A stretch of 64,000 bases of DNA from Pseudoclavibacter endophyticus (GTDB taxonomy: Bacteria > Actinomycetota > Actinomycetes > Actinomycetales > Microbacteriaceae). Within the stretch, counting starts at the first letter, position 1; each line of letters starts with the position of its first letter. Both the position numbers and the translations under genes were made by a program. The DNA lies in assembly GCF_008831085.1 (NCBI RefSeq), contig NZ_WBJY01000001.1, positions 1,178,001 to 1,242,000 on the forward strand, in the 5' to 3' direction. The notes below the pieces were generated by a model that was not told the origin of the DNA, searched no databases, and worked only from the letters and a program-made list of their open reading frames with translations. Positions 1-64,000 of the stretch are shown here, piece by piece.

Positions 1-170
1 CGACCCTTGGCGACCTGCCCGGCGAGCCGCGCGCCGAGCGCCCCGAACCGGACGACGACGATATCCAGCAGCGATCGAGGTCGCCGCGAGTCAAGCTCCT
101 GGCCACGATCGTCATCGTCGCGCTCGCGGCGCCCGCGCTCGTCGGCCTGCTGAACCTGCTCGGCGGCTGA
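1..170 (+). CDS. C-terminal end of a membrane-anchored protein (partial)
   Basis: The reading frame enters from the left edge (first full codon at position 3) and ends at TGA 168-170. The visible tail has about 55 residues. An acidic, proline-rich stretch with four consecutive Asp is followed by a basic stretch, then about 22 hydrophobic residues (from LLATIVIVAL to the end) that would form a C-terminal membrane helix. The family cannot be named from this piece. It is convergent with the iclR gene that ends at 192, so it probably belongs to the neighbouring core genome and not to the catabolic block. Confidence 0.6.
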   Translation, partial: TLGDLPGEPRAERPEPDDDDIQQRSRSPRVKLLATIVIVALAAPALVGLLNLLGG

Positions 171-191
171 CGCCGCCCGGCACCGGTGCGG

Positions 192-1166
192 CTACGAGCT
201 GACGATGCCAGCCCGACGGCGATTGAAGTCGATCGTGCGCTGGTCGAGCGGGGTCGAGTTCGCCGAGAGAGCGGCCGAGATACGCGTGGCGTAGAGGCGG
301 ACGGGGTCGACGAGCGGGGCCGGCGACTGGGTGCCGGTACGGAACACCGCCCCGATCGCTGCGACGACCTTTCCCGAGCTGTCGTGAATCGGCGCCGCGA
401 TCGCACCGGCGCCGTGCGCGACGAACTTCTCCGAGATGCAGTACCCGTCGCGTCGCACGCGCGCGAGGACGGCCTTCAGCTCGCTCGGCGTCGCGGGGTT
501 GAACTCGGTGAAGCGGCTGAGGTGCTTCGACGCGAAGTCTTCGATGTCGTCGGGCGCAGCATCCGCGAGCAGCACGAGGCCCGTCGCCGTCACGTGCAGC
601 GGCAGGCGACCGCCGATCCGGTTCGCGCCGCTCCAGTTGGGGTGAGCGCGGAGCGCATCGAGGTACACGACCTCATGGTCGTCGCGCACAGCGAGCTGCA
701 CCGACAACCCCGTACGGCGGTGCAGGTCGACGAGGTGTGGCACCGCGAGCTCGCGCATGCGCATGCCGCTCGTCGAGGCCGAGGCAAGGTCGAGGAACCG
801 GCGGCTCAGCCGGTACCGCCCCTGCTCGTCGACGTCAAGGCCGCCCCACTCGAGCAGTTCGCGTACGAGGCGGTGCGCGGTCGGCAGGGGCAGGTCAGCG
901 TGCCGGCTGATCTCCGACAGCCGCAGCGAGCCGTCGCCGTGCGCGAAGGCGCCGAGCACCGACAGCACGCGCTGCGCGGCGGTGCGCTTCGGAGCCTCCT
1001 GCTCGTTCCCTGCCGCCTCTGATGCGACTGCCGAAACCACCGATGCCCCCCGTCCGCGGCATTCAACGTTGACCTTCTGCGCCGCATTCTGCTGCGGCGG
1101 CCGCTCGTTCAACGTTACCTCGTCACCAGTGGGGACAGCGGTGAGACGGCGAGGCGCGCGCGTCAT
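192..1166 (-). CDS. IclR family transcriptional regulator
   Basis: A 324-residue DNA-binding regulator. After a non-conserved N-terminal extension of about 58 residues comes a winged helix-turn-helix (about 60-125, with LRLSEISRHADLPLPTAHRL). The IclR effector domain follows, with typical elements such as VVYLDALRA, PLHVTATGLVLLA and AIAAPI. The start overlaps the stop of the upstream 89-residue gene by 4 bases, so it is the last gene of a minus-strand operon with the PaaK-like ligase and the NifU-like gene. IclR regulators commonly control adjacent catabolic operons and sense aromatic or organic acids; the ligand here is unknown. It most resembles the IclR gene at 35210. Confidence 0.9.
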   Translation of the reverse strand: MTRAPRRLTAVPTGDEVTLNERPPQQNAAQKVNVECRGRGASVVSAVASEAAGNEQEAPKRTAAQRVLSVLGAFAHGDGSLRLSEISRHADLPLPTAHRLVRELLEWGGLDVDEQGRYRLSRRFLDLASASTSGMRMRELAVPHLVDLHRRTGLSVQLAVRDDHEVVYLDALRAHPNWSGANRIGGRLPLHVTATGLVLLADAAPDDIEDFASKHLSRFTEFNPATPSELKAVLARVRRDGYCISEKFVAHGAGAIAAPIHDSSGKVVAAIGAVFRTGTQSPAPLVDPVRLYATRISAALSANSTPLDQRTIDFNRRRAGIVSS

Positions 1167-1432
1167 GGTGTCGTGTCTGCACCTGCCGTCGAGGACGTCG
1201 AAGTCGGGGAGGCCGACTCGGGCGGGTACGAGATCGTCAGTGCGTCACCCTGCACGCCGAGCGCCGGCTCGAGGTACATGCGCATGATCGACTCGGGCAC
1301 GATGCAGTCGGCGCACGCGTCGGGCGAGGTCATGACGACCTCGACGTGCGTCCGGTCGGGCTGCTCGTTGATCTCGAGCCCGAAGCCGTCGGTCTCGAGC
1401 ATGGTGCGCAGTTCGTCGATGCTGGGGGCCAT
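1163..1432 (-). CDS. Small NifU C-terminal-domain-like protein with a CxxC motif
   Basis: An 89-residue protein. Residues 1-60 follow the layout of the NifU C-terminal (Nfu) domain: an N-terminal helix ending in a 'ML-x-x-DG' turn, two strands, then C40-A-D-C43 followed by a helix ending in LEPAL. Nfu domains use this CxxC to bind or pass Fe-S clusters. The canonical DGGDV turn is altered to DGFGLE and the glycine between the cysteines is missing, so the Fe-S role is inference. The last 25 residues are Ser/Thr/Pro-rich and look unstructured. An AAGGAG ribosome site precedes the ATG. The gene sits between the PaaK-like ligase and iclR in one operon and overlaps iclR by 4 bases. Confidence 0.6.
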   Translation of the reverse strand: MAPSIDELRTMLETDGFGLEINEQPDRTHVEVVMTSPDACADCIVPESIMRMYLEPALGVQGDALTISYPPESASPTSTSSTAGADTTP

Positions 1433-1489
1433 GGGATGCTCCTTGTCTTCATCGTGGCGGTCATGCGCGAGCGCCGCCGCCTCGCCGTT

Positions 1490-2839
1490 TCAGGCGTAGG
1501 GGTTCGTGCCCTCGACGTAGGTGAGGGCGTTCTTGTAATCGCTGATGGGGATCTCGCCGTGGGTCCGCGGCTCGATCGCGACGCGCACGCGCAACCGCTC
1601 GGAAACGGCGTCGGCGGCCGCCCGGAGGGGCCCTTCGGCAGTGGCGGCGTCGAGCCCCTCGCGTAGCTCGACCTCGAGCGGCAGCGGCGTATCGAAGCGC
1701 ACCTGGTCCTTCGTCTCCTTGCGGATTCGCATGGTGCCGCTGAGCACGTCGGAGGCCGTGTCGAGTACGACCTCGCGGATCGACGACGGGTAGACGTTCA
1801 TGGCCTTGTAGATGAGCATGTCATCGGTGCGGCCGACGCAGCGCACGGTCGGTGCCGTGCGGCCACAGGCGCATTCGACACCCGTGACGAGCAGCTGATC
1901 GCCGGACCGGAAGCGGACGACCGGGCACGCCTCGCGCGTGAGGGTCGTGTAGATCGCCTCGCCGGTCGCGCCCGGCTCCCACGGCACGTGCTCGTGCGTC
2001 TCGGGGTCGATGAGCTCGACCAGCACGTCTGGGGCAGCGGTGAAGTGCATGCCTCCACCGGCCTCGCACTCGGCCCACAGCGCGGGGAGCACGTCGCCGA
2101 GGCCCATGAATTCGCTTACGCGGGTCGCCCCCCACGCGTCGAGGATGCTCTGGCGGATGTGGGGCACGCCGGCCCCGGGCTCCCCGCCGGCAATGACCGT
2201 TCTCACGGCCAGCTCGGGCGCCGGCACGCCGAGCAGCTCTTCGCACCGGTTCGCGAAGTGCGTGGCGAAGGAGGCGGTGGCCACCAGCACGCTCACGCGA
2301 AGGCGCTGCATGGCCGTCGCCATCCGCGCGGTCGTCTGACCGCCGATCCAGGCGAGCGCTCCGCCCGCCGATCGGATCCCGTCGGCGTACGGCATGCCGC
2401 CCGCGACGATCGCCATGCCGGTCGTGAGGGCGACGATGGTGCCGGGCTCGACGCCGGCCGTGCGGTACGCGTTGCCGATGCCGGCGCGCCAGCGGTCGAG
2501 GTCGTTGGCCGTGACGCCGAAGTAGGTCGGCGCGCCGGTCGTGCCCGACGAGCTCGTGATCTGCACGAGCTGATCGGTGCTGGCGAGTTGGAAGGCGCCG
2601 AGAGGCTTCGTCGGGTCGGGTTCCACCTGGGCGTCGCGGAGGTCGTGCTTCGTGGTGAACGGCACATCCCGGAGGGCTGCGTACGCGTCCACCGGCTGCA
2701 GGTGGCCGATGCGCGACCGCCACACCTCGTGTTGCGTGAGGCGGTTCTGCAGGTCGCGGAACATCGCGACCTGATGCTCCTGCAGCTGTTCCCACGACAC
2801 CGTCGACGGCGGGGAGGTCTCGAGACCGGTCTGCGACAT
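1490..2839 (-). CDS. Phenylacetate-CoA ligase-like adenylate-forming enzyme
   Basis: A 449-residue PaaK-type ligase expected to adenylate a carboxylic acid and transfer it to CoA. The ATP-binding loop SSSGTTGAPT lies near residue 96. Later come a VVRFRSGD core motif, a GRTDDMLIYKAMNVYPSSI segment that begins the C-terminal lid, and a Cys pair (CACG) in the segment before it, as in PaaK. The start is set at 2839 because GGAG lies 5 bases upstream; the ATG at 2854 and more distant starts have no ribosome site. It is the first gene of the minus-strand operon, divergent from the first CGSC gene across a 238-base promoter region. The acid substrate is unknown. Confidence 0.85.
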   Translation of the reverse strand: MSQTGLETSPPSTVSWEQLQEHQVAMFRDLQNRLTQHEVWRSRIGHLQPVDAYAALRDVPFTTKHDLRDAQVEPDPTKPLGAFQLASTDQLVQITSSSGTTGAPTYFGVTANDLDRWRAGIGNAYRTAGVEPGTIVALTTGMAIVAGGMPYADGIRSAGGALAWIGGQTTARMATAMQRLRVSVLVATASFATHFANRCEELLGVPAPELAVRTVIAGGEPGAGVPHIRQSILDAWGATRVSEFMGLGDVLPALWAECEAGGGMHFTAAPDVLVELIDPETHEHVPWEPGATGEAIYTTLTREACPVVRFRSGDQLLVTGVECACGRTAPTVRCVGRTDDMLIYKAMNVYPSSIREVVLDTASDVLSGTMRIRKETKDQVRFDTPLPLEVELREGLDAATAEGPLRAAADAVSERLRVRVAIEPRTHGEIPISDYKNALTYVEGTNPYA

Positions 2840-2935
2840 GCGGGCTCCATTCATCGTTGCGCGTCGTCGCCGGGCAGCGCCCCGCTTCGACCTGCGCCAA
2901 TGCTGGTCGCTGGATGCCCGCTCCACCAACGATTC

Positions 2936-2950
2936 TTCCACTCGATGGAA
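2936..2950. promoter_or_regulatory. 15-bp inverted repeat TTCCA-N5-TGGAA, candidate IclR operator
   Basis: A perfect 5-base inverted repeat with a 5-base centre (CTCGA) in the divergent promoter region between the PaaK-like operon and the first CGSC module. TTCCA/TGGAA half-sites are reminiscent of IclR-family operators, and the minus-strand operon ends in an iclR gene. Partial versions occur at 18687, 40835 and 9258. Binding is inferred. Confidence 0.4.
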
Positions 2951-3077
2951 TGGGCCTCGTTGCGCGTCCGAACGCGGGCCGGGCGGGAAGCGGACGGGGT
3001 TCCGTGCCGCGGAAGCGGCGGTGCATTGCGGTGTTGCGCAGCGTCAGCATTGTGGCGGACGTGAACGGAGAGCACAC

Positions 3078-3650
3078 ATGTCAACGCAACAGATCCTCGA
3101 TCCCACGATTTCCTCACTTTCGACGCAGGCAACGAAGCCGGCGAGCGTCGCAGGAGGACCACTCCGCGTCGAGAGCCTCGACGGGCTGCGCGTCGGAGTC
3201 CTCGAGAACACCAAGCGCAATGCGGCCGAGATCCTCGACGCCCTTGCAGATGGGCTCGGTGAACGGTTCGACCTCGGGCAGGTCGTGCGCCGGACCAAGC
3301 GACAGTTCGCCATGCCCTTCAGCGACGAGCAGTTGCAGGACCTCCGCGACGAGGTCGACGTGCTCGTGATCGGCGTCGGCGACTGCGGGTCCTGCAGCGC
3401 CGCCGCGGTGGCTGACGGCATCGCCCTCGAGGCGAACGGCATCCCGGCGGCCGTCATCTGCACCGACGCCTTCGAGGGCAACAGCCGCGCGATGGCGAAG
3501 CTCAAGGGCGCCCCCGACTTCGATTTCATCGTTACGAGCCACCCCGTCGCGAACCTCGACGACCAGGGCGTGCGCGAGCGCGGCCGGGCGCTCGTCGATG
3601 ACGTGGTCGGTCGCATCGTGGCATCGGCAGCGGCGGGCGCGGCTCGATGA
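3078..3650 (+). CDS. UGSC-family protein, Cys form (CGSC redox motif), copy 1
   Basis: A 190-residue protein with no signal peptide or membrane segment. After a variable N-terminus of about 30 residues comes a strand-turn GLRVGVLENTKRNA. A hydrophobic strand then leads into VGDCGSCSAA, with C103 and C106. Near the end are TDAFEGNSRAMA and SHPVANL. The GD-[UC]-G-S-C motif defines a family that includes selenocysteine members; here the first position is TGC, not TGA. The motif suggests thiol/disulfide or reductive chemistry, but no reaction is established. GGAGAG lies 7 bases before the ATG. It overlaps the partner gene by 4 bases, so the two are probably subunits of one enzyme. A paralogue lies at 9358. 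Confidence 0.75.
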   Translation: MSTQQILDPTISSLSTQATKPASVAGGPLRVESLDGLRVGVLENTKRNAAEILDALADGLGERFDLGQVVRRTKRQFAMPFSDEQLQDLRDEVDVLVIGVGDCGSCSAAAVADGIALEANGIPAAVICTDAFEGNSRAMAKLKGAPDFDFIVTSHPVANLDDQGVRERGRALVDDVVGRIVASAAAGAAR

Positions 3651-4732
3651 CGGCGCCCGCACCTACGGGAGGCCCCGCCGCGATCGAGGTCGCGGACGAT
3701 GCGCAGTCGGGGAGCTCCGAGCTCGACCCGGCCGCCGCGCGTGCCGTCGCAGAGCACCTCTTCGACCGCGGCTGGACCGACGGGTTGCCGACGCTCCCGG
3801 CAACGGAGGATGAGGTCGAGCGCTTCCTGGCGCACACCGACCGCGACCCGGACGAGATCCTGGCCCGGCTGCCGCAACTCGACAAGCAGGCGACCGTGCG
3901 CGACATCACCGTGCACGCGATCATGGCCGGATGCCGGCCCGAGTACCTGCCCGTCGTGCTGACGGCCTGGGAGGCGCTTTCGGCCGACCGCACGGCGATT
4001 GGCGGAGCATGGCAGTCGACGAGCGGACCCTCGCCCGTCGTCATCGTCAACGGGCCCATCCGTCAGCGGCTCGAACTCAACAGCGCAGGCGGCATCTTCG
4101 GCCCCGGTTTCCGGCCGAACGCGACGATCCCGAGGGCCATCGGCCTCACCGTGCGAAACAGCCTCGGCGTCGTGCCTCACGAGCTCGAGCAGGCGACGCA
4201 GGGCGTGCCGGGCCGGTGGGCGCAGTGCTTCGGCGAGGCCGAGGAACGCAGCCCCTGGGAGTCGTTCGCCACCGAGCTCGGGCTCGACGAGGGGGCCGAT
4301 GCCGTGAGCGTCATCCTGGCGCGCACGAGCGAGTTCGTCGATAACCGGCACTTCAACGACCCGATCGAGGTGCTGCGCGACTTCGCCGACTCGATGCAGC
4401 GGACCGGTCCGTGGATCTTCCCCACCTCGGCGTGCCTGCTCGTGCTCAACCCCGACCACGCGCGCGTGCTCGCCGAGGCCGGCTGGTCGAAGCAGGACGT
4501 ACGCGAGTGGCTCGTCGAGCACGCCGGAAAGACCGAGGCGCAGCTCGCCGCGGTCGGGAAGGCGCTCAGCCGCGGCGATCAGCGGTTCGATGACGACCAC
4601 TTCCACCCCGTCTTCGCCGAGCCCACGCCGGAGCACCTGCCCATCGTGGTCGGAGGGTCGCCCAACGCGGCCATCTCGATGGTGGTGCGCGTGTTCTCGC
4701 GCTGGCCGGGCAAGGCGTTCCGGATTCACTGA
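3647..4732 (+). CDS. Partner protein of the CGSC module (WTDGLP motif), copy 1
   Basis: A 361-residue protein of no function that can be assigned. Conserved points shared with its paralogue at 9894 are WTDGLP near residue 43, TDRDP near 64, AGCRPEYLP with C96, WQST near 122, FGPGFRPNATI (151-161), QATQG, SPWE, AGWSK and a Gly/Asn-rich strand near the C-terminus (VVGGSPNAAIS). There is no signal peptide or transmembrane helix, so it is probably cytoplasmic. The 4-base ATGA overlap with the CGSC gene, seen again in the second copy, argues for a fixed stoichiometric complex. The invariant Cys and FG-x-GFR-x-NAT segment are the best candidates for an active site. Confidence 0.7.
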   Translation: MTAPAPTGGPAAIEVADDAQSGSSELDPAAARAVAEHLFDRGWTDGLPTLPATEDEVERFLAHTDRDPDEILARLPQLDKQATVRDITVHAIMAGCRPEYLPVVLTAWEALSADRTAIGGAWQSTSGPSPVVIVNGPIRQRLELNSAGGIFGPGFRPNATIPRAIGLTVRNSLGVVPHELEQATQGVPGRWAQCFGEAEERSPWESFATELGLDEGADAVSVILARTSEFVDNRHFNDPIEVLRDFADSMQRTGPWIFPTSACLLVLNPDHARVLAEAGWSKQDVREWLVEHAGKTEAQLAAVGKALSRGDQRFDDDHFHPVFAEPTPEHLPIVVGGSPNAAISMVVRVFSRWPGKAFRIH

Positions 4733-4781
4733 CGGCGACCCGCTCGCAACGGCGCGTGCCGCACAACTGAGAGGAACATTC

Positions 4782-5648
4782 GTGACGATTGACGAGAAGT
4801 GGCGGCAGGCCATCTCCGACCCCCTGGCTACGGCGGAGGGCCCGTGGCTGACCGGGAAGGTGGCGGCCATCGCCGGTGGCGGCCTGAGCGGCCCCGAGGG
4901 CGGGGTCGGATTCGGGATCGCCTGGCTGTGCGCGCGAAGCGGCGCCAACGTGGCGGTGCTCGACCGTGATCGGGAGGCGGGCGAACGCGCCGTCGAGCTG
5001 ATCCGGGAGCTCGGCGTCGATGCCGAGTGGATCGAGCTCGACATCATGGACGACGCCTCGTGCCAAACGGCGGTTGCCGCGGCGAAGGAACGGTTCGGCC
5101 GAATCGACGTCGTCGCCGACTCGATCGGCGGGGGAAGCGTCGAGAGCATCCTCACGGTCAGCGAAGAGGAGTTCGACGCGACCATGACGCTGAACTTCAA
5201 GTCGGCGTGGATGCTGATCAAGCACGTCGCGCCCGCCATGGAAGACGGCGGGGCGATCGTCACCGTGTCGTCGGGTGCGACCGAGGGTCGTGGCCCCGGA
5301 ATGGCCTACACCTTCGCCAAGCACGCGCTCGAGAAGCTCACGATCGGCGCTTCGCAGACGCTCGCGTCTCGGCGCATTCGCGTGAACTGCGTGCGCGTCG
5401 GCATGATCTGGGGCGCGTTCGCGGCCAAGGGCATGACCGAGGACCGCCGCGAGCTGCGCCGCAAGAGTGTGGCGATGCAGATCGAGGGCAACTCGTGGGA
5501 CATCGCCTCTGCCGGGTTCTTCCTGCTCACCGAGCAGGCGAGGTGGGTGTCCGGCCAGGTGTTCTCGGTCGACGGCGGCGGCATGAGCGCGGCTGCGCGC
5601 GGCAATGTCGGCAGTGCGGGGTCCCCTGATCCCGGCAAGGGGGAGTAG
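4782..5648 (+). CDS. Short-chain dehydrogenase/reductase
   Basis: A 288-residue SDR. It has a Gly-rich nucleotide loop (AGGGLSGPEG to GVGFG, 31-45) that is longer than the usual TGxxxGIG, a VLDRD acidic end of strand 2 and an LDIMDD turn. The catalytic Ser lies in VSSGA (162-163), and Y175-x-x-x-K179 in AYTFAKHA. The C-terminus has the usual SGQVFSVDGG. The NNAG motif is replaced by DSIGGG, which is atypical. The GTG start at 4782 has AGAGGA 7 bases upstream. It follows the CGSC/partner pair by 49 bases and is probably cotranscribed. Its likely role is oxidation of a hydroxyacyl intermediate; the substrate is unknown. Confidence 0.85.
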   Translation: MTIDEKWRQAISDPLATAEGPWLTGKVAAIAGGGLSGPEGGVGFGIAWLCARSGANVAVLDRDREAGERAVELIRELGVDAEWIELDIMDDASCQTAVAAAKERFGRIDVVADSIGGGSVESILTVSEEEFDATMTLNFKSAWMLIKHVAPAMEDGGAIVTVSSGATEGRGPGMAYTFAKHALEKLTIGASQTLASRRIRVNCVRVGMIWGAFAAKGMTEDRRELRRKSVAMQIEGNSWDIASAGFFLLTEQARWVSGQVFSVDGGGMSAAARGNVGSAGSPDPGKGE

Positions 5649-5683
5649 GGCCGCAGCGGCTCAGGAGCGGGGCCGCACGGCGC

Positions 5684-5721
5684 GGTGCCGCGCGACGCCG
5701 GTGAACCGTCGCGCGGGCACC
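5684..5721. terminator. Stem-loop between convergent genes
   Basis: Arms 5684-5697 and 5707-5721 pair over 14 bases with one bulged G, leaving a 9-base loop. There is no T tract. It sits between the SDR stop (5648) and the acyl-CoA dehydrogenase stop (5760), so it could terminate both operons. The right arm lies inside the first unit of a direct repeat, so a second copy of that arm can compete for pairing. Confidence 0.4.
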
Positions 5722-5756
5722 ACGCCGCCGAACCGTGGCGCGGGCACCACGCCGCC
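5703..5756. repeat. Tandem direct repeat, two 27-base units
   Basis: Units 5703-5729 and 5730-5756 are identical except for one base (C or G at the eighth position). The 27-base period keeps frame, but no gene covers it. Each unit contains the right arm of the stem-loop that starts at 5684. Confidence 0.75.
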
Positions 5757-5759
5757 GCT

Positions 5760-6986
5760 CTATCCGGCCGGCGACGACCGGGGCGTGAAGGCGCTGAGAC
5801 CCGTCGCGGCCCTTCCCACAATGAGCGAGTTCATCTCGTGGGTTCCCTCGTAGGTGTAGACGGCCTCCGCGTCGGCGAAGTACCGGCCCAGGTCGTTCTT
5901 GACGAGCAGGCCGTCGCCGCCGCCGATGCCGCGACCGAGCGCGACGGTCTCGCGCAGGCGCGCCGCGGCGAAGGCCTTCGCGAGCGATGCGATCTCTCCC
6001 GTGAACTCGTCGCGGAGGCGCAGCTCGGTGATGCGGGCGGCCAGCGCGAGCGTCGCCGTGACGTTCCCGAGCATTCGCGCCAGCTGCTCCTGCACGAGCT
6101 GGAACCCGCCGATCGGCCGGCCGAACTGCTCCCGCTCGGTCGCGTGCCGAACCGCCGCCTCGTATGCGCCCGCCTGCATGCCGGCGGCATTCCACGCGAC
6201 GACGAACCGCAGGTCGCCGAGGATGCGCGCGATGTCGGCGAAGTGCGTGATGCCCGGCAGCCGGCTCGATTCGGGCACACGCACGTCGCGGAGCACGATG
6301 TCGCCGTTGCGCACCATCCTCAACGCGATCTTCCCAGGGATATCCGTGATCTCGACGCCGGGAGCCGTGCGCGGAACGAGGAATGCGCGCGCCTCGCCAT
6401 CGCCGGCGTCGCGGGCGATGACGAGAATCAGGTCGGAGACGCTCGCGTTGCCGATCCAGCGCTTGCGCCCCCGGATCGTCCATGTGGCGCCTTCGCCGTG
6501 CCCATGGCGCTCCGCGGTCGTCTCCATGCCGCGCGCGACGTCGGAGCCGTGATCGGGCTCCGTGAGCGCGAAGCATCCGGTCGTCTCGAACGACAGGATG
6601 CCGGGCTCGAGGCTCGCGAGCTGTTCCGGCGACGCACCCCCGCGCAGCACGGTGCGGAACATGCCGACGTTGCCGCCGTAGAGCGTGGCGATCGACGCGT
6701 CGAAGCGCTGGAACTCGAAGTGCTTGAAGCCGACGTAGTACGGGGACAGCGCCGGCTCGGGAGCGCGCGAGTGCGGGCTCCCGAGCAGCGACGGGTCATC
6801 CTCGAGCCGCAGCGCCGCCAAGCCGGGTCGCAGCTCGACGGGGGAGTGGGCGCGCTCCCACCAGCTGGCGAGGTGGGGACGCGCCTCGGCCTCGAGGAAG
6901 GCGCGCAACTCGTCGAGCTTCGCGTGCTCCGCGCCGGACAGCAGCTCGTCTCGGTACCCCAGGAGATCGGTCGGCAGCGGTGTCAT
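5760..6986 (-). CDS. Acyl-CoA dehydrogenase
   Basis: A 408-residue flavoprotein of the acyl-CoA dehydrogenase family, introducing a trans-2 double bond into an acyl-CoA. The middle domain shows CFALTEPDHGSD (flavin and substrate loop) and W-T-I-RG-x-KRWIGNA. The C-terminal helical domain ends with TYEGTHEMNSL, in which the Glu of YEGT is at the usual catalytic-base position. The ATG at 6986 overlaps the stop of the upstream acyl-CoA ligase by 4 bases, so longer in-frame extensions are unlikely. It is the last gene of the MaoC-ligase-dehydrogenase operon; together they supply activation, dehydrogenation and hydration. Chain or side-group preference cannot be told. Confidence 0.9.
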   Translation of the reverse strand: MTPLPTDLLGYRDELLSGAEHAKLDELRAFLEAEARPHLASWWERAHSPVELRPGLAALRLEDDPSLLGSPHSRAPEPALSPYYVGFKHFEFQRFDASIATLYGGNVGMFRTVLRGGASPEQLASLEPGILSFETTGCFALTEPDHGSDVARGMETTAERHGHGEGATWTIRGRKRWIGNASVSDLILVIARDAGDGEARAFLVPRTAPGVEITDIPGKIALRMVRNGDIVLRDVRVPESSRLPGITHFADIARILGDLRFVVAWNAAGMQAGAYEAAVRHATEREQFGRPIGGFQLVQEQLARMLGNVTATLALAARITELRLRDEFTGEIASLAKAFAAARLRETVALGRGIGGGDGLLVKNDLGRYFADAEAVYTYEGTHEMNSLIVGRAATGLSAFTPRSSPAG

Positions 6987-8728
6987 GCCCTGGCGGGTCC
7001 GAGCTCGGCCGCCGCCTCGTCGCGAAGGCGTTCGAGGGGGATCTTGCCCGTCACCGAGCGGTCGAGGCTCGTCCGCAGAAACACGTGTTTCGGCTTCTTG
7101 TAACCGGCGAGCCGCTGGCCCACGAACGCCGACAGTTGCCCGCCCGTGACGTCGGCGCCGTCCTCGACGGCGACGGCGGCGCACACCACCTCGCCGTAAC
7201 GGGGGTGCGGCATGCCGAACACGACGGCATCGCTGACGGCGTCGTGCTCGAGCAGCGCCTGCTCGACCTCGGCCGGGAAGACCTTCTCTCCGCCAGTGTT
7301 GACGACGGCACGGCCGCGGCCGAGGAGCTCGATCCGGCCGTCGTCCTCGACGCGCACCCAGTCGCCGGGCACCAGATGCCGGCGCCCGCGGATCACGGGA
7401 AACGACGAGGCCGTCTTGACCGGATCGCCGAAGTACCCGGTCGGCAGAATGCCGCGGAAGGCGATGAGACCGACGGTGCCCGGCACGGGATCGAGCGCCC
7501 GGTGCTCGGCATCGAGGATCACGGCGTCGGGGGTGAGCTCCATGCGCGTCGTGACCTCGTCGGCCGACCTCGAGACGCCGAGCGCGTAAGGGCCGCCCTC
7601 ACTCGAGGCGAACATATCGACGATGGTCATATCCCCCTGCGCGTGGAGCCGGCGCTTCGTGTCGGCCGAGAGTCGCATGCCGGAGCTGATGATCGACGTG
7701 ACGTCGGGCAGGCCGTCACCGGCCTCCGCGGCCTCGACAAGCGGGAGTGCGAGCACGTCGCCGGCGACGATGACGCGATTGACGCGGTGCTCCCTGATGA
7801 GTTCGTAGACACGCTGCACGTCCATTCGGGGAGCACCCTGCAGCACGACGCAGCCGCCGATCGCGAGCGTCGCCATGGTCGCCGATTGCGCGGTGCCGTG
7901 GAGCAGCGGGCTCATGGGGAGGGTGACGAGCTGCTGACGCGTGGGGTCGCACGCGATGTCGACCGCCTCCTCGAACGTCGTCGGCGGTTCGGCGCCGATG
8001 AGCCCCCAGGTGGAGTTGCGGCGCACGACGAGGAGCGTGTCGAGATCCCACACGACCGCTTTCGGCGACCCCGTGGTACCGCCCGTGTAGAGGCGCATGC
8101 AGGCGCCGCTGGGAGCGGTGGCGGGCATGGAGCCGCCCGCCGCGATGACGTCGGCGTACGGCACCGGTGTTCCTGAAGGCGCGTGCCCTGCGGCAGCCCG
8201 TGGGACCGGCTGCTCGCCGGCCCCTTTCGGCGCCTGTCGAGCGTCCGGCGACCCCTGCGCTTCGTCATCGACCTCGATGAGATCGATGTCAAGGCCGTCG
8301 GCGGCCTCGAGCGCGAGGTCGCGCTCGGTCGCCTGGAACAGAAATGACCGGCAGTTCGAGTCGACGAGTAGCTCGCGCACCTCGGTGGCCCGGTACCGGT
8401 AGTTGATCGCGACGGGCGCGACGCCGATCGACAGGCACGCCCACAGGAACGTTAGGAACTCGGCTCGGTTGTAGAGCAACGTGGCCGCCGCGTCGCCCTG
8501 CACGAGGCCGGCGCGCGTGAGGTGCGCGGCGACTGCGCCGGCCTCGCGCGCCAGCTGCCCCCACGTGACCTCGCCGAGCGGCGTGACGACGGCCCGTCGT
8601 TCGGGCGTCCGTGCCGCGATGCCCTGCCACAGGTCGCTGTAGTGGGGCGCCCACGCCACCGTGTTATCCGCCGAAACGTCCGCGGCCGCGTCGGCCGCCG
8701 ACCGGGACCCGGTGTTCACGCCGCTCAT
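6983..8728 (-). CDS. AMP-forming acyl-CoA synthetase
   Basis: A 581-residue member of the ANL adenylating superfamily. The P-loop is RLYTGGTTGSPKA (about 212-224). Later motifs are GYFGDP, the hinge region after IELLGRGRAVVNTGGEK, and the C-terminal catalytic Lys segment SVTGKIPLERL. A Gly/Pro/Ala-rich insert of about 35 residues around 160-195 is unusual. The 4-base overlaps at both ends (with MaoC upstream and the acyl-CoA dehydrogenase downstream) show one translationally coupled operon. It probably activates the same or a related acid as the PaaK-like enzyme at 1490, giving this locus two independent CoA-ligase types. Confidence 0.9.
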   Translation of the reverse strand: MSGVNTGSRSAADAAADVSADNTVAWAPHYSDLWQGIAARTPERRAVVTPLGEVTWGQLAREAGAVAAHLTRAGLVQGDAAATLLYNRAEFLTFLWACLSIGVAPVAINYRYRATEVRELLVDSNCRSFLFQATERDLALEAADGLDIDLIEVDDEAQGSPDARQAPKGAGEQPVPRAAAGHAPSGTPVPYADVIAAGGSMPATAPSGACMRLYTGGTTGSPKAVVWDLDTLLVVRRNSTWGLIGAEPPTTFEEAVDIACDPTRQQLVTLPMSPLLHGTAQSATMATLAIGGCVVLQGAPRMDVQRVYELIREHRVNRVIVAGDVLALPLVEAAEAGDGLPDVTSIISSGMRLSADTKRRLHAQGDMTIVDMFASSEGGPYALGVSRSADEVTTRMELTPDAVILDAEHRALDPVPGTVGLIAFRGILPTGYFGDPVKTASSFPVIRGRRHLVPGDWVRVEDDGRIELLGRGRAVVNTGGEKVFPAEVEQALLEHDAVSDAVVFGMPHPRYGEVVCAAVAVEDGADVTGGQLSAFVGQRLAGYKKPKHVFLRTSLDRSVTGKIPLERLRDEAAAELGPARA

Positions 8729-9195
8729 CGCAGGTGCCGCAGGACAAGCTCCGCCACGGTGACTGGCTTGCCGCCGCCTTCGAGCTCGTAGACGAGCTCG
8801 AGCGCGACCTGCACGCCGCCGTCGATCGCGGTGACGTTCGCGATAGTGCCGCGCACCCGGATGCGACCGCCCGACGGCACCGGCGCGGGGAACCGGATGC
8901 GGTTGAACCCGTAGACGATGCCGGTTCCCGTGTCGGTGATGCGGTAGATCTCGCGGAGGTGGCGCACCACCATGCCGAGCGTGAGCATCCCGTGCGCGAT
9001 GCGCGTGCCGAATGGCGAGGCGGCCGCGGCGTCGGCGTCGACGTGGATGGGGTTGTCGTCGCCCGTGAGGTCGGCGTACGTGTCGATGTCGTCCTGCGTG
9101 ATCTCGCGCCAGCTCGAGGGGCCAAAGGCGGTGCCCTCTGCCCCGTCGAGGTCGTCGATGGTCGCGACGAACGTCGTCGTTTCGGTGTCGGTCAT
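8725..9195 (-). CDS. MaoC-like enoyl-CoA hydratase (hot-dog fold)
   Basis: A 156-residue hot-dog protein. The hydratase-2 motif appears as YADLTGDDNPIHVD, followed by SPFGTRIAHGML and the strand NRIRFPAPVPSGGRI. Family members hydrate trans-2-enoyl-CoA or bind acyl-CoA. The ATG at 9195 follows GAAGGAG. An upstream in-frame ATG at 9210 would include this ribosome site in the coding region and is rejected. It is first in the operon with the acyl-CoA synthetase (4-base overlap) and the acyl-CoA dehydrogenase, and would act after the dehydrogenase. Confidence 0.85.
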   Translation of the reverse strand: MTDTETTTFVATIDDLDGAEGTAFGPSSWREITQDDIDTYADLTGDDNPIHVDADAAAASPFGTRIAHGMLTLGMVVRHLREIYRITDTGTGIVYGFNRIRFPAPVPSGGRIRVRGTIANVTAIDGGVQVALELVYELEGGGKPVTVAELVLRHLR

Positions 9196-9257
9196 CGTGC
9201 TCCTTCGCATCGGATGCTCACCACTTTGTCCCCCGCGCGCGAGGCCTTCGTGCCGCT

Positions 9258-9272
9258 TTCCATCCTGCGAAA
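9258..9272. promoter_or_regulatory. Imperfect TTCCA-N5-xxGAA-like site in the divergent promoter
   Basis: The site has a left half TTCCA and a degenerate right half CGAAA, placed between maoC (start 9195) and the second CGSC gene (start 9358). It can also be read as TTTC-N8-GAAA shifted by one base. It is weaker than the perfect repeat at 2936 and is listed because it has the same position relative to the homologous module. Confidence 0.2.
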
Positions 9273-9357
9273 CGGCGCGCGCCGGGCTACGCCCACCGTG
9301 CGACAGTTCCGCTGCATGCGGGCCGAAGGTGGCCCGCCGACCGATGAAGGGATGCTG

Positions 9358-9897
9358 ATGGCTACGTTAGAGCCGATGCTCGACCCGACCGGGGTGGCCG
9401 ACGATACGTCGGCGACGACGCTCTCGCCGCGCCCCGTGAGCCTCGAGGGACTCACCGTGGGACTCCTCGACAACACCAAACCCAACGCGACGCTGCTGCT
9501 GAACGCGCTCGGCGACCTGCTCACGACGCGGTATGGCGTCGGAGCAACGAAGCTCTACACGAAGGACTACTTCGGCACGCCGGTCAAGCAGGAGCTGCTC
9601 GATGAGATCGTGCGCGACTGTGATGTGGTCGTCACCGCCGTGGGCGACTGCGGTTCCTGCAGCGCTGCCACGGTGGCCGACGGGCTGCTGTTCGAACGTG
9701 TCGGCGTACCGACCGTGTCGATCACCTCGGACTCCTTCTTCGCGTCGGGCCGCGCCATGGCGAGCGTGCAGGGCTTCCCCGACTTCCAGTTCATGGCGGT
9801 GCCGCACCCGGTCGCCAGCCTGAACAACGACGAGATCCGCGAGCGCGCCGAGGCGGCGCTGCCGCAGGTGCTGAGCATCCTGGGGGTTGAGGCATGA
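9358..9897 (+). CDS. UGSC-family protein, Cys form (CGSC redox motif), copy 2
   Basis: A 179-residue paralogue of the protein at 3078. Shared elements are GLTVGLLDNTKPNA, VGDCGSCSAATVADG (C98 and C101), SDSFFASGRAMA, GFPDFQF and PHPVASL. The central segment (about 60-85) differs strongly from copy 1, which suggests a different substrate or partner surface. The start is set at 9358 because GAAGGG is about 7 bases upstream; an ATG at 9352 is too close to it. The gene overlaps its partner by 4 bases, exactly as in copy 1. As there, the first motif position is TGC, so no selenocysteine is used. Confidence 0.75.
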   Translation: MATLEPMLDPTGVADDTSATTLSPRPVSLEGLTVGLLDNTKPNATLLLNALGDLLTTRYGVGATKLYTKDYFGTPVKQELLDEIVRDCDVVVTAVGDCGSCSAATVADGLLFERVGVPTVSITSDSFFASGRAMASVQGFPDFQFMAVPHPVASLNNDEIRERAEAALPQVLSILGVEA

Positions 9898-11015
9898 CGA
9901 GCGAGATGATGGCGACGGACGCCGGCGGCACAGTGACGGAGATCGACGGCAGGGCCGTGCGGGCGGCGATCGAGGCCGCGTTTGAGAACGAGTGGACCGA
10001 TGGCATGCCCGTGGTCCCGGTCACCGCGTCGATCCTCGAGGAGTTCCTCGCGGCGACCGATCGCGATCCGGCGGAGGTGCTCTTTCGGATCCCGCACCTC
10101 AACCGCGAGCTCACGGTCGAGCTCGCCGCGCTCAATGCGGCGCTCGCGGGCTGCAAGCCCGAATACGTGCCCGCCGTGATCGCGGCGTGGGAGTCGATCG
10201 CGAAGGAACCGCATCCGGTTCGTGGCATTTGGCAGTCGACAACGGGAACGGCCCCGTTCCTGCTCGTCAACGGCCCCGTCCGCACCGAGCTCGGCGTCAA
10301 CTGCGCCGGCAATGTGTTCGGCTCGGGCTTCCGCGCCAACGCGACGATCGGCCGCGCGATTCGCCTTGCACTCAATAACGTCTTCGGACTGCGCCCGCAT
10401 CTCCTCGACCAGGCGACGCAGGGCACGCCCGCGCGCTACGCGGCGGTCATCGGCGAATACGAGGAGCTGAGCCCCTGGGAGCCGTTCCACGTCGAGCACG
10501 GGTTCGGCGCCGACGAGAGCGTCGTGACGGCGTTCGTGATCCGTTCCGTCGTGCACATCGAGGCGCGCCACGCGATGACGCCAGAACAGCTCGCAGAGGA
10601 TCTCATCGACACGATCGCGCGCACGGGTGCGCTGATCCACGAGTACACGAGCACGCTGCTGGTGTTGACGCCCGAGCACGCCGCACTCTTCGCCGACGCC
10701 GGCTGGAGCAAGGCTCAACTGCGCGACTACATCACGACGAATGCGGTGCTCGACCGCGCCGACCTCGAGCGGGTCGGCAAGGACGCGCTCGCAACGAAGT
10801 CGCGGTGGCGCCTGCCCCGCGCGCACCCCGACGCGACCGCCGACTCCGCGGCCTCGAGCGACGAACCCGACCGCGTGCCGGTGCTGCGATTCCCGAGCTC
10901 GGTGCAGATCGTGGTCGCGGGCGCCAACAACGCCGGCGTGTCCGCCGTGGTCGAGGTGTTCACCCTCAACCCGCCGCGCGAGGAACCGTACTCGGCGACC
11001 GCCATTCGCGCGTAG
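9894..11015 (+). CDS. Partner protein of the CGSC module (WTDGMP motif), copy 2
   Basis: A 373-residue paralogue of the protein at 3647. It keeps WTDGMP (34-39), TDRDP, AGCKPEYVP with C87, WQST, FGSGFRANATI (142-152), QATQGTP, SPWEPF, AGWSK and a C-terminal Gly/Asn strand (VVAGANNAGVS). Relative to copy 1 it has an insert rich in Ala, Asp and Ser before the C-terminal strand (about 310-330). It has no signal peptide or membrane helix. Its function is unknown; conservation with copy 1 pinpoints the functional residues. It is followed after 152 bases by the SsuA-like gene, which may share or follow the same transcript. Confidence 0.7.
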   Translation: MTSEMMATDAGGTVTEIDGRAVRAAIEAAFENEWTDGMPVVPVTASILEEFLAATDRDPAEVLFRIPHLNRELTVELAALNAALAGCKPEYVPAVIAAWESIAKEPHPVRGIWQSTTGTAPFLLVNGPVRTELGVNCAGNVFGSGFRANATIGRAIRLALNNVFGLRPHLLDQATQGTPARYAAVIGEYEELSPWEPFHVEHGFGADESVVTAFVIRSVVHIEARHAMTPEQLAEDLIDTIARTGALIHEYTSTLLVLTPEHAALFADAGWSKAQLRDYITTNAVLDRADLERVGKDALATKSRWRLPRAHPDATADSAASSDEPDRVPVLRFPSSVQIVVAGANNAGVSAVVEVFTLNPPREEPYSATAIRA

Positions 11016-11052
11016 CGCGAGGCGAACCACCCACGACAACCAACCGGCCCCC

Positions 11053-11102
11053 GGCCCGGGCTCGGTGCGTTTCGGAGAACGAAAACCTCCCGCGCCCGGG
11101 CC
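11053..11102. promoter_or_regulatory. GC-rich inverted repeat upstream of the binding-protein operon
   Basis: Arms 11053-11060 (GGCCCGGG) and 11095-11102 (CCCGGGCC) are complementary. Inside the 34-base loop is a smaller TTTC-N7-GAAA dyad at 11070-11084. The element lies 65 bases before the SsuA-like start and could be an operator, or a terminator for the preceding module. No known riboswitch pattern was recognised. Confidence 0.25.
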
Positions 11103-11167
11103 CACTGAGGGGCGATGATGCGACAGTGCCGCCCGATGACGAGCGGCCCGATAGCTGAGGAGCTTTC

Positions 11168-12238
11168 ATGTCACTTCGCACACGCAACGGCGCGGCGCGC
11201 AGACTGCGACAGACCACCGCGGCCGTGATCGCCACTGCGGCGCTCGCCCTCACGGGCTGCGCGGCCGACGGAGCGGGCGGGGGTGAGGGGGAGCTGCAGC
11301 CCCTGAGCGCCGTGACCTTCCTGCCGCTCGAGTCGTTCACCTTCACGCCCGAGATGGTCGCCTACGCGGGCGGCTTCTTCGAGGACCACGGCCTCGACGT
11401 GGATTTGCAGGCCGTGCAGGGATCGGCCGCCGCGATCCAGGCCGTCATCAGCGGCGCCACTGACGTTACGCGCGCGAGCACGATCGACTCGATGCCGCCG
11501 TTCGAGCAGGGCCAGCCGCTCCTGGCGGTGGGCACGATGGCGCACAAGTCGAACATTCGCGTCGCCTCGGCCGCGTCGCACCCGATCGAGGACGGCGCGT
11601 CGATGGCCGGACAGACGATCGGCATGGGCTCGATCGGCGGCACGAGCGAGAAGGCGCTGGACCTCATGCTGCACGCCGAGGGCGTCGACCCCGATTCGGT
11701 CACGCGCCAGAGCGTGCCCGTGACGGGGGCGACATTCGAGCTCGTCAAGCAGGGGCAGCTCGCCGGCTACATCGTGAGCCTCGACACCTCGATCGCGATC
11801 GCGCAGCAAAATGAGGATGCAGTCATCGACGCGGCCGGGCTCGATGAGGTCCCCGACTTCCAGACCTGGCTCGTCTCCGAGGAAACGGCGGCGGACCCCG
11901 AGAAGGGCCCGCGCGTGACGGCGTTCATGGCCGCGATTCGAGACGCCGTGCAGTTCGTGATCGACGACGCGCCGAACGACTACGTGAACGTGCTCGAGAT
12001 GCTGCGCGAGAGCGGCGAGTTCCAGTTCGCCGCGCTCGACGACGACGCGATCGCCAAGGAGGCGCTCGACTTCTACACGACGGAGACGTGGGTCAACCCC
12101 GAGACGGGCGGCGACATCCTGGTCAACGATCAGGAGAAGTGGGCTGCCGCCTACGAGAGCTACGCGGGCACCGGCCTCGTCGAGGGCAGCCACGATCCGA
12201 GTGCGTGGATGACCGACGACCTGCTCCCCACCGAGTGA
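11168..12238 (+). CDS. ABC transporter substrate-binding lipoprotein (SsuA/NMT1 type), copy 1
   Basis: A 356-residue solute-binding protein. It has a basic N-terminus, a hydrophobic stretch and the lipobox LTGC, so it should be an exported lipoprotein. The mature part has the NMT1/SsuA layout: FLPLESFTFTPEMVAYAGGFFEDHGLDV, then VQGSAAAIQAVISGATDVTR and GMGSIGGTSEKALD. This family binds small anions and heterocycles such as sulfonates, nitrate or pyrimidine precursors. GAGGAG precedes the ATG by 7 bases. It is the first gene of the block with the ATPase, permease and carboxylase genes. A close paralogue follows directly. Confidence 0.88.
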   Translation: MSLRTRNGAARRLRQTTAAVIATAALALTGCAADGAGGGEGELQPLSAVTFLPLESFTFTPEMVAYAGGFFEDHGLDVDLQAVQGSAAAIQAVISGATDVTRASTIDSMPPFEQGQPLLAVGTMAHKSNIRVASAASHPIEDGASMAGQTIGMGSIGGTSEKALDLMLHAEGVDPDSVTRQSVPVTGATFELVKQGQLAGYIVSLDTSIAIAQQNEDAVIDAAGLDEVPDFQTWLVSEETAADPEKGPRVTAFMAAIRDAVQFVIDDAPNDYVNVLEMLRESGEFQFAALDDDAIAKEALDFYTTETWVNPETGGDILVNDQEKWAAAYESYAGTGLVEGSHDPSAWMTDDLLPTE

Positions 12239-12252
12239 GTGGAACTCCGGAT

Positions 12253-13320
12253 ATGACGATCACCGCACGTACCGGGACATCGAAATCTGCGCGGACCCCG
12301 AAGGGGCGCATCGCGACGGCCCTGGTCGGCGCGGCGGCGCTCATTCTCACGGGATGCGCCACCGACGACGGCCAGGAACTGCATGACATGAACGTCGTCA
12401 CGTTCCTGCCGCTCGACTCGATCACCTTCACACCGGAGATGTTCGCGTACGCGGGCGGCTACTTCGAGAAACACGGGCTGAACGTCAATCTCGAGCCGGT
12501 CCAAGGCAGCGCCGCGGCGATGCAGGCGGTCATCTCGGGAGCAGCGGACATCACGCGAGTGAGCTCGCTCGACTCGTTCCCCGCGTTCGAACAGGGCCAG
12601 CCGATCAGCTCGATCGGCACGATGGCGTACGGCTCTCCGATTTGGTTCCTTTCACATGACGCGAATCCGATCGAGTCGGCCCAGGACATGGCCGGGCAGG
12701 TCGTCGGCCTCGGGTCGATCGGAGGTACCAGCGAGAACCTGCTGAACCTCACGCTCGACGCGAACGGCGTTGCACGAGACGACGTGACGCGTCAGGCCGT
12801 GCCCGTTACGAGCGCGACGTTCGAACTCGTTCGTCAGGGACAGTTGGCCACCTACATGGTCAGCATCGACACCGCGTTCTACATCGGCAACCAAAACGAC
12901 GACGCGGTCCTGTCACAGGCCGGCCTCGAGGAGACGCCCGACCTTCACACCTGGATAGCGAGTTCTGCGCTTCTCGAGGATGCAGAGCGTGCCGAGGAGG
13001 TTCGAGCCTTCCTCGCGGCGATTCGCGAAGCGATGCAGTTCGTCCTCGACGACGCTCCAAACGATTTCGCAGAGGTGATCTCGATCCTCGAGCAGAGCGA
13101 ATTCGAGATTCCAGCGCTGAGCGTCGAGGAGGTCGCGATCGAGTCGCTGTCGTGGTACGCGGAAAACGTGTGGATCGATCCGGACGGCGACCACGGACTC
13201 ATCGAGAACGACGCCGAAGCATGGCAGATCGCCTACGACACCTATGTCGAAGGTGGCCTCCTCGAAGGCGGGCACGACCCGCAGTCGTGGGTGACCGATG
13301 AGTTCGTTCCCACCGACTGA
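12253..13320 (+). CDS. ABC transporter substrate-binding lipoprotein (SsuA/NMT1 type), copy 2
   Basis: A 355-residue tandem paralogue of the preceding protein, with lipobox LTGC, FLPLDSITFTPEMFAYAGGYFEKHGL, VQGSAAAMQAVISGAADITR and GLGSIGGTSENLLN. It is clearly alignable throughout, but the ligand-cleft regions around GSPIWFLSHDANP and the C-terminus differ from copy 1. No strong ribosome site precedes its ATG, which lies 14 bases after the previous stop, so translation may depend on the upstream gene. Two receptors feeding one ATPase/permease pair would widen substrate range. Confidence 0.87.
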   Translation: MTITARTGTSKSARTPKGRIATALVGAAALILTGCATDDGQELHDMNVVTFLPLDSITFTPEMFAYAGGYFEKHGLNVNLEPVQGSAAAMQAVISGAADITRVSSLDSFPAFEQGQPISSIGTMAYGSPIWFLSHDANPIESAQDMAGQVVGLGSIGGTSENLLNLTLDANGVARDDVTRQAVPVTSATFELVRQGQLATYMVSIDTAFYIGNQNDDAVLSQAGLEETPDLHTWIASSALLEDAERAEEVRAFLAAIREAMQFVLDDAPNDFAEVISILEQSEFEIPALSVEEVAIESLSWYAENVWIDPDGDHGLIENDAEAWQIAYDTYVEGGLLEGGHDPQSWVTDEFVPTD

Positions 13321-13395
13321 GCAGACGACCCGAGCAAGGGTGCGGCTGAAAAGACGACATCGCGCGGTCAGGAATGGCCGGCGAGTAGGGAGAGT

Positions 13396-14235
13396 ATGAC
13401 TATGGCAGCGACGAGCGTCGAGCAATCGGCCGGAAAGGATGCTGCGGAAGGCGACGTTCCACGGCTCCTGATCCGCGACGTCGGGAGGGACTTCCGCACT
13501 CGGAACGGTGTCACGCACGCCGTTTCGGGCGTCGACCTGAGCATCCAGAAGGGCGAGTTCGTCGCGGTGATCGGCCGGTCGGGCTGTGGAAAGACGACGC
13601 TCTTGCGCATGGTCGGCGGCTTGCTGCCGCCGACCAGCGGCGAGATAGAGGTCGACGGGAAGCGGCTGTGGAACGGGACGCAGGTGGACTCCTCAGCGAT
13701 CACCAAGCTCGGCTTCGTGTTCCAGGAGAGCAACCTGTTCCCATGGTTCAGCGTGCTCGACAACATCGCGCTGCCGATGAAGCTGCGCGGTGTTGGGAAG
13801 CGCCAGCGACGGGCCCGCGCCACCGAGCTCGCCGAGCTCGTCGGGCTCACCGGATTCGAGAAGTCGTACCCCAGGGAGTTGTCTGGCGGCATGCGCCAGC
13901 GCGCGGCAATCGCGCGCGCCCTTTCGACGGAACCCGAGCTGCTCCTGATGGACGAACCGTTCGGGGCACTCGATGCACTCACGCGGGAGCGGATGAACCT
14001 CGAGCTGCAGCGCATCGTGCTGGAGACGACGTCGACGGTGGTGTTCGTGACGCACGACATCCCGGAGGCCGTCTTCCTGGCCGACCGCGTCGTCCACATG
14101 ACGCCACGTCCGGGCCGCATCCACCAGATCGTGCCGGCGGAGTTCCCGAAGCCGCGATCGGTCGACGTGCAGACGACGCTCGAATTCAACGAGATCGTCC
14201 GCAATCTCCGCAGCGACATTGACAAGGATGACTAA
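13396..14235 (+). CDS. ABC transporter ATPase (SsuB/TauB type)
   Basis: A 279-residue nucleotide-binding subunit. Walker A is GRSGCGKTT, the Q-loop FVFQESNLFPW, the signature LSGGMRQR, Walker B LLLMDEPFGALD, and the switch His lies in VFVTHD. This matches the nitrate/sulfonate/taurine importer ATPases. The ATG at 13396 is preceded by GGGAGA; a second ATG lies two codons later. Its stop is directly followed by the permease ATG, with no spacer. It energises import for the two tandem binding proteins. Confidence 0.92.
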   Translation: MTMAATSVEQSAGKDAAEGDVPRLLIRDVGRDFRTRNGVTHAVSGVDLSIQKGEFVAVIGRSGCGKTTLLRMVGGLLPPTSGEIEVDGKRLWNGTQVDSSAITKLGFVFQESNLFPWFSVLDNIALPMKLRGVGKRQRRARATELAELVGLTGFEKSYPRELSGGMRQRAAIARALSTEPELLLMDEPFGALDALTRERMNLELQRIVLETTSTVVFVTHDIPEAVFLADRVVHMTPRPGRIHQIVPAEFPKPRSVDVQTTLEFNEIVRNLRSDIDKDD

Positions 14236-15033
14236 ATGAGCCGTTCACGAATGCTGAAGCTCCTGCCGTGGATTGCGACACCGCTGCTCGTGATCCTGAT
14301 CATCATCGCGTGGCAGATCATTGTCACGGTCTTCAACGTGAATCCGTTCATCTTCCCGCCGCCCGGCGAGGTGGGATCAACGTTCATCGGTCTGTTCGCC
14401 GACCCGAGGACGTGGAATGCGACGTGGGTCACGGTCACCGAGATCGTCGTCGGCTTCCTGATCGCGGTCGTCATCGGATTGACCGTCGGCGTCATCCTCG
14501 GCAAGGTTCGATGGCTCGAAGTCAGTCTGCGGCCCCTCATCATCATCTCGCAGGTCGCCCCCAAGGTCGCGTTCATCCCGCTGTTCGTGATCTGGTTCGG
14601 GTTCGGGATGACCTCGAAGATCGTCCTCGCGGTACTGCTGGCGTTCTTCCCCATCATGCTTAACGTGCTGCTCGGCGTGCGGTCGGTCGAGCAGGGGCAC
14701 CGTGAAGTGTTGCAAAGCCTCAACGCGTCGAGGTGGCAGCGGTTCACGCAGCTCGACATGCGTTCGCTGCAGCCTCACCTCTTCGCGGGAATGGAGGTGG
14801 GCATCGTGCTCGCGACCATCGGCGCGATCGTCGGCGAATACCTCGGAGGGAACGACGGGCTCGGGAACCTTGTCGTGGCCTCGATGAACGCGCTCGATGC
14901 CGGAATGACGTTCGCGCTGATCCTCTGGCTCTCGCTCATCGGTCTGGTGCTGTATCTCATCGTCAATGAGCTCAAGCGGTTCTTCATTCCCTGGCACGAG
15001 TCGGTCTACGGGCTGAACAACGTGGGCGTCTAA
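14236..15033 (+). CDS. ABC transporter permease (SsuC/TauC type)
   Basis: A 265-residue integral membrane subunit with about six hydrophobic helices, beginning at LLVILIIIAWQIIV. The coupling EAA-type loop lies near the region LNASRWQRFTQLDMRSLQPHLFAG-x-EVG. The family is binding-protein-dependent transport permease 1. It is immediately adjacent to the ATPase gene, with no intergenic base, and is followed after 12 bases by the carboxyltransferase gene. That spacing links uptake directly to a carboxylation step. Confidence 0.9.
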   Translation: MSRSRMLKLLPWIATPLLVILIIIAWQIIVTVFNVNPFIFPPPGEVGSTFIGLFADPRTWNATWVTVTEIVVGFLIAVVIGLTVGVILGKVRWLEVSLRPLIIISQVAPKVAFIPLFVIWFGFGMTSKIVLAVLLAFFPIMLNVLLGVRSVEQGHREVLQSLNASRWQRFTQLDMRSLQPHLFAGMEVGIVLATIGAIVGEYLGGNDGLGNLVVASMNALDAGMTFALILWLSLIGLVLYLIVNELKRFFIPWHESVYGLNNVGV

Positions 15034-15045
15034 GAGGAGGTGAAC

Positions 15046-16563
15046 GTGGACGTACGAATACTCGACACCTCACTTCGTGACGGCTCGCAGAGTCTCTGGG
15101 CGAGCGGAATACGGTACGGCATGATGCAGGAGGTCGCCGACGACCTCGATCAGGTCGGTTTCGAGTACATCGAGGTGCCGGCGAACCCGATCTTCTTCAA
15201 GAAAATGGTCAGGGACCTGAAGGAGAACCCCTGGGACACCATGCGCATGCTGGCCAGCAAGTTCACTCGGACGCCCACCGCCTGTATGGGCGGGATCGTG
15301 AGAAACCTCAATACGTTCGGCGTGCCGACCCCACCGGTCCTCGGTGAATTGTTCACTCGCCGCATGGCCGAGATCGGCGTGCTCAACCGGGCCCAGGTCA
15401 TGTGCAACACGCTCGATCAGATCGACCGCGAACTGCCTGGCGACGTTCCGAGGCTGCATGAGATGGGCTACGACGTCGCGATCGCGATTTCGTACACCAT
15501 CTCCCCCCGCCACACCGACGAGTACTACGCCGAGAAGACCCGCCTCGCAGCGGCGTTCAAACCGGAGCGGTTGTACCTGAAGGACCAGGGAGGGCTGCTG
15601 ACGCCCGATCGCCTGCGGACGCTCCTGCCCATCATCGTGCGGGAAGCCGGCGACGTTCCGGTCGAGATCCACTCGCACTGCACGACGGGGCTCGCCCCGA
15701 TCGTCTACCTGGAGGCGCTGAAGCTCGGCGTCTCGACGCTCCACTGCGGCATCCCGCCCCTCGCGAACGGCTCCGCGCAGCCGTCGGTGCTCGAGATCGT
15801 CAAGAACGCTCGGCTCGAGGGCCATAACGTGTCAGTCGACGACGAGCGGCTACGCGCCGTCTCCGAGCGGCTCTACACCTTCGCCGACATTGAGGGCATG
15901 CCGATCGGCCGACCGTCGGCATACGACGCCGATCAGTACAACCACCAGATCCCCGGCGGCGTCATCTCCAACCTCCGGTTTCAGCTCGAGGGACTCGGGC
16001 TGCAGGACCGGCTCGACGAGGTGCTGCAGGAGTGCATCGAGATTCGTCGCGAGCTGGGGTACCCGATCATGATCACGCCGTACTCGCAGTACGTCGCGAC
16101 CCAGGCCGCCGTCCACGTCGCGACGGGCGCCAGGTATGAGACGGTGATCGACCCGATCATCCGGATTGCGCAGGGGGCGTTCGGCGAGGACTCGGGCTAT
16201 ACCTGGATGGACCCGAACCTGAAAGATCGGATTCTCTCGCTCCCACGGGCCGCCGAACTCGCTGAACTGCACGAACGGTCGACGTCGGAGATGACGCTCA
16301 AGGAGGCTCGCGTGGCGTACGGCGGACTCCACCTCAGCGACGAGGAGCTGCTCCTGCGCGCGATCTTGCAGAACGAGCACGACGTCGAGCAGATGCACGC
16401 GGCCGGCCCGCCGAAGCGTTACGCGACCTCATCATCGCCGCTCGCCGACCTCATCCGGCGACTCGAATCGTCGTCGAGCGTCCGCTACATCCAGGTCCGC
16501 TCGGGCGACGACACCCTTGTGCTGCAAAGGTCAGCAAGCGGCGCCAACGCGATCGACCGCTGA
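15046..16563 (+). CDS. Biotin-dependent carboxyltransferase subunit (PycB/OadA-like)
   Basis: A 505-residue HMGL-like TIM-barrel carboxyltransferase. Visible catalytic elements are RDGSQ (11-15), the carboxy-lysine site LKDQGGLL with K179, and the metal site HSH (H209, H211) in EIHSHCTTGLA. The C-terminal conserved region follows from PGG. This resembles the carboxyltransferase of pyruvate carboxylase, oxaloacetate decarboxylase and transcarboxylase 5S. The family normally reads RDAHQSLLAT and KDMAGLL, so the acceptor site is divergent and pyruvate cannot be assumed. GTG at 15046 is chosen because AGGAGG ends 5 bases before it; GTG at 15040 overlaps that site. The biotin carrier gene follows. 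Confidence 0.85.
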   Translation: MDVRILDTSLRDGSQSLWASGIRYGMMQEVADDLDQVGFEYIEVPANPIFFKKMVRDLKENPWDTMRMLASKFTRTPTACMGGIVRNLNTFGVPTPPVLGELFTRRMAEIGVLNRAQVMCNTLDQIDRELPGDVPRLHEMGYDVAIAISYTISPRHTDEYYAEKTRLAAAFKPERLYLKDQGGLLTPDRLRTLLPIIVREAGDVPVEIHSHCTTGLAPIVYLEALKLGVSTLHCGIPPLANGSAQPSVLEIVKNARLEGHNVSVDDERLRAVSERLYTFADIEGMPIGRPSAYDADQYNHQIPGGVISNLRFQLEGLGLQDRLDEVLQECIEIRRELGYPIMITPYSQYVATQAAVHVATGARYETVIDPIIRIAQGAFGEDSGYTWMDPNLKDRILSLPRAAELAELHERSTSEMTLKEARVAYGGLHLSDEELLLRAILQNEHDVEQMHAAGPPKRYATSSSPLADLIRRLESSSSVRYIQVRSGDDTLVLQRSASGANAIDR

Positions 16564-16599
16564 GCGGAACGACCGCCATGAGAAGAAGGAAGTGACCGG

Positions 16600-17145
16600 A
16601 TGACCGGCAAACTGGCGTCGTTCCTCAGCGACGACGACATGAAGTACCTGACGACGCTGATCGACAGTCTGGAGCGTTCCGGCGTCGACTTCTTCGAGCT
16701 CAAGGTCGATGGGCTCCAGGTGACGCTCGGGAAGGGCGAGCCGCCCTCGGCGCCGCAGCCCGCGATCACGGGACCCGCTGCGCAGCCGGTTGTCGCCCAG
16801 GCGGCACCCGCCGACGCGGCGCCTGCCGTCGCGTCCAGGGCAGCGAGCGCGCCCCGGCAGGAGGCACCAACACCGGCTGCCGCCGAGAGCCCGGCCGGAG
16901 TGGAGATCGTCGCGCCGCTCATGGGCGTGTTCTATGCCCAGGCGGAGCCCGGAGCGCCCGCCTTCGTCACCGTCGGGTCGCGTGTCACGAGCGACACGAC
17001 CGTCGGCCTCGTGGAGGTCATGAAGACGTTCGCCCCTGTCCCGGCGGGCGTTGAGGGCACAATCGTCGAGGTGTGCGTGCAGGACTCGGAGCTCGTCGAG
17101 TTCGGCCAGCGGCTCTTCGTCGTGCGCCTCGACGGAGGTGAGTGA
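16600..17145 (+). CDS. Biotin carboxyl carrier protein
   Basis: A 181-residue carrier. An N-terminal helical region (1-48) with DDDMKYLTTLIDSLERSGVD is followed by an Ala/Pro linker (50-98). The biotinyl domain follows (100-178), with APLMGVFYA and the biotin-accepting K142 in LVEVMKTF. The consensus is EAMKM; the Ala to Val and Met to Thr changes are uncommon. The layout matches AccB and not the fused pyruvate carboxylase form. The start is preceded by AAGGAAG. Its stop overlaps the GTG of the biotin carboxylase gene by 4 bases, so the two are translationally coupled. Confidence 0.88.
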   Translation: MTGKLASFLSDDDMKYLTTLIDSLERSGVDFFELKVDGLQVTLGKGEPPSAPQPAITGPAAQPVVAQAAPADAAPAVASRAASAPRQEAPTPAAAESPAGVEIVAPLMGVFYAQAEPGAPAFVTVGSRVTSDTTVGLVEVMKTFAPVPAGVEGTIVEVCVQDSELVEFGQRLFVVRLDGGE

Positions 17146-18530
17146 CCCGCATGGCGATCTCGCGAGTGCTCATCGCGAATCGTGGTGAGATCGCGGTCCG
17201 CGTGATCCGGGCATGCCAGGAGCTGGGCATCGAGACCGTCGCCGTGGTGTCGGAGGCCGACCGCGAGAGCCTGGCGGCCACCCTCGCCGATCGAACGATC
17301 GCGATCGGCCCGGCGCCACCGTCCGAAAGCTATCTCCGGGTGCCGACGATCGTCACGGCCGCCGTCGCCACGGGCGCCGATGCGATCCACCCCGGGTACG
17401 GCTTTCTCGCCGAGAACCCCGAGCTCGCGGACGCTTGTCGGGAGGCTGGCGTCACGCTGGTCGGGCCGACGGCGGAGCACATGCGGCTGATGGGCGACAA
17501 GCTCACGGCAAGGCGGCTCGCCCGCGATGCCGGGGTGCCCGTGCTCGCCGGCTCCGAGAAGATCGCCACGGCGAGCGAGGCGGCCGAGATCGCTGATCGG
17601 GTCGGGCTCCCCGTCATGATGAAGGCGTCGGCCGGTGGCGGCGGTCGCGGCATGAAGATCGTCCGGGAACGCGACCACCTGGCCGACGCTTTCACGGCCG
17701 CGTCGGCGGAAGCTCGGTCGGCCTTCGGTGACTCCACCCTCTACGTCGAGCGCTACATCTCGAACGCTCGGCATATCGAGGTGCAAGTCGTCGGCGACAG
17801 CCACGGCAATGTCGTGCACCTCGGCGACCGTGACTGCTCTGTGCAACGCCGGCACCAGAAGGTGATCGAGGAGGCCCCCGCGTTCCGGGTCCCGGAGGAG
17901 GTCCGCGCGAGCATGCGCGACTCGGCAGTGCTCCTCGCCGGCAACATCGGCTACGTCGGCGCCGGCACCGTCGAGTTCATCTACGACGAGGACGCGAAAC
18001 AGTACTTCTTCCTCGAGATGAACACGCGGATCCAAGTTGAGCATCCGATCAGTGAGATGATCACCGGGATCGATCTCATCCAGGAGCAATTCCGCGTCGC
18101 CGACGGCCTGGAGCTGAGCTTCGCGCAGAACGAGGTGGTCTTCCGGGGCCACGCGATCGAGTGCCGCGTGACCGCCGAAATCCCCGAGCAGGACTTCCGG
18201 CCGAACGCCGGCGAAATCGACGTCTGGAGGCCGCCTGCCGGACCGAACATCCGCGTCGACACCCACTGCTTCGAGGGGTACGTGGTCCCCATCTACTACG
18301 ACTCGCTCCTGGCGAAGCTGATCGTGTATGCGCCGGACCGTGCTCGAGCAATTACGCGCATGGTGAGCGCCCTTCAACGCTTTCAGGTGCAAGGAATCGA
18401 AACAAGCATCCCATTCCTCCATTACGTCATGGGCAGTGATCAATTCGGGGTGGGTGCCGTGAACACCGGCCTTGTCGAGGAATTACTGCCGAATTTCATC
18501 GCACCGGAGCGGGCGACGCTCGCGTCATAA
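17142..18530 (+). CDS. Biotin carboxylase subunit
   Basis: A 462-residue ATP-grasp enzyme that carboxylates the biotin carrier using bicarbonate and ATP. It opens with VLIANRGEIAVRVIRAC. The ATP loop is KASAGGGGRGMK, followed by ERDCSVQRRHQK-type motif (GDRDCSVQRRHQKV), EMNTRIQVEHPI and the C-terminal domain after GHAIECRV. Length is typical of stand-alone AccC. The GTG at 17142 overlaps the carrier stop; an ATG at 17151 is a possible alternative. It is the last gene before the hairpin terminator at 18596. With the two preceding genes it makes a complete dedicated carboxylase. Confidence 0.92.
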   Translation: MTRMAISRVLIANRGEIAVRVIRACQELGIETVAVVSEADRESLAATLADRTIAIGPAPPSESYLRVPTIVTAAVATGADAIHPGYGFLAENPELADACREAGVTLVGPTAEHMRLMGDKLTARRLARDAGVPVLAGSEKIATASEAAEIADRVGLPVMMKASAGGGGRGMKIVRERDHLADAFTAASAEARSAFGDSTLYVERYISNARHIEVQVVGDSHGNVVHLGDRDCSVQRRHQKVIEEAPAFRVPEEVRASMRDSAVLLAGNIGYVGAGTVEFIYDEDAKQYFFLEMNTRIQVEHPISEMITGIDLIQEQFRVADGLELSFAQNEVVFRGHAIECRVTAEIPEQDFRPNAGEIDVWRPPAGPNIRVDTHCFEGYVVPIYYDSLLAKLIVYAPDRARAITRMVSALQRFQVQGIETSIPFLHYVMGSDQFGVGAVNTGLVEELLPNFIAPERATLAS

Positions 18531-18595
18531 TTCCTGGACGGCGCGCGGCACGAACGCGCCGTCCGGCGCGATGCGATGCGCGCGGGCAGTGGCGC

Positions 18596-18634
18596 AGGCG
18601 CGGGGCGGCAGACGAGGTCTGCCGCCCCGCGCCT
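18596..18634. terminator. Perfect 18-bp hairpin terminator
   Basis: Arms 18596-18613 and 18617-18634 are perfectly complementary over 18 bases, with a 3-base GAG loop. There is only a short pyrimidine stretch after it (CTCCACGTTT). It separates the carboxylase operon from the peptide-type ABC importer. Confidence 0.7.
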
Positions 18635-18686
18635 CTCCACGTTTACGGGGCGCGCACGGTATGGCCTGGCGTTGTCCGACAGGGCA

Positions 18687-18701
18687 TTCCATCGGACGGA
18701 A
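18687..18701. promoter_or_regulatory. TTCCA-N5-CGGAA inverted repeat, candidate operator
   Basis: A 15-base dyad TTCC-N7-GGAA lying 100 bases before the first gene of the peptide-type importer. Its spacing matches the perfect dyad at 2936. It is a possible target of one of the IclR regulators. Confidence 0.3.
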
Positions 18702-18800
18702 GTCCTCGTTGATGCGCCCCCGGGGCGTCAGAATACTGATGCCCGCACGCAGAGCCGCGTGTCGATCGGTCCATCCAAGTCGGCCGAAGGAAGGAAACCC

Positions 18801-19868
18801 GTGAAGGCTTTTCTCTTCTACGTGGGAAATTTGCTGCTCTCATCCATTGTGCTGTTACTCGTGGTGATCACGATTCTGTTTCTGCTGCTGGAAATCGCCC
18901 CTGGCGATCCGGTGCAGACGCTCGTAGGTGATACCCCCGTCTCGCCAGCGTTCCGTGAGCAGATCACCGCCTCGTTCGGCCTGGACCGTCCGATCTGGGA
19001 ACGCTATTTCGTGTACGTGGGCAATGTGTTCACCGGCAACCTCGGCGTCTCCTTCGGAACGCACGCCACGCCGGTGAGCGACCTCATCGGCGACCGCATC
19101 TGGAACACCGTCGCGCTCGCCGTGCCCTCGATCATCCTCTCGACGATCGGCTCGATCTTCCTCGGCGTCGTCGCGGCTCGCACGCGCCGGCCGTGGCTCG
19201 ACAAGCTGGTGTCCGGCGGCTCGGTCGCGTTCTTCTCCATCCCGAACTTCTGGCTCGGCCTCATGCTCATCGTGCTGTTCGCGATGACGCTCGGGTGGCT
19301 GCCGGTGCAGGGCATGGGCCCGTACGGCCAGGAGGGCATCTACCCGGCGTACCTCGTGCTGCCGCTCATCACGATGGCCACCAGCGAACTCGCGTACAAG
19401 ACCCGCATCATGCGGTCGTCGATGATCGAGTCGCTGGGGCAGGACTACATCGACACGGCGCGATCGAAGGGACTGTCCATGCGCCGAGTCATCTGGAACC
19501 ACGCGTTCCCGAACGCCCTCCTGCCCATGGTCACCGTCATCGGCTACAGCCTTGGCTACATTCTCGCCGGATCGGTGCTCGTCGAGCAGGTGTTTGGCTG
19601 GCCGGGCATGGGTTTGCTGTTCCTCAACGCGGTGCACCGCCAGGACAACTTCGTCGTGCTCGGCGTCGTGATCGTGCTTACCGTCACGATCCTGGCCGTG
19701 AACATCGTCACCGACATCTTCTACGGCATTGTCGACCCGCGCCTCCGAGCCCGATTCCGCATGGGCGGCGGCGCCCCGACGAAGCGCGGCGGCATGGGCG
19801 GCGACACGCCGGACGGGTCCGCCGAGAGCAACCTCCTCTCGACAACGAAGATCGGAACATCAGCATGA
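18801..19868 (+). CDS. Peptide/nickel-type ABC permease (DppB-like)
   Basis: A 355-residue membrane subunit. It opens with a hydrophobic helix containing LLLEIAPGDPV, as usual in DppB/OppB, then SFGLDRPIWERYFVYV and FTGNLGVSF. Further helices follow, and the coupling loop DYIDTARSKGLSMRRVIWNHAFPNALLP. A C-terminal tail of about 40 residues rich in Gly and Arg is longer than usual. The GTG at 18801 follows GAAGGAAGG; in-frame starts further upstream run through the intergenic hairpin region and are rejected. It overlaps the next permease by 4 bases. Confidence 0.9.
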   Translation: MKAFLFYVGNLLLSSIVLLLVVITILFLLLEIAPGDPVQTLVGDTPVSPAFREQITASFGLDRPIWERYFVYVGNVFTGNLGVSFGTHATPVSDLIGDRIWNTVALAVPSIILSTIGSIFLGVVAARTRRPWLDKLVSGGSVAFFSIPNFWLGLMLIVLFAMTLGWLPVQGMGPYGQEGIYPAYLVLPLITMATSELAYKTRIMRSSMIESLGQDYIDTARSKGLSMRRVIWNHAFPNALLPMVTVIGYSLGYILAGSVLVEQVFGWPGMGLLFLNAVHRQDNFVVLGVVIVLTVTILAVNIVTDIFYGIVDPRLRARFRMGGGAPTKRGGMGGDTPDGSAESNLLSTTKIGTSA

Positions 19869-20800
19869 CGGTGCAGGAACGTCAGACGAAACGCGACAAG
19901 AAGCGGGCCTCACAGGCCGACGCGACCGGCACGGTGCCTCTGCCGGTCGTGCGCCCCAAAGGACGCCGAGACACCACGACTCGCGTCTTCCTCGGCATGC
20001 CCACCGCACGGATCTTCATCCCGCTGCTGCTGCTGATGATCGCGGTGACGTTCATCGGCCCGCTGCTCTATCCGGGCGATCCCGAGGCGACCGCCTACCC
20101 GACCCTGCTGCCCCCCGGCAGCGATGGCCTCCTGTTCGGAAGCGACAACCTGGGCAGGGACTACCTCGCCCGTGTACTCCAGGGCGGGAGCGTCTCCCTG
20201 CTCGTCGGCGTCGGCGTCGCGCTCCTCTGCTTGACGGTTGCGCTCATCGTCGGAGGTCTTGCGGGGTACTTCGGCGGATGGGTCGACATGATGCTCGTCA
20301 AGATCTCCGAGTTCTTCCAGGTCATCCCCGGCATCGTGCTTGCCCTCGTCGCGGCGGCGATCCTCGGTGCGAACATGTGGCTGATCGTCATCATCCTGTC
20401 GATCACCATGTGGCCGTCCGTCGCGAGGATCGTCCGCTCAGAGGCCATGCGCATCCGCCAGCTCGGTTACGTCGAATCGCAGCGCGCGGCCGGCTTCAGC
20501 GCCGTTCGCATCATCTGGTCGGACGTGCTGCCGAACGCGATGCCGCCGATCCTCGTTGCGACCACCATGACCGTGGCGCGGGCGATTCTGGCCGAGTCAG
20601 CCCTGTCGTTCCTCGGCATCGGCGACGCCAACAACCCCAGTTGGGGCGCGCTGCTGAACCAGGCGCAGGCTCACATGCAGACGGGCTGGTGGCTCGCGCT
20701 GCTGCCCGGCCTGTGCATCTTCATCGTCGTGCTTGCCATCAACCTGCTCGGTGACGCCCTCAATGACGCGCTCAACCCAATGCTCGGGAGGGTCAAGTGA
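19865..20800 (+). CDS. Peptide/nickel-type ABC permease (DppC-like)
   Basis: A 311-residue permease. A charged N-terminus of about 45 residues is followed by a first helix, a GSDNLGRDYLARVLQGG motif typical of DppC/OppC, and several helices. The coupling loop is RQLGYVESQRAAGFSAVRIIWSDVLPN, and LAESALSFLGIGDANNPSWG near the end is characteristic. ATGA overlap joins it to the DppB-like gene upstream and GTGA overlap to the ATPase downstream. It forms the translocation channel with the DppB-like subunit. Confidence 0.92.
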   Translation: MTVQERQTKRDKKRASQADATGTVPLPVVRPKGRRDTTTRVFLGMPTARIFIPLLLLMIAVTFIGPLLYPGDPEATAYPTLLPPGSDGLLFGSDNLGRDYLARVLQGGSVSLLVGVGVALLCLTVALIVGGLAGYFGGWVDMMLVKISEFFQVIPGIVLALVAAAILGANMWLIVIILSITMWPSVARIVRSEAMRIRQLGYVESQRAAGFSAVRIIWSDVLPNAMPPILVATTMTVARAILAESALSFLGIGDANNPSWGALLNQAQAHMQTGWWLALLPGLCIFIVVLAINLLGDALNDALNPMLGRVK

Positions 20801-21744
20801 ACACGAACGCTACGCTCGAGAACTCACCGACCGGTGCAGGTGCCGGGGGCGCGGGAGATGCGCCCCTCGTGGAGGCGCAGAACCTGCGCGTCTGGCTTCC
20901 GACCGGGCGGCGCGATGGAATTCAGGCGGTGCGCAACGTCTCGCTGCGCGTCGCGGCGGGAGAGCGGGTCGGCATCGTTGGCGAGTCCGGATCGGGGAAA
21001 TCGGTCACGGGCAGGGCGCTTTCGGGGCTCCTGCCGACCAACCCGCGCGTGCGTGTGGAAGGGTCGATCCGCTTCCGGGACGGCGAGGAGATGGTCGGCG
21101 CCTCTGCCAAGGACTGGAACGACGTTCGTTCTCGCCGCGTCGGCATGATCTTCCAGGACCCGCTTACATTCCTCAACCCGGTCATGAGGATCGGGAGACA
21201 GGTCGCGGAGTCGATCGATCCGAGGCGCGTCGATCTCCCGGTTCGCGATGAAGTCCTTCGCGTCCTCGAGACGGTCGGGCTCACCGACGTCGAGACCCTC
21301 GTCGACCGATACCCGCACGAACTCAGCGGTGGCATGCGCCAACGCGTGCTGATCGCCATCGCGATCGCGAAACGGCCCGACCTGCTCATCGCCGACGAGC
21401 CGACGACGGCGCTCGACGCGACCGTGCAGCGGCGCGTGCTGGCGACGCTCGACGATGCGGTCTCGCGACTTGGCACCTCGCTCGTGCTGATCTCGCACGA
21501 CCTCGCGGTCGTCGGATCGATGACCGACCGCATCTCCGTCATGTACTCGGGGCGCATCGTCGAATCCGGGACCACGAACGAGGTGCTGACGGCACCGAAG
21601 CATCCCTATACGCAGGCGTTGCTGCGCAGCGTACGCAGCCTCACCGACCCGGACACTGAACTCTGGTCGATTCCGCCGTCGCTGCGGCGCGAGATCGACG
21701 AGCACGTCGCCCTCGAGGCGAAGGAGGACGAATATGAGGCTTGA
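20797..21744 (+). CDS. Peptide-type ABC transporter ATPase (DppD-like, short)
   Basis: A 315-residue ATPase. Walker A is GESGSGKSV, the Q-loop is IFQDPLTFLNP, the signature LSGGMRQR, and Walker B LLIADEPTTALD. Regulatory text SGTTNEVLTAPKHPYTQALL marks the peptide-transporter class. It ends with a Glu-rich tail and lacks the Cys-rich oligopeptide-transporter C-terminal extension seen in the second importer's ATPase at 51175. GTGA overlap with the upstream permease; it overlaps the next ATPase by 11 bases. Confidence 0.9.
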   Translation: MNTNATLENSPTGAGAGGAGDAPLVEAQNLRVWLPTGRRDGIQAVRNVSLRVAAGERVGIVGESGSGKSVTGRALSGLLPTNPRVRVEGSIRFRDGEEMVGASAKDWNDVRSRRVGMIFQDPLTFLNPVMRIGRQVAESIDPRRVDLPVRDEVLRVLETVGLTDVETLVDRYPHELSGGMRQRVLIAIAIAKRPDLLIADEPTTALDATVQRRVLATLDDAVSRLGTSLVLISHDLAVVGSMTDRISVMYSGRIVESGTTNEVLTAPKHPYTQALLRSVRSLTDPDTELWSIPPSLRREIDEHVALEAKEDEYEA

Positions 21745-22519
21745 AGCGATCTCAGCCACCAAGACGTTCCGCGGGCGGCGCGGCGCGGCGCCTGTCAATG
21801 CCGTCAACGCGGCCTCGATCGTCGCCGAACCGGGGCGCTTCATCGCCATCGTCGGCGAGAGCGGCTCCGGCAAGAGCACGCTCGCCCGCATGCTGCTCGG
21901 TCTCATTCCGGTGACTGAGGGACACATCGAGCTCGACGGCGTGCCGATCGCCACGATGAACCGTTCCCAGCGCCAGCACTTTCGCACCAGCGTGCAGGCG
22001 GTGCTGCAGGACCCCGCCGGCTCGCTCAATCCGCGAAAGACCGTTGGGCGGGCCATCGGCGAGATCATCCAACTGCACCGCATGGCCTCGACCAGGGCGG
22101 AGGTGCGCGAGAAGATCGAAGAAGTTCTGGAACTCGTGCGGCTGACGCCGGCAAGTGCATACCTCGACCGCTACCCGAGCGAGCTCTCGGGAGGGCAGCG
22201 GCAACGCGTGCTGATCGCCCGTGCGATCGCGCTCGACCCGCGCATCATCGTGGCCGACGAGTGCGTGTCGGCGCTCGACGCGTCCGTGAAGGCGGGCGTA
22301 TTGCGCCTGCTTCGCGGACTCACCGAGCGCATCGGCGTCGGATACGTCTTCATCACCCACGACTTGCCCGTCGTGAAGAAGGTCGCCGACGAGGTGCACG
22401 TCATGCGCCACGGCGAGATCGTCGAATCGGGCACGACGGAGCAGATCTTCAACGCCCCCGCGCATCCCTACACCAAGAGCCTGCTCGAATCGGAGCTCAC
22501 GCTCGACGCCATCGCCTGA
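21734..22519 (+). CDS. Peptide-type ABC transporter ATPase (DppF-like, short)
   Basis: A 261-residue ATPase. Walker A is GESGSGKST, the Q-loop LQDPAGSLNPR, the signature LSGGQRQR and Walker B IIVADECVSALDAS, in which Cys replaces the usual Pro of DEP. The end is SGTTEQIFNAPAHPYTKSLL. Like its partner it lacks the C-terminal Cys-rich region. The start codon lies inside the preceding gene (11-base overlap), implying coupled translation. It pairs with the preceding ATPase as the heterodimer driving the importer. Confidence 0.9.
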   Translation: MRLEAISATKTFRGRRGAAPVNAVNAASIVAEPGRFIAIVGESGSGKSTLARMLLGLIPVTEGHIELDGVPIATMNRSQRQHFRTSVQAVLQDPAGSLNPRKTVGRAIGEIIQLHRMASTRAEVREKIEEVLELVRLTPASAYLDRYPSELSGGQRQRVLIARAIALDPRIIVADECVSALDASVKAGVLRLLRGLTERIGVGYVFITHDLPVVKKVADEVHVMRHGEIVESGTTEQIFNAPAHPYTKSLLESELTLDAIA

Positions 22520-22552
22520 TCGACGCGGCCCGCCCGACGACCCCGAAAGGTA

Positions 22553-22560
22553 CCCCCCCC
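22553..22560 (+). repeat. Tract of eight C between ribosome site and GTG start
   Basis: Eight consecutive C lie between GAAAGG (22545-22550) and the GTG start at 22561. Length changes by slippage would alter the spacing to the ribosome site. No evidence of variation can be seen in one sequence. Confidence 0.6.
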
Positions 22561-24156
22561 GTGATTCCCCTAAGAAAGACCAGAGTCGCCGTCGTGGCCG
22601 CCGGCGCGGCCACGCTCATGGCGTTGACGGCCTGCGCCGGAGGCGGTCCGGATGCCGCGGGGGCCGAGCGCGTGTACGTGCAGGCCATCGCGACCGATCC
22701 CGAGAGCCTCAACCCGCAGCTCACGAACGGCGCGTCGGTTTCAATGCTCGGCGCGCCCATCCTTGAACCGCTCATCGGCCAGACCGGCGAGTTCGAGCGA
22801 TTCCCGATGCTCGCCGAGTCGTGGGAGTTCAGCGACGATGGACTCGAGTTCACGATGGACGTGCGGCAGGGGGTGACGTGGCACGACGGTGAGCCGTTCA
22901 CGGCCGAGGATGTGAAGTTCAACTTCGACGAGATCATGCCGCTCAATACCTATGGTCCGGCGATGACCGACAAGATCACCGAGACCGAGATCGTCGATGA
23001 GAGCACCGTCACGCTGCACTTCAGCGAACAGTACGGCCCGCTGCTGCAGACGCTGTCGCTCATGGTGCTGCTGCCGAAGCACATCTACGAGGGAACCGAC
23101 TACATCACCAACCCGGCCAACATGGCGCCGATCGGCACGGGGCCGATGGTCTTCGAGTCGTACTCGTCCGGCCGCGAGCTCGTGTATGTGAAGAACGAGA
23201 ACTACTGGGGCGGCGACGTGCCGGTCGATCGAGCCATCTACCCGATGATGCCCGACCCGAACACGCGCACGCTCGCGCTCGTCGCCGGCGAGATCGACTC
23301 GGCCGAGGTCGACGCGTCACAGATGCACCAGATCGCCGAGAATCCCAATCTCGTGCACCTCGAGACGGGCAACGTGCCGCAGTCGGTCGTGCTCGAGATG
23401 AACGCGCAGAACGAGTACCTCTCGACACCCGAAGTGCGCGCCGCCGTCTATGCCGCAATCGACCGTCAGGAGATCACGGATGTCGCGATCGGCGGGCTTG
23501 GCGAGCCGGCAACAGGCTTTCTGCCGCCGTCACTTGAATGGGCCCTGAGCCCGGACGTCGACTTCGAGCGCGACTTCCCGCGTGACATCGACGCGATCAA
23601 CACCGCGCTCGATGAGGCCGGCTACCCGGTCGGCCCCGACGGCACGCGTTTCACGCTGAACCTCAAGTACATCGTGTCGCTTGCCGACACGGCGCTCGCT
23701 GCCGAGCAGCTCGTCTCCATGCTGGGGGACGTCAGCATTGGCGTGAACCTCGAATCGGTCGAGTCTGCAGTGTTCACCGACCAGGTGTATACGCAGAGCA
23801 GCTTCGACATCGCGCTGCTGCGCACGACGGTGTCGGCCGACCCGAGCCTCGGCGTCTCGCGCTGGTACACGTGCAACCCCGACAAGATGGCGGCGCGCAA
23901 CCCGTCCGGCATTTGCGACCCCGAGATCGACGCGGCCGCAGCGGGTGCGCTGTCGACGATCGACGAGGCCGAGCGCAGTGAGCACCTGCAGGCCATGCAG
24001 GTGCGCGCGAAGGAACTGATCTTCTTCGCGCCGCTCGCGTGGACGCACGCGGGATTCCCCACGGTGAGCACCGAGCGCTGGGACGGGCTCGACACGTTCA
24101 GCGACACGACCCGATCGACAACCCTCGACTGGATGGGCCTGGAATGGAAGGGCTAG
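22561..24156 (+). CDS. Peptide-type ABC substrate-binding lipoprotein (DppA/OppA family), copy 1
   Basis: A 531-residue extracellular receptor with lipobox LTAC. It then has IATDPESLNPQLTNG, WHDGEPFTAEDVKFNFD, a PIGTGPMVF segment, KNENYWGG and the C-terminal lobe, typical of bacterial extracellular solute-binding protein family 5. These bind peptides, opines, nickel or other solutes; the ligand is unknown. The GTG start is preceded by GAAAGG and a C8 tract. It is followed after 73 bases by a near-duplicate, with stretches identical at the DNA level. Confidence 0.9.
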   Translation: MIPLRKTRVAVVAAGAATLMALTACAGGGPDAAGAERVYVQAIATDPESLNPQLTNGASVSMLGAPILEPLIGQTGEFERFPMLAESWEFSDDGLEFTMDVRQGVTWHDGEPFTAEDVKFNFDEIMPLNTYGPAMTDKITETEIVDESTVTLHFSEQYGPLLQTLSLMVLLPKHIYEGTDYITNPANMAPIGTGPMVFESYSSGRELVYVKNENYWGGDVPVDRAIYPMMPDPNTRTLALVAGEIDSAEVDASQMHQIAENPNLVHLETGNVPQSVVLEMNAQNEYLSTPEVRAAVYAAIDRQEITDVAIGGLGEPATGFLPPSLEWALSPDVDFERDFPRDIDAINTALDEAGYPVGPDGTRFTLNLKYIVSLADTALAAEQLVSMLGDVSIGVNLESVESAVFTDQVYTQSSFDIALLRTTVSADPSLGVSRWYTCNPDKMAARNPSGICDPEIDAAAAGALSTIDEAERSEHLQAMQVRAKELIFFAPLAWTHAGFPTVSTERWDGLDTFSDTTRSTTLDWMGLEWKG

Positions 24157-24229
24157 CACTCACCAGGCCCGCACACCCAACGCACGTCACGAGCAACGCC
24201 GCTCGTCGACACGGAAAGGCACAACACCT

Positions 24230-25816
24230 ATGTTGAAACGAAAGCACTCGATATTCTCCGCCATCGCCGCAGGGGCAGCCGCGGTCATGGCGCTCACCGC
24301 CTGCGCGGGAGGAGCCGGCAACGCGGCGGGCGGCGAGCGCGTCTACGTGCAGGCCATCTCCGCCGACCCGGAGAGCCTCAACCCGCAGCTCACGAACGGC
24401 GCGGCAGTGACTGCGCTGGCGGCCCCGATACTCGAGCCGCTCGTCGGTCAGACGGGCGACTTCGAGATCGTGCCGCTGCTCGCCGACTCGTGGGAGTTCA
24501 GCGATGACGGGCTCGATCTCACGCTTCACCTCCACGAGGGGGTGACGTGGCACGACGGTGAGCCGTTCACGGCCGAGGATGTGAAGTTCAACTTCGACGA
24601 GATCATGCCGCTCAACACCTATGGCCCGGCGATGACCGACAAGATCACCGAGACCGAGGTCGTCGACGAGCACACGGTCGTCGTGCATATGAGCGAACAG
24701 TACGGGCCGATGATGCAGACGCTGTCGCTCATGGTGCTGCTGCCGGAACACGTCTACGAGGGCACCGACTACATCACGAACCCGGCCAACACCGAGCCCA
24801 TCGGCACCGGCCCCCTCGTGTTCGAGTCGTTCCAGTCGGGCCGTGAGCTCGTGTACGTCAAGAACGAGAACTACTGGGGCGGCGAGGTCCAGGTCGACCG
24901 CGCCATCTTCCCGATCATGCCCGACCCGAACACGCGCACCCTCGCGCTCATCTCCGGCGAGATCGACTCGGCCGAGGTCGACGCGTCGCAGATGGACCAG
25001 ATCGAACAGAATCCGAATCTCGTGCACCTGGAAGACGGATTCGTGCCACAGTCGATGGTGCTCGAGATGAACGCGCAGAACGAGTACCTCTCGACGCCCG
25101 AGGTGCGAAGCGCCCTCTTCGCAGCAATCGACCGCCAGCAGATCTCCGATGTAGCGATCGGTGGGCTCGGCGAGCCCACAGAAGGATTCCTGCCGGATTC
25201 GCTGTCGTGGGCCGTCAGCCCAGAGGTGAACTTCTCGGAGGATTTCCCGCGTGACATCGACGCGATCAACACCGCGCTCGACGAGGCCGGCTACCCGGTC
25301 GGCCCCGACGGCACGCGTTTCACGCTGAACCTCACGTACATCACCGAGCTCGCCGACACGGCGCTCGCGGCGGAGCAGCTCGTCTCGATGCTCGGTGAGG
25401 TTGGCATCGGCGTGAGCCTGCAGTCGGTCACGTCCCCCGTGTTCACCGACCAGGTCTACACGCAGAGCGATTTCGATATCGCGCTGCTGCGCACGACGGT
25501 GTCGGCCGACCCGAGCCTCGGCGTCGCACGGTGGTACACGTGCAACCCCGACAAGATGGCGGCGCGCAACCCGTCCGGTATCTGCGACCCCGAGATCGAC
25601 GCGGCCGCAGCGGGTGCGCTTTCGACGATCGACGAGGCCGAGCGAGGCCAGCACCTGCAGACCATGCAGGTGCGGGCGAAGGAACTCATGTTCTTCGCGC
25701 CGCTCGCGTGGACGCACGCGGGCTTCCCGACGGTCAACACCGAGCGCTGGTCGGGTCTCGAAGATCGACCGAAGGGCAGCGTGGTCGACTTCACGCAGAT
25801 CGAGTGGGTCGGCTAG
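24230..25816 (+). CDS. Peptide-type ABC substrate-binding lipoprotein (DppA/OppA family), copy 2
   Basis: A 528-residue near-duplicate of the preceding receptor, with lipobox LTAC and the same order of motifs. The tract 24537-24615 is identical in DNA to 22868-22946, and the region coding for WYTCNPDKMAARNPSG is almost identical, while other parts differ (for example the last 25 residues). This pattern fits a recent duplication or gene conversion. Two receptors for one permease/ATPase set repeats the arrangement at 11168-13320. It is the last gene of the operon and is followed by a strong hairpin. Confidence 0.9.
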   Translation: MLKRKHSIFSAIAAGAAAVMALTACAGGAGNAAGGERVYVQAISADPESLNPQLTNGAAVTALAAPILEPLVGQTGDFEIVPLLADSWEFSDDGLDLTLHLHEGVTWHDGEPFTAEDVKFNFDEIMPLNTYGPAMTDKITETEVVDEHTVVVHMSEQYGPMMQTLSLMVLLPEHVYEGTDYITNPANTEPIGTGPLVFESFQSGRELVYVKNENYWGGEVQVDRAIFPIMPDPNTRTLALISGEIDSAEVDASQMDQIEQNPNLVHLEDGFVPQSMVLEMNAQNEYLSTPEVRSALFAAIDRQQISDVAIGGLGEPTEGFLPDSLSWAVSPEVNFSEDFPRDIDAINTALDEAGYPVGPDGTRFTLNLTYITELADTALAAEQLVSMLGEVGIGVSLQSVTSPVFTDQVYTQSDFDIALLRTTVSADPSLGVARWYTCNPDKMAARNPSGICDPEIDAAAAGALSTIDEAERGQHLQTMQVRAKELMFFAPLAWTHAGFPTVNTERWSGLEDRPKGSVVDFTQIEWVG

Positions 25817-25839
25817 TCGTCCAGCGCGGCGAACAGTCC

Positions 25840-25881
25840 GCAGTCGTGCCCGGTGTGATGCGTCACGCCGGGCACGACTGC
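25840..25881. terminator. Bidirectional hairpin terminator
   Basis: Arms 25840-25853 and 25868-25881 pair over 14 bases. The stem continues inward by five more pairs (one G-T) to a 4-base loop at 25859-25862. It lies between the convergent binding-protein gene (ends 25816) and iclR (ends 25935), so it can serve both. Confidence 0.65.
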
Positions 25882-25934
25882 GTGCACGTCCTCGCGGGAG
25901 CGTGACGCCCCGGGAATGGTGCAGCCTCCGCCGC

Positions 25935-26744
25935 CTACGCGGCCTCGGCCGCGCCCCGACGGGCGATGGCCCTCGAGATCTGGCTCGCGGCGTGGCAGAC
26001 GATCGGCACAAGGCTCTCCGCGGCCGTCTTGCCGTCGAATTCGTACGAGAGCGACACGGCGGCCACGACCTCGCCGGCGCGCGAGCGTACGGGCGCGGCC
26101 ACGCTCACGTGCTTGTGGTCGACCTGACGGTCGGTGATCGCATAGCCGGCCGTGCGGATGCGGTCGAGCTCTCGGAGCAGCTCATCGGGGGCGGTCGTTG
26201 TGCGCGGCGTCAACTCGTCGAGATTGCCCGCCATGACGAAGCCGCGGATGTCGTCCGGCGCGTGGGCGAGGAGGACGAGGCCGATGGCGGTCGGATGCAT
26301 CGGGTACCTGTTGCCCGTGCGCGGCCGGGCCGTTGGGCGCCGCGGGTTCTGGATCCGGTCGATCGAAACGCACTCCGCGCCCTCGCGCACGGCGAGGTGG
26401 GCCGCGCATCCCGTCGCCTCATAGAGCGCGAGCAGATGCGGGCGCGCGATGCGCTGCAACCCGACCGACCGTGGCGCGAGCGAGGCGATCTCCCACAGGC
26501 GCAGGCCGATGCGATAGTGATTGTCCTCGTCGCGCTCGAGCGCGCCCCAGTTCACGAGGCGGAGCACGATGCGATAGCACGTTGCGATGGGCAGACTGCA
26601 GCGGCGACTGATGTCGCTGAGCGAGAGCGGCCGATCGGTGCCGTGGAAGGCGGCCAGGATGCTCAAGGCGCGGTCGACGACCGATCGCGGCCCGAGATCG
26701 TGGGTCGCGTGCCCCACAGCTTCTTCCCTCAAAGGCACAGGCAT
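25935..26744 (-). CDS. IclR family transcriptional regulator
   Basis: A 269-residue regulator. The winged helix is at about 22-85 (SLSDISRRCSLPIATCYRIV), then an effector domain with YPMHPTAIGLVLLAH and VSVAAPVRSRAGEVVAAVSLS. The ATG at 26744 is chosen because GAAGGAG lies 5 bases upstream; the frame stays open further upstream but without a ribosome site. It is divergent from the IclR gene at 26968 across 223 bases. That region contains the candidate sites at 26746 and 26835. It is convergent with the peptide-type importer operon, which it may control. Confidence 0.9.
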   Translation of the reverse strand: MPVPLREEAVGHATHDLGPRSVVDRALSILAAFHGTDRPLSLSDISRRCSLPIATCYRIVLRLVNWGALERDEDNHYRIGLRLWEIASLAPRSVGLQRIARPHLLALYEATGCAAHLAVREGAECVSIDRIQNPRRPTARPRTGNRYPMHPTAIGLVLLAHAPDDIRGFVMAGNLDELTPRTTTAPDELLRELDRIRTAGYAITDRQVDHKHVSVAAPVRSRAGEVVAAVSLSYEFDGKTAAESLVPIVCHAASQISRAIARRGAAEAA

Positions 26745-26745
26745 G

Positions 26746-26761
26746 GTTTCTCCTTCGAAAC
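26746..26761. promoter_or_regulatory. Inverted repeat GTTTC-N6-GAAAC over an iclR ribosome site
   Basis: A perfect 5-base inverted repeat immediately before the ATG of the minus-strand iclR gene; it contains that gene's GAAGGAG. A protein bound here would block the regulator's own translation start or transcription, so autoregulation is possible. Confidence 0.3.
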
Positions 26762-26834
26762 ACTGCTGGTGAGCGCCGACGGACGGCGCGTCTCCCCTCA
26801 AGGATACGCCTCCACGTGCCAAATTGCACCACTC

Positions 26835-26866
26835 TGCGTACAAGTGCACGATATGCGGTGCGTACA
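26835..26866. promoter_or_regulatory. Pair of TGCGTACA direct repeats between divergent iclR genes
   Basis: TGCGTACA occurs at 26835-26842 and 26859-26866, 24 bases apart, with GTGCAC between them. The reverse form GTACGCA occurs at 30880-30886, beside the palindrome upstream of the IlvD-type gene. The regulator at 26968 may bind both places. Confidence 0.35.
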
Positions 26867-26967
26867 TAAGACGGTTCCATTCCCCGCCCCACCCCCTGAT
26901 CGGCGGGCACTAGACCGATACGATGACAGAACCTGGACGCTCTGCGTCCACGACGGACGGATGACAC

Positions 26968-27759
26968 ATGGCCGAGACCAACGGGCGAGACCGCATTCAG
27001 AGCATCGAGCGCGGTGTCGCCGTACTCCGCGCCTTCTCGGGACACGAGATTTCGCTGACGGTCGCCGACATCGCCTCGCGGGTCGGTCTCGCACGTCCGG
27101 TCGTGCGGCGTATCCTCATCACGTTCGAGCACCTCGGGTACGCGATCGTCGCCAACGGGGCCTGGCGGCTCACGCCGAAGGTGCTCGAGATCGGTTCGGG
27201 GTACTTCTCGGCATCGTCCTTGCCCGAGATCTCGTACGGCTACATGTCGTCGCTGGCCGACGCGACCGGAGCGACCTGCAGCGTCGGCGTGCTCGACGGT
27301 TTCGAGGTCATCCACGTCGCCCGCATCGAGGCGCAGCGGCCGCTGCCCGATGCCGTGCGCATCGGCCAGCACCTGCCCTCGCACGCGACGGCGACGGGGC
27401 ACGTGCTGCTCGCCGGGCAGACGCCGGAGGCGGTCGACGCGCTGATCCGAGAGGCCGGCGACCTGGAGGCGTTCACGCCGCAGACGATCGTCGACGGTGA
27501 CGCGCTCAGGGCGCGCGTCGACGAGGTGCGGTCACGCGGGTTCGACGTCTCGAACGAGGAGTACCTGCCCGGGCAGGTCGCTGCGGCCGTGCCCATCGCG
27601 GTAGGCGACGAAGTCGTCGGCGCCCTGACGCTGTCGTCGACGACCGTGCGGCAGACAGAGCGTTCGCTCACCGAGGAGGCGGTCCCACGGATGCTCGAGA
27701 GTGCCGCCGGCATCGCGAGCGCCTACCGCAACGCCAACCCGCACCTGTTCAGACGCTAG
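26968..27759 (+). CDS. IclR family transcriptional regulator (PcaR/PobR-like)
   Basis: A 263-residue regulator that opens with RIQSIERGVAVLRAFS, the usual PcaR/PcaU-type N-terminus. The winged helix spans about 10-75. The effector domain carries LPSHATATGHVLLAG and FDVSNEEYLPGQVAAAVPI. Its stop overlaps the end of the convergent FAD oxidoreductase gene by 11 bases. Because it faces that operon, and shares a TGCGTAC-type site with its promoter, it is the most likely regulator of the FAD oxidoreductase/dehydratase pair. The ligand is unknown; aromatic or sugar acids are possible from the family. Confidence 0.9.
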   Translation: MAETNGRDRIQSIERGVAVLRAFSGHEISLTVADIASRVGLARPVVRRILITFEHLGYAIVANGAWRLTPKVLEIGSGYFSASSLPEISYGYMSSLADATGATCSVGVLDGFEVIHVARIEAQRPLPDAVRIGQHLPSHATATGHVLLAGQTPEAVDALIREAGDLEAFTPQTIVDGDALRARVDEVRSRGFDVSNEEYLPGQVAAAVPIAVGDEVVGALTLSSTTVRQTERSLTEEAVPRMLESAAGIASAYRNANPHLFRR

Positions 27760-29125
27760 TGGCGACGGGCGCCTCGATGCCCGCCGGCAGGGTGCGGCCG
27801 AGGTACGCGCCCGCCGCTTCCAGGCGGCGCTGCAGCTCGGGCACGTCGACGCCGCGGCCCGTGCCGTCGCCCTCGAGTGCGATTGCCGCCGCCGTTCCGG
27901 CGGCCTGGCCCATGGCCCAGCACGGACCCGTCACACGGCCAGAGGACTGACCGCCCTGCGTCATCGAGGCGCACCGCCCCGCCACAAGCAGGTTGCGCAC
28001 CCGCTTGGGCACGAGCATCCGGTAGGGAAGCTGGTTGTACCCGCGCGACTCGACTGGCGCGAAGCGGAACACGACATCGCCCTCGACGTGCGCCTCGACC
28101 GGCCAGCCGTTGACCCCGATCGTGTCGTCGAAGTCGGCGCACCCGAGCACGTCGTCTTCCGAGAGCTGGTACTCGCCGACGATGCGACGCGTCTCGCGGA
28201 TGCCGACCGACGGTGCGATGTCGACGATGTACGAATCCTGGAATCCCGGTGTGCGCTCCTTGATGAACGCGAAGACGTCCTTCACCTGCTGCCGGCCCTG
28301 CAGCTCCCCGCGCGTGAGCTGGGCGGCGTCGGTGCCGTCGACGGGGGAGCCGTCTTCGTTCGACAGCTGAGTGAGGTTGGAACGCCACTCGAGCGGATTG
28401 CGCTGCGGCCGCACGATCGGCTTCTTCCGGGGGAAGGAGTGCGTTCCCGCTGCTTCGGCCGCTTCCATGAGCTGCCGGACGGTCTTCCATGCGGGCCCCG
28501 CTTCGTCCGGGTGCACGCCGTTGATGCGGAACATGAGCGATGGGTACATGAGCCGTTCGCTGCGCTCGTACGGCGCGCCGGACCATGCCGCCACGTCGCC
28601 GTCACCGGAGCCGTCGATGAAGAACCGGCCGCGCACAGCGCCGCGACCCGACTTCGACTCGACGACGACGGCGTCGATCGTCGCGTCGTCGAGCATCGTG
28701 ACGGCGACCACCGACGTGTGGAAGAGCACCTCGGCGCCTGCGCCGAGCACGAGCTCGTCGGCGGCGATCTTGAGGGCGGAGATGTCGTACGAGAGTGCCT
28801 GGATGCGGTTGTCAACGGACAGGTGCGGCTCGTTGAGCCCCTCCATCTCGACCATGCGCTCGAGCAGCTCGTCGGCGTAGCCGTGCACCGACTGCACGTC
28901 GACGCCCCAGACTCGTGCGTGCATGCCGCAGAACGTCGCGAGACCCCCCATCGTGCCGGCCCCGCCGAGGAAGCCGTACTTCTCGATCAGGAGTGTCGAG
29001 CGTCCCTCGCGTGCGGCCGCCGTCGCGGCCATGATGCCGGCCGGACCGCCGCCGATGACGACGACGTCGTACTCGCCGATGACCGGGGTGTCGCGGGCGG
29101 GTTCATGAATGGATGCGGTGGTCAC
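27749..29125 (-). CDS. FAD-dependent oxidoreductase
   Basis: A 458-residue flavoprotein. The dinucleotide-binding motif VVVIGGGPAGIMAA is followed by an acidic LLIEKYGFLGG, a DGSGDGDVA segment in the middle, and a C-terminal FAD-contact region with LLVAGRCASMTQGGQSSGRV and MGQAAGTAAA. This matches the FAD_oxidored (PF12831-like) class, whose members often act on small organic acids or are poorly known. The GTG at 29125 has GAAGGAG upstream and overlaps the dehydratase stop by 4 bases. It forms a two-gene operon with the IlvD-type enzyme. Confidence 0.85.
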   Translation of the reverse strand: MTTASIHEPARDTPVIGEYDVVVIGGGPAGIMAATAAAREGRSTLLIEKYGFLGGAGTMGGLATFCGMHARVWGVDVQSVHGYADELLERMVEMEGLNEPHLSVDNRIQALSYDISALKIAADELVLGAGAEVLFHTSVVAVTMLDDATIDAVVVESKSGRGAVRGRFFIDGSGDGDVAAWSGAPYERSERLMYPSLMFRINGVHPDEAGPAWKTVRQLMEAAEAAGTHSFPRKKPIVRPQRNPLEWRSNLTQLSNEDGSPVDGTDAAQLTRGELQGRQQVKDVFAFIKERTPGFQDSYIVDIAPSVGIRETRRIVGEYQLSEDDVLGCADFDDTIGVNGWPVEAHVEGDVVFRFAPVESRGYNQLPYRMLVPKRVRNLLVAGRCASMTQGGQSSGRVTGPCWAMGQAAGTAAAIALEGDGTGRGVDVPELQRRLEAAGAYLGRTLPAGIEAPVATSV

Positions 29126-30825
29126 GCGGTCTCCTTCGATGCGGCGGCGCACGGGCGCGCGCAGAGCACGGCGCCGCAACTCAGCGGCTGCACGAGCTGC
29201 TCGTACTGGGTCAGGTAGCCGGCGCTGTCGCGGTCGGCCGGCGGTTGGTAGTCGGGGCGGAGGTCGAGCTCCGCAGGATCGACGAGGAGGTCGACGGTGC
29301 CGCGCTCGATGTCGATTTCGATGGGGTCGCCGTCAAGGACGCGGCCGAGGGGGGAGCCCGGCTCGGCCGCCTCCGGCGACACTTCGCCGACCGTGAACCC
29401 TTGATTGACGAGCCCGCTGAACTGGCCGTCGGTGACGAGGGCGACCGAGTCGGCGAGTCCTCGCGCGTGCAGGGCGAAGATGAACGCCGAGGTGAGCCCG
29501 AGCCCGGGCGCGCCCGTGACGCCGATGCCGCGGATCACCGCCACGTCGCCCTCGCGCAGCCTGCCGCTTGCGATGCCCTCGATGGCCTCGTCGCGGGTGC
29601 CGAAGACGCACGCGGGCCCGCGGAAGACGTAGGGTCCCGGGTCGGGTACCGGCCGCTTCGCCACGGCGCCGCCGGGAGAGAGACTGCCCTTCAGCACTGT
29701 GACGGCAGGCCCCATGCCGAACGGGTCGTCGACGGGTCGGATGACGTCGCCGTCCGCCGCCGGCGCGTCTGCCGCGTTCTCGGCGACCGTGCGCCCGCTG
29801 GCGGTGATGGCGTCGCCATCGAGCAACGGGAGCAGCTCTCGCAGGACCGTCGCGGCGCCGCCCGCATCCTCGAACTCCTCCGTGAGCCGCGGGCCGTTGG
29901 GGCGTACCGAGCACAGCAGGGGCGTCGATCGGCCGAGTGCGTGGAAGAGGCCCCACACGTCGATGTCGAGCTCCGACTCGATGGCGATGGCCTGCAGGTG
30001 CTTGATCGTGTTCATCGAGCCGCCGACCGCGAGCATGGTTCGCACGCCATTGCGCACAGCGCCCGCCGTGATGATGTCGCGCGGGCGTACGTCGCGCTCG
30101 ATGAGGTCGGCGAGGGCCGTCGCTGCGGCGCGCACGTCCTCCCACATCTTGTCGCTGAGGGCGCGCACGGGAGCCGCGCCCGGCACGGTCATGCCGATCG
30201 CCTCGGCGAGCATGTGCATCGAGTTCGCGGTCGCGAGGCCGGCGCAGACGCCGGGCCCGAGGATCGCGTCTTCCGCCAGCGGCAAGAGGTGGTCGGTCGG
30301 CTCGCCCGAGACCGCCGCCTTCGACGCGAGCATGAAGATCTCTTCGATGTCGGCCTCACGGCCCTCCGCGAGCCCGGAGTGCTGGTAGCCACACGGCACG
30401 ATGATCGTCGGGATGTTGAGCCGCCCCGCCGCCATGAGGTGTGCCGGTGTCGTTTTGTCGCACGAGCTCAGGCAGATCATCGCGTCGAGCTTCGCGCCCT
30501 CGACCGCCGCCTCGATGTCGTTCACGATGAGGTCGCGGCTCGGGAGGATGTACCGTCCGGCCCTGCCCGCGCTCGTCACGAAGTCCGACGGCGCCGTGGT
30601 GCGGATCTCGAACGGCAAGAGGCCGACTTCGCGGAGGTGCTTTTTGAGCCTCGCCGAGATCTCGTCGAGGTGCGAGTAGCAGGCGGCGAGCTCTGAGGAG
30701 GTGTTGACGATGGCGACCTTCGGCTTGTCCCAGTCCTGTCGAGGGATGCCAAGGGCGGTGTAGTGCGCGCGTCGCGCGAGGGCGAGCGCCGAGGTGGGTG
30801 GGAGTTGGCTGCGCAGCTCAGGCAT
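29122..30825 (-). CDS. IlvD/Edd family dehydratase
   Basis: A 567-residue dehydratase. The Cys residues expected for the Fe-S cluster appear in SSCDKTTPAHLMAA, PGVCAGLATANSMHMLAEA and, less typically, PCGYQHSG. The C-terminal part has VTDGQFSG and GFTVGEVSPEA. The family dehydrates dihydroxy acids: dihydroxy-isovalerate, phosphogluconate, or sugar acids such as arabinonate or xylonate. Its context with a catabolic FAD enzyme and an IclR gene favours a sugar-acid or similar dehydratase over branched-chain amino acid synthesis. The ATG at 30825 is preceded by GAAGGA about 10 bases upstream; longer starts would cross the palindrome at 30883. Confidence 0.85.
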   Translation of the reverse strand: MPELRSQLPPTSALALARRAHYTALGIPRQDWDKPKVAIVNTSSELAACYSHLDEISARLKKHLREVGLLPFEIRTTAPSDFVTSAGRAGRYILPSRDLIVNDIEAAVEGAKLDAMICLSSCDKTTPAHLMAAGRLNIPTIIVPCGYQHSGLAEGREADIEEIFMLASKAAVSGEPTDHLLPLAEDAILGPGVCAGLATANSMHMLAEAIGMTVPGAAPVRALSDKMWEDVRAAATALADLIERDVRPRDIITAGAVRNGVRTMLAVGGSMNTIKHLQAIAIESELDIDVWGLFHALGRSTPLLCSVRPNGPRLTEEFEDAGGAATVLRELLPLLDGDAITASGRTVAENAADAPAADGDVIRPVDDPFGMGPAVTVLKGSLSPGGAVAKRPVPDPGPYVFRGPACVFGTRDEAIEGIASGRLREGDVAVIRGIGVTGAPGLGLTSAFIFALHARGLADSVALVTDGQFSGLVNQGFTVGEVSPEAAEPGSPLGRVLDGDPIEIDIERGTVDLLVDPAELDLRPDYQPPADRDSAGYLTQYEQLVQPLSCGAVLCARPCAAASKETA

Positions 30826-30882
30826 CCGACCGTCGTCCTTCCATGCGGGCGCGCGGCGTCGTCGCCGCGCGCACCAATCGTA

Positions 30883-30910
30883 CGCATTGTGTGCGGATGC
30901 ACGCAATGCG
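30883..30910. promoter_or_regulatory. 12-bp palindrome upstream of the dehydratase gene
   Basis: Arms 30883-30894 and 30899-30910 match at 11 of 12 positions around a 4-base centre (GGAT), 58 bases before the ATG. GTACGCA at 30880-30886 overlaps the outer edge and is the reverse of the TGCGTAC repeats between the two iclR genes. A dimeric regulator, probably the IclR protein at 26968, is the likely ligand. Confidence 0.45.
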
Positions 30911-30980
30911 TCACCGACGGGGTTTCCAGAGCGTGGAAGGCGAGGGTGCCGAGCGGCGCTGGACCGCTGGAAATGAGAAG

Positions 30981-31024
30981 CCAGGCGTCACGAGGGTGCG
31001 GGCTGTCGCCCTCGTGACGCCTGG
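30981..31024. terminator. Hairpin terminator of the mftABC operon
   Basis: Arms 30981-30996 and 31009-31024 are perfectly complementary over 16 bases with a 12-base loop. It lies just past the mftC stop on the minus strand. The 14-base core CCCTCGTGACGCCT recurs in the hairpin at 53336. Confidence 0.65.
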
Positions 31025-31051
31025 CGACCGAGCTGTCGCGGGCGCGATGCC

Positions 31052-32332
31052 TCAGCCGCGCGTGACGCCGAAGCTGGCGAGCGGGCTCTCATCGCACGCC
31101 GCGGCCGCGGGGCCGGGCCCGGCCCCGCCGGGTTTGCCGCGCTTGATCGTGACCCGTACCGGGCCGAGGCCCGATCGGGGCCGCGGGGGAGACGTGAGGT
31201 GCGAGTGATCGCCGCTCGGCTTCGGCACGGCCCCGTCGATCGCCTTCCGTGCCTCGAGTGCCTGCTCGCCGAACCCCTGCACGCACTCGGGGTCTGGCCC
31301 ATCGAGCGGCAGCCCGGTGAAGAACTTCGCCGCCATGCAGCCGCCCTTGCACGTGTCGTAGAACTGGCACGAGGTGCACGCACCGCCGGACTGCGGAGCG
31401 CGAAGGCGGGCGAACAGCTCCGACTCGCGCCAGACGCCCTCGAAACCGCCAGGGGTGCGGACCGAGCCGGCCAGGAACTCGTCGTGAATCGCGAACGGGC
31501 ACGCGTACACATCGCCGACCGGGTCGATGAGGCAGACGACGCGCCCTGCGCCGCACAGATTGAGCCCTGGAAGCGCCTCGCCGAACGCCGAGAGGTGGAA
31601 GAACGAGTCACCCGTGAGCACGTTCTCGCCATGCGCGACGAGCCAGTCATACAGCTCGCGCTGCTGTGACTGCGTCGGATGCAGCTCGTCCCACACGTCG
31701 GCCGCGCGCCCCGAGGGGCGGAGTCGCGTCAGCCTCAGCTGTGCTCCGTAGCGGTCCGCAATGGCTTTGAACTCGTCGAGCTGGCCGATATTCTGACGCG
31801 TGCACACGACCGAGATCTTGAAGTTCTTCATCCCGGCGTCGCGCAGATTCTCGAGTGCCGTCATTGCGAGTGCGTACGAGCGGGGGCCGCGAATGTAGTC
31901 GTTGACATCGGCCGTCGCCCCGTCAAGCGAGATCTGTACATCGACATAGTCGTTCGCGGCCAGCTGTTTCGCGACTTCCGGCGTGATCTTGACGCCGTTC
32001 GTCGAAAACTTCACGCCGACCTGGTGCGCCGTCGCATAGTCGAGCAGTTCCCAGAAGTCACTCCGCACAGTTGGCTCGCCGCCACCGATATTCACGTAGA
32101 ACACCTGCATGCGCTCGAGCTCGTCGATGATCGCCTTGCACTCGTCGGTCGAGAGCTCGTTCGGGTCGCGGCGGCCCGAGCTCGAGAGGCAGTGCACGCA
32201 CGAGAGATTGCACGCGTAGGTGAGCTCCCACGTGAGGCAGATCGGGGCGTCGAGCCCGCGCTCGAAGTGATCGACGAGACGAGCCGGCTTCGTGCCTGTC
32301 ACAGCGGGCGGTGGTGTGTCGATAAGCGTCAT
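31052..32332 (-). CDS. mftC: Mycofactocin radical SAM maturase
   Basis: A 426-residue radical SAM enzyme. The cluster motif is C41-N-L-S-C45-V-H-C48, followed by GGGEPTVRSDF and TNGVKI. A SPASM-type C-terminal region contains LCGAGRVVCLIDPVGDVYACPF, ACTSCQFYDTCKGGC and PECVQGFG. In the known pathway MftC oxidatively decarboxylates the C-terminal Tyr of MftA and then crosslinks it to the preceding Val. The ATG overlaps the mftB stop by 4 bases. A tail of about 45 residues after PSGDHSHL, rich in Gly and Pro, looks like an extension beyond the catalytic part. Confidence 0.95.
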   Translation of the reverse strand: MTLIDTPPPAVTGTKPARLVDHFERGLDAPICLTWELTYACNLSCVHCLSSSGRRDPNELSTDECKAIIDELERMQVFYVNIGGGEPTVRSDFWELLDYATAHQVGVKFSTNGVKITPEVAKQLAANDYVDVQISLDGATADVNDYIRGPRSYALAMTALENLRDAGMKNFKISVVCTRQNIGQLDEFKAIADRYGAQLRLTRLRPSGRAADVWDELHPTQSQQRELYDWLVAHGENVLTGDSFFHLSAFGEALPGLNLCGAGRVVCLIDPVGDVYACPFAIHDEFLAGSVRTPGGFEGVWRESELFARLRAPQSGGACTSCQFYDTCKGGCMAAKFFTGLPLDGPDPECVQGFGEQALEARKAIDGAVPKPSGDHSHLTSPPRPRSGLGPVRVTIKRGKPGGAGPGPAAAACDESPLASFGVTRG

Positions 32333-32604
32333 GCGGCTCGCTCCCGGATCATGTTGGACGCGGCGAGGCCGCTCAGTGCGGCCAGGTACTTACCCTGCTC
32401 GGGCGGGGCGATGCCCGCCGCGACGACGGCTTCGCGCATGCTCGCATGGCTGTCGAGCGAGTCGACGATGCTGAGAAGCGCGCGCTCCTTCAAGAACGAG
32501 AGCTTTCTCGTTTCGAAGTGATACAGCAGTGCGCCGAATCGTTCAGGGCGTATTGCGACGCGCGGATGCACTTGCCACGGTCGATCTGCATCGAACTCAG
32601 ACAT
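32329..32604 (-). CDS. mftB: Mycofactocin precursor-binding protein
   Basis: A 91-residue PqqD-like peptide chaperone. It contains HPRVAIRPERFGALLYHF and KLSFLKERALLSIVDSL, the usual MftB core. It presents the MftA precursor to MftC. It lies 18 bases after mftA and overlaps mftC by 4 bases. The C-terminal helices after APPEQGKYLAAL complete the winged-helix-like fold. Confidence is high from both sequence and position. Confidence 0.93.
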   Translation of the reverse strand: MSEFDADRPWQVHPRVAIRPERFGALLYHFETRKLSFLKERALLSIVDSLDSHASMREAVVAAGIAPPEQGKYLAALSGLAASNMIRERAA

Positions 32605-32622
32605 GAGGGTCGCCGCTCTCGA

Positions 32623-32757
32623 TCAGTAGACGCCGCACATGCCGTCGATGGAAACCTCTTCGACGAGACTTTCGGTCTCCACCGGTGATTCTGCGGCGGA
32701 TGCTGAGGCATTCTCGGCGGAGGACGAGGCGGTTTCGGTCGCGATTGGGGAATTCAT
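32623..32757 (-). CDS. mftA: Mycofactocin precursor peptide
   Basis: A 44-residue peptide gene. The ATG at 32757 is preceded by GAGGAG at a 7-base spacing, and the TGA is at 32623-32625. The leader is rich in Ser, Ala and Glu, followed by SLVEEVS and the conserved C-terminal core IDGMCGVY. In characterised systems the final Val-Tyr becomes the redox-active core of mycofactocin after MftC and MftE action. Being so short, it is easily missed by gene callers. It starts the mftABC operon and is divergent from mftR across a 126-base region with a palindromic operator candidate. Confidence 0.95.
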   Translation of the reverse strand: MNSPIATETASSSAENASASAAESPVETESLVEEVSIDGMCGVY

Positions 32758-32852
32758 GATTGCACTCCTCAGAACCCCAACGTCTGCACTGACGAAGAGG
32801 AATTTCTTGGTCGCCGACTCTGGCGATTTCCGTTCGGTGCGATCATACTAAT

Positions 32853-32865
32853 GGCACTCAGTGCC
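32853..32865. promoter_or_regulatory. GGCACT-N-AGTGCC palindrome, candidate MftR operator
   Basis: A perfect 6-base inverted repeat around one base. It lies in the divergent region between mftA (start 32757) and mftR (start 32884) and ends 18 bases before the mftR ATG. Its position and dyad form fit a TetR-family autoregulatory site controlling both directions. Confidence 0.5.
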
Positions 32866-32883
32866 GAATGGAAGGGGGTGTCG

Positions 32884-33546
32884 ATGAAGACCACCGCCGA
32901 CTCTGACCGGGCGACCGGCGGGGGTGCAGCGCGCCCACGTACGGGACGGGCGAAGGCCACGACCGCGGCTGAGCTCGAGCGCATAGGCCTCGACCTGTTC
33001 GTCGCGAGGGGCTTCGACGCCGTCACCGTCGACGACATCGCTTCGGCCGCCGGGATCGGCCGCCGCACCTTCTTCCGGTACTACGCCTCCAAGAACGACC
33101 TGCCGTGGGGCGACTTCGATGGCTTGCTGCGCGGCATGCGCGAGAACCTCGACGCTATCCCCGAGGACGTTCCGCTCGCGGCCGCCCTCCGACAGGCGAT
33201 CATCGACTTCAACGCGTTCCCCGCCAGCGACATGGCGCACCACCGGCGCCGCATGCGCGTGCTGCTCGAGAGCCAGACGCTCGTTGCGCACTCGGCGCTG
33301 CGATACGCCGACTGGCGGCGCGTGGTCTCCGATTTTTCGGCGAGTCGACTGGCCCTTCATCCCGACCACGTGTTGCCGAACGTGATCGGCCGGGTGTGCC
33401 TCGCGATCTCGCTCGCGTCATACGAGCAGTGGCTCCACGACGAGAAGGCCGACCTCCCAACCCTCATCGCGGCGGGCTTCAAAGGTCTCGGCGCGATCTT
33501 CGCCGCGCACGACGAGGAGGTGACGCGGGCCCATGAAGACGCATGA
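32884..33546 (+). CDS. mftR: Mycofactocin system TetR family regulator
   Basis: A 220-residue TetR-type repressor. The helix-turn-helix is in about 27-72, with ATTAAELERIGLDLFVARGFDAVTVDDIASAAGIGRRTFFRYYASKNDLPWGDF recognisable piecewise. The segment WGDFDGLLRGMRENL is typical of MftR. The ATG at 32884 is preceded by GGAAGGGGG. An upstream ATG at 32851 would put the palindrome and this ribosome site inside the gene and is rejected. It overlaps mftG by 14 bases. MftR is known to respond to acyl-CoA esters in mycobacteria; here that is inference. Confidence 0.92.
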   Translation: MKTTADSDRATGGGAARPRTGRAKATTAAELERIGLDLFVARGFDAVTVDDIASAAGIGRRTFFRYYASKNDLPWGDFDGLLRGMRENLDAIPEDVPLAAALRQAIIDFNAFPASDMAHHRRRMRVLLESQTLVAHSALRYADWRRVVSDFSASRLALHPDHVLPNVIGRVCLAISLASYEQWLHDEKADLPTLIAAGFKGLGAIFAAHDEEVTRAHEDA

Positions 33547-35032
33547 CGTGATCGTCGTCGGCGCGGGGTCGTCGGGCTCGCCGCTCGCCGCTCGCCTGAG
33601 TGAAGAGCGTGACTGCTCGGTGCTGCTGCTCGAGGCCGGGCCCGATTCGTCGTCAAAGACACTGCCGAACGACCTCTCCGGCGCGTTGCCCGGCAGCCCC
33701 CTCGCGTGGACCTACCGTGCAGACCTCGGTGACGGGCGCCGCTACGAGGTCGCGCGAGGGCGCGTGCTCGGCGGCTCGAGCGCCGTCAACGGCGGCCTGT
33801 TCCTGCGCGCGCGACCTGCCGATTTCGACGCGTGGGCTGCCGCGTGCGGCGACGACGGCTGGTCGTACGAGACAGCGCTGCCAATTCTGCGAGAACTCGA
33901 GACGGACCTCGATTTCGGCGCGAGCGAGCTCCACGGCGCCGATGGTCCGATGCCCGTTGCGCGCGCCGGCCAGGCGCACGCGGCCTCCCGTGCCTTTGCC
34001 GCGGCGGCCCGCGAGCTCGGTCACGTCGACGAACCCGACAAAAACGCCGGGAGCCGGGCGGGCGTCGGCCCCCTACCGCGCAACATCATCGCCGGCGAGC
34101 GGCGAAGTACGGCGCACCAGTATCTCGACCCCGCGCGCAGCCGGCGCAATCTCGAGATCCGCACCGGCACGGTCGTCGACGCCATCACCACGCGGGGCGG
34201 GGCCGCGACCGGCGTCGAAGTCGGCGGTGAGCACCTTGCGGCCGGCCAAGTCGTGCTGTGCGGCGGCGCCGTAGAGACGCCGCGCCTGCTTCAGGCGTCC
34301 GGCATCGGCGCGGCCGACACGCTCGCCTCAGCGGGCATCACGCCGCTCGTCGACCTGCCCGGCGTCGGGCAGGGGTCGAGCGACCACCCCAACCTCATGC
34401 TCGGCTGGCTCATGCTCGGCCAGACGGGGCGCGGCGATGACGCCCGCGGCGAGAGCTTCACGTCCGCGCTGCACCTGGAAGCCTCGCGCGGCGACGAGCT
34501 CGAGCTCCTGCTCAGCCTCCGCCCGCTCGCCGCGCTCTTCGGGGGCACCGGACTGCCCGGCGAGCGCCTGTTCGTGGCCAGCGCGGGTGTGACCGATGCC
34601 CGCGGCCGCGTGACCATCGACGGCCCCGGCGCGCGCCCGCTGCTCGCGTACCGCTATCTCGCGACCGATCGTGACCGGCATCGGATGCGCGAGGTCGTGC
34701 GCGCGGCCGCCGCGCTCGCGGCGACGGACGCGATGTCCGACGTCTTCGGCGGCTTCGTCGACCTCGACGCACCGACGCTCGAGGACGACACGGCGCTGGA
34801 TGCGTGGGTGCGACGCCACCTCAGCACCGCACTCCACCTCAGCGGCACGGCGCGCATGGGCCGTGACCACGACCCCGACGCAGTCGTCGACGCCAGCGGC
34901 CGGGTGCGCGGCATCGACCGGCTTCGCGTCGCCGACACGTCAATACTGCCGACCGCCCCGACCCGCGGCACCGCCGCCACGGCGATCTTCATCGGCGAGC
35001 TCCTCGCCGACCGATTGCAGGCCGGGTACTAG
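33533..35032 (+). CDS. mftG: Mycofactocin-associated GMC oxidoreductase
   Basis: A 499-residue FAD enzyme of the glucose-methanol-choline family. The flavin motif is VIVVGAGSSGSPLA at the N-terminus, followed by the GMC signature GRVLGGSSAVNGGLFLR. Near the C-terminus are HLSTALHLSGTARMG (with the usual catalytic His region) and PTAPTRGTAATA. MftG is thought to reoxidise mycofactocin and pass electrons towards respiration. The start lies inside mftR (14-base overlap), so both are cotranslated. In this locus it lies upstream of mftDEF, unlike the common order in which it follows mftF. Confidence 0.92.
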   Translation: MKTHDVIVVGAGSSGSPLAARLSEERDCSVLLLEAGPDSSSKTLPNDLSGALPGSPLAWTYRADLGDGRRYEVARGRVLGGSSAVNGGLFLRARPADFDAWAAACGDDGWSYETALPILRELETDLDFGASELHGADGPMPVARAGQAHAASRAFAAAARELGHVDEPDKNAGSRAGVGPLPRNIIAGERRSTAHQYLDPARSRRNLEIRTGTVVDAITTRGGAATGVEVGGEHLAAGQVVLCGGAVETPRLLQASGIGAADTLASAGITPLVDLPGVGQGSSDHPNLMLGWLMLGQTGRGDDARGESFTSALHLEASRGDELELLLSLRPLAALFGGTGLPGERLFVASAGVTDARGRVTIDGPGARPLLAYRYLATDRDRHRMREVVRAAAALAATDAMSDVFGGFVDLDAPTLEDDTALDAWVRRHLSTALHLSGTARMGRDHDPDAVVDASGRVRGIDRLRVADTSILPTAPTRGTAATAIFIGELLADRLQAGY

Positions 35033-35209
35033 CGCACCGGACGCGACATCGCCCCACCGCGCGCATCCGCAACGAATCCCGCAGTCAGCCACCACCCCGA
35101 CATGAACCACAGCACACAACACGGAACGGAATCACCCAACACGAGCAGACGCGCCACGAGGCGCGTCCCCACGCGAAGCAGCCACACGACACATCACTCG
35201 GAGCCAACG

Positions 35210-36121
35210 ATGACCTCGACAGATACCTTCGCCCCCACCACCGACGCCCGCGCGGCCAACGCGCCCGCCACCATACGCCCGGCCGTTCGCGGCACCGGCG
35301 CATCCGCCCCCAACCCCGCCCTGGGCGCCGCCCCGATCGACGACCTCGCCGACTCGGCGACCGAGCGCATGACGGCCTGCGGCCGTGTGCTCGCCGTGCT
35401 CGAGGTCTTCGACGAGGACCACATCACCCTCACCCTCAGCGAGATCAGTCGCAGGGCCGGGCTGAGCCTTTCGACGACGCACCGACTCGTCGGCGAACTG
35501 CACCGGTGGGGAGCGCTCGAGCGCGGCTCCGACGGCCGATACGCCGTCGGGATGCGCGTGCTCGAGCTCGGCGCGCTCGAGCCGCAGGGTCTCCGGCTGC
35601 GCGAGGCGGCGAAGCCGTATCTCGGCGACCTGCACGCCGCGACGGGCGCCGACGTGAACCTCTCGGTGCGCGACGGCACCGACGTCGTGTACATCGACTC
35701 CATCCGGGCGCGCGGGGGAGCCCCCGTTCTCACCCGACTCGGCGGTCGCTGGCCGATGCACGCGACCGCCACCGGCCATGTGCTCCTCGCGTGGGCGGCA
35801 CCCGCGTTCCGAGAGCGCGTGCTCGCGGGCCAGCTCAAGCGGTTCACGAGCACGACGATCACCGATCCGGACGAACTGCGGCGCGCCCTCGCTCGAGTGC
35901 GCCAGGCCGGCGCAGCCATCGTCGAGAACACCATCACGCACGGCGCGCTCGCCATAGCCGTCCCGGTGCGCGGCACCCAGGATCGCCCGATCGCCGCCGT
36001 CGGCGTCACCGTCCCCTCGGGTTCGGTGTTGCCGCACGTGCTGCTGCCGACGTTGCTCGCCGCCGCCAACGAGATCTCGCGTGCGCTCACGGGCGGCCGT
36101 CGCCAGCAACGCTCGGCGTAG
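35210..36121 (+). CDS. IclR family transcriptional regulator within the mft locus
   Basis: A 303-residue regulator. A low-complexity N-terminus (about 60 residues, rich in Ala, Pro and Thr) precedes a winged helix (about 60-125, with LSEISRRAGLSLSTTHRLV). The effector domain has WPMHATATGHVLLAW and ALAIAVPV. The ATG at 35210 has GGAG at 7 bases; an ATG at 35102 is possible but has no clear site. It lies between mftG and mftD, an unusual position in mycofactocin loci. It resembles the IclR protein encoded at 192. It may link mycofactocin synthesis to a catabolic substrate. Confidence 0.88.
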   Translation: MTSTDTFAPTTDARAANAPATIRPAVRGTGASAPNPALGAAPIDDLADSATERMTACGRVLAVLEVFDEDHITLTLSEISRRAGLSLSTTHRLVGELHRWGALERGSDGRYAVGMRVLELGALEPQGLRLREAAKPYLGDLHAATGADVNLSVRDGTDVVYIDSIRARGGAPVLTRLGGRWPMHATATGHVLLAWAAPAFRERVLAGQLKRFTSTTITDPDELRRALARVRQAGAAIVENTITHGALAIAVPVRGTQDRPIAAVGVTVPSGSVLPHVLLPTLLAAANEISRALTGGRRQQRSA

Positions 36122-36136
36122 TCAATGCCCGCACCC

Positions 36137-36166
36137 TTCTTCCACGCGGTAGTGCCGCGGCGGAAG
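36137..36166. terminator. Bulged hairpin between iclR and mftD
   Basis: CTTCC (with one unpaired A) and CGCGG pair with CCGCG and GGAAG (with two unpaired bases) around a TAGTG loop, just after the iclR stop. It could be an attenuator or weak terminator. It also contains a TTCCA half-site. Confidence 0.35.
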
Positions 36167-36185
36167 ACCACCGGCGTCAATAGCA

Positions 36186-36200
36186 TTGCCAGAGCGGCAA
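36186..36200. promoter_or_regulatory. TTGCC-N5-GGCAA inverted repeat before mftD
   Basis: A perfect 5-base dyad with a 5-base centre, 26 bases before the mftD ATG. It is close enough to the start to act as an operator for mftDEF. It differs from the GGCACT dyad at the mftA/mftR promoter. Confidence 0.35.
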
Positions 36201-36225
36201 CGACGCCCGAAAGGAACCGAAACGC

Positions 36226-37491
36226 ATGACAAACCCCTGGTTCGAGACGGTCGCTGAGGCACAGCGCCGAGCCAAGCGCCGCCTTCCGCCCTCGGTCTAC
36301 GGGGCGCTCGTGGCCGGCAGCGAACGCGGCCGCACCATCCGAGACAACGGCGCGGCGTTCGCCGATTTGGGGTTGGCTCCCCACGTCGCCGGTCACCACG
36401 CCGAACGCGATCTGTCGACGACGGTGTTCGGCATCCCCGTCGCTCTTCCCGTGCTCATCTCGCCGACCGGCGTGCAGGCCGTGCATCCCGACGGCGAGGT
36501 CGCCGTCGCCCGGGCCGCCGCCAACCGCGGCACCATCATGGGGCTGAGCTCGTTCGCCTCGAAGCCGGTCGAAGAGGTCGTCGCGGCCAATCCCAACACG
36601 ATGTTCCAGGTTTACTGGTCGGGCGATCGAGACGTGATGGCGCAGCGCATCGAGCGCGCCAAGGCGGCCGGGGCGAAGGGGCTCATCGCGACGCTCGACT
36701 GGTCGTTCTCCCACGGCCGCGACTGGGGCAGCCCGTGGATCCCCGAGCGCCTCACCTTGAAGGCCGCGGCGAAGTTCGCCCCGCAGGCGTTGCGCCGCCC
36801 GCGCTGGCTCGCCTCGTACGTCCGCTCGGGCCGCGTCCCCGACCTCACGGCTCCCAATCTGCAGCCGCCGGGCGGCGAGGCCCCGCCGTTCTTCGGCGCG
36901 TACGGCGAGTGGATGTCGACCCCGCCGCCGACCTGGAGCGATGTCGCGTGGCTCCGTGGACTCTGGCCGGATGCGCCGTTCATGCTGAAGGGCGTCACGC
37001 GAATTGACGATGCGAAGCGCGCCGTCGACGCCGGGGTCACCGCGATCAGCGTGTCAAACCACGGCGGCAACAACCTCGATACGACTCCCGCGACCATTCG
37101 TGTGCTCGGCGGGATCGCCGATGCCGTCGGCGCGGACATCGAAGTACTCCTCGACGGCGGCGTGCGCCGGGGCGGCGACGTCGCGAAGGCGCTCGCATTC
37201 GGCGCGAAGGCGGTCATGATCGGTCGCGCCTACCTGTGGGGACTCGCGGCGAACGGCCAAGGCGGCGTCGAGAACGTGCTCGACATCCTCCGCGCCGGCC
37301 TCGACTCGGCCGTGCTCGGGCTCGGCAAGCGGTCGATCCACGAGCTGTGCCCGGAAGACCTCGTGGTTCCGCGGGACTTCCAGCTGCGCCTGGGTGCCGA
37401 CGACGACGCCATGCCGGAGGTCGATTCGCCGATCTTCGTGGAGGCGGAAGCCCTCGCCCGCCGCCACGACGTGGCGCCGACGCCGGGATAA
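36226..37491 (+). CDS. mftD: Pre-mycofactocin synthase (FMN-dependent, lactate-oxidase-like)
   Basis: A 421-residue FMN protein of the alpha-hydroxy-acid oxidase fold. It has ISPTGVQAVHPDGE, FQVYWSGDRD, a substrate-loop region with WSDVAWLRGLWPDAPFMLKGV, and ISVSNHGGNNLD near the active site, where family hydroxy-acid oxidases have NHGGRQLD. The C-terminal phosphate site is LLDGGVRRGGDVAKALAFGA. MftD oxidatively deaminates the Val-Tyr-derived intermediate to give pre-mycofactocin. It is the first gene of the mftDEF group; AAAGGA lies about 10 bases before the ATG. Confidence 0.94.
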   Translation: MTNPWFETVAEAQRRAKRRLPPSVYGALVAGSERGRTIRDNGAAFADLGLAPHVAGHHAERDLSTTVFGIPVALPVLISPTGVQAVHPDGEVAVARAAANRGTIMGLSSFASKPVEEVVAANPNTMFQVYWSGDRDVMAQRIERAKAAGAKGLIATLDWSFSHGRDWGSPWIPERLTLKAAAKFAPQALRRPRWLASYVRSGRVPDLTAPNLQPPGGEAPPFFGAYGEWMSTPPPTWSDVAWLRGLWPDAPFMLKGVTRIDDAKRAVDAGVTAISVSNHGGNNLDTTPATIRVLGGIADAVGADIEVLLDGGVRRGGDVAKALAFGAKAVMIGRAYLWGLAANGQGGVENVLDILRAGLDSAVLGLGKRSIHELCPEDLVVPRDFQLRLGADDDAMPEVDSPIFVEAEALARRHDVAPTPG

Positions 37492-37499
37492 GGGTCGCG

Positions 37500-38291
37500 G
37501 TGCCGAACGACGCAGGCGAGACCGGTCCCGCCGCCTCGCGGCGACCCGCGGCGCTCGCTGACCGGGTGTCCCGCGAGGCGCACGGCGCGATCCTCGTGGT
37601 CCCGCTCGGATCGACCGAGCAACACGGCCCGCACCTTCCCCTCGATACCGACACCGTGATCGCCACGGCCGTCGCCGAGCGTCTCGTCGAGCGGTTTCGC
37701 GCTTCGGGCGACGATGCCGTCCTCGCGCCGGCCATCGCGTTCGCCGCGAGCGGCGAGCACGCCGCCTTCGCCGGCACCGTGTCGATCGGGGCCGAGGCGC
37801 TCGCCGTCGTGCTCATCGAGCTCGCCCGTTCGGCCTCGGCGTGGGCCGGCCGGATCATCATCGTCAACGCGCACGGCGGCAACGTACCGACGCTGCGGCG
37901 GATCATGCCGACGCTCGAGGACGAGTCGCGACGAGTCACATGGGTCGCGTGCGAACCGCCGCCCGCGAGCGCGCCCGCCGTGGTGGGGGAGCGGGCCGGG
38001 CGGGTCGCGAGCGATCTGCACGCCGGCCGCACCGAGACCTCGCTCATGCTGCACCTCGCGCCGGCACGCGTGCGTCTTGACGCAGCCGAGGCCGGCGTCA
38101 CGGCACCCCTCGGCGAGCTGCTGCCCGCCATGCTGCGGGGCGGCGTCGCGATGGTCTCGCCCAACGGCGTGATCGGCGACCCCCGTGGGGCGAGCGCCGA
38201 CGAGGGCCGGATGCTGTTCGAGGCGATGGTCGACGAGGTGCACGAGCGTGCCCGGGCCGACATTCCTGTGGCGACGGAGCTACCCGCGTGA
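37500..38291 (+). CDS. mftE: Mycofactocin precursor peptide peptidase (creatininase family)
   Basis: A 263-residue creatininase-fold hydrolase. The metal-site motif is PLGSTEQHGPHLPLDTDT, followed by IIIVNAHGGN, HAGRTETSLML and a C-terminal helix. MftE releases the C-terminal two-residue core from the MftC-modified MftA peptide. The start is set at GTG 37500, with AAGGG upstream and 8 bases after the mftD stop; earlier in-frame codons lie inside mftD. It overlaps mftF by 4 bases. Confidence 0.92.
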   Translation: MPNDAGETGPAASRRPAALADRVSREAHGAILVVPLGSTEQHGPHLPLDTDTVIATAVAERLVERFRASGDDAVLAPAIAFAASGEHAAFAGTVSIGAEALAVVLIELARSASAWAGRIIIVNAHGGNVPTLRRIMPTLEDESRRVTWVACEPPPASAPAVVGERAGRVASDLHAGRTETSLMLHLAPARVRLDAAEAGVTAPLGELLPAMLRGGVAMVSPNGVIGDPRGASADEGRMLFEAMVDEVHERARADIPVATELPA

Positions 38292-39775
38292 TGCCGGCCG
38301 TGCGGCGCGCATTCGCGCGACCGGCCGTCCCGCCCGTCGTCCCCCTCCCCGCCGCTCCGGGCGCGGGGGAGCTCCCCGTCGGGGCTCGCGTGCGACTCGC
38401 GAATGCGACGCGCGTGCTCGATGGCGGCGCGGTCCTCGCCGGAGGCACGCCGTCGCGCGTCACGAGGCTCCGCGAGGCGGCGACCGGACGCATCCGCGAC
38501 CGCGAACTCGCCGTGGCCGATCGTGCTTCGGCCGCGCTCGCGGGCTACCTCATCGATGCCGGCATGGCCGACCCGGAACCCGCATCGCTGCCGGTCGTCG
38601 AAACGGGCTCGCTCACCGTCGTGATCCCGGCCTATCGGCGGTCGCAACCGCTCGAACGGCTGCTGGCGAGCATCCGGAACGATCTCCGCGACGTGCGCAT
38701 CATCGTGGTCGACGACGCGACGCCCGCAGACGAGGCCGAGCCGCTTGCCCGGGCGGCCGCGGACCACGGCGCCGAGCTCGTGCGGGCAGAACGCAACGCG
38801 GGCCCGGCGGCCGCCCGCAACCTCGGGCTCGCGCGTGCGTCGACCGAGTTCGTGCTGTTCATCGATACCGACGCGGTGCTCGGCCCGGGCGCAGCGCAGC
38901 TGCTGCTCCGGCACTTCGTCGACCCGAAGTTGGGCGCCGCCGCTCCCCGGATCGCCGCGCTGCCGCGGCGGGACGAGAACTGGGTGCTTCGATACGAATC
39001 GGCCCGGTCGTCGCTCGACCACGGCGAGACCGGAGGGCTCGTGCGACCTCTCTCCCCGCTGTCGTGGGTCTCGAGCACGTGCCTCCTGGTGCGGCGCGCG
39101 GCAGTCGCAAGCGGCTTCGAGGCCGGGATGCGGGTGGGCGAGGACGTCGACCTCGTGTGGCGACTGCACGCGGCCGGCTGGCGTGTGCGGTACGAGCCGC
39201 GAGCCGTCGTGCAGCACGAGCATCGCCGCGATGTCCGCGAGTGGCTCGAGCGCAAGTTCGTCTACGGCACCGGGGCGGACGCGCTCGCGACGCGACACCC
39301 GGGGCTCGTCGCGCCGGCCGTGCTCGCGCCCTGGGCGGTCGGCGGCCTCGTCGTCCTCGCGGCGCAGCGGTGGTGGTCGCTGCCGGTCGTCGGGGTACTG
39401 GTGGCCGTGACGGCGGCGCGGGTCTCGCGCAGCCTGCCAGGAATCGACCGGCCGCGGGCCGAGGCGACGAGGCTCACGCTCACGGGGTTCGGCTGGGCGC
39501 TCACGCAAGGTGCCGCGCTACTGCTGCGGCACTGGTGGCCGATCGCCGTCGCGGCCGCGGGCGTGTCCCGGCGCGCCAGGCTGGCGCTCGTCGTCGCGGC
39601 CGTCGCGGATGCCGCGTGGGAGTACCGCCGGCTGCGCCCGACGGGCGGTTTGCTGCGCTTCGCGATCGCCAGGCGCCTCGACGACCTCGCTTACGGGGCG
39701 GGCGTGTGGGTGAGCGCCGTGCGCGGTCGCACCACGGCGCCACTGCTCCCGCTCATCCGCCGCCGCAATCGATGA
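38288..39775 (+). CDS. mftF: Mycofactocin glycosyltransferase
   Basis: A 495-residue enzyme with a GT2 catalytic domain. About 95 N-terminal residues are followed by LTVVIPAYRRSQPLERLLASI, IIVVDDATP, RNAGPAAARNLGLA and the acidic FIDTDAVL motif. Then come GEDVDLVWRLHAAGW and hydrophobic segments towards the C-terminus that should bind the membrane. MftF adds glucose units to the cofactor core. GTG 38288 overlaps the mftE stop; ATG 38291 is one codon later and equally possible. It ends the mft block. Confidence 0.92.
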   Translation: MMPAVRRAFARPAVPPVVPLPAAPGAGELPVGARVRLANATRVLDGGAVLAGGTPSRVTRLREAATGRIRDRELAVADRASAALAGYLIDAGMADPEPASLPVVETGSLTVVIPAYRRSQPLERLLASIRNDLRDVRIIVVDDATPADEAEPLARAAADHGAELVRAERNAGPAAARNLGLARASTEFVLFIDTDAVLGPGAAQLLLRHFVDPKLGAAAPRIAALPRRDENWVLRYESARSSLDHGETGGLVRPLSPLSWVSSTCLLVRRAAVASGFEAGMRVGEDVDLVWRLHAAGWRVRYEPRAVVQHEHRRDVREWLERKFVYGTGADALATRHPGLVAPAVLAPWAVGGLVVLAAQRWWSLPVVGVLVAVTAARVSRSLPGIDRPRAEATRLTLTGFGWALTQGAALLLRHWWPIAVAAAGVSRRARLALVVAAVADAAWEYRRLRPTGGLLRFAIARRLDDLAYGAGVWVSAVRGRTTAPLLPLIRRRNR

Positions 39776-39812
39776 AGACCGGTGGCCTCACGAGGGGCGT
39801 CCCGACTCGGGC

Positions 39813-40730
39813 CTACGACGCGGGAACCGCGCCGTACCTCGGTGACGGCAGCTGCGCATCCGGTGCGTAGACGTCCGACGAGAGCAGGAACGGGATCGCC
39901 GCCTTGCGCTCGTCGTCGATGGGCTCGTCGGGGAACGCGCGCTCGATGGCGCGGTGCCGGTCGCGCACCCCCTCCGCGAACTCGTTGTGCGTGAGGATGA
40001 ACATGTCGCCGCGCCGCACGCCGTGGAGCACGCGCTCGCCGGCCTCCTCGGCGCTCATGTAGGGCTGTTGGCGCGCCTTCTCGACGAACGCGGCGGGAGC
40101 CGGCGTGTACCCCGACTCGCCGTACCGCTCGGGGCGCCTCGCGGTGCCGGTCGCGATGTTGCTGTGGACGGGCCCGGGCAGGTATGCCGAGACGGCGATG
40201 CCTTCGCCGCGCAGCTCGATGTGCAGCGCCTCCGAAAGCGCGACGACGGCGGCCTTCGTCATCGAGTACAGGCCCGCGACGATCGGCATGATGGCCGCCA
40301 TCGATGCGGTGTTCACGATGTGCCCACCGCGGCCAGACCTGCGAATGATCGGCAGGAACGCCTGGATGCCGTTGCCGACGCCGCCGATGTTGACGTCGAC
40401 CACCCATTTCCAGTCGTCGGGCGTCGCGTCGGCGACGGGCCCCGTCAGGCCGATGCCGGCATTGTTGACGAGCACATCAACGCCGCCGTGGCGCGCCGCG
40501 ATCTCGTCGGCGGCTGCGCGCATGGCGCCGAGGTCGGTGACGTCGACCTGCATGGGATCGACCGTGAGCCCCTCATCCGCGAACACCGCCGCGGTCTCTT
40601 CGAGGTGGGACTCGCTGCGACCCGTGACGACGACCGTCATGCCCGCACGCGCGAACGCGAGCGCGATTCCCCTGCCGATACCGCTTGAGCCGCCGGTGAT
40701 GACGGCGACCTTGCCTGAGACATCCTGCAT
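39813..40730 (-). CDS. Short-chain dehydrogenase/reductase
   Basis: A 305-residue classical SDR. The nucleotide loop is ITGGSSGIGRGIA, then NNAGIGLTG, the catalytic Ser in NTASMAAIMP, and YSMTKAA (YxxxK). The C-terminal part is extended by about 50 residues compared with minimal SDRs. The ATG at 40730 begins MQDVSGKVAVITGG; a GTG two codons upstream is an alternative, and neither has a clear ribosome site. It is divergent from the alcohol dehydrogenase gene at 40984. Some SDR groups linked to mycofactocin use it as cofactor partner, but this one cannot be placed with certainty. Confidence 0.87.
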   Translation of the reverse strand: MQDVSGKVAVITGGSSGIGRGIALAFARAGMTVVVTGRSESHLEETAAVFADEGLTVDPMQVDVTDLGAMRAAADEIAARHGGVDVLVNNAGIGLTGPVADATPDDWKWVVDVNIGGVGNGIQAFLPIIRRSGRGGHIVNTASMAAIMPIVAGLYSMTKAAVVALSEALHIELRGEGIAVSAYLPGPVHSNIATGTARRPERYGESGYTPAPAAFVEKARQQPYMSAEEAGERVLHGVRRGDMFILTHNEFAEGVRDRHRAIERAFPDEPIDDERKAAIPFLLSSDVYAPDAQLPSPRYGAVPAS

Positions 40731-40834
40731 GCGCACATCGTGACTGTTCCGGCACGCGACGAGGGAGGTCGTTTCCGCCGAGCGGCAGGCGGATGCCGCC
40801 GGACGGGGCCGGTCCGGAGCCGACCGCGAATCTC

Positions 40835-40849
40835 TTCCACGGCATAGAA
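40835..40849. promoter_or_regulatory. TTCCA-N5-TAGAA imperfect dyad, candidate operator
   Basis: It has a left half TTCCA and right half TAGAA with the same 15-base length as the perfect dyad at 2936. It lies between the divergent SDR and alcohol dehydrogenase genes. The match is imperfect and could be chance. Confidence 0.2.
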
Positions 40850-40983
40850 GCCGCGTGGCCAGCCACCCGCCCGGTCGCGACTCTTGACGGGTAGCGACGG
40901 AGCTGCCGCGGGCGAGGACGCCCGCCTCGTCCGGGCCCACCGCGGCCAGGGACGCTCCGATGGAATCGCGGAAACGAGGACTC

Positions 40984-42165
40984 ATGAGTATCACCGCGGA
41001 AGCCGCGACCGGAACAGTGACCTCCGAGGCGCGACGCATCACCACGAAGTCCGTGGTGTGCCGCGCGCCCGGGACCCCCTGGGAAGTCGCCCACCTCGAA
41101 CTCGACCCGCCGAAGGCCAATGAGGTCCGCATCAAGTTCATTGCCGCGGGCATGTGCCACTCCGACGACCACATCCAGAAGGGCGACGCGCCCATGCGGA
41201 TGCCGGTCGTCGGCGGCCACGAGGGGGCCGGCATCATCGACGCCATCGGCCCCGGCGTCACGAGGGTCAAGGTCGGCGACCACGTGGTCTGCTCGTTCAT
41301 CCCCGCGTGCGGCAAGTGCCGCTACTGCTCGACGGGGCGGCAAAACCTCTGCGACGAGGGCAAGAACGCGGGTACCGGCATCTTCGCCGATGGCACCTTC
41401 CGGTTCCACGAGGGCGACACCGACTTCGGCGGGCTGTGCGTGCTCGGCACCTTCTCGCAGTACTCGGTCGTCTCGGAGTACTCGGTCGTGCCGATTCCCG
41501 ACGACATTCCGTTCGAGGTGGCGGCCCTCGTGGGCTGCGGCGTGCCGACCGGCTGGGGCTCCGCCGTGCACGCGGCCGGCGTTCGCGCCGGTCAGACCGT
41601 CGTCATCTACGGTGCGGGCGGCGTCGGCAGCAACGCCGTCCAGGGCGCGGCCTATGCGGGGGCGCAGCGCGTCGTCGTAGTCGATCCCGTCGAGTTCAAG
41701 CGGCAGATGGCCCTCGAGCACTTCGGCGCGACCCACGCCTTCGCGACGGCCGAAGAAGCGCACGAGTTCGTCGTCGACGCGACCTGGGGACGACTGGCCG
41801 ATCACGCCATCATCACCGTCGGCATCCTGCACGACGAGGTCATCCACGACGCGATCAACGTGGTCGGCAAGACCGGGCAGGTCACCATCACCGCCGTCGG
41901 CAAGGGCATGATCCAGGAGAACCCCGGCATGCTCATCGGCTTCCAGCGGCGCGTGCAGGGCGCCATCTTCGGCGCATGCAACCCGCTGTTCGACATCCCC
42001 CGGCTCCTGAGCCTCTACAAGACCGGCCACATCAAGCTCGACGAGCTCGTGACCCGCACCTACACCCTCGATCAGATCAACGAGGGGTACCAAGACATGC
42101 TCGACGGCCGCAACATCCGCGGCGTCGTGCTCATCGACCACGACGACCAGGGGAAGAACGCATGA
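40984..42165 (+). CDS. NDMA-dependent-type zinc alcohol dehydrogenase, copy 1
   Basis: A 393-residue medium-chain dehydrogenase. The catalytic zinc motif is GMCHSDDH with GGHEGAG, and the structural-zinc cysteines are in CGKCRYCSTGRQNLC. The nucleotide motif is YGAGGVGSNAV. The sequence FRFHEGDTDFGGLCVLGTFSQY and the C-terminal LDQINEGYQDMLDGRNIRGV are features of the NDMA-dependent alcohol dehydrogenases, which hold NADH tightly and depend on mycofactocin for turnover. Location next to a complete mft locus supports this. The ATG at 40984 follows GAGGA. It overlaps the aldehyde dehydrogenase gene by 4 bases. Confidence 0.9.
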   Translation: MSITAEAATGTVTSEARRITTKSVVCRAPGTPWEVAHLELDPPKANEVRIKFIAAGMCHSDDHIQKGDAPMRMPVVGGHEGAGIIDAIGPGVTRVKVGDHVVCSFIPACGKCRYCSTGRQNLCDEGKNAGTGIFADGTFRFHEGDTDFGGLCVLGTFSQYSVVSEYSVVPIPDDIPFEVAALVGCGVPTGWGSAVHAAGVRAGQTVVIYGAGGVGSNAVQGAAYAGAQRVVVVDPVEFKRQMALEHFGATHAFATAEEAHEFVVDATWGRLADHAIITVGILHDEVIHDAINVVGKTGQVTITAVGKGMIQENPGMLIGFQRRVQGAIFGACNPLFDIPRLLSLYKTGHIKLDELVTRTYTLDQINEGYQDMLDGRNIRGVVLIDHDDQGKNA

Positions 42166-43649
42166 CCCTCACCCACGACTCGGAGACAAGCACCGCGAGC
42201 GACCTCGTCGCCGACAACCAGCAGCTCATCGGCGGCGACTGGGGCCCGTCGGTCACGGGCCGGACCATCGACGTCATCAACCCGGCCAACCGCGAGCGCA
42301 TCGCCACCGTCCCGCGCAGCGATGAGCGCGATGTCGACGCCGCCATCCGCGCCGCCCAGCAGGCGTTCCCGGCCTGGCGTGATCTTGACGCGACCTCGCG
42401 CGCCCGGCTCATCTTCAAGTGGGCGGACCTCATCGACGAGCGAGGCGCGCAGCTCGACCGCCTCGAGTCGACCGAGGTCGGCCGACCAAGCTGGGGCCCG
42501 CCGCCCATGGCGTCGCAGCTGCGGTTCATCGCGGGGCAGGCCGACAAGGTGCACGGCACTTCGCTTCCGACGCGCGCCTCCACATCGCTCGGCCTCACGC
42601 TGCGCGAGCCGTACGGGGTCGTCGGCGGCGTGATCCCGTGGAACGCGCCTGGGCCGATGTTCGTGACCGAGGTGGGTGCCGCGATCGCCGCCGGCAACAC
42701 CATGGTCATGAAGCCGGCAGAGGATGCGCCGCTGACGCCGCTCGCGCTCGCCCGGCTCGCGCTCGAGGCGGGCATCCCGCCAGGCGTCATCAACGTCGTC
42801 ACCGGCTATGGGCACGAGGCCGGCGCCGCGATCCCCGCCGATCCGCGCATCCGGCGCATGGGGTTCACGGGCTCGCCCGCGACGGGGCGTCTCATCATGG
42901 AGGCCTGCGCCAGGAACCTCACCCCGCTCCACCTCGAGCTCGGCGGGAAGTCGCCGCAGATCGTGTTCCCCGACGCCGATCTCGACGCGGCGGTCGCGGG
43001 CATGGCGCGCGGCATAACCCTGAACACGGGGCAGGTGTGCGCCGCAGGCACGCGAGTAGTCGTGCACCGCAGCGTGCACGACGAGGTCGTCGACAAGCTC
43101 GCGGCCGCCATGCAGGAGGTCACGATCGGTCCCGGTCATCAGCAGGTCGTCATGGGGCCGCTCATCAATGAGAAGCAGCACGATCGCGTGCTCGGCTACA
43201 TCGAGCTCGGTCGCGAGCAGGGGGCCGAGCTCATCACCGGCGGCGGCGTGCCGACGGGCGAAGACTTCGGCAACGGGTTCTTCGTCGAGCCGACGCTGTT
43301 CGACGGCGTCACGCCCGACATGCGGATCGCGCAGGAGGAGATCTTCGGCCCCGTCCTGTCGGTGCTCACGTTCGACGACGAGGCGCAGGCCATCGAGATC
43401 GCGAACGGCGTCGACTACGGCCTCGTCGCCTCGGTGTGGACGAACGACCTCGGCACCGCCGTGCGCATGACCCGCTCGATCGAGGCCGGACAGGTTGGCC
43501 TCAACACGCCAATCGGTGCCGGCACGGTCATCGGCGGGCCCTTCGGCGGCTACAAGAACAGCGGCTTCGGCCGCACGATGGGCGCCGATGCGGTGCTCGA
43601 GTGGACCCAGGTCAAGACGGTCTCGCTGCAGAGCGCGGCGCGGGCCTGA
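42162..43649 (+). CDS. NAD(P)-dependent aldehyde dehydrogenase
   Basis: A 495-residue aldehyde dehydrogenase. It has VIPWNAPGPMFV, MKPAEDAPLTPL, FTGSPATGR, the Glu motif LELGGKSPQ, the catalytic Cys in NTGQVCAAGTR and EEIFGPVLSV near the end. It oxidises the aldehyde made by the flanking alcohol dehydrogenases to an acid that the CoA ligases of the region could then activate. ATGA overlap joins it to the dehydrogenase before it, and only 14 bases separate it from the one after it. Confidence 0.93.
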   Translation: MTLTHDSETSTASDLVADNQQLIGGDWGPSVTGRTIDVINPANRERIATVPRSDERDVDAAIRAAQQAFPAWRDLDATSRARLIFKWADLIDERGAQLDRLESTEVGRPSWGPPPMASQLRFIAGQADKVHGTSLPTRASTSLGLTLREPYGVVGGVIPWNAPGPMFVTEVGAAIAAGNTMVMKPAEDAPLTPLALARLALEAGIPPGVINVVTGYGHEAGAAIPADPRIRRMGFTGSPATGRLIMEACARNLTPLHLELGGKSPQIVFPDADLDAAVAGMARGITLNTGQVCAAGTRVVVHRSVHDEVVDKLAAAMQEVTIGPGHQQVVMGPLINEKQHDRVLGYIELGREQGAELITGGGVPTGEDFGNGFFVEPTLFDGVTPDMRIAQEEIFGPVLSVLTFDDEAQAIEIANGVDYGLVASVWTNDLGTAVRMTRSIEAGQVGLNTPIGAGTVIGGPFGGYKNSGFGRTMGADAVLEWTQVKTVSLQSAARA

Positions 43650-43663
43650 GGAGGGAACGAAGC

Positions 43664-44788
43664 ATGGCAACCATCACCACGCGCGCCGCGATCGCGCGCG
43701 AACCCCACCTCGGGTGGCAGATCACCGATCTCGAGCTCGAAGACCCGCGGGAGCACGAGGTGCGGGTGAAGTTCGCGGCCTCCGGCCTCTGCCACTCGGA
43801 CAACCACATCACCGCGGGCGACGCGATGGTGCGCTTCCCGATGGTCGGCGGCCATGAGGGCGCCGGCGTCGTGGAATCGGTCGGGCCGAACGTCACGCGC
43901 GTGAAGGCGGGCGATCGCGTCGTGTGCTCGTACATCCCCGCGTGCGGCGCGTGCCGCCCGTGCTCGACCGGGCACCAGAACATGTGCGAGAAAGGCCTCA
44001 ACGCCGGCAGCGGGATGTTCCTCGACGGCTCGTTCCGCTTCCACAAGGACGGTGAGGACATCGGCGGGTTCTGCTCGCTCGGCACGTTCTCGGAGTACGC
44101 CGTCGTGTCGGAGTGGGCGGTCGTTCCACTGCACGACGACATCCCGTTCGACATCGCCTCCCTCATCGGCTGCGGCGTGCCGACGGGGTGGGGCTCTGCC
44201 GTGTATGCGGCCGGCGTGCGCGCCGGTGACACGGTCGTGGTCTTCGGCGCGGGCGGCGTCGGCAGCAACGCGGTGCAGGGCGCGCGCTTCGCCGGTGCCA
44301 GGTACGTCGTCGTCGTCGACCCGGTCGAGTTCAAGCGCGACACCGCCGTCAACGTCTTCGGGGCCACGCACGCGTTCGCGACGGCCGAGGAGGCGCGCGA
44401 TTTCGTCGTCGACGCGACCTGGGGTCAACTGGCCGACCACTGCATCCTCACCCCGCACGTCGTGACGCAGGAGATCGTGCAGGCCGCGGTGCTGATGACG
44501 GGCAAGGGCGGCAAGACCACCATCACCTCGGTCGGACATGCGAACGAGAAGGCGGTCACTCTGCCGGGCGGGTTCCTCATCAGCTTCCAGCGCCAGGTGC
44601 GAGGGGCGCTGTTCGGCGACTGCAACCCCATGTACGACATCCCCAAGCTCATGGGGCTGTACCGCTCGGGCGACCTGAAGCTCAACGAGTTGATCACCCG
44701 CACCTACTCGCTCGACCAGGTCAACGACGCCTACCAGGACCTCGTCGACGGAAAGAACATCCGCGGCGTCATCGTGCATGACAGCTGA
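43664..44788 (+). CDS. NDMA-dependent-type zinc alcohol dehydrogenase, copy 2
   Basis: A 374-residue paralogue of the enzyme at 40984. It has GLCHSDNH, GGHEGAG, the four-Cys lobe CGACRPCSTGHQNMC, FRFHKDGEDIGGFCSLGTFSEY, FGAGGVGSNAV and LDQVNDAYQDLVDGKNIRGV. It lacks the 20-residue N-terminal extension of copy 1. GAGGGA precedes the ATG. The same mycofactocin dependence is expected from the family. The two paralogues around one aldehyde dehydrogenase probably differ in alcohol preference. A hairpin terminator follows. Confidence 0.9.
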   Translation: MATITTRAAIAREPHLGWQITDLELEDPREHEVRVKFAASGLCHSDNHITAGDAMVRFPMVGGHEGAGVVESVGPNVTRVKAGDRVVCSYIPACGACRPCSTGHQNMCEKGLNAGSGMFLDGSFRFHKDGEDIGGFCSLGTFSEYAVVSEWAVVPLHDDIPFDIASLIGCGVPTGWGSAVYAAGVRAGDTVVVFGAGGVGSNAVQGARFAGARYVVVVDPVEFKRDTAVNVFGATHAFATAEEARDFVVDATWGQLADHCILTPHVVTQEIVQAAVLMTGKGGKTTITSVGHANEKAVTLPGGFLISFQRQVRGALFGDCNPMYDIPKLMGLYRSGDLKLNELITRTYSLDQVNDAYQDLVDGKNIRGVIVHDS

Positions 44789-44801
44789 CGGACCGCGCGC
44801 A

Positions 44802-44840
44802 GAAACGCTGCGAGGGGCACCGAGCCCCCCGCAGCGTTTC
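44802..44840. terminator. Hairpin terminator after the second alcohol dehydrogenase
   Basis: Outer arms 44802-44812 and 44830-44840 pair over 11 bases. Inner GGGGC/GCCCC pairs continue the stem, with small mismatches. It follows the dehydrogenase stop (44788) and precedes the next gene's GAGGAG site by about 100 bases. Confidence 0.65.
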
Positions 44841-44955
44841 CGTGCGTGTGCGGGCGGGACGCGTCACCGCGGCGCGCGCCCGCAACCCCGCGCTCCACGC
44901 CCACTCGCGGGACGGCCCTTCGGCCGGGGCCACTGAATCACTGAGGAGAACCCCA

Positions 44956-46065
44956 ATGACCACAATGGTGCGAGCGGCGGTGCAGACGGCGCCGCGCATG
45001 ATCGAGATGCGCGAGTTCCCCCGTCCCACGACGGGAGCAGAGGACGGCCTCCTGCGCGTCGAGGCCAACGGCATCTGCGGCAGCGACGTCGAGATCTTCC
45101 GAGGCGCCATGGCCGAGGGGAGGCGACCCGCGTTCATCCCCGGACACGAGCCCGTCGGCATCATCGAGGAGATCGGTGACACGGCGGCCGAGCGGTGGGG
45201 CGTCGAGGTCGGCGACCGGGTCGCGCTCGAGGTGATCGTGCCCTGTCGCGCCTGCAACGACTGTCTCACCGGCCGATACCAGGCATGCACGTTCCGCAAA
45301 TACGGGCACGGGGTCACGGGCATCGACGCTGAGCCGTCGCTCTGGGGCGGGTTCGCCGAGCACATGTACCTTTCGCCGACCTCCGTCGTGCACAAGATCG
45401 ACAAGTCGCTGCCGATCGAGGTCGCATCGCTGTACAACGCCATGGGTGCGGGCGTGCGTTGGGCCGTCGACCTCGGCGAGGTCGGCCTCGGCGACACGCT
45501 GCTCGTGCTCGGCGCCGGCCAGCGCGGCATCGCCGCCGTCGTCGCGGCGAAGGCCGCCGGCGCGCGCAGGGTCATCATCACGGGCCTCGCGCGCGACCGG
45601 CACAAGCTCGCGCTCGCCGAAGAACTCGGCGCCGACCACACGATCGTCGTCGATGGCGACGAGGGACGCGATGTCGTCGAAGCCGTCACCGAGTTCACCG
45701 ACGGCGCGCTCGCCGACGTGGCCCTCGAGGTGACGCCAATGGCGAAGCAGCCCATCACTGATGCCCTGAACGCCGTGCGCTTCGGCGGGCGCGTCGTGCT
45801 CGCGGGGCTCAAGGGCGGCGCCGAGGTGCCGCTCGTGACCGATCGCATCATTCAGCGCAGCCTCACGGTGCGCGGGGCGTTCGGTGTCGACTCGGCCGGG
45901 CAGCAGAAGGCGATCTCGCTCATCGAGTCGGGGCGCTTCCCCCTCGAGAAGATGCACACGCACACGTTCGGGCTCGACGAGGTCGCGCTCGCCATCGACA
46001 CCCTTAGTGGCGACGCGGGCGACGGCCGAGCGATCGGCGTCTCCGTCAACCCCAACGCGGCGTGA
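44956..46065 (+). CDS. Zinc-binding alcohol dehydrogenase family protein
   Basis: A 369-residue medium-chain dehydrogenase of a different branch (threonine/sorbitol dehydrogenase-like). It has GICGSDVEIF, PGHEPVG, the structural-zinc Cys set CRACNDCLTGRYQAC and a nucleotide loop VLGAGQRGIAAV. The last is an unusual GxGxxG version in which the third Gly follows Arg. It lacks the FRFH signature of the NDMA-dependent type. GAGGAG lies 7 bases before the ATG. It is followed after 43 bases by the amidohydrolase gene, and the two are probably one operon. The substrate is unknown. Confidence 0.87.
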   Translation: MTTMVRAAVQTAPRMIEMREFPRPTTGAEDGLLRVEANGICGSDVEIFRGAMAEGRRPAFIPGHEPVGIIEEIGDTAAERWGVEVGDRVALEVIVPCRACNDCLTGRYQACTFRKYGHGVTGIDAEPSLWGGFAEHMYLSPTSVVHKIDKSLPIEVASLYNAMGAGVRWAVDLGEVGLGDTLLVLGAGQRGIAAVVAAKAAGARRVIITGLARDRHKLALAEELGADHTIVVDGDEGRDVVEAVTEFTDGALADVALEVTPMAKQPITDALNAVRFGGRVVLAGLKGGAEVPLVTDRIIQRSLTVRGAFGVDSAGQQKAISLIESGRFPLEKMHTHTFGLDEVALAIDTLSGDAGDGRAIGVSVNPNAA

Positions 46066-46108
46066 CCGCCCACCGCACCGATTCCGCCTCATGCAAGGAG
46101 AGCATCCG

Positions 46109-47125
46109 ATGATCATCGACGCCCACGCCCACTTCCTCCCCGGCGGTTACCCAGAGGGCAGCCCCGAGTGCTTCCCATCGATGGAGCCGATCGACGGCAG
46201 TACAAACCGTCTCCTCGTGTTCGGCGCGACGAAGTTCCCCGCCAAAGAGGTCTTCTTCGAAGCCGAACGACGCATCGAGGCGCAGGACGCGTCCGGCGTC
46301 GACAGCGAGGTCATCAGCCCCATGCCGCCGCTGCTGAAGTACGACCTTCCCGCGGCCGACGGGCTCGCCCTCGCGCAGCACGTCAACGACGTCGCGGCCG
46401 AGCTGAGCGCGCACGACCCCGAGCGGCTCATCGGGCTCGGCATGGTCCCGATGCAAGACCCGGATGCCGCGGCGACCGAGCTCGCAGCAGTCAAGCAGCG
46501 GGGACTCGCCGGCGTCGAGATCGCCTCGAACATCCTGGGGTCGTCGATCGGCGACCCGAAGTTCCTGCCGTTCTTCCAGGAGGCCGAACGGCTGGGGTTG
46601 TCGATCTTCGTGCACGCCATGCCGGCGCCGATCGACCGGCTGCCGAACTCGGCGATGGGAACCTACGTCGTCGGCATCGAGGGCATGTATTCGGCCGCGT
46701 CCCTCATGCTCGGGGGCACCGCGGCCGCGTGCCCCGACCTGCGCATTTCGTTCAGCCACGCCGCGGGCGGGCTGGCCATGATGCTGCCGCGCGCGAACTA
46801 CTTCTGGGGCGGCTCGTGGAACGAGGAGCCCGTCAACCTGGAGCGCGCCGTCATGCCCGACGACGGGCCGTCGCCGCTCGAGCTCGCGCGGCGCTTCTAC
46901 TACGACTCGATGGTCTTCGACGCGCGCGCCATCCGCTACCTCGTCGACCTCCTCGGGGCCGACCGCCTGCTTGTCGGCAGCGACTTCCCGGCCATGCTCC
47001 GGGAGGAACCGATCGCGCGCACGGCGAGGTCGCTCGAGCTCGAACCTGAGCAGTGGGAGGACCTCAGCCACCGCAACGCGATGCGCTGGCTCGGTCGCGT
47101 TCCCGCGGAGGTCGCTGCCGTGTAG
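46109..47125 (+). CDS. Amidohydrolase family protein (ACMSD/decarboxylase-like)
   Basis: A 338-residue TIM-barrel metal enzyme of the amidohydrolase-2 group. The N-terminal metal motif is IDAHAHF, then VDSEVISPMPPLL, FVHAMPAP with a metal-binding His, SHAAGGLA and the final Asp motif VGSDFP. Members include aminocarboxymuconate-semialdehyde decarboxylase, resorcylate decarboxylases and lactone hydrolases, so it could be a hydrolase or a non-oxidative decarboxylase. AAGGAG precedes the ATG. It follows the alcohol dehydrogenase at 44956 and is ended by the hairpin at 47219. Confidence 0.85.
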   Translation: MIIDAHAHFLPGGYPEGSPECFPSMEPIDGSTNRLLVFGATKFPAKEVFFEAERRIEAQDASGVDSEVISPMPPLLKYDLPAADGLALAQHVNDVAAELSAHDPERLIGLGMVPMQDPDAAATELAAVKQRGLAGVEIASNILGSSIGDPKFLPFFQEAERLGLSIFVHAMPAPIDRLPNSAMGTYVVGIEGMYSAASLMLGGTAAACPDLRISFSHAAGGLAMMLPRANYFWGGSWNEEPVNLERAVMPDDGPSPLELARRFYYDSMVFDARAIRYLVDLLGADRLLVGSDFPAMLREEPIARTARSLELEPEQWEDLSHRNAMRWLGRVPAEVAAV

Positions 47126-47218
47126 GGCGCACGAGTCGCGGGGGCTCGCGGCCGGGTTCGTGGCGCGCGCCGCGCGGGATCCGCACGAGTGAGCCGGGCC
47201 GGCGACCGAAGCCCGGGA

Positions 47219-47257
47219 GAGGGCCGGATGCTCGACGACGACGAGCATCCGGCCCTC
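47219..47257. terminator. Hairpin terminator after the amidohydrolase gene
   Basis: Arms 47219-47234 and 47242-47257 are perfectly complementary over 16 bases with a 7-base loop. It begins about 90 bases past the amidohydrolase stop and isolates the second peptide-type importer operon. Confidence 0.65.
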
Positions 47258-47389
47258 CGCGCGTTTCGTTCGCCTTCCCCGGAAACCCGATTCGGGGCCC
47301 GCGATCCGCACCGCTGTGCGGGCTACGCGGATTGCTCCCGCACCGCGGAAACGGCCTGGTGAGCCGATGCGCCCCGCGATGAGACTCGT

Positions 47390-47430
47390 GTCGAATCGGG
47401 TCGCAGAACGATCTGCGCCCGATCTTCGAC
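47390..47430. promoter_or_regulatory. Long bulged dyad in the leader of the second importer
   Basis: GTCGA-ATCGGG-(T)-CGCAGA pairs with TCTGCG-CCCGAT-(CT)-TCGAC around ACGA. That gives 17 base pairs with one single-base and one two-base bulge. It ends 55 bases before the ATG at 47486. It may be an operator or a leader RNA structure. The rest of the 360-base gap (47126-47485) holds only the hairpin at 47219 and an AACGAGGAG ribosome site. Confidence 0.4.
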
Positions 47431-47485
47431 GGCGCCGTTCGACGACGTCACTCACACGGTCATTCAGCTCAACGAGGAGCGAACT

Positions 47486-49258
47486 ATGAGCAGAACCGCG
47501 AAACACACGACGACGACGGGGCGGGTGATGCGCGCCGCAGCGATGGCCGCAGGCCTGCTCCTCGCGGTCACCGCCTGCGCGGGAGGCGGGGCAGCGGGCG
47601 AGGGCCCGGGAGAAGCCGGCGATCCCGTCGCCGGCGGCGACCTCACCGTGCTGCTCGACGCCGGGTTCTCGGGCGACTGGCCCACCGGTTTCGACCCCGC
47701 GACGAGCAACGGGGTCGGCGCCAACCTCGGACAGAACGCGGCGATCTTCGGTGGCCTGTTCACCCTCGAGACGAACGACGCCGGCGAGGGCGAGATCGTG
47801 CCCAACCAGGCCGAGAGCTACGAGTTCTCCGACGACGGCCTCGTGTTGACGATCAAGCTGCGCGAGGGCATCGAGTTCAGCGACGGCACCCCGCTCAACG
47901 CCGAGGCGGTCGTGTGGAACTGGGTACGCATCTTCTCGTGGGGATCGACGAGCGCGCCGACGATCAGGCTTGACGACACGCGGCCGGCGCCCGAGTACTC
48001 GCCCGAGTTCATGGAGAGCCTCACGAACGCGCTCCCGGACGACATCACCGAAGAAGAGGTGAACTCGCGGCTCAGCTCGATCCAGGCGGTTGACGAATAC
48101 ACGGTCGACATCGCCCTGACCGTCGTGAACGGCGCGTTCGTAAACACGTTCCCGACGTCGCCGCTCAACAACATCGCGTCGCCGGCGGCCTACGCCGAGC
48201 AGGGGCACGAGCAGTTCAAACTCACGCCGGTCGGCGCAGGGCCGTTCACGGTCGTCAACAACACGCTGAGCGACCGGCTCGATCTCACCAGGAACGATGC
48301 CTACTTCAAGGAGGGGCTGCCCTATCTGGACAACCTGTCGTTCCAGGCGGTCGCTGGCGGCCAGGTCGGATTCCAGGCGCTGCAAGCAGGCCAGGGCGAC
48401 GTCTTCGAGGGCTTGAGCGACACGACCCTCATCGAGCAGGCCGGCAACACGCCTGGCTTCCAGGCCGTGCCCGGGCCGGCGACCTCGCCCTACGTGATCC
48501 AGCTCAATACGCGCCAGGCGCCGTTCGACGACAAGCGAGCACGCGAGGCGATCTACTACGCCACGAACTTCGAGGCCATCAACGAAGGCCTCTTCGGGGG
48601 CCAGGCCGAGATGAGCCAGTCGTTCACGGCATCGGGCGGTCTGTTCCACATGCCGGAGATCGAGGGGTATCGCACCTACGACCTCGAGAAGGCGAAGGCG
48701 CTCGTCGAAGAGCTCGGCGGCTTGACCGTCGAGCTCGGGACGACCGACATCACGACGGCGCGATCGGTCACGACGGCGCTGCAGACCCAGTGGCAGGAAG
48801 CCGGCATCGATGTCACGATCGACGCGAAGCCGCTCGGCGACGTGATCACGAAGTTCACGACCGGCGACTGGGAGTCCATGCTCCAGACCGCCGGGGCGTG
48901 GGACCCGTCGGCCGGCATCGGCGTGCAGGTCCGCTTCGGCTCGAGCTCGCCGTTCAGCGGGGCACCACTGCCGGAGGGCGCTTCCTCGGGTGAGGAGGCC
49001 GTGCAGCTCGGCCTCACGAGCGAGCTCGACGACCTGCTCGCCGCCTCGGTCGCCACAATCGACCCCGAGGAGCGCGCGGCGGCGTACGAGGCGATCGCCA
49101 CGTACATCTCAGACGAGGCGTACGCCCCCTTCGGGACCGCCTTCACGCCCTCGCAGATCGTCCGTGACGGCGTGCACGGTCCAGGTCTCGATGAGCCGAT
49201 TCCGGCCCTGTCGGTGAACCAGGGCGTGCTGTACGACCGCGTGTGGAGGGCGCAGTGA
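47486..49258 (+). CDS. Peptide-type ABC substrate-binding lipoprotein
   Basis: A 590-residue family 5 solute-binding protein with lipobox VTAC. It has GLFTLETNDAGEGEIVPNQAESYEFSDDGL, LREGIEFSDGTPLNAEAVVWNW, VGAGPFTV and FDDKRAREAIYYATN. It is not a close relative of the tandem receptors at 22561 and 24230, so the two importers should have different ligands. GAGGAG lies before the ATG. Its stop overlaps the GTG of the permease gene by 4 bases. Confidence 0.9.
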   Translation: MSRTAKHTTTTGRVMRAAAMAAGLLLAVTACAGGGAAGEGPGEAGDPVAGGDLTVLLDAGFSGDWPTGFDPATSNGVGANLGQNAAIFGGLFTLETNDAGEGEIVPNQAESYEFSDDGLVLTIKLREGIEFSDGTPLNAEAVVWNWVRIFSWGSTSAPTIRLDDTRPAPEYSPEFMESLTNALPDDITEEEVNSRLSSIQAVDEYTVDIALTVVNGAFVNTFPTSPLNNIASPAAYAEQGHEQFKLTPVGAGPFTVVNNTLSDRLDLTRNDAYFKEGLPYLDNLSFQAVAGGQVGFQALQAGQGDVFEGLSDTTLIEQAGNTPGFQAVPGPATSPYVIQLNTRQAPFDDKRAREAIYYATNFEAINEGLFGGQAEMSQSFTASGGLFHMPEIEGYRTYDLEKAKALVEELGGLTVELGTTDITTARSVTTALQTQWQEAGIDVTIDAKPLGDVITKFTTGDWESMLQTAGAWDPSAGIGVQVRFGSSSPFSGAPLPEGASSGEEAVQLGLTSELDDLLAASVATIDPEERAAAYEAIATYISDEAYAPFGTAFTPSQIVRDGVHGPGLDEPIPALSVNQGVLYDRVWRAQ

Positions 49259-50292
49259 CCTCATCAGTCACCAACGCACCGGCGGCGGTGGACGGCGCGG
49301 AGCACGCGACACTGCTCCAGCGTCTCACCACCGCCCCGGTGCTGCGCATCATCGTCAAGCGGCTACTGATTGCGATCCCGCTGCTGTTCGTCGTCAGCGT
49401 GCTCGTGTTCATGCTGCTCGAGGCGATGCCCGGCGACCCGGCGCAGAACGCCGCCGGCATGGATGCGTCGCCCGAGCAGGTCGAGGCGCTTCGCGCGCAG
49501 ATGGGACTCGACCGCCCGGCGCCCGAGCGGTACTTCTCGTGGCTGTTCGGCTTCTTCACGGGTGACCTCGGCACGTCGATCGTCAGCGGGCAGACCGTCT
49601 CCTCGATGCTCGTCACGCGACTGCCCGTGACGCTCGAGATCGTCTTCCTGGCGTTCGTCGTCTCGATCGGCATCGCGATCCCCGCGGCGCTGCTCGCCGC
49701 CCGCAAGCCCGGCGGCGTCTTCGACCGCGTCATCTCGTTCCTGGCGATGACGCTGCTCGCCGTGCCGAATTACGTCATGGCGCTGCTGCTGGTGCTTGTC
49801 TTCTCGGTCGGGCTGCGGATGCTGCCCGCCATCGGGTACGTGCCATTCATGACGAACCCCATCGGCAACCTCGCCTCGGTGACGCTCCCCGTGCTCGCGC
49901 TCGGCTTGCCGCTCGCGTGCTTCTACGCGAGGTTCCTGCGCGGCGATCTCGTCGAGCAGGTAACGCGGACCGACTACATCGACACGGCGCGCGCCAAGGG
50001 GGTCGGCCCGTGGCGGGCCCTGTGGATGCACGCTTTCCGGAATTCGTCGTTCGGGCTCCTGACGCTCGTCGGGCTCAACGTCGGCACGCTCATCGGCGGC
50101 ACGGTCATCATCGAGCAGATCTTCCAGATGCCGGGGCTCGGCATGATGATGCTGCAGGGAGCCATGTCGCTCGACCTCGCCGTCGTCCAGATGTGCGTGT
50201 TCATCTTCGCGGCCACCGCCGTCATCGCCAACCTGGTGGTCGACGTGCTGTACGCCGTGCTCGACCCGAGGATCCGCTATGGCAACCACTGA
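49255..50292 (+). CDS. Peptide-type ABC permease (DppB-like)
   Basis: A 345-residue permease. The first helix LLIAIPLLFVVSVLVFMLLEAMPGDPAQ, followed by QMGLDRPAPERYFSWL and FTGDLGTSI, is typical of DppB. The coupling loop is DYIDTARAKGVGPWRALWMHAFRNS. GTG 49255 overlaps the preceding stop (GTGA) and is preferred over in-frame codons further upstream within the receptor gene. It overlaps the next permease by 14 bases. Confidence 0.92.
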   Translation: MTSSVTNAPAAVDGAEHATLLQRLTTAPVLRIIVKRLLIAIPLLFVVSVLVFMLLEAMPGDPAQNAAGMDASPEQVEALRAQMGLDRPAPERYFSWLFGFFTGDLGTSIVSGQTVSSMLVTRLPVTLEIVFLAFVVSIGIAIPAALLAARKPGGVFDRVISFLAMTLLAVPNYVMALLLVLVFSVGLRMLPAIGYVPFMTNPIGNLASVTLPVLALGLPLACFYARFLRGDLVEQVTRTDYIDTARAKGVGPWRALWMHAFRNSSFGLLTLVGLNVGTLIGGTVIIEQIFQMPGLGMMMLQGAMSLDLAVVQMCVFIFAATAVIANLVVDVLYAVLDPRIRYGNH

Positions 50293-51178
50293 TACGTCGA
50301 CCGCCGCGCTCCTGCGCCCGGCCGCCACCCCGACGCCCGCCGAGTCGCGGCGCTCGGCGCGCATGGCGGAGATGCGCCGCAAGGCGCTCGTCTGGGTGCC
50401 GGCCGGCTTCGTCATCCTGTTGTTCGCCCTGTGCTTCCTCGGCCCGTACGTGCTGCCGATCCCGAGCCCGGTGGGCGGCGACGTGCTCTCGAGCCGACTG
50501 CCGGCCGGCTCGCCGGGGCACCCGCTCGGCACCGACATCAATGGCAACGACGTGCTTTCCCGCATCATCTACGGTGGCCGCACCTCGCTCATCATCGCGG
50601 TGAGCGTGAACGTCATCGGCATCGTGCTCGGGGGCATCATCGGCTCGCTGTCGGCCTATCTCGGCGGTATCGCCGACTCGATCATCATGCGCATCCTCGA
50701 CGTGCCGATCGCGTTCCCGTCGCTCGTGCTGGTGATCGCCATCGCGCAGGCGCTCGGGCCGAGCGTGCCCAACACGATCCTCGCCATGTGTGCCTTCAGC
50801 ATCCCGTCGATCGCCCGTATCGCTCGGTCGGCCACCTTGAAGGTGGTCAGCATGCCGTACGTGCGCGCCGCCGAACTCAGCGGCAGCCCGTCGTGGCGCA
50901 TCCTGTTCCGGCACGTGGCGCCGGGCATCGTGCCGCAATTGCTCAACTTCGCATTGCTCGGCATGGGCATCATCATCGTGACCGAGGGCGCCCTGAGCTT
51001 CCTCGGCCTCGGGATTCCGGCGCCCGACCCGAGCTGGGGGAACATGATCTACGACGCCCAACAGACCCTTTCGGCGACGCCGATGCTCGTGCTGTGGCCG
51101 AGCCTCGCGCTGCTCTTCACCGTGCTCGCGTTCAACATCCTCGGCGAGAACACCCGCGACGAGATGAGCCGCCGATGA
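50279..51178 (+). CDS. Peptide-type ABC permease (DppC-like)
   Basis: A 299-residue permease with about 40 charged N-terminal residues. A first helix follows, then HPLGTDINGNDVLSRIIYGGRTSL, the DppC hallmark. The coupling loop has MPYVRAAELSGSPSWRILFRHVAPG, and VTEGALSFLGLGIPAPDPSWG is near the end. It forms the channel with the DppB-like subunit encoded before it and is coupled to the ATPase gene by an ATGA overlap. Confidence 0.92.
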   Translation: MATTDTSTAALLRPAATPTPAESRRSARMAEMRRKALVWVPAGFVILLFALCFLGPYVLPIPSPVGGDVLSSRLPAGSPGHPLGTDINGNDVLSRIIYGGRTSLIIAVSVNVIGIVLGGIIGSLSAYLGGIADSIIMRILDVPIAFPSLVLVIAIAQALGPSVPNTILAMCAFSIPSIARIARSATLKVVSMPYVRAAELSGSPSWRILFRHVAPGIVPQLLNFALLGMGIIIVTEGALSFLGLGIPAPDPSWGNMIYDAQQTLSATPMLVLWPSLALLFTVLAFNILGENTRDEMSRR

Positions 51179-52227
51179 GCGCGACAGAGACCGCCGCAGG
51201 AACGCCGACCGTCGCGCGCGCGGCAGCGCCCTCGGGCGGGGGCGAGCCCGAGACGGTGCTCAAGGTTGACGAACTGCACGTGACGTTCTCGCGCGCCGGC
51301 AGGAAGATCCACGCCGTCAACGGGCTTTCGTACCGCCTGCAGGCCGGGCGGATGCTCGCGATCATCGGCGAGTCGGGGTCGGGGAAGTCGGTGAGCGTTC
51401 GCGCTCTCATGGGCCTGCTGCCGCCGTCGGCGAGCGTCTCCGGCAGCGCCGTCCTCGGCGACAACGAGCTCATCGGCCTCGATGAACGATCGATGCGGGC
51501 GTTGCGCGGCAGCGAGATCGCCATGGTCTTCCAGGACCCCGCTCGATCGCTCAACCCGACCATGACGGTCGGGGCGCAGGTCAGCGAGGCCATCCGGATG
51601 CACTCGGAGGTGTCGAAGAAGGAGGCGCAGAAGCTCGCGATCGAGAAGCTCAGGCTCGTTCGACTGCCGGCGGCGGAACGGCGCTATCACGAGTACCCGC
51701 ACCAGCTGTCCGGCGGCATGCGGCAGCGAGTCGTGATCGCGATCGCGCTCGCCGCCGATCCGAGGGTGCTCATCGCCGACGAGGCGACGACGGCGCTCGA
51801 CGTCACGACCCAGGCGCAGATCATGGAACTCGTGCTCGACCTGCAGCACCGGCTCGGCACGGCCGTGATCATGATCAGTCACGATCTCGGCCTGGCGGCG
51901 TGCTACGCCGACGACGTGCTCGTGATGTATGCGGGCCGCGCCGTCGAGCACGCCCGCACGGCCCAGCTGTTCAGCAACGTGCGCATGCCGTATACGAAGG
52001 CCCTGCTCGGCGCGATCCCACAGGTGGGCGCGGCGCCGCACTCGAGGCTCAACGTCATCGGCGGCCATCCGCCCGACCTTGGCGCGCTCCCGGAGGGCTG
52101 CTCGTTCCGCGATCGGTGTCCGCGCGCCACCGAGCAGTGCGTCGAGCGTCCGCCCCTCGACGAGCACGAGCCCGGCCATCGTTTTGCCTGCTGGCATCCC
52201 GTCGACTCGAAGGAGGAGCTGCAATGA
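51175..52227 (+). CDS. Peptide-type ABC ATPase (DppD-like)
   Basis: A 350-residue ATPase. Walker A is GESGSGKSV, the Q-loop is [11 protein letters not shown], the signature LSGGMRQR, and Walker [13 protein letters not shown], with Ala in place of the usual Pro. It has the full C-terminal oligopeptide-transporter region [15 protein letters not shown] ending in FACWHP, with four Cys, which is missing in the first importer's ATPases. ATGA overlaps occur at both ends. Confidence 0.92.
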
Positions 52228-53324
52228 CGGTCTCGACGCCCTCGGCGGACACGGCCGATACCCCGAGGAAGGCGGCCGCGGGGGAGCCGCTTCTTCGCGT
52301 GCGGAACCTCGTGCAGGAGTACCGCTCGAGCGGGGCAGGTGGCGTCAAGGTCGGTGTGGTCCACGCCCTCAGCGACGTGTCGTTCGACCTCGCCGTCGGC
52401 GAGACCCTCGGCATCGTCGGCGAGACCGGCTCGGGGAAGTCGACCCTCGCTCGCGCGATCATCCAGGTCGAACGAGCGAAGTCGGGCTCGGTCGAGTTCG
52501 AGGGACAGGAGCTCACGACGCTGCGGGGGCGTGCCCTCAAGCGGGTGCACTCGCGCATGCAGATGGTGTACCAGGATCCGTTCGGCTCGCTCAACCCGAG
52601 GTGGACCATCGACGAGGTCGTGGCGGAGCCGCTGCGGGGGCACACGCGCATGGGAAAGGCCGAGCGGCACCGCAAGGTCGGCGAGCTGCTCGAACTCGTC
52701 GGGCTCAAGCCGGACGCCTATCGCAAGCGCCGGCCGATCGAGCTCTCGGGTGGCCAGGCGCAGCGCGTGGCGATCGCGAGGGCGATCGCGCTGAACCCGG
52801 CGGTCATCATCTGCGACGAGGCGATCTCGTCGCTCGACGTGCTGATCCAGGCGCAGGTGCTCAACCTGTTCGAAGAGCTGCGGGAAGAGCTCGGGCTCTC
52901 GTACGTCTTCATCGCGCACGACCTGGCGACGGTCAAGCAGGTGTCCGACCGCGTCGCGGTTATGCACCTCGGCCAGCTCGCCGAGGTCGGTCCGGCAGAT
53001 GAGATCTACGCCGCGCCCCAGCACCCGTACACGAAGGCGCTCCTCGAGTCGATCCCGGTGCTCAATCCGGCGACCGGAGAGACCAGGCGTCCGGTGCCGA
53101 TGACCGGTGAGCCGCCGTCGCCGCTCCACCCGCCGAGCGGATGCCGCTTCCGCACCAGGTGCCCGAAGGCGCAGGACCTCTGTGCCGAGGTGGAGCCGAG
53201 GCCGGCCGATCCCTCGGCCGACCATCTCGTGGCCTGCCACTTCCCGCTCGAGGCGCCGTCGGTGTCGGCCGATGCGCTGCGAGCGTCAGTGCCGCCGCGC
53301 CAGACCGTCGCGACGGGGCAGTAG
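52224..53324 (+). CDS. Peptide-type ABC ATPase (DppF-like)
   Basis: A 366-residue ATPase. Walker A is GETGSGKST, the Q-loop VYQDPFGSLNPR, and the signature LSGGQAQR. Walker B is VIICDEAISSLD, and the switch region is VFIAHDL. The C-terminal Cys-rich region is SGCRFRTRCPKAQDLC ending in VACHFP. It is last in the receptor-permease-permease-ATPase-ATPase operon, and the hairpin at 53336 follows within 12 bases. Confidence 0.92.
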   Translation: MTVSTPSADTADTPRKAAAGEPLLRVRNLVQEYRSSGAGGVKVGVVHALSDVSFDLAVGETLGIVGETGSGKSTLARAIIQVERAKSGSVEFEGQELTTLRGRALKRVHSRMQMVYQDPFGSLNPRWTIDEVVAEPLRGHTRMGKAERHRKVGELLELVGLKPDAYRKRRPIELSGGQAQRVAIARAIALNPAVIICDEAISSLDVLIQAQVLNLFEELREELGLSYVFIAHDLATVKQVSDRVAVMHLGQLAEVGPADEIYAAPQHPYTKALLESIPVLNPATGETRRPVPMTGEPPSPLHPPSGCRFRTRCPKAQDLCAEVEPRPADPSADHLVACHFPLEAPSVSADALRASVPPRQTVATGQ

Positions 53325-53335
53325 GTCTCGAGCTC

Positions 53336-53405
53336 GCGCCCCTCGTGACGCCTCCTTCGTCGCCTCCCGGGAGCCGGGAGCCGACGGGTCCGTCACGAGG
53401 GGCGC
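53336..53405. terminator. Long hairpin between convergent ABC and icd genes
   Basis: Arms 53336-53350 and 53391-53405 pair perfectly over 15 bases, and smaller inverted repeats (CTCCCGGGAG) lie inside. It separates the importer ATPase (ends 53324) from icd (ends 53410), so it probably works in both directions. It shares CCCTCGTGACGCCT with the hairpin at 30981. It also marks the border between the catabolic region and the core genome. Confidence 0.6.
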
Positions 53406-53409
53406 TCGC

Positions 53410-55632
<2,223 letters not shown>

Positions 55633-55797
55633 GTGGCGAAGCTCTCCCTCGGGTCGGTGGCAGCGGGCGCGCGTCGGCGCGCCGGACGCGCCCACCAGCC
55701 TACCGACGAGTCGTGGCAGGGCCTGACCCGTCGGATAGATGCGCGGAAGCGTCGGTTCTGAGCAAGCCACGAAGGTCGGTGACTACCATTTCGAGCC

Positions 55798-56373
55798 ATG
55801 GATCCCGTGTGGCTGTTTCTCGTGTTGGCCCTTGTCGTCGTCATCGCCGTTGCGCTCGTCGCCGTCGTGGTCTCGGCGCGCAAGACCGTTCGGCGCCAGC
55901 AGGAGAGGCTCGACGCCGCCTGGACCGCGATCACGGGCCAGATCTCGGCGCGAAGCGAGACGCTCGCGGAGCTGCGAAGTCGCGTCGAGACGGTCGCGGG
56001 TCATGAGCGCTCGAGGCTCACGGACCTCAACGCGGCCGTCGCCGACCTCGAGACCGCCGATGACGCGCAGGACGCATCGCGGGCGGAAGACCGGGTTCAG
56101 GGGGGCATCCGGGAGCTGCTTCACGTCGCCGAGGGATACCCCGACCTGCAGCGCGACAAGGACTTCCTCCGCCTGCAGGGCGAGCTCGCTCGCGAGGGCG
56201 GCGAGATCCAGACCGCACGCCGCCAGTACAACGGCACGGTTCGCGAGTACAACACGAAGATCCGCACGTTTCCCGGCGCCCTCGTCGCCCGCAGTCTCGG
56301 CGCATCCCCTCGTCCCTACTTCGAGGTGGCGGACCGCGCGGCGATCTCCGCTCCGCCGAAGGTGCAGTTCTGA
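55798..56373 (+). CDS. lemA: LemA family protein
   Basis: A 191-residue protein with an N-terminal membrane helix (about 4-26, LFLVLALVVVIAVALVAVVV). A long helical region follows with RQQERLDAAWTAITGQISARSETLAEL and YPDLQRDKDFLRLQGELA, then YNGTVREYNTKIRTFPG, the hallmark of LemA. The family function is unclear; members are membrane-anchored helical bundles with the bulk on one side. It stands alone and is divergent from icd. Confidence 0.88.
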   Translation: MDPVWLFLVLALVVVIAVALVAVVVSARKTVRRQQERLDAAWTAITGQISARSETLAELRSRVETVAGHERSRLTDLNAAVADLETADDAQDASRAEDRVQGGIRELLHVAEGYPDLQRDKDFLRLQGELAREGGEIQTARRQYNGTVREYNTKIRTFPGALVARSLGASPRPYFEVADRAAISAPPKVQF

Positions 56374-56442
56374 ACACCTGCGCGGCACGGCTCGCGGCCA
56401 CGTGGCCGGATGTCGGGCCTCAGCGGCCGTAGGATCACCGTC

Positions 56443-57714
56443 ATGAGCGAGGAATCGCAGGAATCTCCGCCGGCCTCACCGGCCGAGCCGCAGGAACCCG
56501 GGTCGCAGGACGCCGGGCGTCGCGGTTCGACCAGGGTGGCACGGCAGGAGCAGGCGAGCCGGCTCGTGCCCGAGGCGGAACTGGTGCCGAAGGGCATGCG
56601 CATCGCGGGCGCCTGGTCGTGGCGCATCGTCGCGATCGTGCTCGCGCTGATCCCGCTCGGCTGGCTCATCTCGCAGGCGACGCTCATCGTCGTTCCCGTG
56701 CTCGTGGCGGCGCTGCTCGCGTCCCTGCTCATGCCGGTCATGAACGTGCTCATGATCCGCGCCCGATTCCCGAAGTGGGCGGCGCTGATCGTCTCCCTGC
56801 TCGTGCTGTTCGCCGCCATCGCGTTCCTCGTCTGGCTCGTCGTGAACGCCTTCGCCGACGGCTTCGACATCGACTGGTCGCGCCTCGAAGACCAGTGGGC
56901 CAATTTCGTCGTCTACCTCCGCGAGTCGCCCCTGCACGTGACCGACGAGCAGATCTCGGCCGCGATCGGCCAGATGATCGAGTGGGTCGAGTCGAACGTC
57001 TCGAACCTGCTCAGCCAGGCCGTCTCGGTGGGGTCGACGGCGTTCGCGTTCCTCACCGGCACGCTCGTGACGCTGTTCGCCCTGATCTTCTACCTGCTCG
57101 ACGGCGGGGCCATCTGGCGCTTCATCGTCTCGCTGTTTCCCCGCGAGGCCAGGGCGGCCATCGACGGTGCGGGGCGCCGCGGCTGGGTCACGATCGGCCA
57201 CTACGTCCGCGTGCAGATCTTCGTGGCGTTCATCGACGCTCTGGGCATCGGCGTCGGTGCCGCCATCCTCGGCGTGCCGTTCGCGGTGCCGCTCGCCATC
57301 ATCGTGTTCCTCGCCTCGTTCGTGCCGTTCGTGGGTGCGATCGCTTCCGGGGCGCTCGCCGTGCTGGTCGCGCTCGTCTACCTCGGCTTCTGGCCCGCCG
57401 TCATCATGCTCGCCATCGTCATCGGCGTGCAGCAGATCGAGTCGCACGTGCTCCAGCCCCTCATCATGGGCCAGGCAGTCAAGGTGCACCCGCTCGGCGT
57501 CGTGCTCTCCGTGAGTGCGGGCACCCTCTTCGGCGGGATCGCCGGGGCGGTGTTCGCCGTGCCGCTCGTCGCGAGCGCCAAGGTCATGGTCGAGTACATC
57601 GCGTCGGGCGACTGGCGCGGGCTCCCCGATCCGACGCGGGCTCCTCGGCGGCCGCAACAACGGCGCGGACGATTCGTACGCCATCCAACCATCGAGAAAG
57701 CGAACGACGAGTGA
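56443..57714 (+). CDS. AI-2E transporter family membrane protein
   Basis: A 423-residue permease. A disordered N-terminus rich in Glu, Ser and Pro (about 55 residues) precedes seven or eight hydrophobic segments. The conserved region VPFVGAIASGALAVLVAL, with IGVQQIESHVLQPLIMGQAVKVHPL, is diagnostic of the AI-2E exporter/UPF0118 family. The ATG at 56443 has AGGA upstream. It overlaps ilvA by 4 bases. Actual substrates of the family are mostly unknown. Confidence 0.88.
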   Translation: MSEESQESPPASPAEPQEPGSQDAGRRGSTRVARQEQASRLVPEAELVPKGMRIAGAWSWRIVAIVLALIPLGWLISQATLIVVPVLVAALLASLLMPVMNVLMIRARFPKWAALIVSLLVLFAAIAFLVWLVVNAFADGFDIDWSRLEDQWANFVVYLRESPLHVTDEQISAAIGQMIEWVESNVSNLLSQAVSVGSTAFAFLTGTLVTLFALIFYLLDGGAIWRFIVSLFPREARAAIDGAGRRGWVTIGHYVRVQIFVAFIDALGIGVGAAILGVPFAVPLAIIVFLASFVPFVGAIASGALAVLVALVYLGFWPAVIMLAIVIGVQQIESHVLQPLIMGQAVKVHPLGVVLSVSAGTLFGGIAGAVFAVPLVASAKVMVEYIASGDWRGLPDPTRAPRRPQQRRGRFVRHPTIEKANDE

Positions 57715-58979
57715 CGTTGACCGAACCACCGACCGCCGCCCTGCCGACCCTCGCAACGCTCGAAGCCGCCCGCGAGATCGTCCGAAAGGTCATTACTCCG
57801 ACGCCCGTCGACTCGGCCCGCTTCCTCGAGGCGCGGTTGGGGGCGCCCGTCATGCTGAAGTGCGAGAACATGCAGCGCACGGGGTCGTACAAGATCCGCG
57901 GCGCCACGTACCGGCTGTCGCAGCTGACGGAGGCGCAGCGGGCGAACGGGGTGGTGGCGGCCTCGGCGGGCAACCACGCCCAGGGCGTCGCGTACGCCGC
58001 GCGGGAGCTCGGCATCGCCGCCCGCATCTTCATGCCCGTGACGGTGCCGCTGCCGAAGCTCGAAGCAACTCAGAACTACGGCGCCGAGATCGAACTCATC
58101 GGCGACAACGTCGCGGACGCGCTCGAGGCGGCGACCGCGTACGCCGCCGAGATGGGTGCGGAGCTGATCCACCCCTACGACCACCCCGACATCATCACGG
58201 GTCAGGCGACGCTCGGCCTCGACGTGCTCGATCAGGTGCCGGATGCCGACCTCATCGTCGTGCCCATCGGTGGCGGCGGCCTCATCTCGGGCGTTGCGGC
58301 CGCCGTGCGGGCCCGCCGGGAGGAGGGCGGTGGACGCGACGTGCGCGTCATCGGGGTGCAGGCCGAGCACTCTGCGCCGTTCCCCCCGTCTCTGAGCGCT
58401 GGGCGACGCATCCCCGTCAACGCGCGCCCGACGATCGCGGACGGTATCGCCGTGGCGACCCCGGGTGAGCTGACCTTCGAGTACGTGCGCGAACTCGTCG
58501 ACGACGTCGTGACCGTCACGGAAGACGACATCGCGCGGGCCATCCTGTTGCTGATCGAGCGCGCCAAGCTCGTGGTCGAGCCCGCCGGAGCGACCCCGGT
58601 CGCGGCGATCCTCGCGGGCAAGATCCCGACGATCGGCACGACGGTGCCCGTGCTCACGGGCGGCAACATCGACCCCCTCATGCTCGAGAAGGTCATCGCA
58701 TACGGCCTCACGGCCTCTGATCGCTATCTCAAGATGGTGATCAGCCTCACCGACGTGCCCGGCGAGCTGGCGCGCATCTCCGGCATCCTCGCCGAGGTGA
58801 ACGCCAACGTCATCGAGGTGCTGCACACGCGGCACAACAAGGGGCTGCAGATCACGCACGTTGAGCTCGAGATGTCGGTCGAAACGCGCGGCAGCGAGCA
58901 CGTGCAGCGGGTGCTCGAGGCGCTTCGGCGCGCTGGATACCGGCCCCGCGTGCGGCGCGACGAGGTGTTCACGCCCTGA
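57711..58979 (+). CDS. ilvA: Threonine ammonia-lyase
   Basis: A 422-residue PLP enzyme. The PLP Lys is K61 in RTGSYKIRGA. The phosphate-binding Gly loop is PIGGGGLISG, and SAGNHAQGVAYAA precedes it. A C-terminal ACT-like domain (from about 330, MVISLTDVPGELARI) marks the regulated or catabolic threonine deaminase form. It deaminates threonine to 2-oxobutyrate for isoleucine synthesis or catabolism. GTG 57711 overlaps the permease stop by 4 bases. Confidence 0.93.
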   Translation: MTLTEPPTAALPTLATLEAAREIVRKVITPTPVDSARFLEARLGAPVMLKCENMQRTGSYKIRGATYRLSQLTEAQRANGVVAASAGNHAQGVAYAARELGIAARIFMPVTVPLPKLEATQNYGAEIELIGDNVADALEAATAYAAEMGAELIHPYDHPDIITGQATLGLDVLDQVPDADLIVVPIGGGGLISGVAAAVRARREEGGGRDVRVIGVQAEHSAPFPPSLSAGRRIPVNARPTIADGIAVATPGELTFEYVRELVDDVVTVTEDDIARAILLLIERAKLVVEPAGATPVAAILAGKIPTIGTTVPVLTGGNIDPLMLEKVIAYGLTASDRYLKMVISLTDVPGELARISGILAEVNANVIEVLHTRHNKGLQITHVELEMSVETRGSEHVQRVLEALRRAGYRPRVRRDEVFTP

Positions 58980-58988
58980 CGGCCGCGC

Positions 58989-59006
58989 GCGGGTGCCGGA
59001 ACCCGC
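58989..59006. terminator. Short hairpin between ilvA and greA
   Basis: GCGGGT (58989-58994) pairs with ACCCGC (59001-59006) around a 6-base loop, in the 27-base gap between convergent stops. The stem is short, with no T tract. Confidence 0.35.
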
Positions 59007-59495
59007 CTACGGGGTGAACGTCTCGACGTCGAGGATGGCGACCTCAACCTGCTTGCCGCTCGGCGCTTCGTAGGTCGTGCGCTCACCGACCTTGAGGCCC
59101 GCGATCGCGGCGCCGAGGGGCGACTCGACCGAGTACACGCGCAGGTCGGTCTGCGAGGCGACCTCGCGCGAGGCGAGCAGGAACTTCTGCTCGCGTCCGC
59201 CGACGGTCGCGAGCACGACGGTGCCGTTCTCGACGATGCCGCTCGCCTGAGGTGCCTCCGCCACATTTGCGACCTTCAGCATCTGCTCGAGCTCGCGGAT
59301 GCGCGCTTCGATCTTGCCCTGTTCGTCTTTCGCGGCGTGATACCCGGTGTTCTCCTTGAGGTCGCCGTCTTCTCTGGCCTCTTCGATGCGCCTGGCGATC
59401 TCTTCGCGCCCCTTCGTCGAGAGCTCTTCCAGCTCAGCCTGAAGGCGGTCGAAGGTTTCCTGGGTGAGCCAAGTTGCGCCTGCGGTATCGGTCAT
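59007..59495 (-). CDS. greA: Transcription elongation factor GreA
   Basis: A 162-residue factor that rescues backtracked RNA polymerase. The N-terminal coiled coil has the acidic tip segment REDGDLKENTGYHAAKDEQ, and the C-terminal globular domain ends in APSGKQVEVAILDVETF. GAGGAG lies 7 bases before the ATG at 59495. It is a single gene, convergent with ilvA. Confidence 0.95.
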   Translation of the reverse strand: MTDTAGATWLTQETFDRLQAELEELSTKGREEIARRIEEAREDGDLKENTGYHAAKDEQGKIEARIRELEQMLKVANVAEAPQASGIVENGTVVLATVGGREQKFLLASREVASQTDLRVYSVESPLGAAIAGLKVGERTTYEAPSGKQVEVAILDVETFTP

Positions 59496-59638
59496 GATGA
59501 TGCTCCTCGAAGATGGGCGGGAGGTGCCGGAAGCTCGGTCACCCCCGTCGGCGCGCCGTGCGCCGATGAACGTCGGGCGCGGTCGCGCCCCGACAGAACA
59601 GAGCAGCCCCGACCAGGTCGGAGCTGTAGCTGAGTACC

Positions 59639-60133
59639 TTACGGAATCCAGCAGCGGTTGACAAGGACGGTATCGGCCGGCTGCGTCGTGCGGACCTGAA
59701 CGGTCACGGGCCGCGTCCGCTGTTCGCTGGCGTCGAGCTCGATGATCCGCCACCCGACGATGAGGTGCTGCGGGTTCTGCACCTCGATCGCGCAGGCGAG
59801 GTCGTATCCCGTCTGTACCGAGATACTGAGATCGGCTTCTGCGAGGTTGTCGGCGGGCACCCGGAACGCGGTGACCCGTGTCTCGATGGTGCTGTCAGCG
59901 CCCTGCTGCGCCTGGCCCAGCCCCCAGAACGCGACCGTGGCCGCCGTAAGAACGGCAACGACGGCGACACTCACGATCGGCCATTGCCGGCGCGCACGAT
60001 CCGGCGCCCTCCGCGGGCCCCGGCCATACCTGGCGACCAGCAACGCCCGCTCGGGGGTGACCGCGTCGTCCGGCTCGCCTTCGTCGCCGTCTCGTCCGAA
60101 CCGGTCGGGGCGTTCGTCGACAGCGGACGTCAC
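59639..60133 (-). CDS. DUF4307 membrane protein
   Basis: A 164-residue protein. A charged N-terminus (about 50 residues) contains ERALLVARYGR, which is typical of the family. One membrane helix follows (about 51-72, PIVSVAVVAVLTAATVAFWGL). The outer domain has two Cys (YDLACAIEVQN and VNRCWIP) that could form a disulfide. The family is restricted to actinomycetes, often beside mca and greA, as here. Its function is unknown. Confidence 0.85.
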   Translation of the reverse strand: MTSAVDERPDRFGRDGDEGEPDDAVTPERALLVARYGRGPRRAPDRARRQWPIVSVAVVAVLTAATVAFWGLGQAQQGADSTIETRVTAFRVPADNLAEADLSISVQTGYDLACAIEVQNPQHLIVGWRIIELDASEQRTRPVTVQVRTTQPADTVLVNRCWIP

Positions 60134-60217
60134 GGGGCTCCTTCCGGACCGGGGGATGGCGTTCGAGCGTTAGGCTCCTGAACAAGGTTAACGGGTCTGG
60201 CGATCCGAAGGAGCATA

Positions 60218-61090
60218 GTGACACTTCGACTCATGGCGGTCCACGCCCATCCCGATGACGAATCGAGCAAGGGGGCCGGCACGTACTCGGCGTACGCCTC
60301 CCGAGGCGTCGAGGTCATGGTCGTCAGCTGTACCGGCGGCGAGGCCGGCGACATCCTCAACGGCGGTCTCGAGTCGATCGAGCACGCGAAACGCGACCTC
60401 TCGGGTCTTCGGCGCGTCGAGATGGCGCACGCGCAAGAGATCCTCGGCGTGCAGCACCGCTGGCTCGGCTACCTCGATTCGGGCATGGCGAGAGAAGACG
60501 GCTCGCTCGCGCCGGGCACCTTCGCGGCGATCCCGCTCGAGATCACGGCGCGCCCGCTCATCCGCCTTGTGCGCGAGTTCAGGCCGCACGTCATGATCAC
60601 CTACGACGAGCAGGGCGGATATCCGCATCCCGACCACATCCGGTGCCATGAGGTCTCATTGCGCGCATGGCGCGAGTCGGGCACTGAGTCGTCGCCGGAG
60701 CTCGGTGACCCGTGGCGCATCTCGAAGCTGTACTACGACCGCACCATGAATCCCGAGCGCTTCGAGTCGGTCTTCGAGTCGCTCAAGCGAACGTCTCCCG
60801 GCTCCCACCTCGTGGAGCGCATGGAGGAGATGCTGGGTTGGATGCGCAAGCGACCGGTCGTGACGGCGACGACCACGCAGGTCGACGTCTCCGACTTCTT
60901 CGACCGTCGCGACAGCGCGCTCCGCGCCCACGCGAGCCAGGTCGCTCCGGACGGCTTCTTCCTCGGCCTTCCCGAGGGGCTCGAGCGCGGCGCCTACCCG
61001 TTCGAGGACTATGAGCTCGTCGATTCGCGCGTTGATGCGCCGACGCCCGAGACCGATCTCTTCGCCGGCATCGACGAGGCGGGAGCGTGA
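60218..61090 (+). CDS. mca: Mycothiol S-conjugate amidase
   Basis: A 290-residue zinc deacetylase of the MshB/Mca group. The metal motif is HAHPDDESSKG at residues 7-17, and the third His lies in GGYPHPDHIRCH. Mca cleaves mycothiol S-conjugates to a mercapturic acid and GlcN-inositol during detoxification. The GTG at 60218 follows AAGGAG. It is coupled by a GTGA overlap to the small membrane protein gene downstream. Its presence shows that the organism uses mycothiol. Confidence 0.93.
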   Translation: MTLRLMAVHAHPDDESSKGAGTYSAYASRGVEVMVVSCTGGEAGDILNGGLESIEHAKRDLSGLRRVEMAHAQEILGVQHRWLGYLDSGMAREDGSLAPGTFAAIPLEITARPLIRLVREFRPHVMITYDEQGGYPHPDHIRCHEVSLRAWRESGTESSPELGDPWRISKLYYDRTMNPERFESVFESLKRTSPGSHLVERMEEMLGWMRKRPVVTATTTQVDVSDFFDRRDSALRAHASQVAPDGFFLGLPEGLERGAYPFEDYELVDSRVDAPTPETDLFAGIDEAGA

Positions 61091-61440
61091 CCGCGTTCGC
61101 GGGCGCGGCGTGGTTGGCCGCGTGGCTGACCACGGCGCCAGCCATGCTCGCGGGTGCGTCACCGACGCCAACGCCGACCGAACTGCCGTACAACCCCGAC
61201 GACGTCACGCCCGGAGTCATCGGGTTCCTGTTCACGTTTACGATCTTCGTGCTCGTGGCACTTGTCGGGTGGGACCTGCTGCGACGGGTGCGTCGCGTCA
61301 AGTACCGGGCAGAGGTCCGCGAACGGCTCGACGCGGAGATCGCCGCGCGCGACGGCGCCGACGGTGCCACTGCCGCCCCTGGCGCGGATCCCGGCGCCGA
61401 CGGTGACTCGGCGCCGCCCCCTGCGCGCGGGGCGGATTGA
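61087..61440 (+). CDS. Small membrane protein of unknown function
   Basis: A 117-residue protein. A hydrophobic N-terminus (about 1-25) could be a signal or first helix. A Thr/Pro linker follows (PTPTPTELPYNPDDVTPG), then a clear membrane helix (about 44-62, IGFLFTFTIFVLVALVGWDL) followed by Arg-rich RRVRRVKYRAEVRERL and an Ala/Gly/Asp tail. The overlap with mca suggests cotranscription. This arrangement is common in actinomycetes, but the function is not known. Confidence 0.75.
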   Translation: MTAFAGAAWLAAWLTTAPAMLAGASPTPTPTELPYNPDDVTPGVIGFLFTFTIFVLVALVGWDLLRRVRRVKYRAEVRERLDAEIAARDGADGATAAPGADPGADGDSAPPPARGAD

Positions 61441-61443
61441 TCG

Positions 61444-62367
61444 CTACGCGTATGGCGGATTGATCGCGACGAGGAGCACGCCGGCCCACTGGCACAGGAA
61501 CGCGAGCGTGGTGAATGCGTGGAAGATCTCGTGGAATCCGAAGTGCTGCGGTGACGGATCCGGCCACTTCGTCGCGTACACGACGGCACCGACCGTGTAG
61601 AACAGGCCGCCCACGACGATGAGCACCATCATCACGACGTTCGCCTGCACGAGGTCGAAGATGTACATGACCGCGCCCCAGCCGAGCGCGATGTAGAGCG
61701 CCGTGGACAGCCAGCGCGGCGCCCCTATCCAGAAGAGGCGAAACCCGATGCCGAGCAGGGCCACGCCCCAGACGACGCCGAACAGAAGCCAGCCCTTTTC
61801 GGGCGGGAGCGCGAGCAGCGAGACGGGCGTGTAGGTGCCCGCGATCAGTACGAAGATGTTGGCGTGGTCGAAGCGCTTGAGCGCGACCTTCGCGCGGAGC
61901 GACCAGTTGAACCGGTGGTACAGGGCGGAGACGCCGAACAGCAGCCACGAGCTCACGGCGTAGACCGCCGAGGCGACCGTTGCGAGCCAGCCGTCGGCCA
62001 CCAGGATGAGCACGACACCGGCCACGACAGCCACCGGAAATGTGCCAGCGTGGATCCAGCCCCGCCAGGTCGGACGGGCGGCCAGGGCGGCGCGCGCCAA
62101 CTTCGAGTGCGACCTGATCGCGCGTCGCCTGCGCTCGCTCAGCGCCCGTCGTTTCTCGATCGACGCGTCGAGCACCGGCAAGTGCAGAGCGGGTTCTTCT
62201 CCCGGGTCGAGCTCGCTCGGGGTTTCCGTCTCGCCCGCTGGTGTGTCGTCGCCCGTGTCATCCCCTGCCCGGTGATTCTTGGCCCGGTGATCACCGACCC
62301 GGCTGGCCGAATCGTGCGAGACCGGGTCGTGGTCGACAGCGTCACGCGTCTCGTCGTCGGGCGTCAT
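61444..62367 (-). CDS. trhA: Hemolysin III/TrhA family membrane protein
   Basis: A 307-residue protein. A polar N-terminus of about 95 residues, rich in Asp, His and Glu, precedes seven hydrophobic helices. Family His residues are in VSALYHRFNWS and near the end in FGFHEIFHAFT, the PAQR/HlyIII pattern. Bacterial TrhA proteins affect membrane energetics or lipid balance; the hemolysin name is historical. ATG 62367 and GTG 62385 are both possible starts; neither has a strong ribosome site. It is convergent with the small membrane protein gene. Confidence 0.85.
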   Translation of the reverse strand: MTPDDETRDAVDHDPVSHDSASRVGDHRAKNHRAGDDTGDDTPAGETETPSELDPGEEPALHLPVLDASIEKRRALSERRRRAIRSHSKLARAALAARPTWRGWIHAGTFPVAVVAGVVLILVADGWLATVASAVYAVSSWLLFGVSALYHRFNWSLRAKVALKRFDHANIFVLIAGTYTPVSLLALPPEKGWLLFGVVWGVALLGIGFRLFWIGAPRWLSTALYIALGWGAVMYIFDLVQANVVMMVLIVVGGLFYTVGAVVYATKWPDPSPQHFGFHEIFHAFTTLAFLCQWAGVLLVAINPPYA

Positions 62368-62499
62368 GAATGCTGAAGGAGTCACCTCACCAGGGTAGGT
62401 GCGCGCGCCGCGGGGGCGCTGATTCGGAGCAACCTTCGTGCCACCGCCGAGCGGATTCGACGCCCACTCTGCGTGGCCGAGTCGGGGTACGTTGTGCTG

Positions 62500-63285
62500 G
62501 TGACTCGCAAACGTCGGCGAAAAGGGCTTGATCTCCTCTATCGTCTCTATCTGCAGCGCGTGCGGCGCGAGCTCGAGGGAATGACGGTACCGCGGCACGT
62601 CGCGATGATCATCGATGGCAACCGAAGATGGGCGAAACTGCTCGGCCATGCCGACGCCGCGCACGGCCACCGAGCCGGGGCCGCCAAGATGGCCGAGTTC
62701 CTGACCTGGTGCGATCGCGCGGGCATCGAGGTCGTCACGATCTACCTGCTCTCGCAAGACAATCTGCGCCACCGCAGCAACGACGAGCTCCGAGAGCTCG
62801 TGCCCATCATCGCGTCGCTCGCGCGCACGATCGGACGCAATGAGCAGTGGCGGGTTCAGCACGTCGGCTCCGATGACGGCCTCGACGACGAGCTGCTCGC
62901 GACGCTCGATGCCGTCGAGCAGCAGACAGCCGACCGCACCGGCATGCACGTCAACCTGGCCGTCGGTTACGGCGGCCGCAATGAGATCGTCGAGGCGGTG
63001 CGTTCGATGCTGCGCGCTGGCGCCGAACGCGGCCGCTCGATCGCGGAGCTCGCAGAGTCGGTGACGGTCGACGAGATCGCGAAGTATCTCTACACGGGAG
63101 GGCAGCCCGACCCGGACCTCGTGATCCGCACGTCCGGCGAACAGCGCCTCAGCGACTTCCTGTTGTGGCAGTCCGCGCACTCGGAGTTCTACTTCGTCGA
63201 GGCACTCGGGCCCGACCTGCGCGAGGTCGACTTCTGGCGCGCGCTCCGCGACTACGCCGGGCGTCAGCGCCGATTCGGCCATTGA
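62500..63285 (+). CDS. uppS: Isoprenyl transferase (undecaprenyl diphosphate synthase family)
   Basis: A 261-residue cis-prenyltransferase. It has HVAMIIDGNRRWAK with the catalytic Asp, YLLSQDNL, and the C-terminal RTSGEQRLSDFLLWQSAHSEFYF. It makes the lipid carrier for cell wall synthesis by adding isopentenyl units. The GTG at 62500 gives the usual family N-terminus (VTRKRRRKGLDLLYRLY); a GTG at 62473 is possible. It is divergent from trhA across about 130 bases. Confidence 0.93.
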   Translation: MTRKRRRKGLDLLYRLYLQRVRRELEGMTVPRHVAMIIDGNRRWAKLLGHADAAHGHRAGAAKMAEFLTWCDRAGIEVVTIYLLSQDNLRHRSNDELRELVPIIASLARTIGRNEQWRVQHVGSDDGLDDELLATLDAVEQQTADRTGMHVNLAVGYGGRNEIVEAVRSMLRAGAERGRSIAELAESVTVDEIAKYLYTGGQPDPDLVIRTSGEQRLSDFLLWQSAHSEFYFVEALGPDLREVDFWRALRDYAGRQRRFGH

Positions 63286-63618
63286 CGACGACACGCCGAG
63301 GTATCGCACGCGACACGCCGTGCTGCGCGGATTCCGGCGAGCTCGGATGGCGGCGCGACCAATCGCGTGCGTCACGTTGGTCACAGGAATAGACGCGAGC
63401 ATCCCTGCGCCACGCTGGACGTGACGAGCACGTAAACGTTTGTCGCTCACCGTCGAAAACGCGCCTTTCGCTGCCCGGATTTCCAGAGGTCCGCGCGTAG
63501 CGTGAACGCCATCAGGTACCTGCCTGATCGAGCGTCCACCGCTCGACTCACCCCGTGCGATCATGCGGTGGATGCCCGACACCCGACGAGCGAAGCAGCT
63601 CGGCGAAGGAGCGCACCA
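63286..63618. other. 333-base gap between uppS and the PhoH-type gene
   Basis: No coding sequence is recognised. It holds a small dyad ATCAGG-N6-CCTGAT (63511-63528) and the AAGGAG site of the next gene. It probably contains that gene's promoter, but no convincing -35/-10 pair was found. Confidence 0.4.
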
Positions 63619-64000
63619 GTGATCACGTCACCTCGCGACTACGAATCGATCGAGACCGGCGAGGGGGTGGATCACGCTGGCGCGGCATCGACCGGAGTCG
63701 TCACGTATGTGCTCGACACGTCGGTGCTGCTGAGCGATCCTCGCGCCATCTTCCGGTTCGCCGAGCACGCCGTCGTCATTCCGATCGTCGTGATCACCGA
63801 GCTCGAGAAGAAGCGGCACGACCCGGAGATCGGCTTCTTCGCCCGGCAGGCGCTGCGCTACCTCGACAAGTTGCGTGTCGAGCACGAGCGCCTCGACTTC
63901 CCGATCCCCATCGGCGAGCAGGGGGGCACGTTGCGCGTCGAGTTGAACCACTCGAACCAGGACGTGCTGCCGAGCGGTATGCGGCTCGGCGACAACGACT
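63619..64000 (+). CDS. PhoH family protein with N-terminal PIN domain (partial, runs off the end)
   Basis: The first 127 codons are visible. GTG 63619 has AAGGAG at a suitable spacing. After about 27 variable residues comes the PIN domain, with [15 protein letters not shown] (acidic metal residue), [19 protein letters not shown] and [11 protein letters not shown]. The order matches the PhoH2-type proteins (PIN nuclease plus PhoH ATPase/helicase) common in actinomycetes. The ATPase domain would lie outside the window, so the assignment rests on the PIN part and the neighbours. Confidence 0.82.

Follow-up and report, generated by a model that had tools for sequence, protein, structure and literature searches.

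UGSC/partner gene pairs in Pseudoclavibacter endophyticus

The analysed stretch of DNA (hereafter the window) comprises 64,000 nt of Pseudoclavibacter endophyticus (contig NZ_WBJY01000001.1, positions 1,178,001-1,242,000 of the forward strand) and carries two gene pairs, each consisting of a cysteine form of the UGSC family and a larger partner (Table 1). A sequence-only reading of the window had described a small GDCGSC protein, an identical 4-base overlap and a partner with three shared motifs in both pairs. Each of these features was recovered: GDCGSC, in agreement with the family criterion of Sec or Cys followed by GSC, is present in UGSC-1 and UGSC-2, the sequence ATGA is common to the UGSC end and the partner start in both pairs, and WTDG-x-P, AGC-[RK]-PEY and FG-x-GFR-x-NAT were found in partner-1 and partner-2. 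The neighbours that it had named, namely two CoA ligase types, an acyl-CoA dehydrogenase, a MaoC hydratase and an SDR, are likewise all present, with the PaaK-like ligase scoring below the family cut-offs.

Table 1. Features of the window and the evidence for their assignment
Feature	Position	Strand	Evidence
IclR-type regulator of pair-1 cluster	192..1166	-	PF01614 5.9e-29
PaaK-like AMP-forming CoA ligase	1490..2941	-	scores under family cut-offs
UGSC-1, cysteine form, 190 aa	3078..3650	+	PF24696 5.4e-58, ORF, ATGA overlap
CGSC site C103-C106 of UGSC-1	3384..3395	+	alignment
Partner-1, 361 aa, without known family	3647..4732	+	ORF, family searches, alignment
SDR dehydrogenase, true start probably later	4590..5648	+	family match; in M. 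album (L016) a relative follows pair 1
Acyl-CoA dehydrogenase	5760..7184	-	family match; relative in L014
AMP-forming acyl-CoA ligase	6983..8728	-	family match; relatives in L014, L016
MaoC-type hydratase	8725..9210	-	family match; relatives in L014, L016
UGSC-2, cysteine form, 179 aa	9358..9897	+	PF24696 1.3e-67, ORF
CGSC site C98-C101 of UGSC-2	9649..9660	+	sequence, alignment
Partner-2, 373 aa, without known family	9894..11015	+	ORF, family searches, alignment
NMT1-type substrate-binding protein	11168..12238	+	PF09084 4.9e-26
ABC transporter ATPase	13396..14235	+	family match; relatives at other pairs
ABC transporter permease	14236..15033	+	family match; comparison with other loci

Both UGSC proteins scored far above the cut-offs of Pfam PF24696 (196.3 bits for UGSC-1 and 227.7 for UGSC-2, cut-off 25) and NCBIfam NF041046 (151.9 and 157 bits, cut-off 125), while weak NCBIfam matches of UGSC-1 to FAD proteins were discarded as noise from a glycine-rich loop. 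For the partners, no Pfam or NCBIfam family was found above cut-off, and PDB searches with the UGSC-2 and partner-2 sequences or with an 88-row partner profile returned nothing meaningful. The two partners are 42% and the two UGSC proteins 43% identical to each other.

Relatives of some neighbours accompany pairs elsewhere: a relative of the IclR-type regulator, at 52% identity, occurs in L014 and L016, and the ABC transporter ATPase is 82-84% identical to relatives situated close to pairs of both types, the matches in L010 and L011 being partial at the locus edge. When neighbours were clustered across 80 partner loci, using simple ORF calls of which some are spurious in GC-rich DNA, no family recurred in more than 8 loci. 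Contexts are too variable for a substrate to emerge. Malonate was considered as a common product, given that a malonyl-CoA synthase precedes a fused copy of the pair in this genome and that malonyl-CoA decarboxylase and synthase genes occur in Neorhizobium, but was set aside, as five fusion loci from the taxonomic order to which the betaproteobacterium G315 belongs carry other genes when inspected by eye. Plasmid matches amounted to 24 records, 12 of which were examined by our own choice.

Pairing, fusion and evolutionary history of the two families

Co-occurrence of the two families, proposed in the sequence-only reading as a check, was followed in a phylum survey of 296 genomes, our own genome included. 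The partner was present in 22/22 UGSC genomes and occurred without UGSC in 2 further genomes (Fisher 3e-31). In this survey a partner lay within 600 bases and on the same strand for 33/36 UGSC matches, and 3/36 UGSC and 6/39 partner matches stood alone. At 73/80 partner loci the fetched stretch contained a UGSC gene; it was not seen at the other 7, where three of the stretches end within 228 bases past the partner end. Taking the nearest pair per locus, the genes were on the same strand at 73/73 loci, within 400 bases at 72/73 and joined by an exact 4-base overlap at 24/73. UGSC and partner evolutionary distances agree (Mantel r 0.90, n=72, reached in 0/999 permutations), an agreement to which shared species history also contributes.

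A third copy in the same genome, outside the window, is a single fused protein of 566 aa (L009:3685-5382, minus strand), which scored 90.4 bits against PF24696 (cut-off 25) and 62 bits against NF041046 (cut-off 125). UGSC-partner fusions made up all of the best 120 of 6618 matches. The earlier suggestion to predict the joint structure could be followed with a natural fusion, which was modelled with confidence (pLDDT 91.4, pTM 0.89), an outcome that speaks for the proposed pairing. Based on co-occurrence, adjacency, natural fusions and matched evolutionary distances, we conclude that the UGSC and partner families are one functional unit, which supports this part of the earlier reading. In contrast, the module is not fixed as had been claimed, since the order is partner-UGSC at 51, UGSC-partner at 19 and fused at 3 of the 73 loci. 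Duplication of the whole pair was not upheld either: best-segment identities to pairs of other genomes are 67-70% for the partners and 59-63% for the UGSC proteins, as against 42-43% between the window pairs, and each window pair falls into its own supported clade, which argues against a local duplication. The distribution of the pair is patchy (4/299 in the family).

Active site, GrdB/PrdB homology and thioredoxin linkage

The sequence-only reading had pointed to selenocysteine members of the family and to a redox-active site. An in-frame TGA, read as selenocysteine, was indeed found in 65/73 UGSC copies at partner loci and in 25/36 UGSC matches of the phylum survey, the window copies being Cys forms. 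Together with adjoining thioredoxin domains and TrxR-like genes (see below), this makes the UGSC site very probably redox-active. In alignments, the CGSC of UGSC-1 coincides with the Sec codon both of further UGSC proteins and of GrdB/PrdB-like proteins. Fused forms mostly read CSTC at this position, and the resolving Cys is missing in L033 (GDCGAS).

It had also been proposed that C103/C106 of UGSC work with C96 of the partner, that is, as a three-thiol heteromeric centre. Cys does occupy the C96 position in 80/88 aligned, mostly split partners, but Ala stands there in the other 8, including the split partner of L035, and of the 69 fused rows 64 carry Ala and 5 carry Cys, with C-S-T-C (U read as C) retained at the UGSC site in 66/69. 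This distribution speaks against a catalytic role of C96 and leaves the three-thiol centre improbable.

Comparison of profiles with hhalign linked UGSC to the substrate reductases GrdB (score 51.3, E 1.7e-6) and PrdB-like proteins (49.1, E 1.8e-6), with Sec aligned on Sec in both cases, a probability of about 90% and 78-87 columns. A trimmed UGSC profile scored 49.8 with GrdB and 48.9 with PrdB-like proteins, whereas none of 40 column shuffles exceeded 20.3; reversed controls reached 16.5 and 13.7, and seven unrelated window proteins, used as single sequences, 13-16. With the motif masked, the scores were 36.5 for GrdB (E 1.8e-4, probability 49%) and 46.6 for PrdB-like proteins (89%). For the window UGSC proteins Pfam reported PF24696 alone and no GRDB (PF07355), a PF07355 search of our genome gave no match, as did its controls, and one GrdB had no meaningful match in a PDB sequence search. 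As judged by these profile alignments, UGSC is a distant homologue of the Sec-bearing C-terminal module of GrdB/PrdB. The partner did not match nine GrdE sequences (E 0.33-0.35), nor did its profile match GrdB or PrdB-like proteins. In the model, helices are predicted to alternate with strands along the UGSC domain, and Rossmann/CheY-like chains are those it aligns with; no thioredoxin was among the 50 PDB matches listed for model residues 48-213, essentially the UGSC part, and the UGSC profile did not match a thioredoxin profile built here.

At part of the loci, thioredoxin is joined to the partner. A profile of the partner N-terminal domain matched PDB thioredoxins (best 4.5e-8), and the same profile placed a thioredoxin domain at 32/80 loci. 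It reaches into the partner frame in 30 of these, lying inside the called frame with C-x-T-C at 26 and running in frame across the called partner start or the contig edge at 4 more. A TrxR-like gene adjoins the fusion of our genome (L009) and was also found near pairs or fusions at L120, L121, L124, L126, L127, L132, L134 and L136, with the order trxB-trxA-partner-UGSC at L124. In 3/4 other fusion genomes, each with 2-5 candidates, the best genome-wide match of our TrxR-like protein was the neighbour of the fusion. There was one clear TrxR-like case in the 80-locus set (L080), beside two weak matches to other FAD proteins; none was found at 13/22 re-examined loci, a set of our choice, or within the window, the two matches of this genome lying elsewhere. 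Because thioredoxin domains and TrxR-like genes stand beside some pairs and fusions, although far from all, thioredoxin probably feeds electrons to the UGSC/partner enzyme.

Thiol or selenol catalysis might also proceed without net reduction. The enzyme would then be an isomerase, lyase or acyl transferase that forms a covalent intermediate at Cys/Sec, and thioredoxin would serve for rescue of the oxidised site only. This would fit the nearby CoA ligases, the aromatic-acid genes seen nearby by eye and the retention of MaoC and SDR relatives alongside pair 1. Built-in thioredoxin domains and dedicated TrxR-like genes, however, fit stoichiometric electron use better, and we give such catalysis little credence. 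A further alternative is a protective instead of a catabolic function, with the pair as a thiol-disulfide oxidoreductase or peroxidase whose targets would be proteins, peroxides or small thiols in oxidised form. The Sec-x-x-Cys site and the linkage to thioredoxin and TrxB would suit such a function, UGSC is grouped with Trx-like redox proteins in the available text of PMC2398784 and PMC13188914, and a reference title in PMC3091704 speaks of a peroxidase activity of GrdB. On the other hand, the genes around the pair often encode transporters, CoA ligases or transferases, hydratases, dehydratases and catabolic-type regulators (no family in more than 8/80 loci), this genome holds three diverged copies, the spread is patchy (4/299 in the family) and the partner is large, conserved and without known family, so that we consider a protective role unlikely.

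A candidate thioredoxin-dependent reductase and its known relatives

We rather favour the view that UGSC and its partner form the two halves of a soluble, thioredoxin-dependent thiol/selenol reductase for imported carboxylates. The UGSC half would provide a Rossmann-like domain with the nucleophilic [Sec/Cys]-x-x-Cys, as a distant relative of the GrdB/PrdB C-terminal Sec module, and the partner would be the substrate-binding half, in place of the pyruvoyl subunit GrdE/PrdA. In the proposed cycle, the partner would hold an imported carboxylate, free or CoA-bound, which might be attacked by Sec/Cys, with loss of a substituent or reduction of a bond; reductive cleavage is a guess by analogy with GrdB/PrdB. 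At +3, the resolving Cys would then release the product and form a (seleno)disulfide, to be reduced by thioredoxin, whether free-standing or built into the partner as its N-terminal domain, and electrons would presumably pass from NAD(P)H via a TrxR-like flavoprotein to thioredoxin in P. endophyticus as well. More tentatively, the two families might represent, next to the glycine/betaine and D-proline reductases, a third major branch of substrate reductases with Sec/Cys, driven by thioredoxin and reductively removing a substituent from imported carboxylates. This broader and less probable reading would include many phyla and haloarchaea, for the most part beyond the fermenters known for such enzymes, and a binding subunit of an undescribed family lacking a pyruvoyl group.

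The earlier description of the enzyme as undescribed does not hold for UGSC, which has been a named selenoprotein family since 2008, when its fusion to an 'Unknown_1' domain was also reported (available text of PMC2398784). The same source ranks UGSC among the most abundant selenoprotein families of the Global Ocean Sampling (255 selenoproteins, Table 2), and in the available text of a review from 2026 it figures as one of the selenoproteins with largely uncharacterised functions (PMC13188914). Our window proteins share with this family scores above the PF24696/NF041046 cut-offs, the Sec/Cys-x-x-Cys site and the fusion to another domain; the open-licence UGSC literature, in its available portions, differs in suggesting a Trx-like fold, names no partner family beyond 'Unknown_1' and describes neither a thioredoxin linkage nor a relation to GrdB/PrdB. 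The ties to the partner, thioredoxin and GrdB/PrdB give UGSC a testable biochemical role and call the fold assignment into question. The fused cysteine form of this genome, which has its own TrxR-like gene, does without Sec machinery and should be easy to express.

Among known systems, thioredoxin-fold selenoproteins (Trx-, Prx- and Grx-like) resemble UGSC in the UxxC arrangement, and many loci have a partner with thioredoxin joined to it, but the modelled UGSC domain aligns with chains of Rossmann/CheY-like type and the UGSC profile did not match the thioredoxin profile built here. GrdB of glycine/sarcosine/betaine reductase and PrdB of D-proline reductase (PF07355) have the homologous Sec module, the UxxC arrangement and two different subunits in common with the UGSC/partner unit, whereas UGSC is without the N-terminal GrdB half and a Pfam GRDB match, the partner is unlike GrdE, and many hosts, to go by their names, are not known as amino-acid fermenters. 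Mechanism and thioredoxin feed are treated for GrdB/PrdB and glycine reductase, respectively, in the available text of PMC3091704, and the supply of glycine reductase by thioredoxin and TrxB described there may have its counterpart here in the gene linkage and fusion at part of the loci.

Pairing of the UGSC and partner families

At the junction of both gene pairs in the window an ATGA is common to the two genes, which confirms that each UGSC gene overlaps its partner gene by 4 bases. A search with partner-2 returned 2398 homologs at E ≤ 0.001 from 8000 scored candidates.

Coordinates and family assignments of the two gene pairs in the window
Gene	Position	Assignment
UGSC-1	3078-3650	UGSC family (Pfam, NCBIfam)
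partner-1	3647-4732	no family above cut-off in Pfam or NCBIfam
UGSC-2	9358-9897	UGSC family (Pfam, NCBIfam)
partner-2	9894-11015	no family above cut-off in Pfam or NCBIfam

Among 296 genomes from the phylum, UGSC was found in 22, the partner in 24 and both in 22 (Fisher 3e-31). The expected co-occurrence and adjacency of the two families thus held, since all 22 UGSC genomes contain a partner and 33 of the 36 UGSC matches have one on the same strand at most 600 bases away; three UGSC matches and 6 of the 39 partner matches lack such a neighbour. The module is not 'fixed', contrary to the sequence-only reading. The survey of named genomes covered 80 partner loci, which ranked best among 478 confirmed stretches; UGSC was present at 73 of them, and the nearest pair was on the same strand in 73/73, with UGSC after the partner at 51, before it at 19 and fused to it at 3. 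Because order varies while linkage persists, the linkage is not left over from a single ancestral arrangement.

The pairing is settled by a third, fused copy elsewhere in the same genome (locus L009, 3685-5382, minus strand), a 566-aa protein in which a UGSC domain (PF24696, 1.9e-25) precedes a partner domain. The fusion is widespread, as PF24696 is also carried by all 120 listed best hits (best 120 of 6618; 540-573 aa). An AlphaFold2 model of the fusion from 93 rows (pLDDT 91.4, pTM 0.89) implies that its two halves would adopt a definite mutual arrangement. Within the family to which the window genome belongs, UGSC was found in 4 of 299 genomes and in none of five listed congeners; the module is accessory and patchily spread.

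Separate clades of the two pairs

In the UGSC tree, the window copies fall into two clades: UGSC-1 is placed beside Microbacterium marinilacus and M. album (support 100/98), UGSC-2 beside Frigoribacterium and M. halotolerans (100/96). This second clade adjoins a Sec-containing Streptosporangiaceae copy (100/97). These separate supported clades speak against local duplication of the whole pair, as had been proposed. The pair-1 loci of M. marinilacus and M. album, each with one pair within the fetched stretch, contain relatives of the window CoA ligase, MaoC, IclR and NMT1-type binding protein, and additionally of the acyl-CoA dehydrogenase (M. marinilacus) or of the SDR, ABC and permease (M. 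album). In Frigoribacterium and M. halotolerans, about 5 kb separate pair 2 from ABC and permease genes of the same type, and different enzymes are encoded in between. Since each pair has its own context elsewhere, the window seems to join two catabolic modules.

Downstream of pair 2, two related substrate-binding proteins follow in succession ahead of one ABC transporter (11168-13320); the first is NMT1 by scan and the second matches the same relatives. Downstream of this NMT1-type transporter, a carboxyltransferase-like protein (PYC_OADA) and a biotin carboxylase (15040-18530) probably form a biotin-dependent carboxylase.

Probable redox sites and thioredoxin linkage

An in-frame TGA occupies the first motif position in 65 of the 73 UGSC genes at partner loci, giving UGSC, also UGAC, UGLC and USTC, with Cys in 8; in the phylum survey TGA was found in 25 of 36 matches. 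CSTC is the usual reading in the fused rows of the model's alignment, a set biased to Cys because genes are cut at TGA in protein databases. The UGSC tree requires four changes of state between Sec and Cys, suggesting more than one loss of Sec. The AGC cysteine of the partner (C96), named earlier as a residue that C103/C106 of UGSC-1 might face, is not required family-wide: one alignment has it in 80 of 88 partners, and in a second one 64 of 69 fused rows carry Ala at that position. Split forms may still be assisted by it.

At 32 of 80 loci, a profile search located a domain resembling the N-terminal part of the L062 partner: in 26 it carries C-x-T-C and lies within the partner frame as called, in 2 it is just upstream, and in 4 it continues in frame across the called partner start or contig edge. 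Its profile matched thioredoxins in the PDB (4.5e-8), C-x-T-C and a VP turn are conserved, and Pfam gave weak matches to TraF (12/34) and thioredoxin-type families (1-3/34). In Arthrobacter sp. ERGS1:01, trxB, trxA, partner and UGSC are consecutive, and trxA has a 4-base overlap with the partner gene; trxB follows UGSC in Roseovarius and lies two genes before the partner in Variovorax SRS16. The fusion of the window genome is followed, with a 10-base overlap, by a TrxR-like flavoprotein carrying CASC, whose closest genome-wide match is a fusion's neighbour in 3 of 4 fusion genomes drawn from the order of betaproteobacterium G315. Such linkage is far from universal, with one clear case in 80 loci and 9 in a set of 22 that we chose ourselves; a genome search placed no TrxR-like flavoprotein in the window and the genome's only two matches elsewhere.

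A C-terminal stretch of an Arthrobacter UGSC protein (L124:7997-8809) scores 27.2 bits for NifU, level with the cut-off of 27. The annotation of Neorhizobium galegae VafX2 splits the fusion into two overlapping ORFs (L120:6965-9600), and the TrxR-like gene after it has stops, from frame shifts or assembly errors.

Proposed chemistry and comparison with glycine and D-proline reductases

The UGSC family is already known; in accessible passages of papers on it we found no mention of its thioredoxin coupling, of its kinship to GrdB/PrdB (the Sec-bearing subunits of glycine and D-proline reductase), or of a partner family beyond 'Unknown_1', reported fused to UGSC in 2008 (PMC2398784). Because transporters (NMT1-type ABC, TTT, TRAP), CoA ligases and transferases recur nearby, we infer carboxylates as the substrate class. 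Contexts so varied, including malonate, gentisate-type (by eye) and AcnX genes, suggest one chemistry on many substrates.

Fused genes adjoin aconitase X/DUF126 genes on Sporomusa (L123) and Vibrio (L128) plasmids, the Vibrio UGSC match being slightly below cut-off, and dihydroxyacid-dehydratase-like genes were seen by eye near UGSC pairs in an actinobacterium (L010:8031-9758) and a betaproteobacterium (L059:2700-4373). UGSC genomes often also encode small proteins resembling PrdB, with an in-frame TGA (UPxCxx), and some encode GrdB-like proteins with UGTSTRSG and without the second Cys (L095-L118). A Paracoccus plasmid (L125:6971-13152) has a partner gene, selB about 3 kb away, and no annotated UGSC gene, perhaps owing to TGA.

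In D-proline reductase, according to the available part of PMC3091704, Sec attacks the alpha carbon of the pyruvoyl-bound substrate, leading to C-N cleavage, and a neighbouring Cys releases the product before the Se-S bond is re-reduced; in glycine reductase, electrons pass from NADPH through thioredoxin reductase, thioredoxin and GrdA. The UGSC system differs in having another partner and no relative of the pyruvoyl subunit GrdE, but its nucleophile and resolving residue are spaced in the same way and its electrons probably come from a similar source. Because of these likenesses we read it as a carboxylate reductase that depends on thioredoxin and, by analogy with D-proline and glycine reductase, would cleave a bond at an activated carbon.
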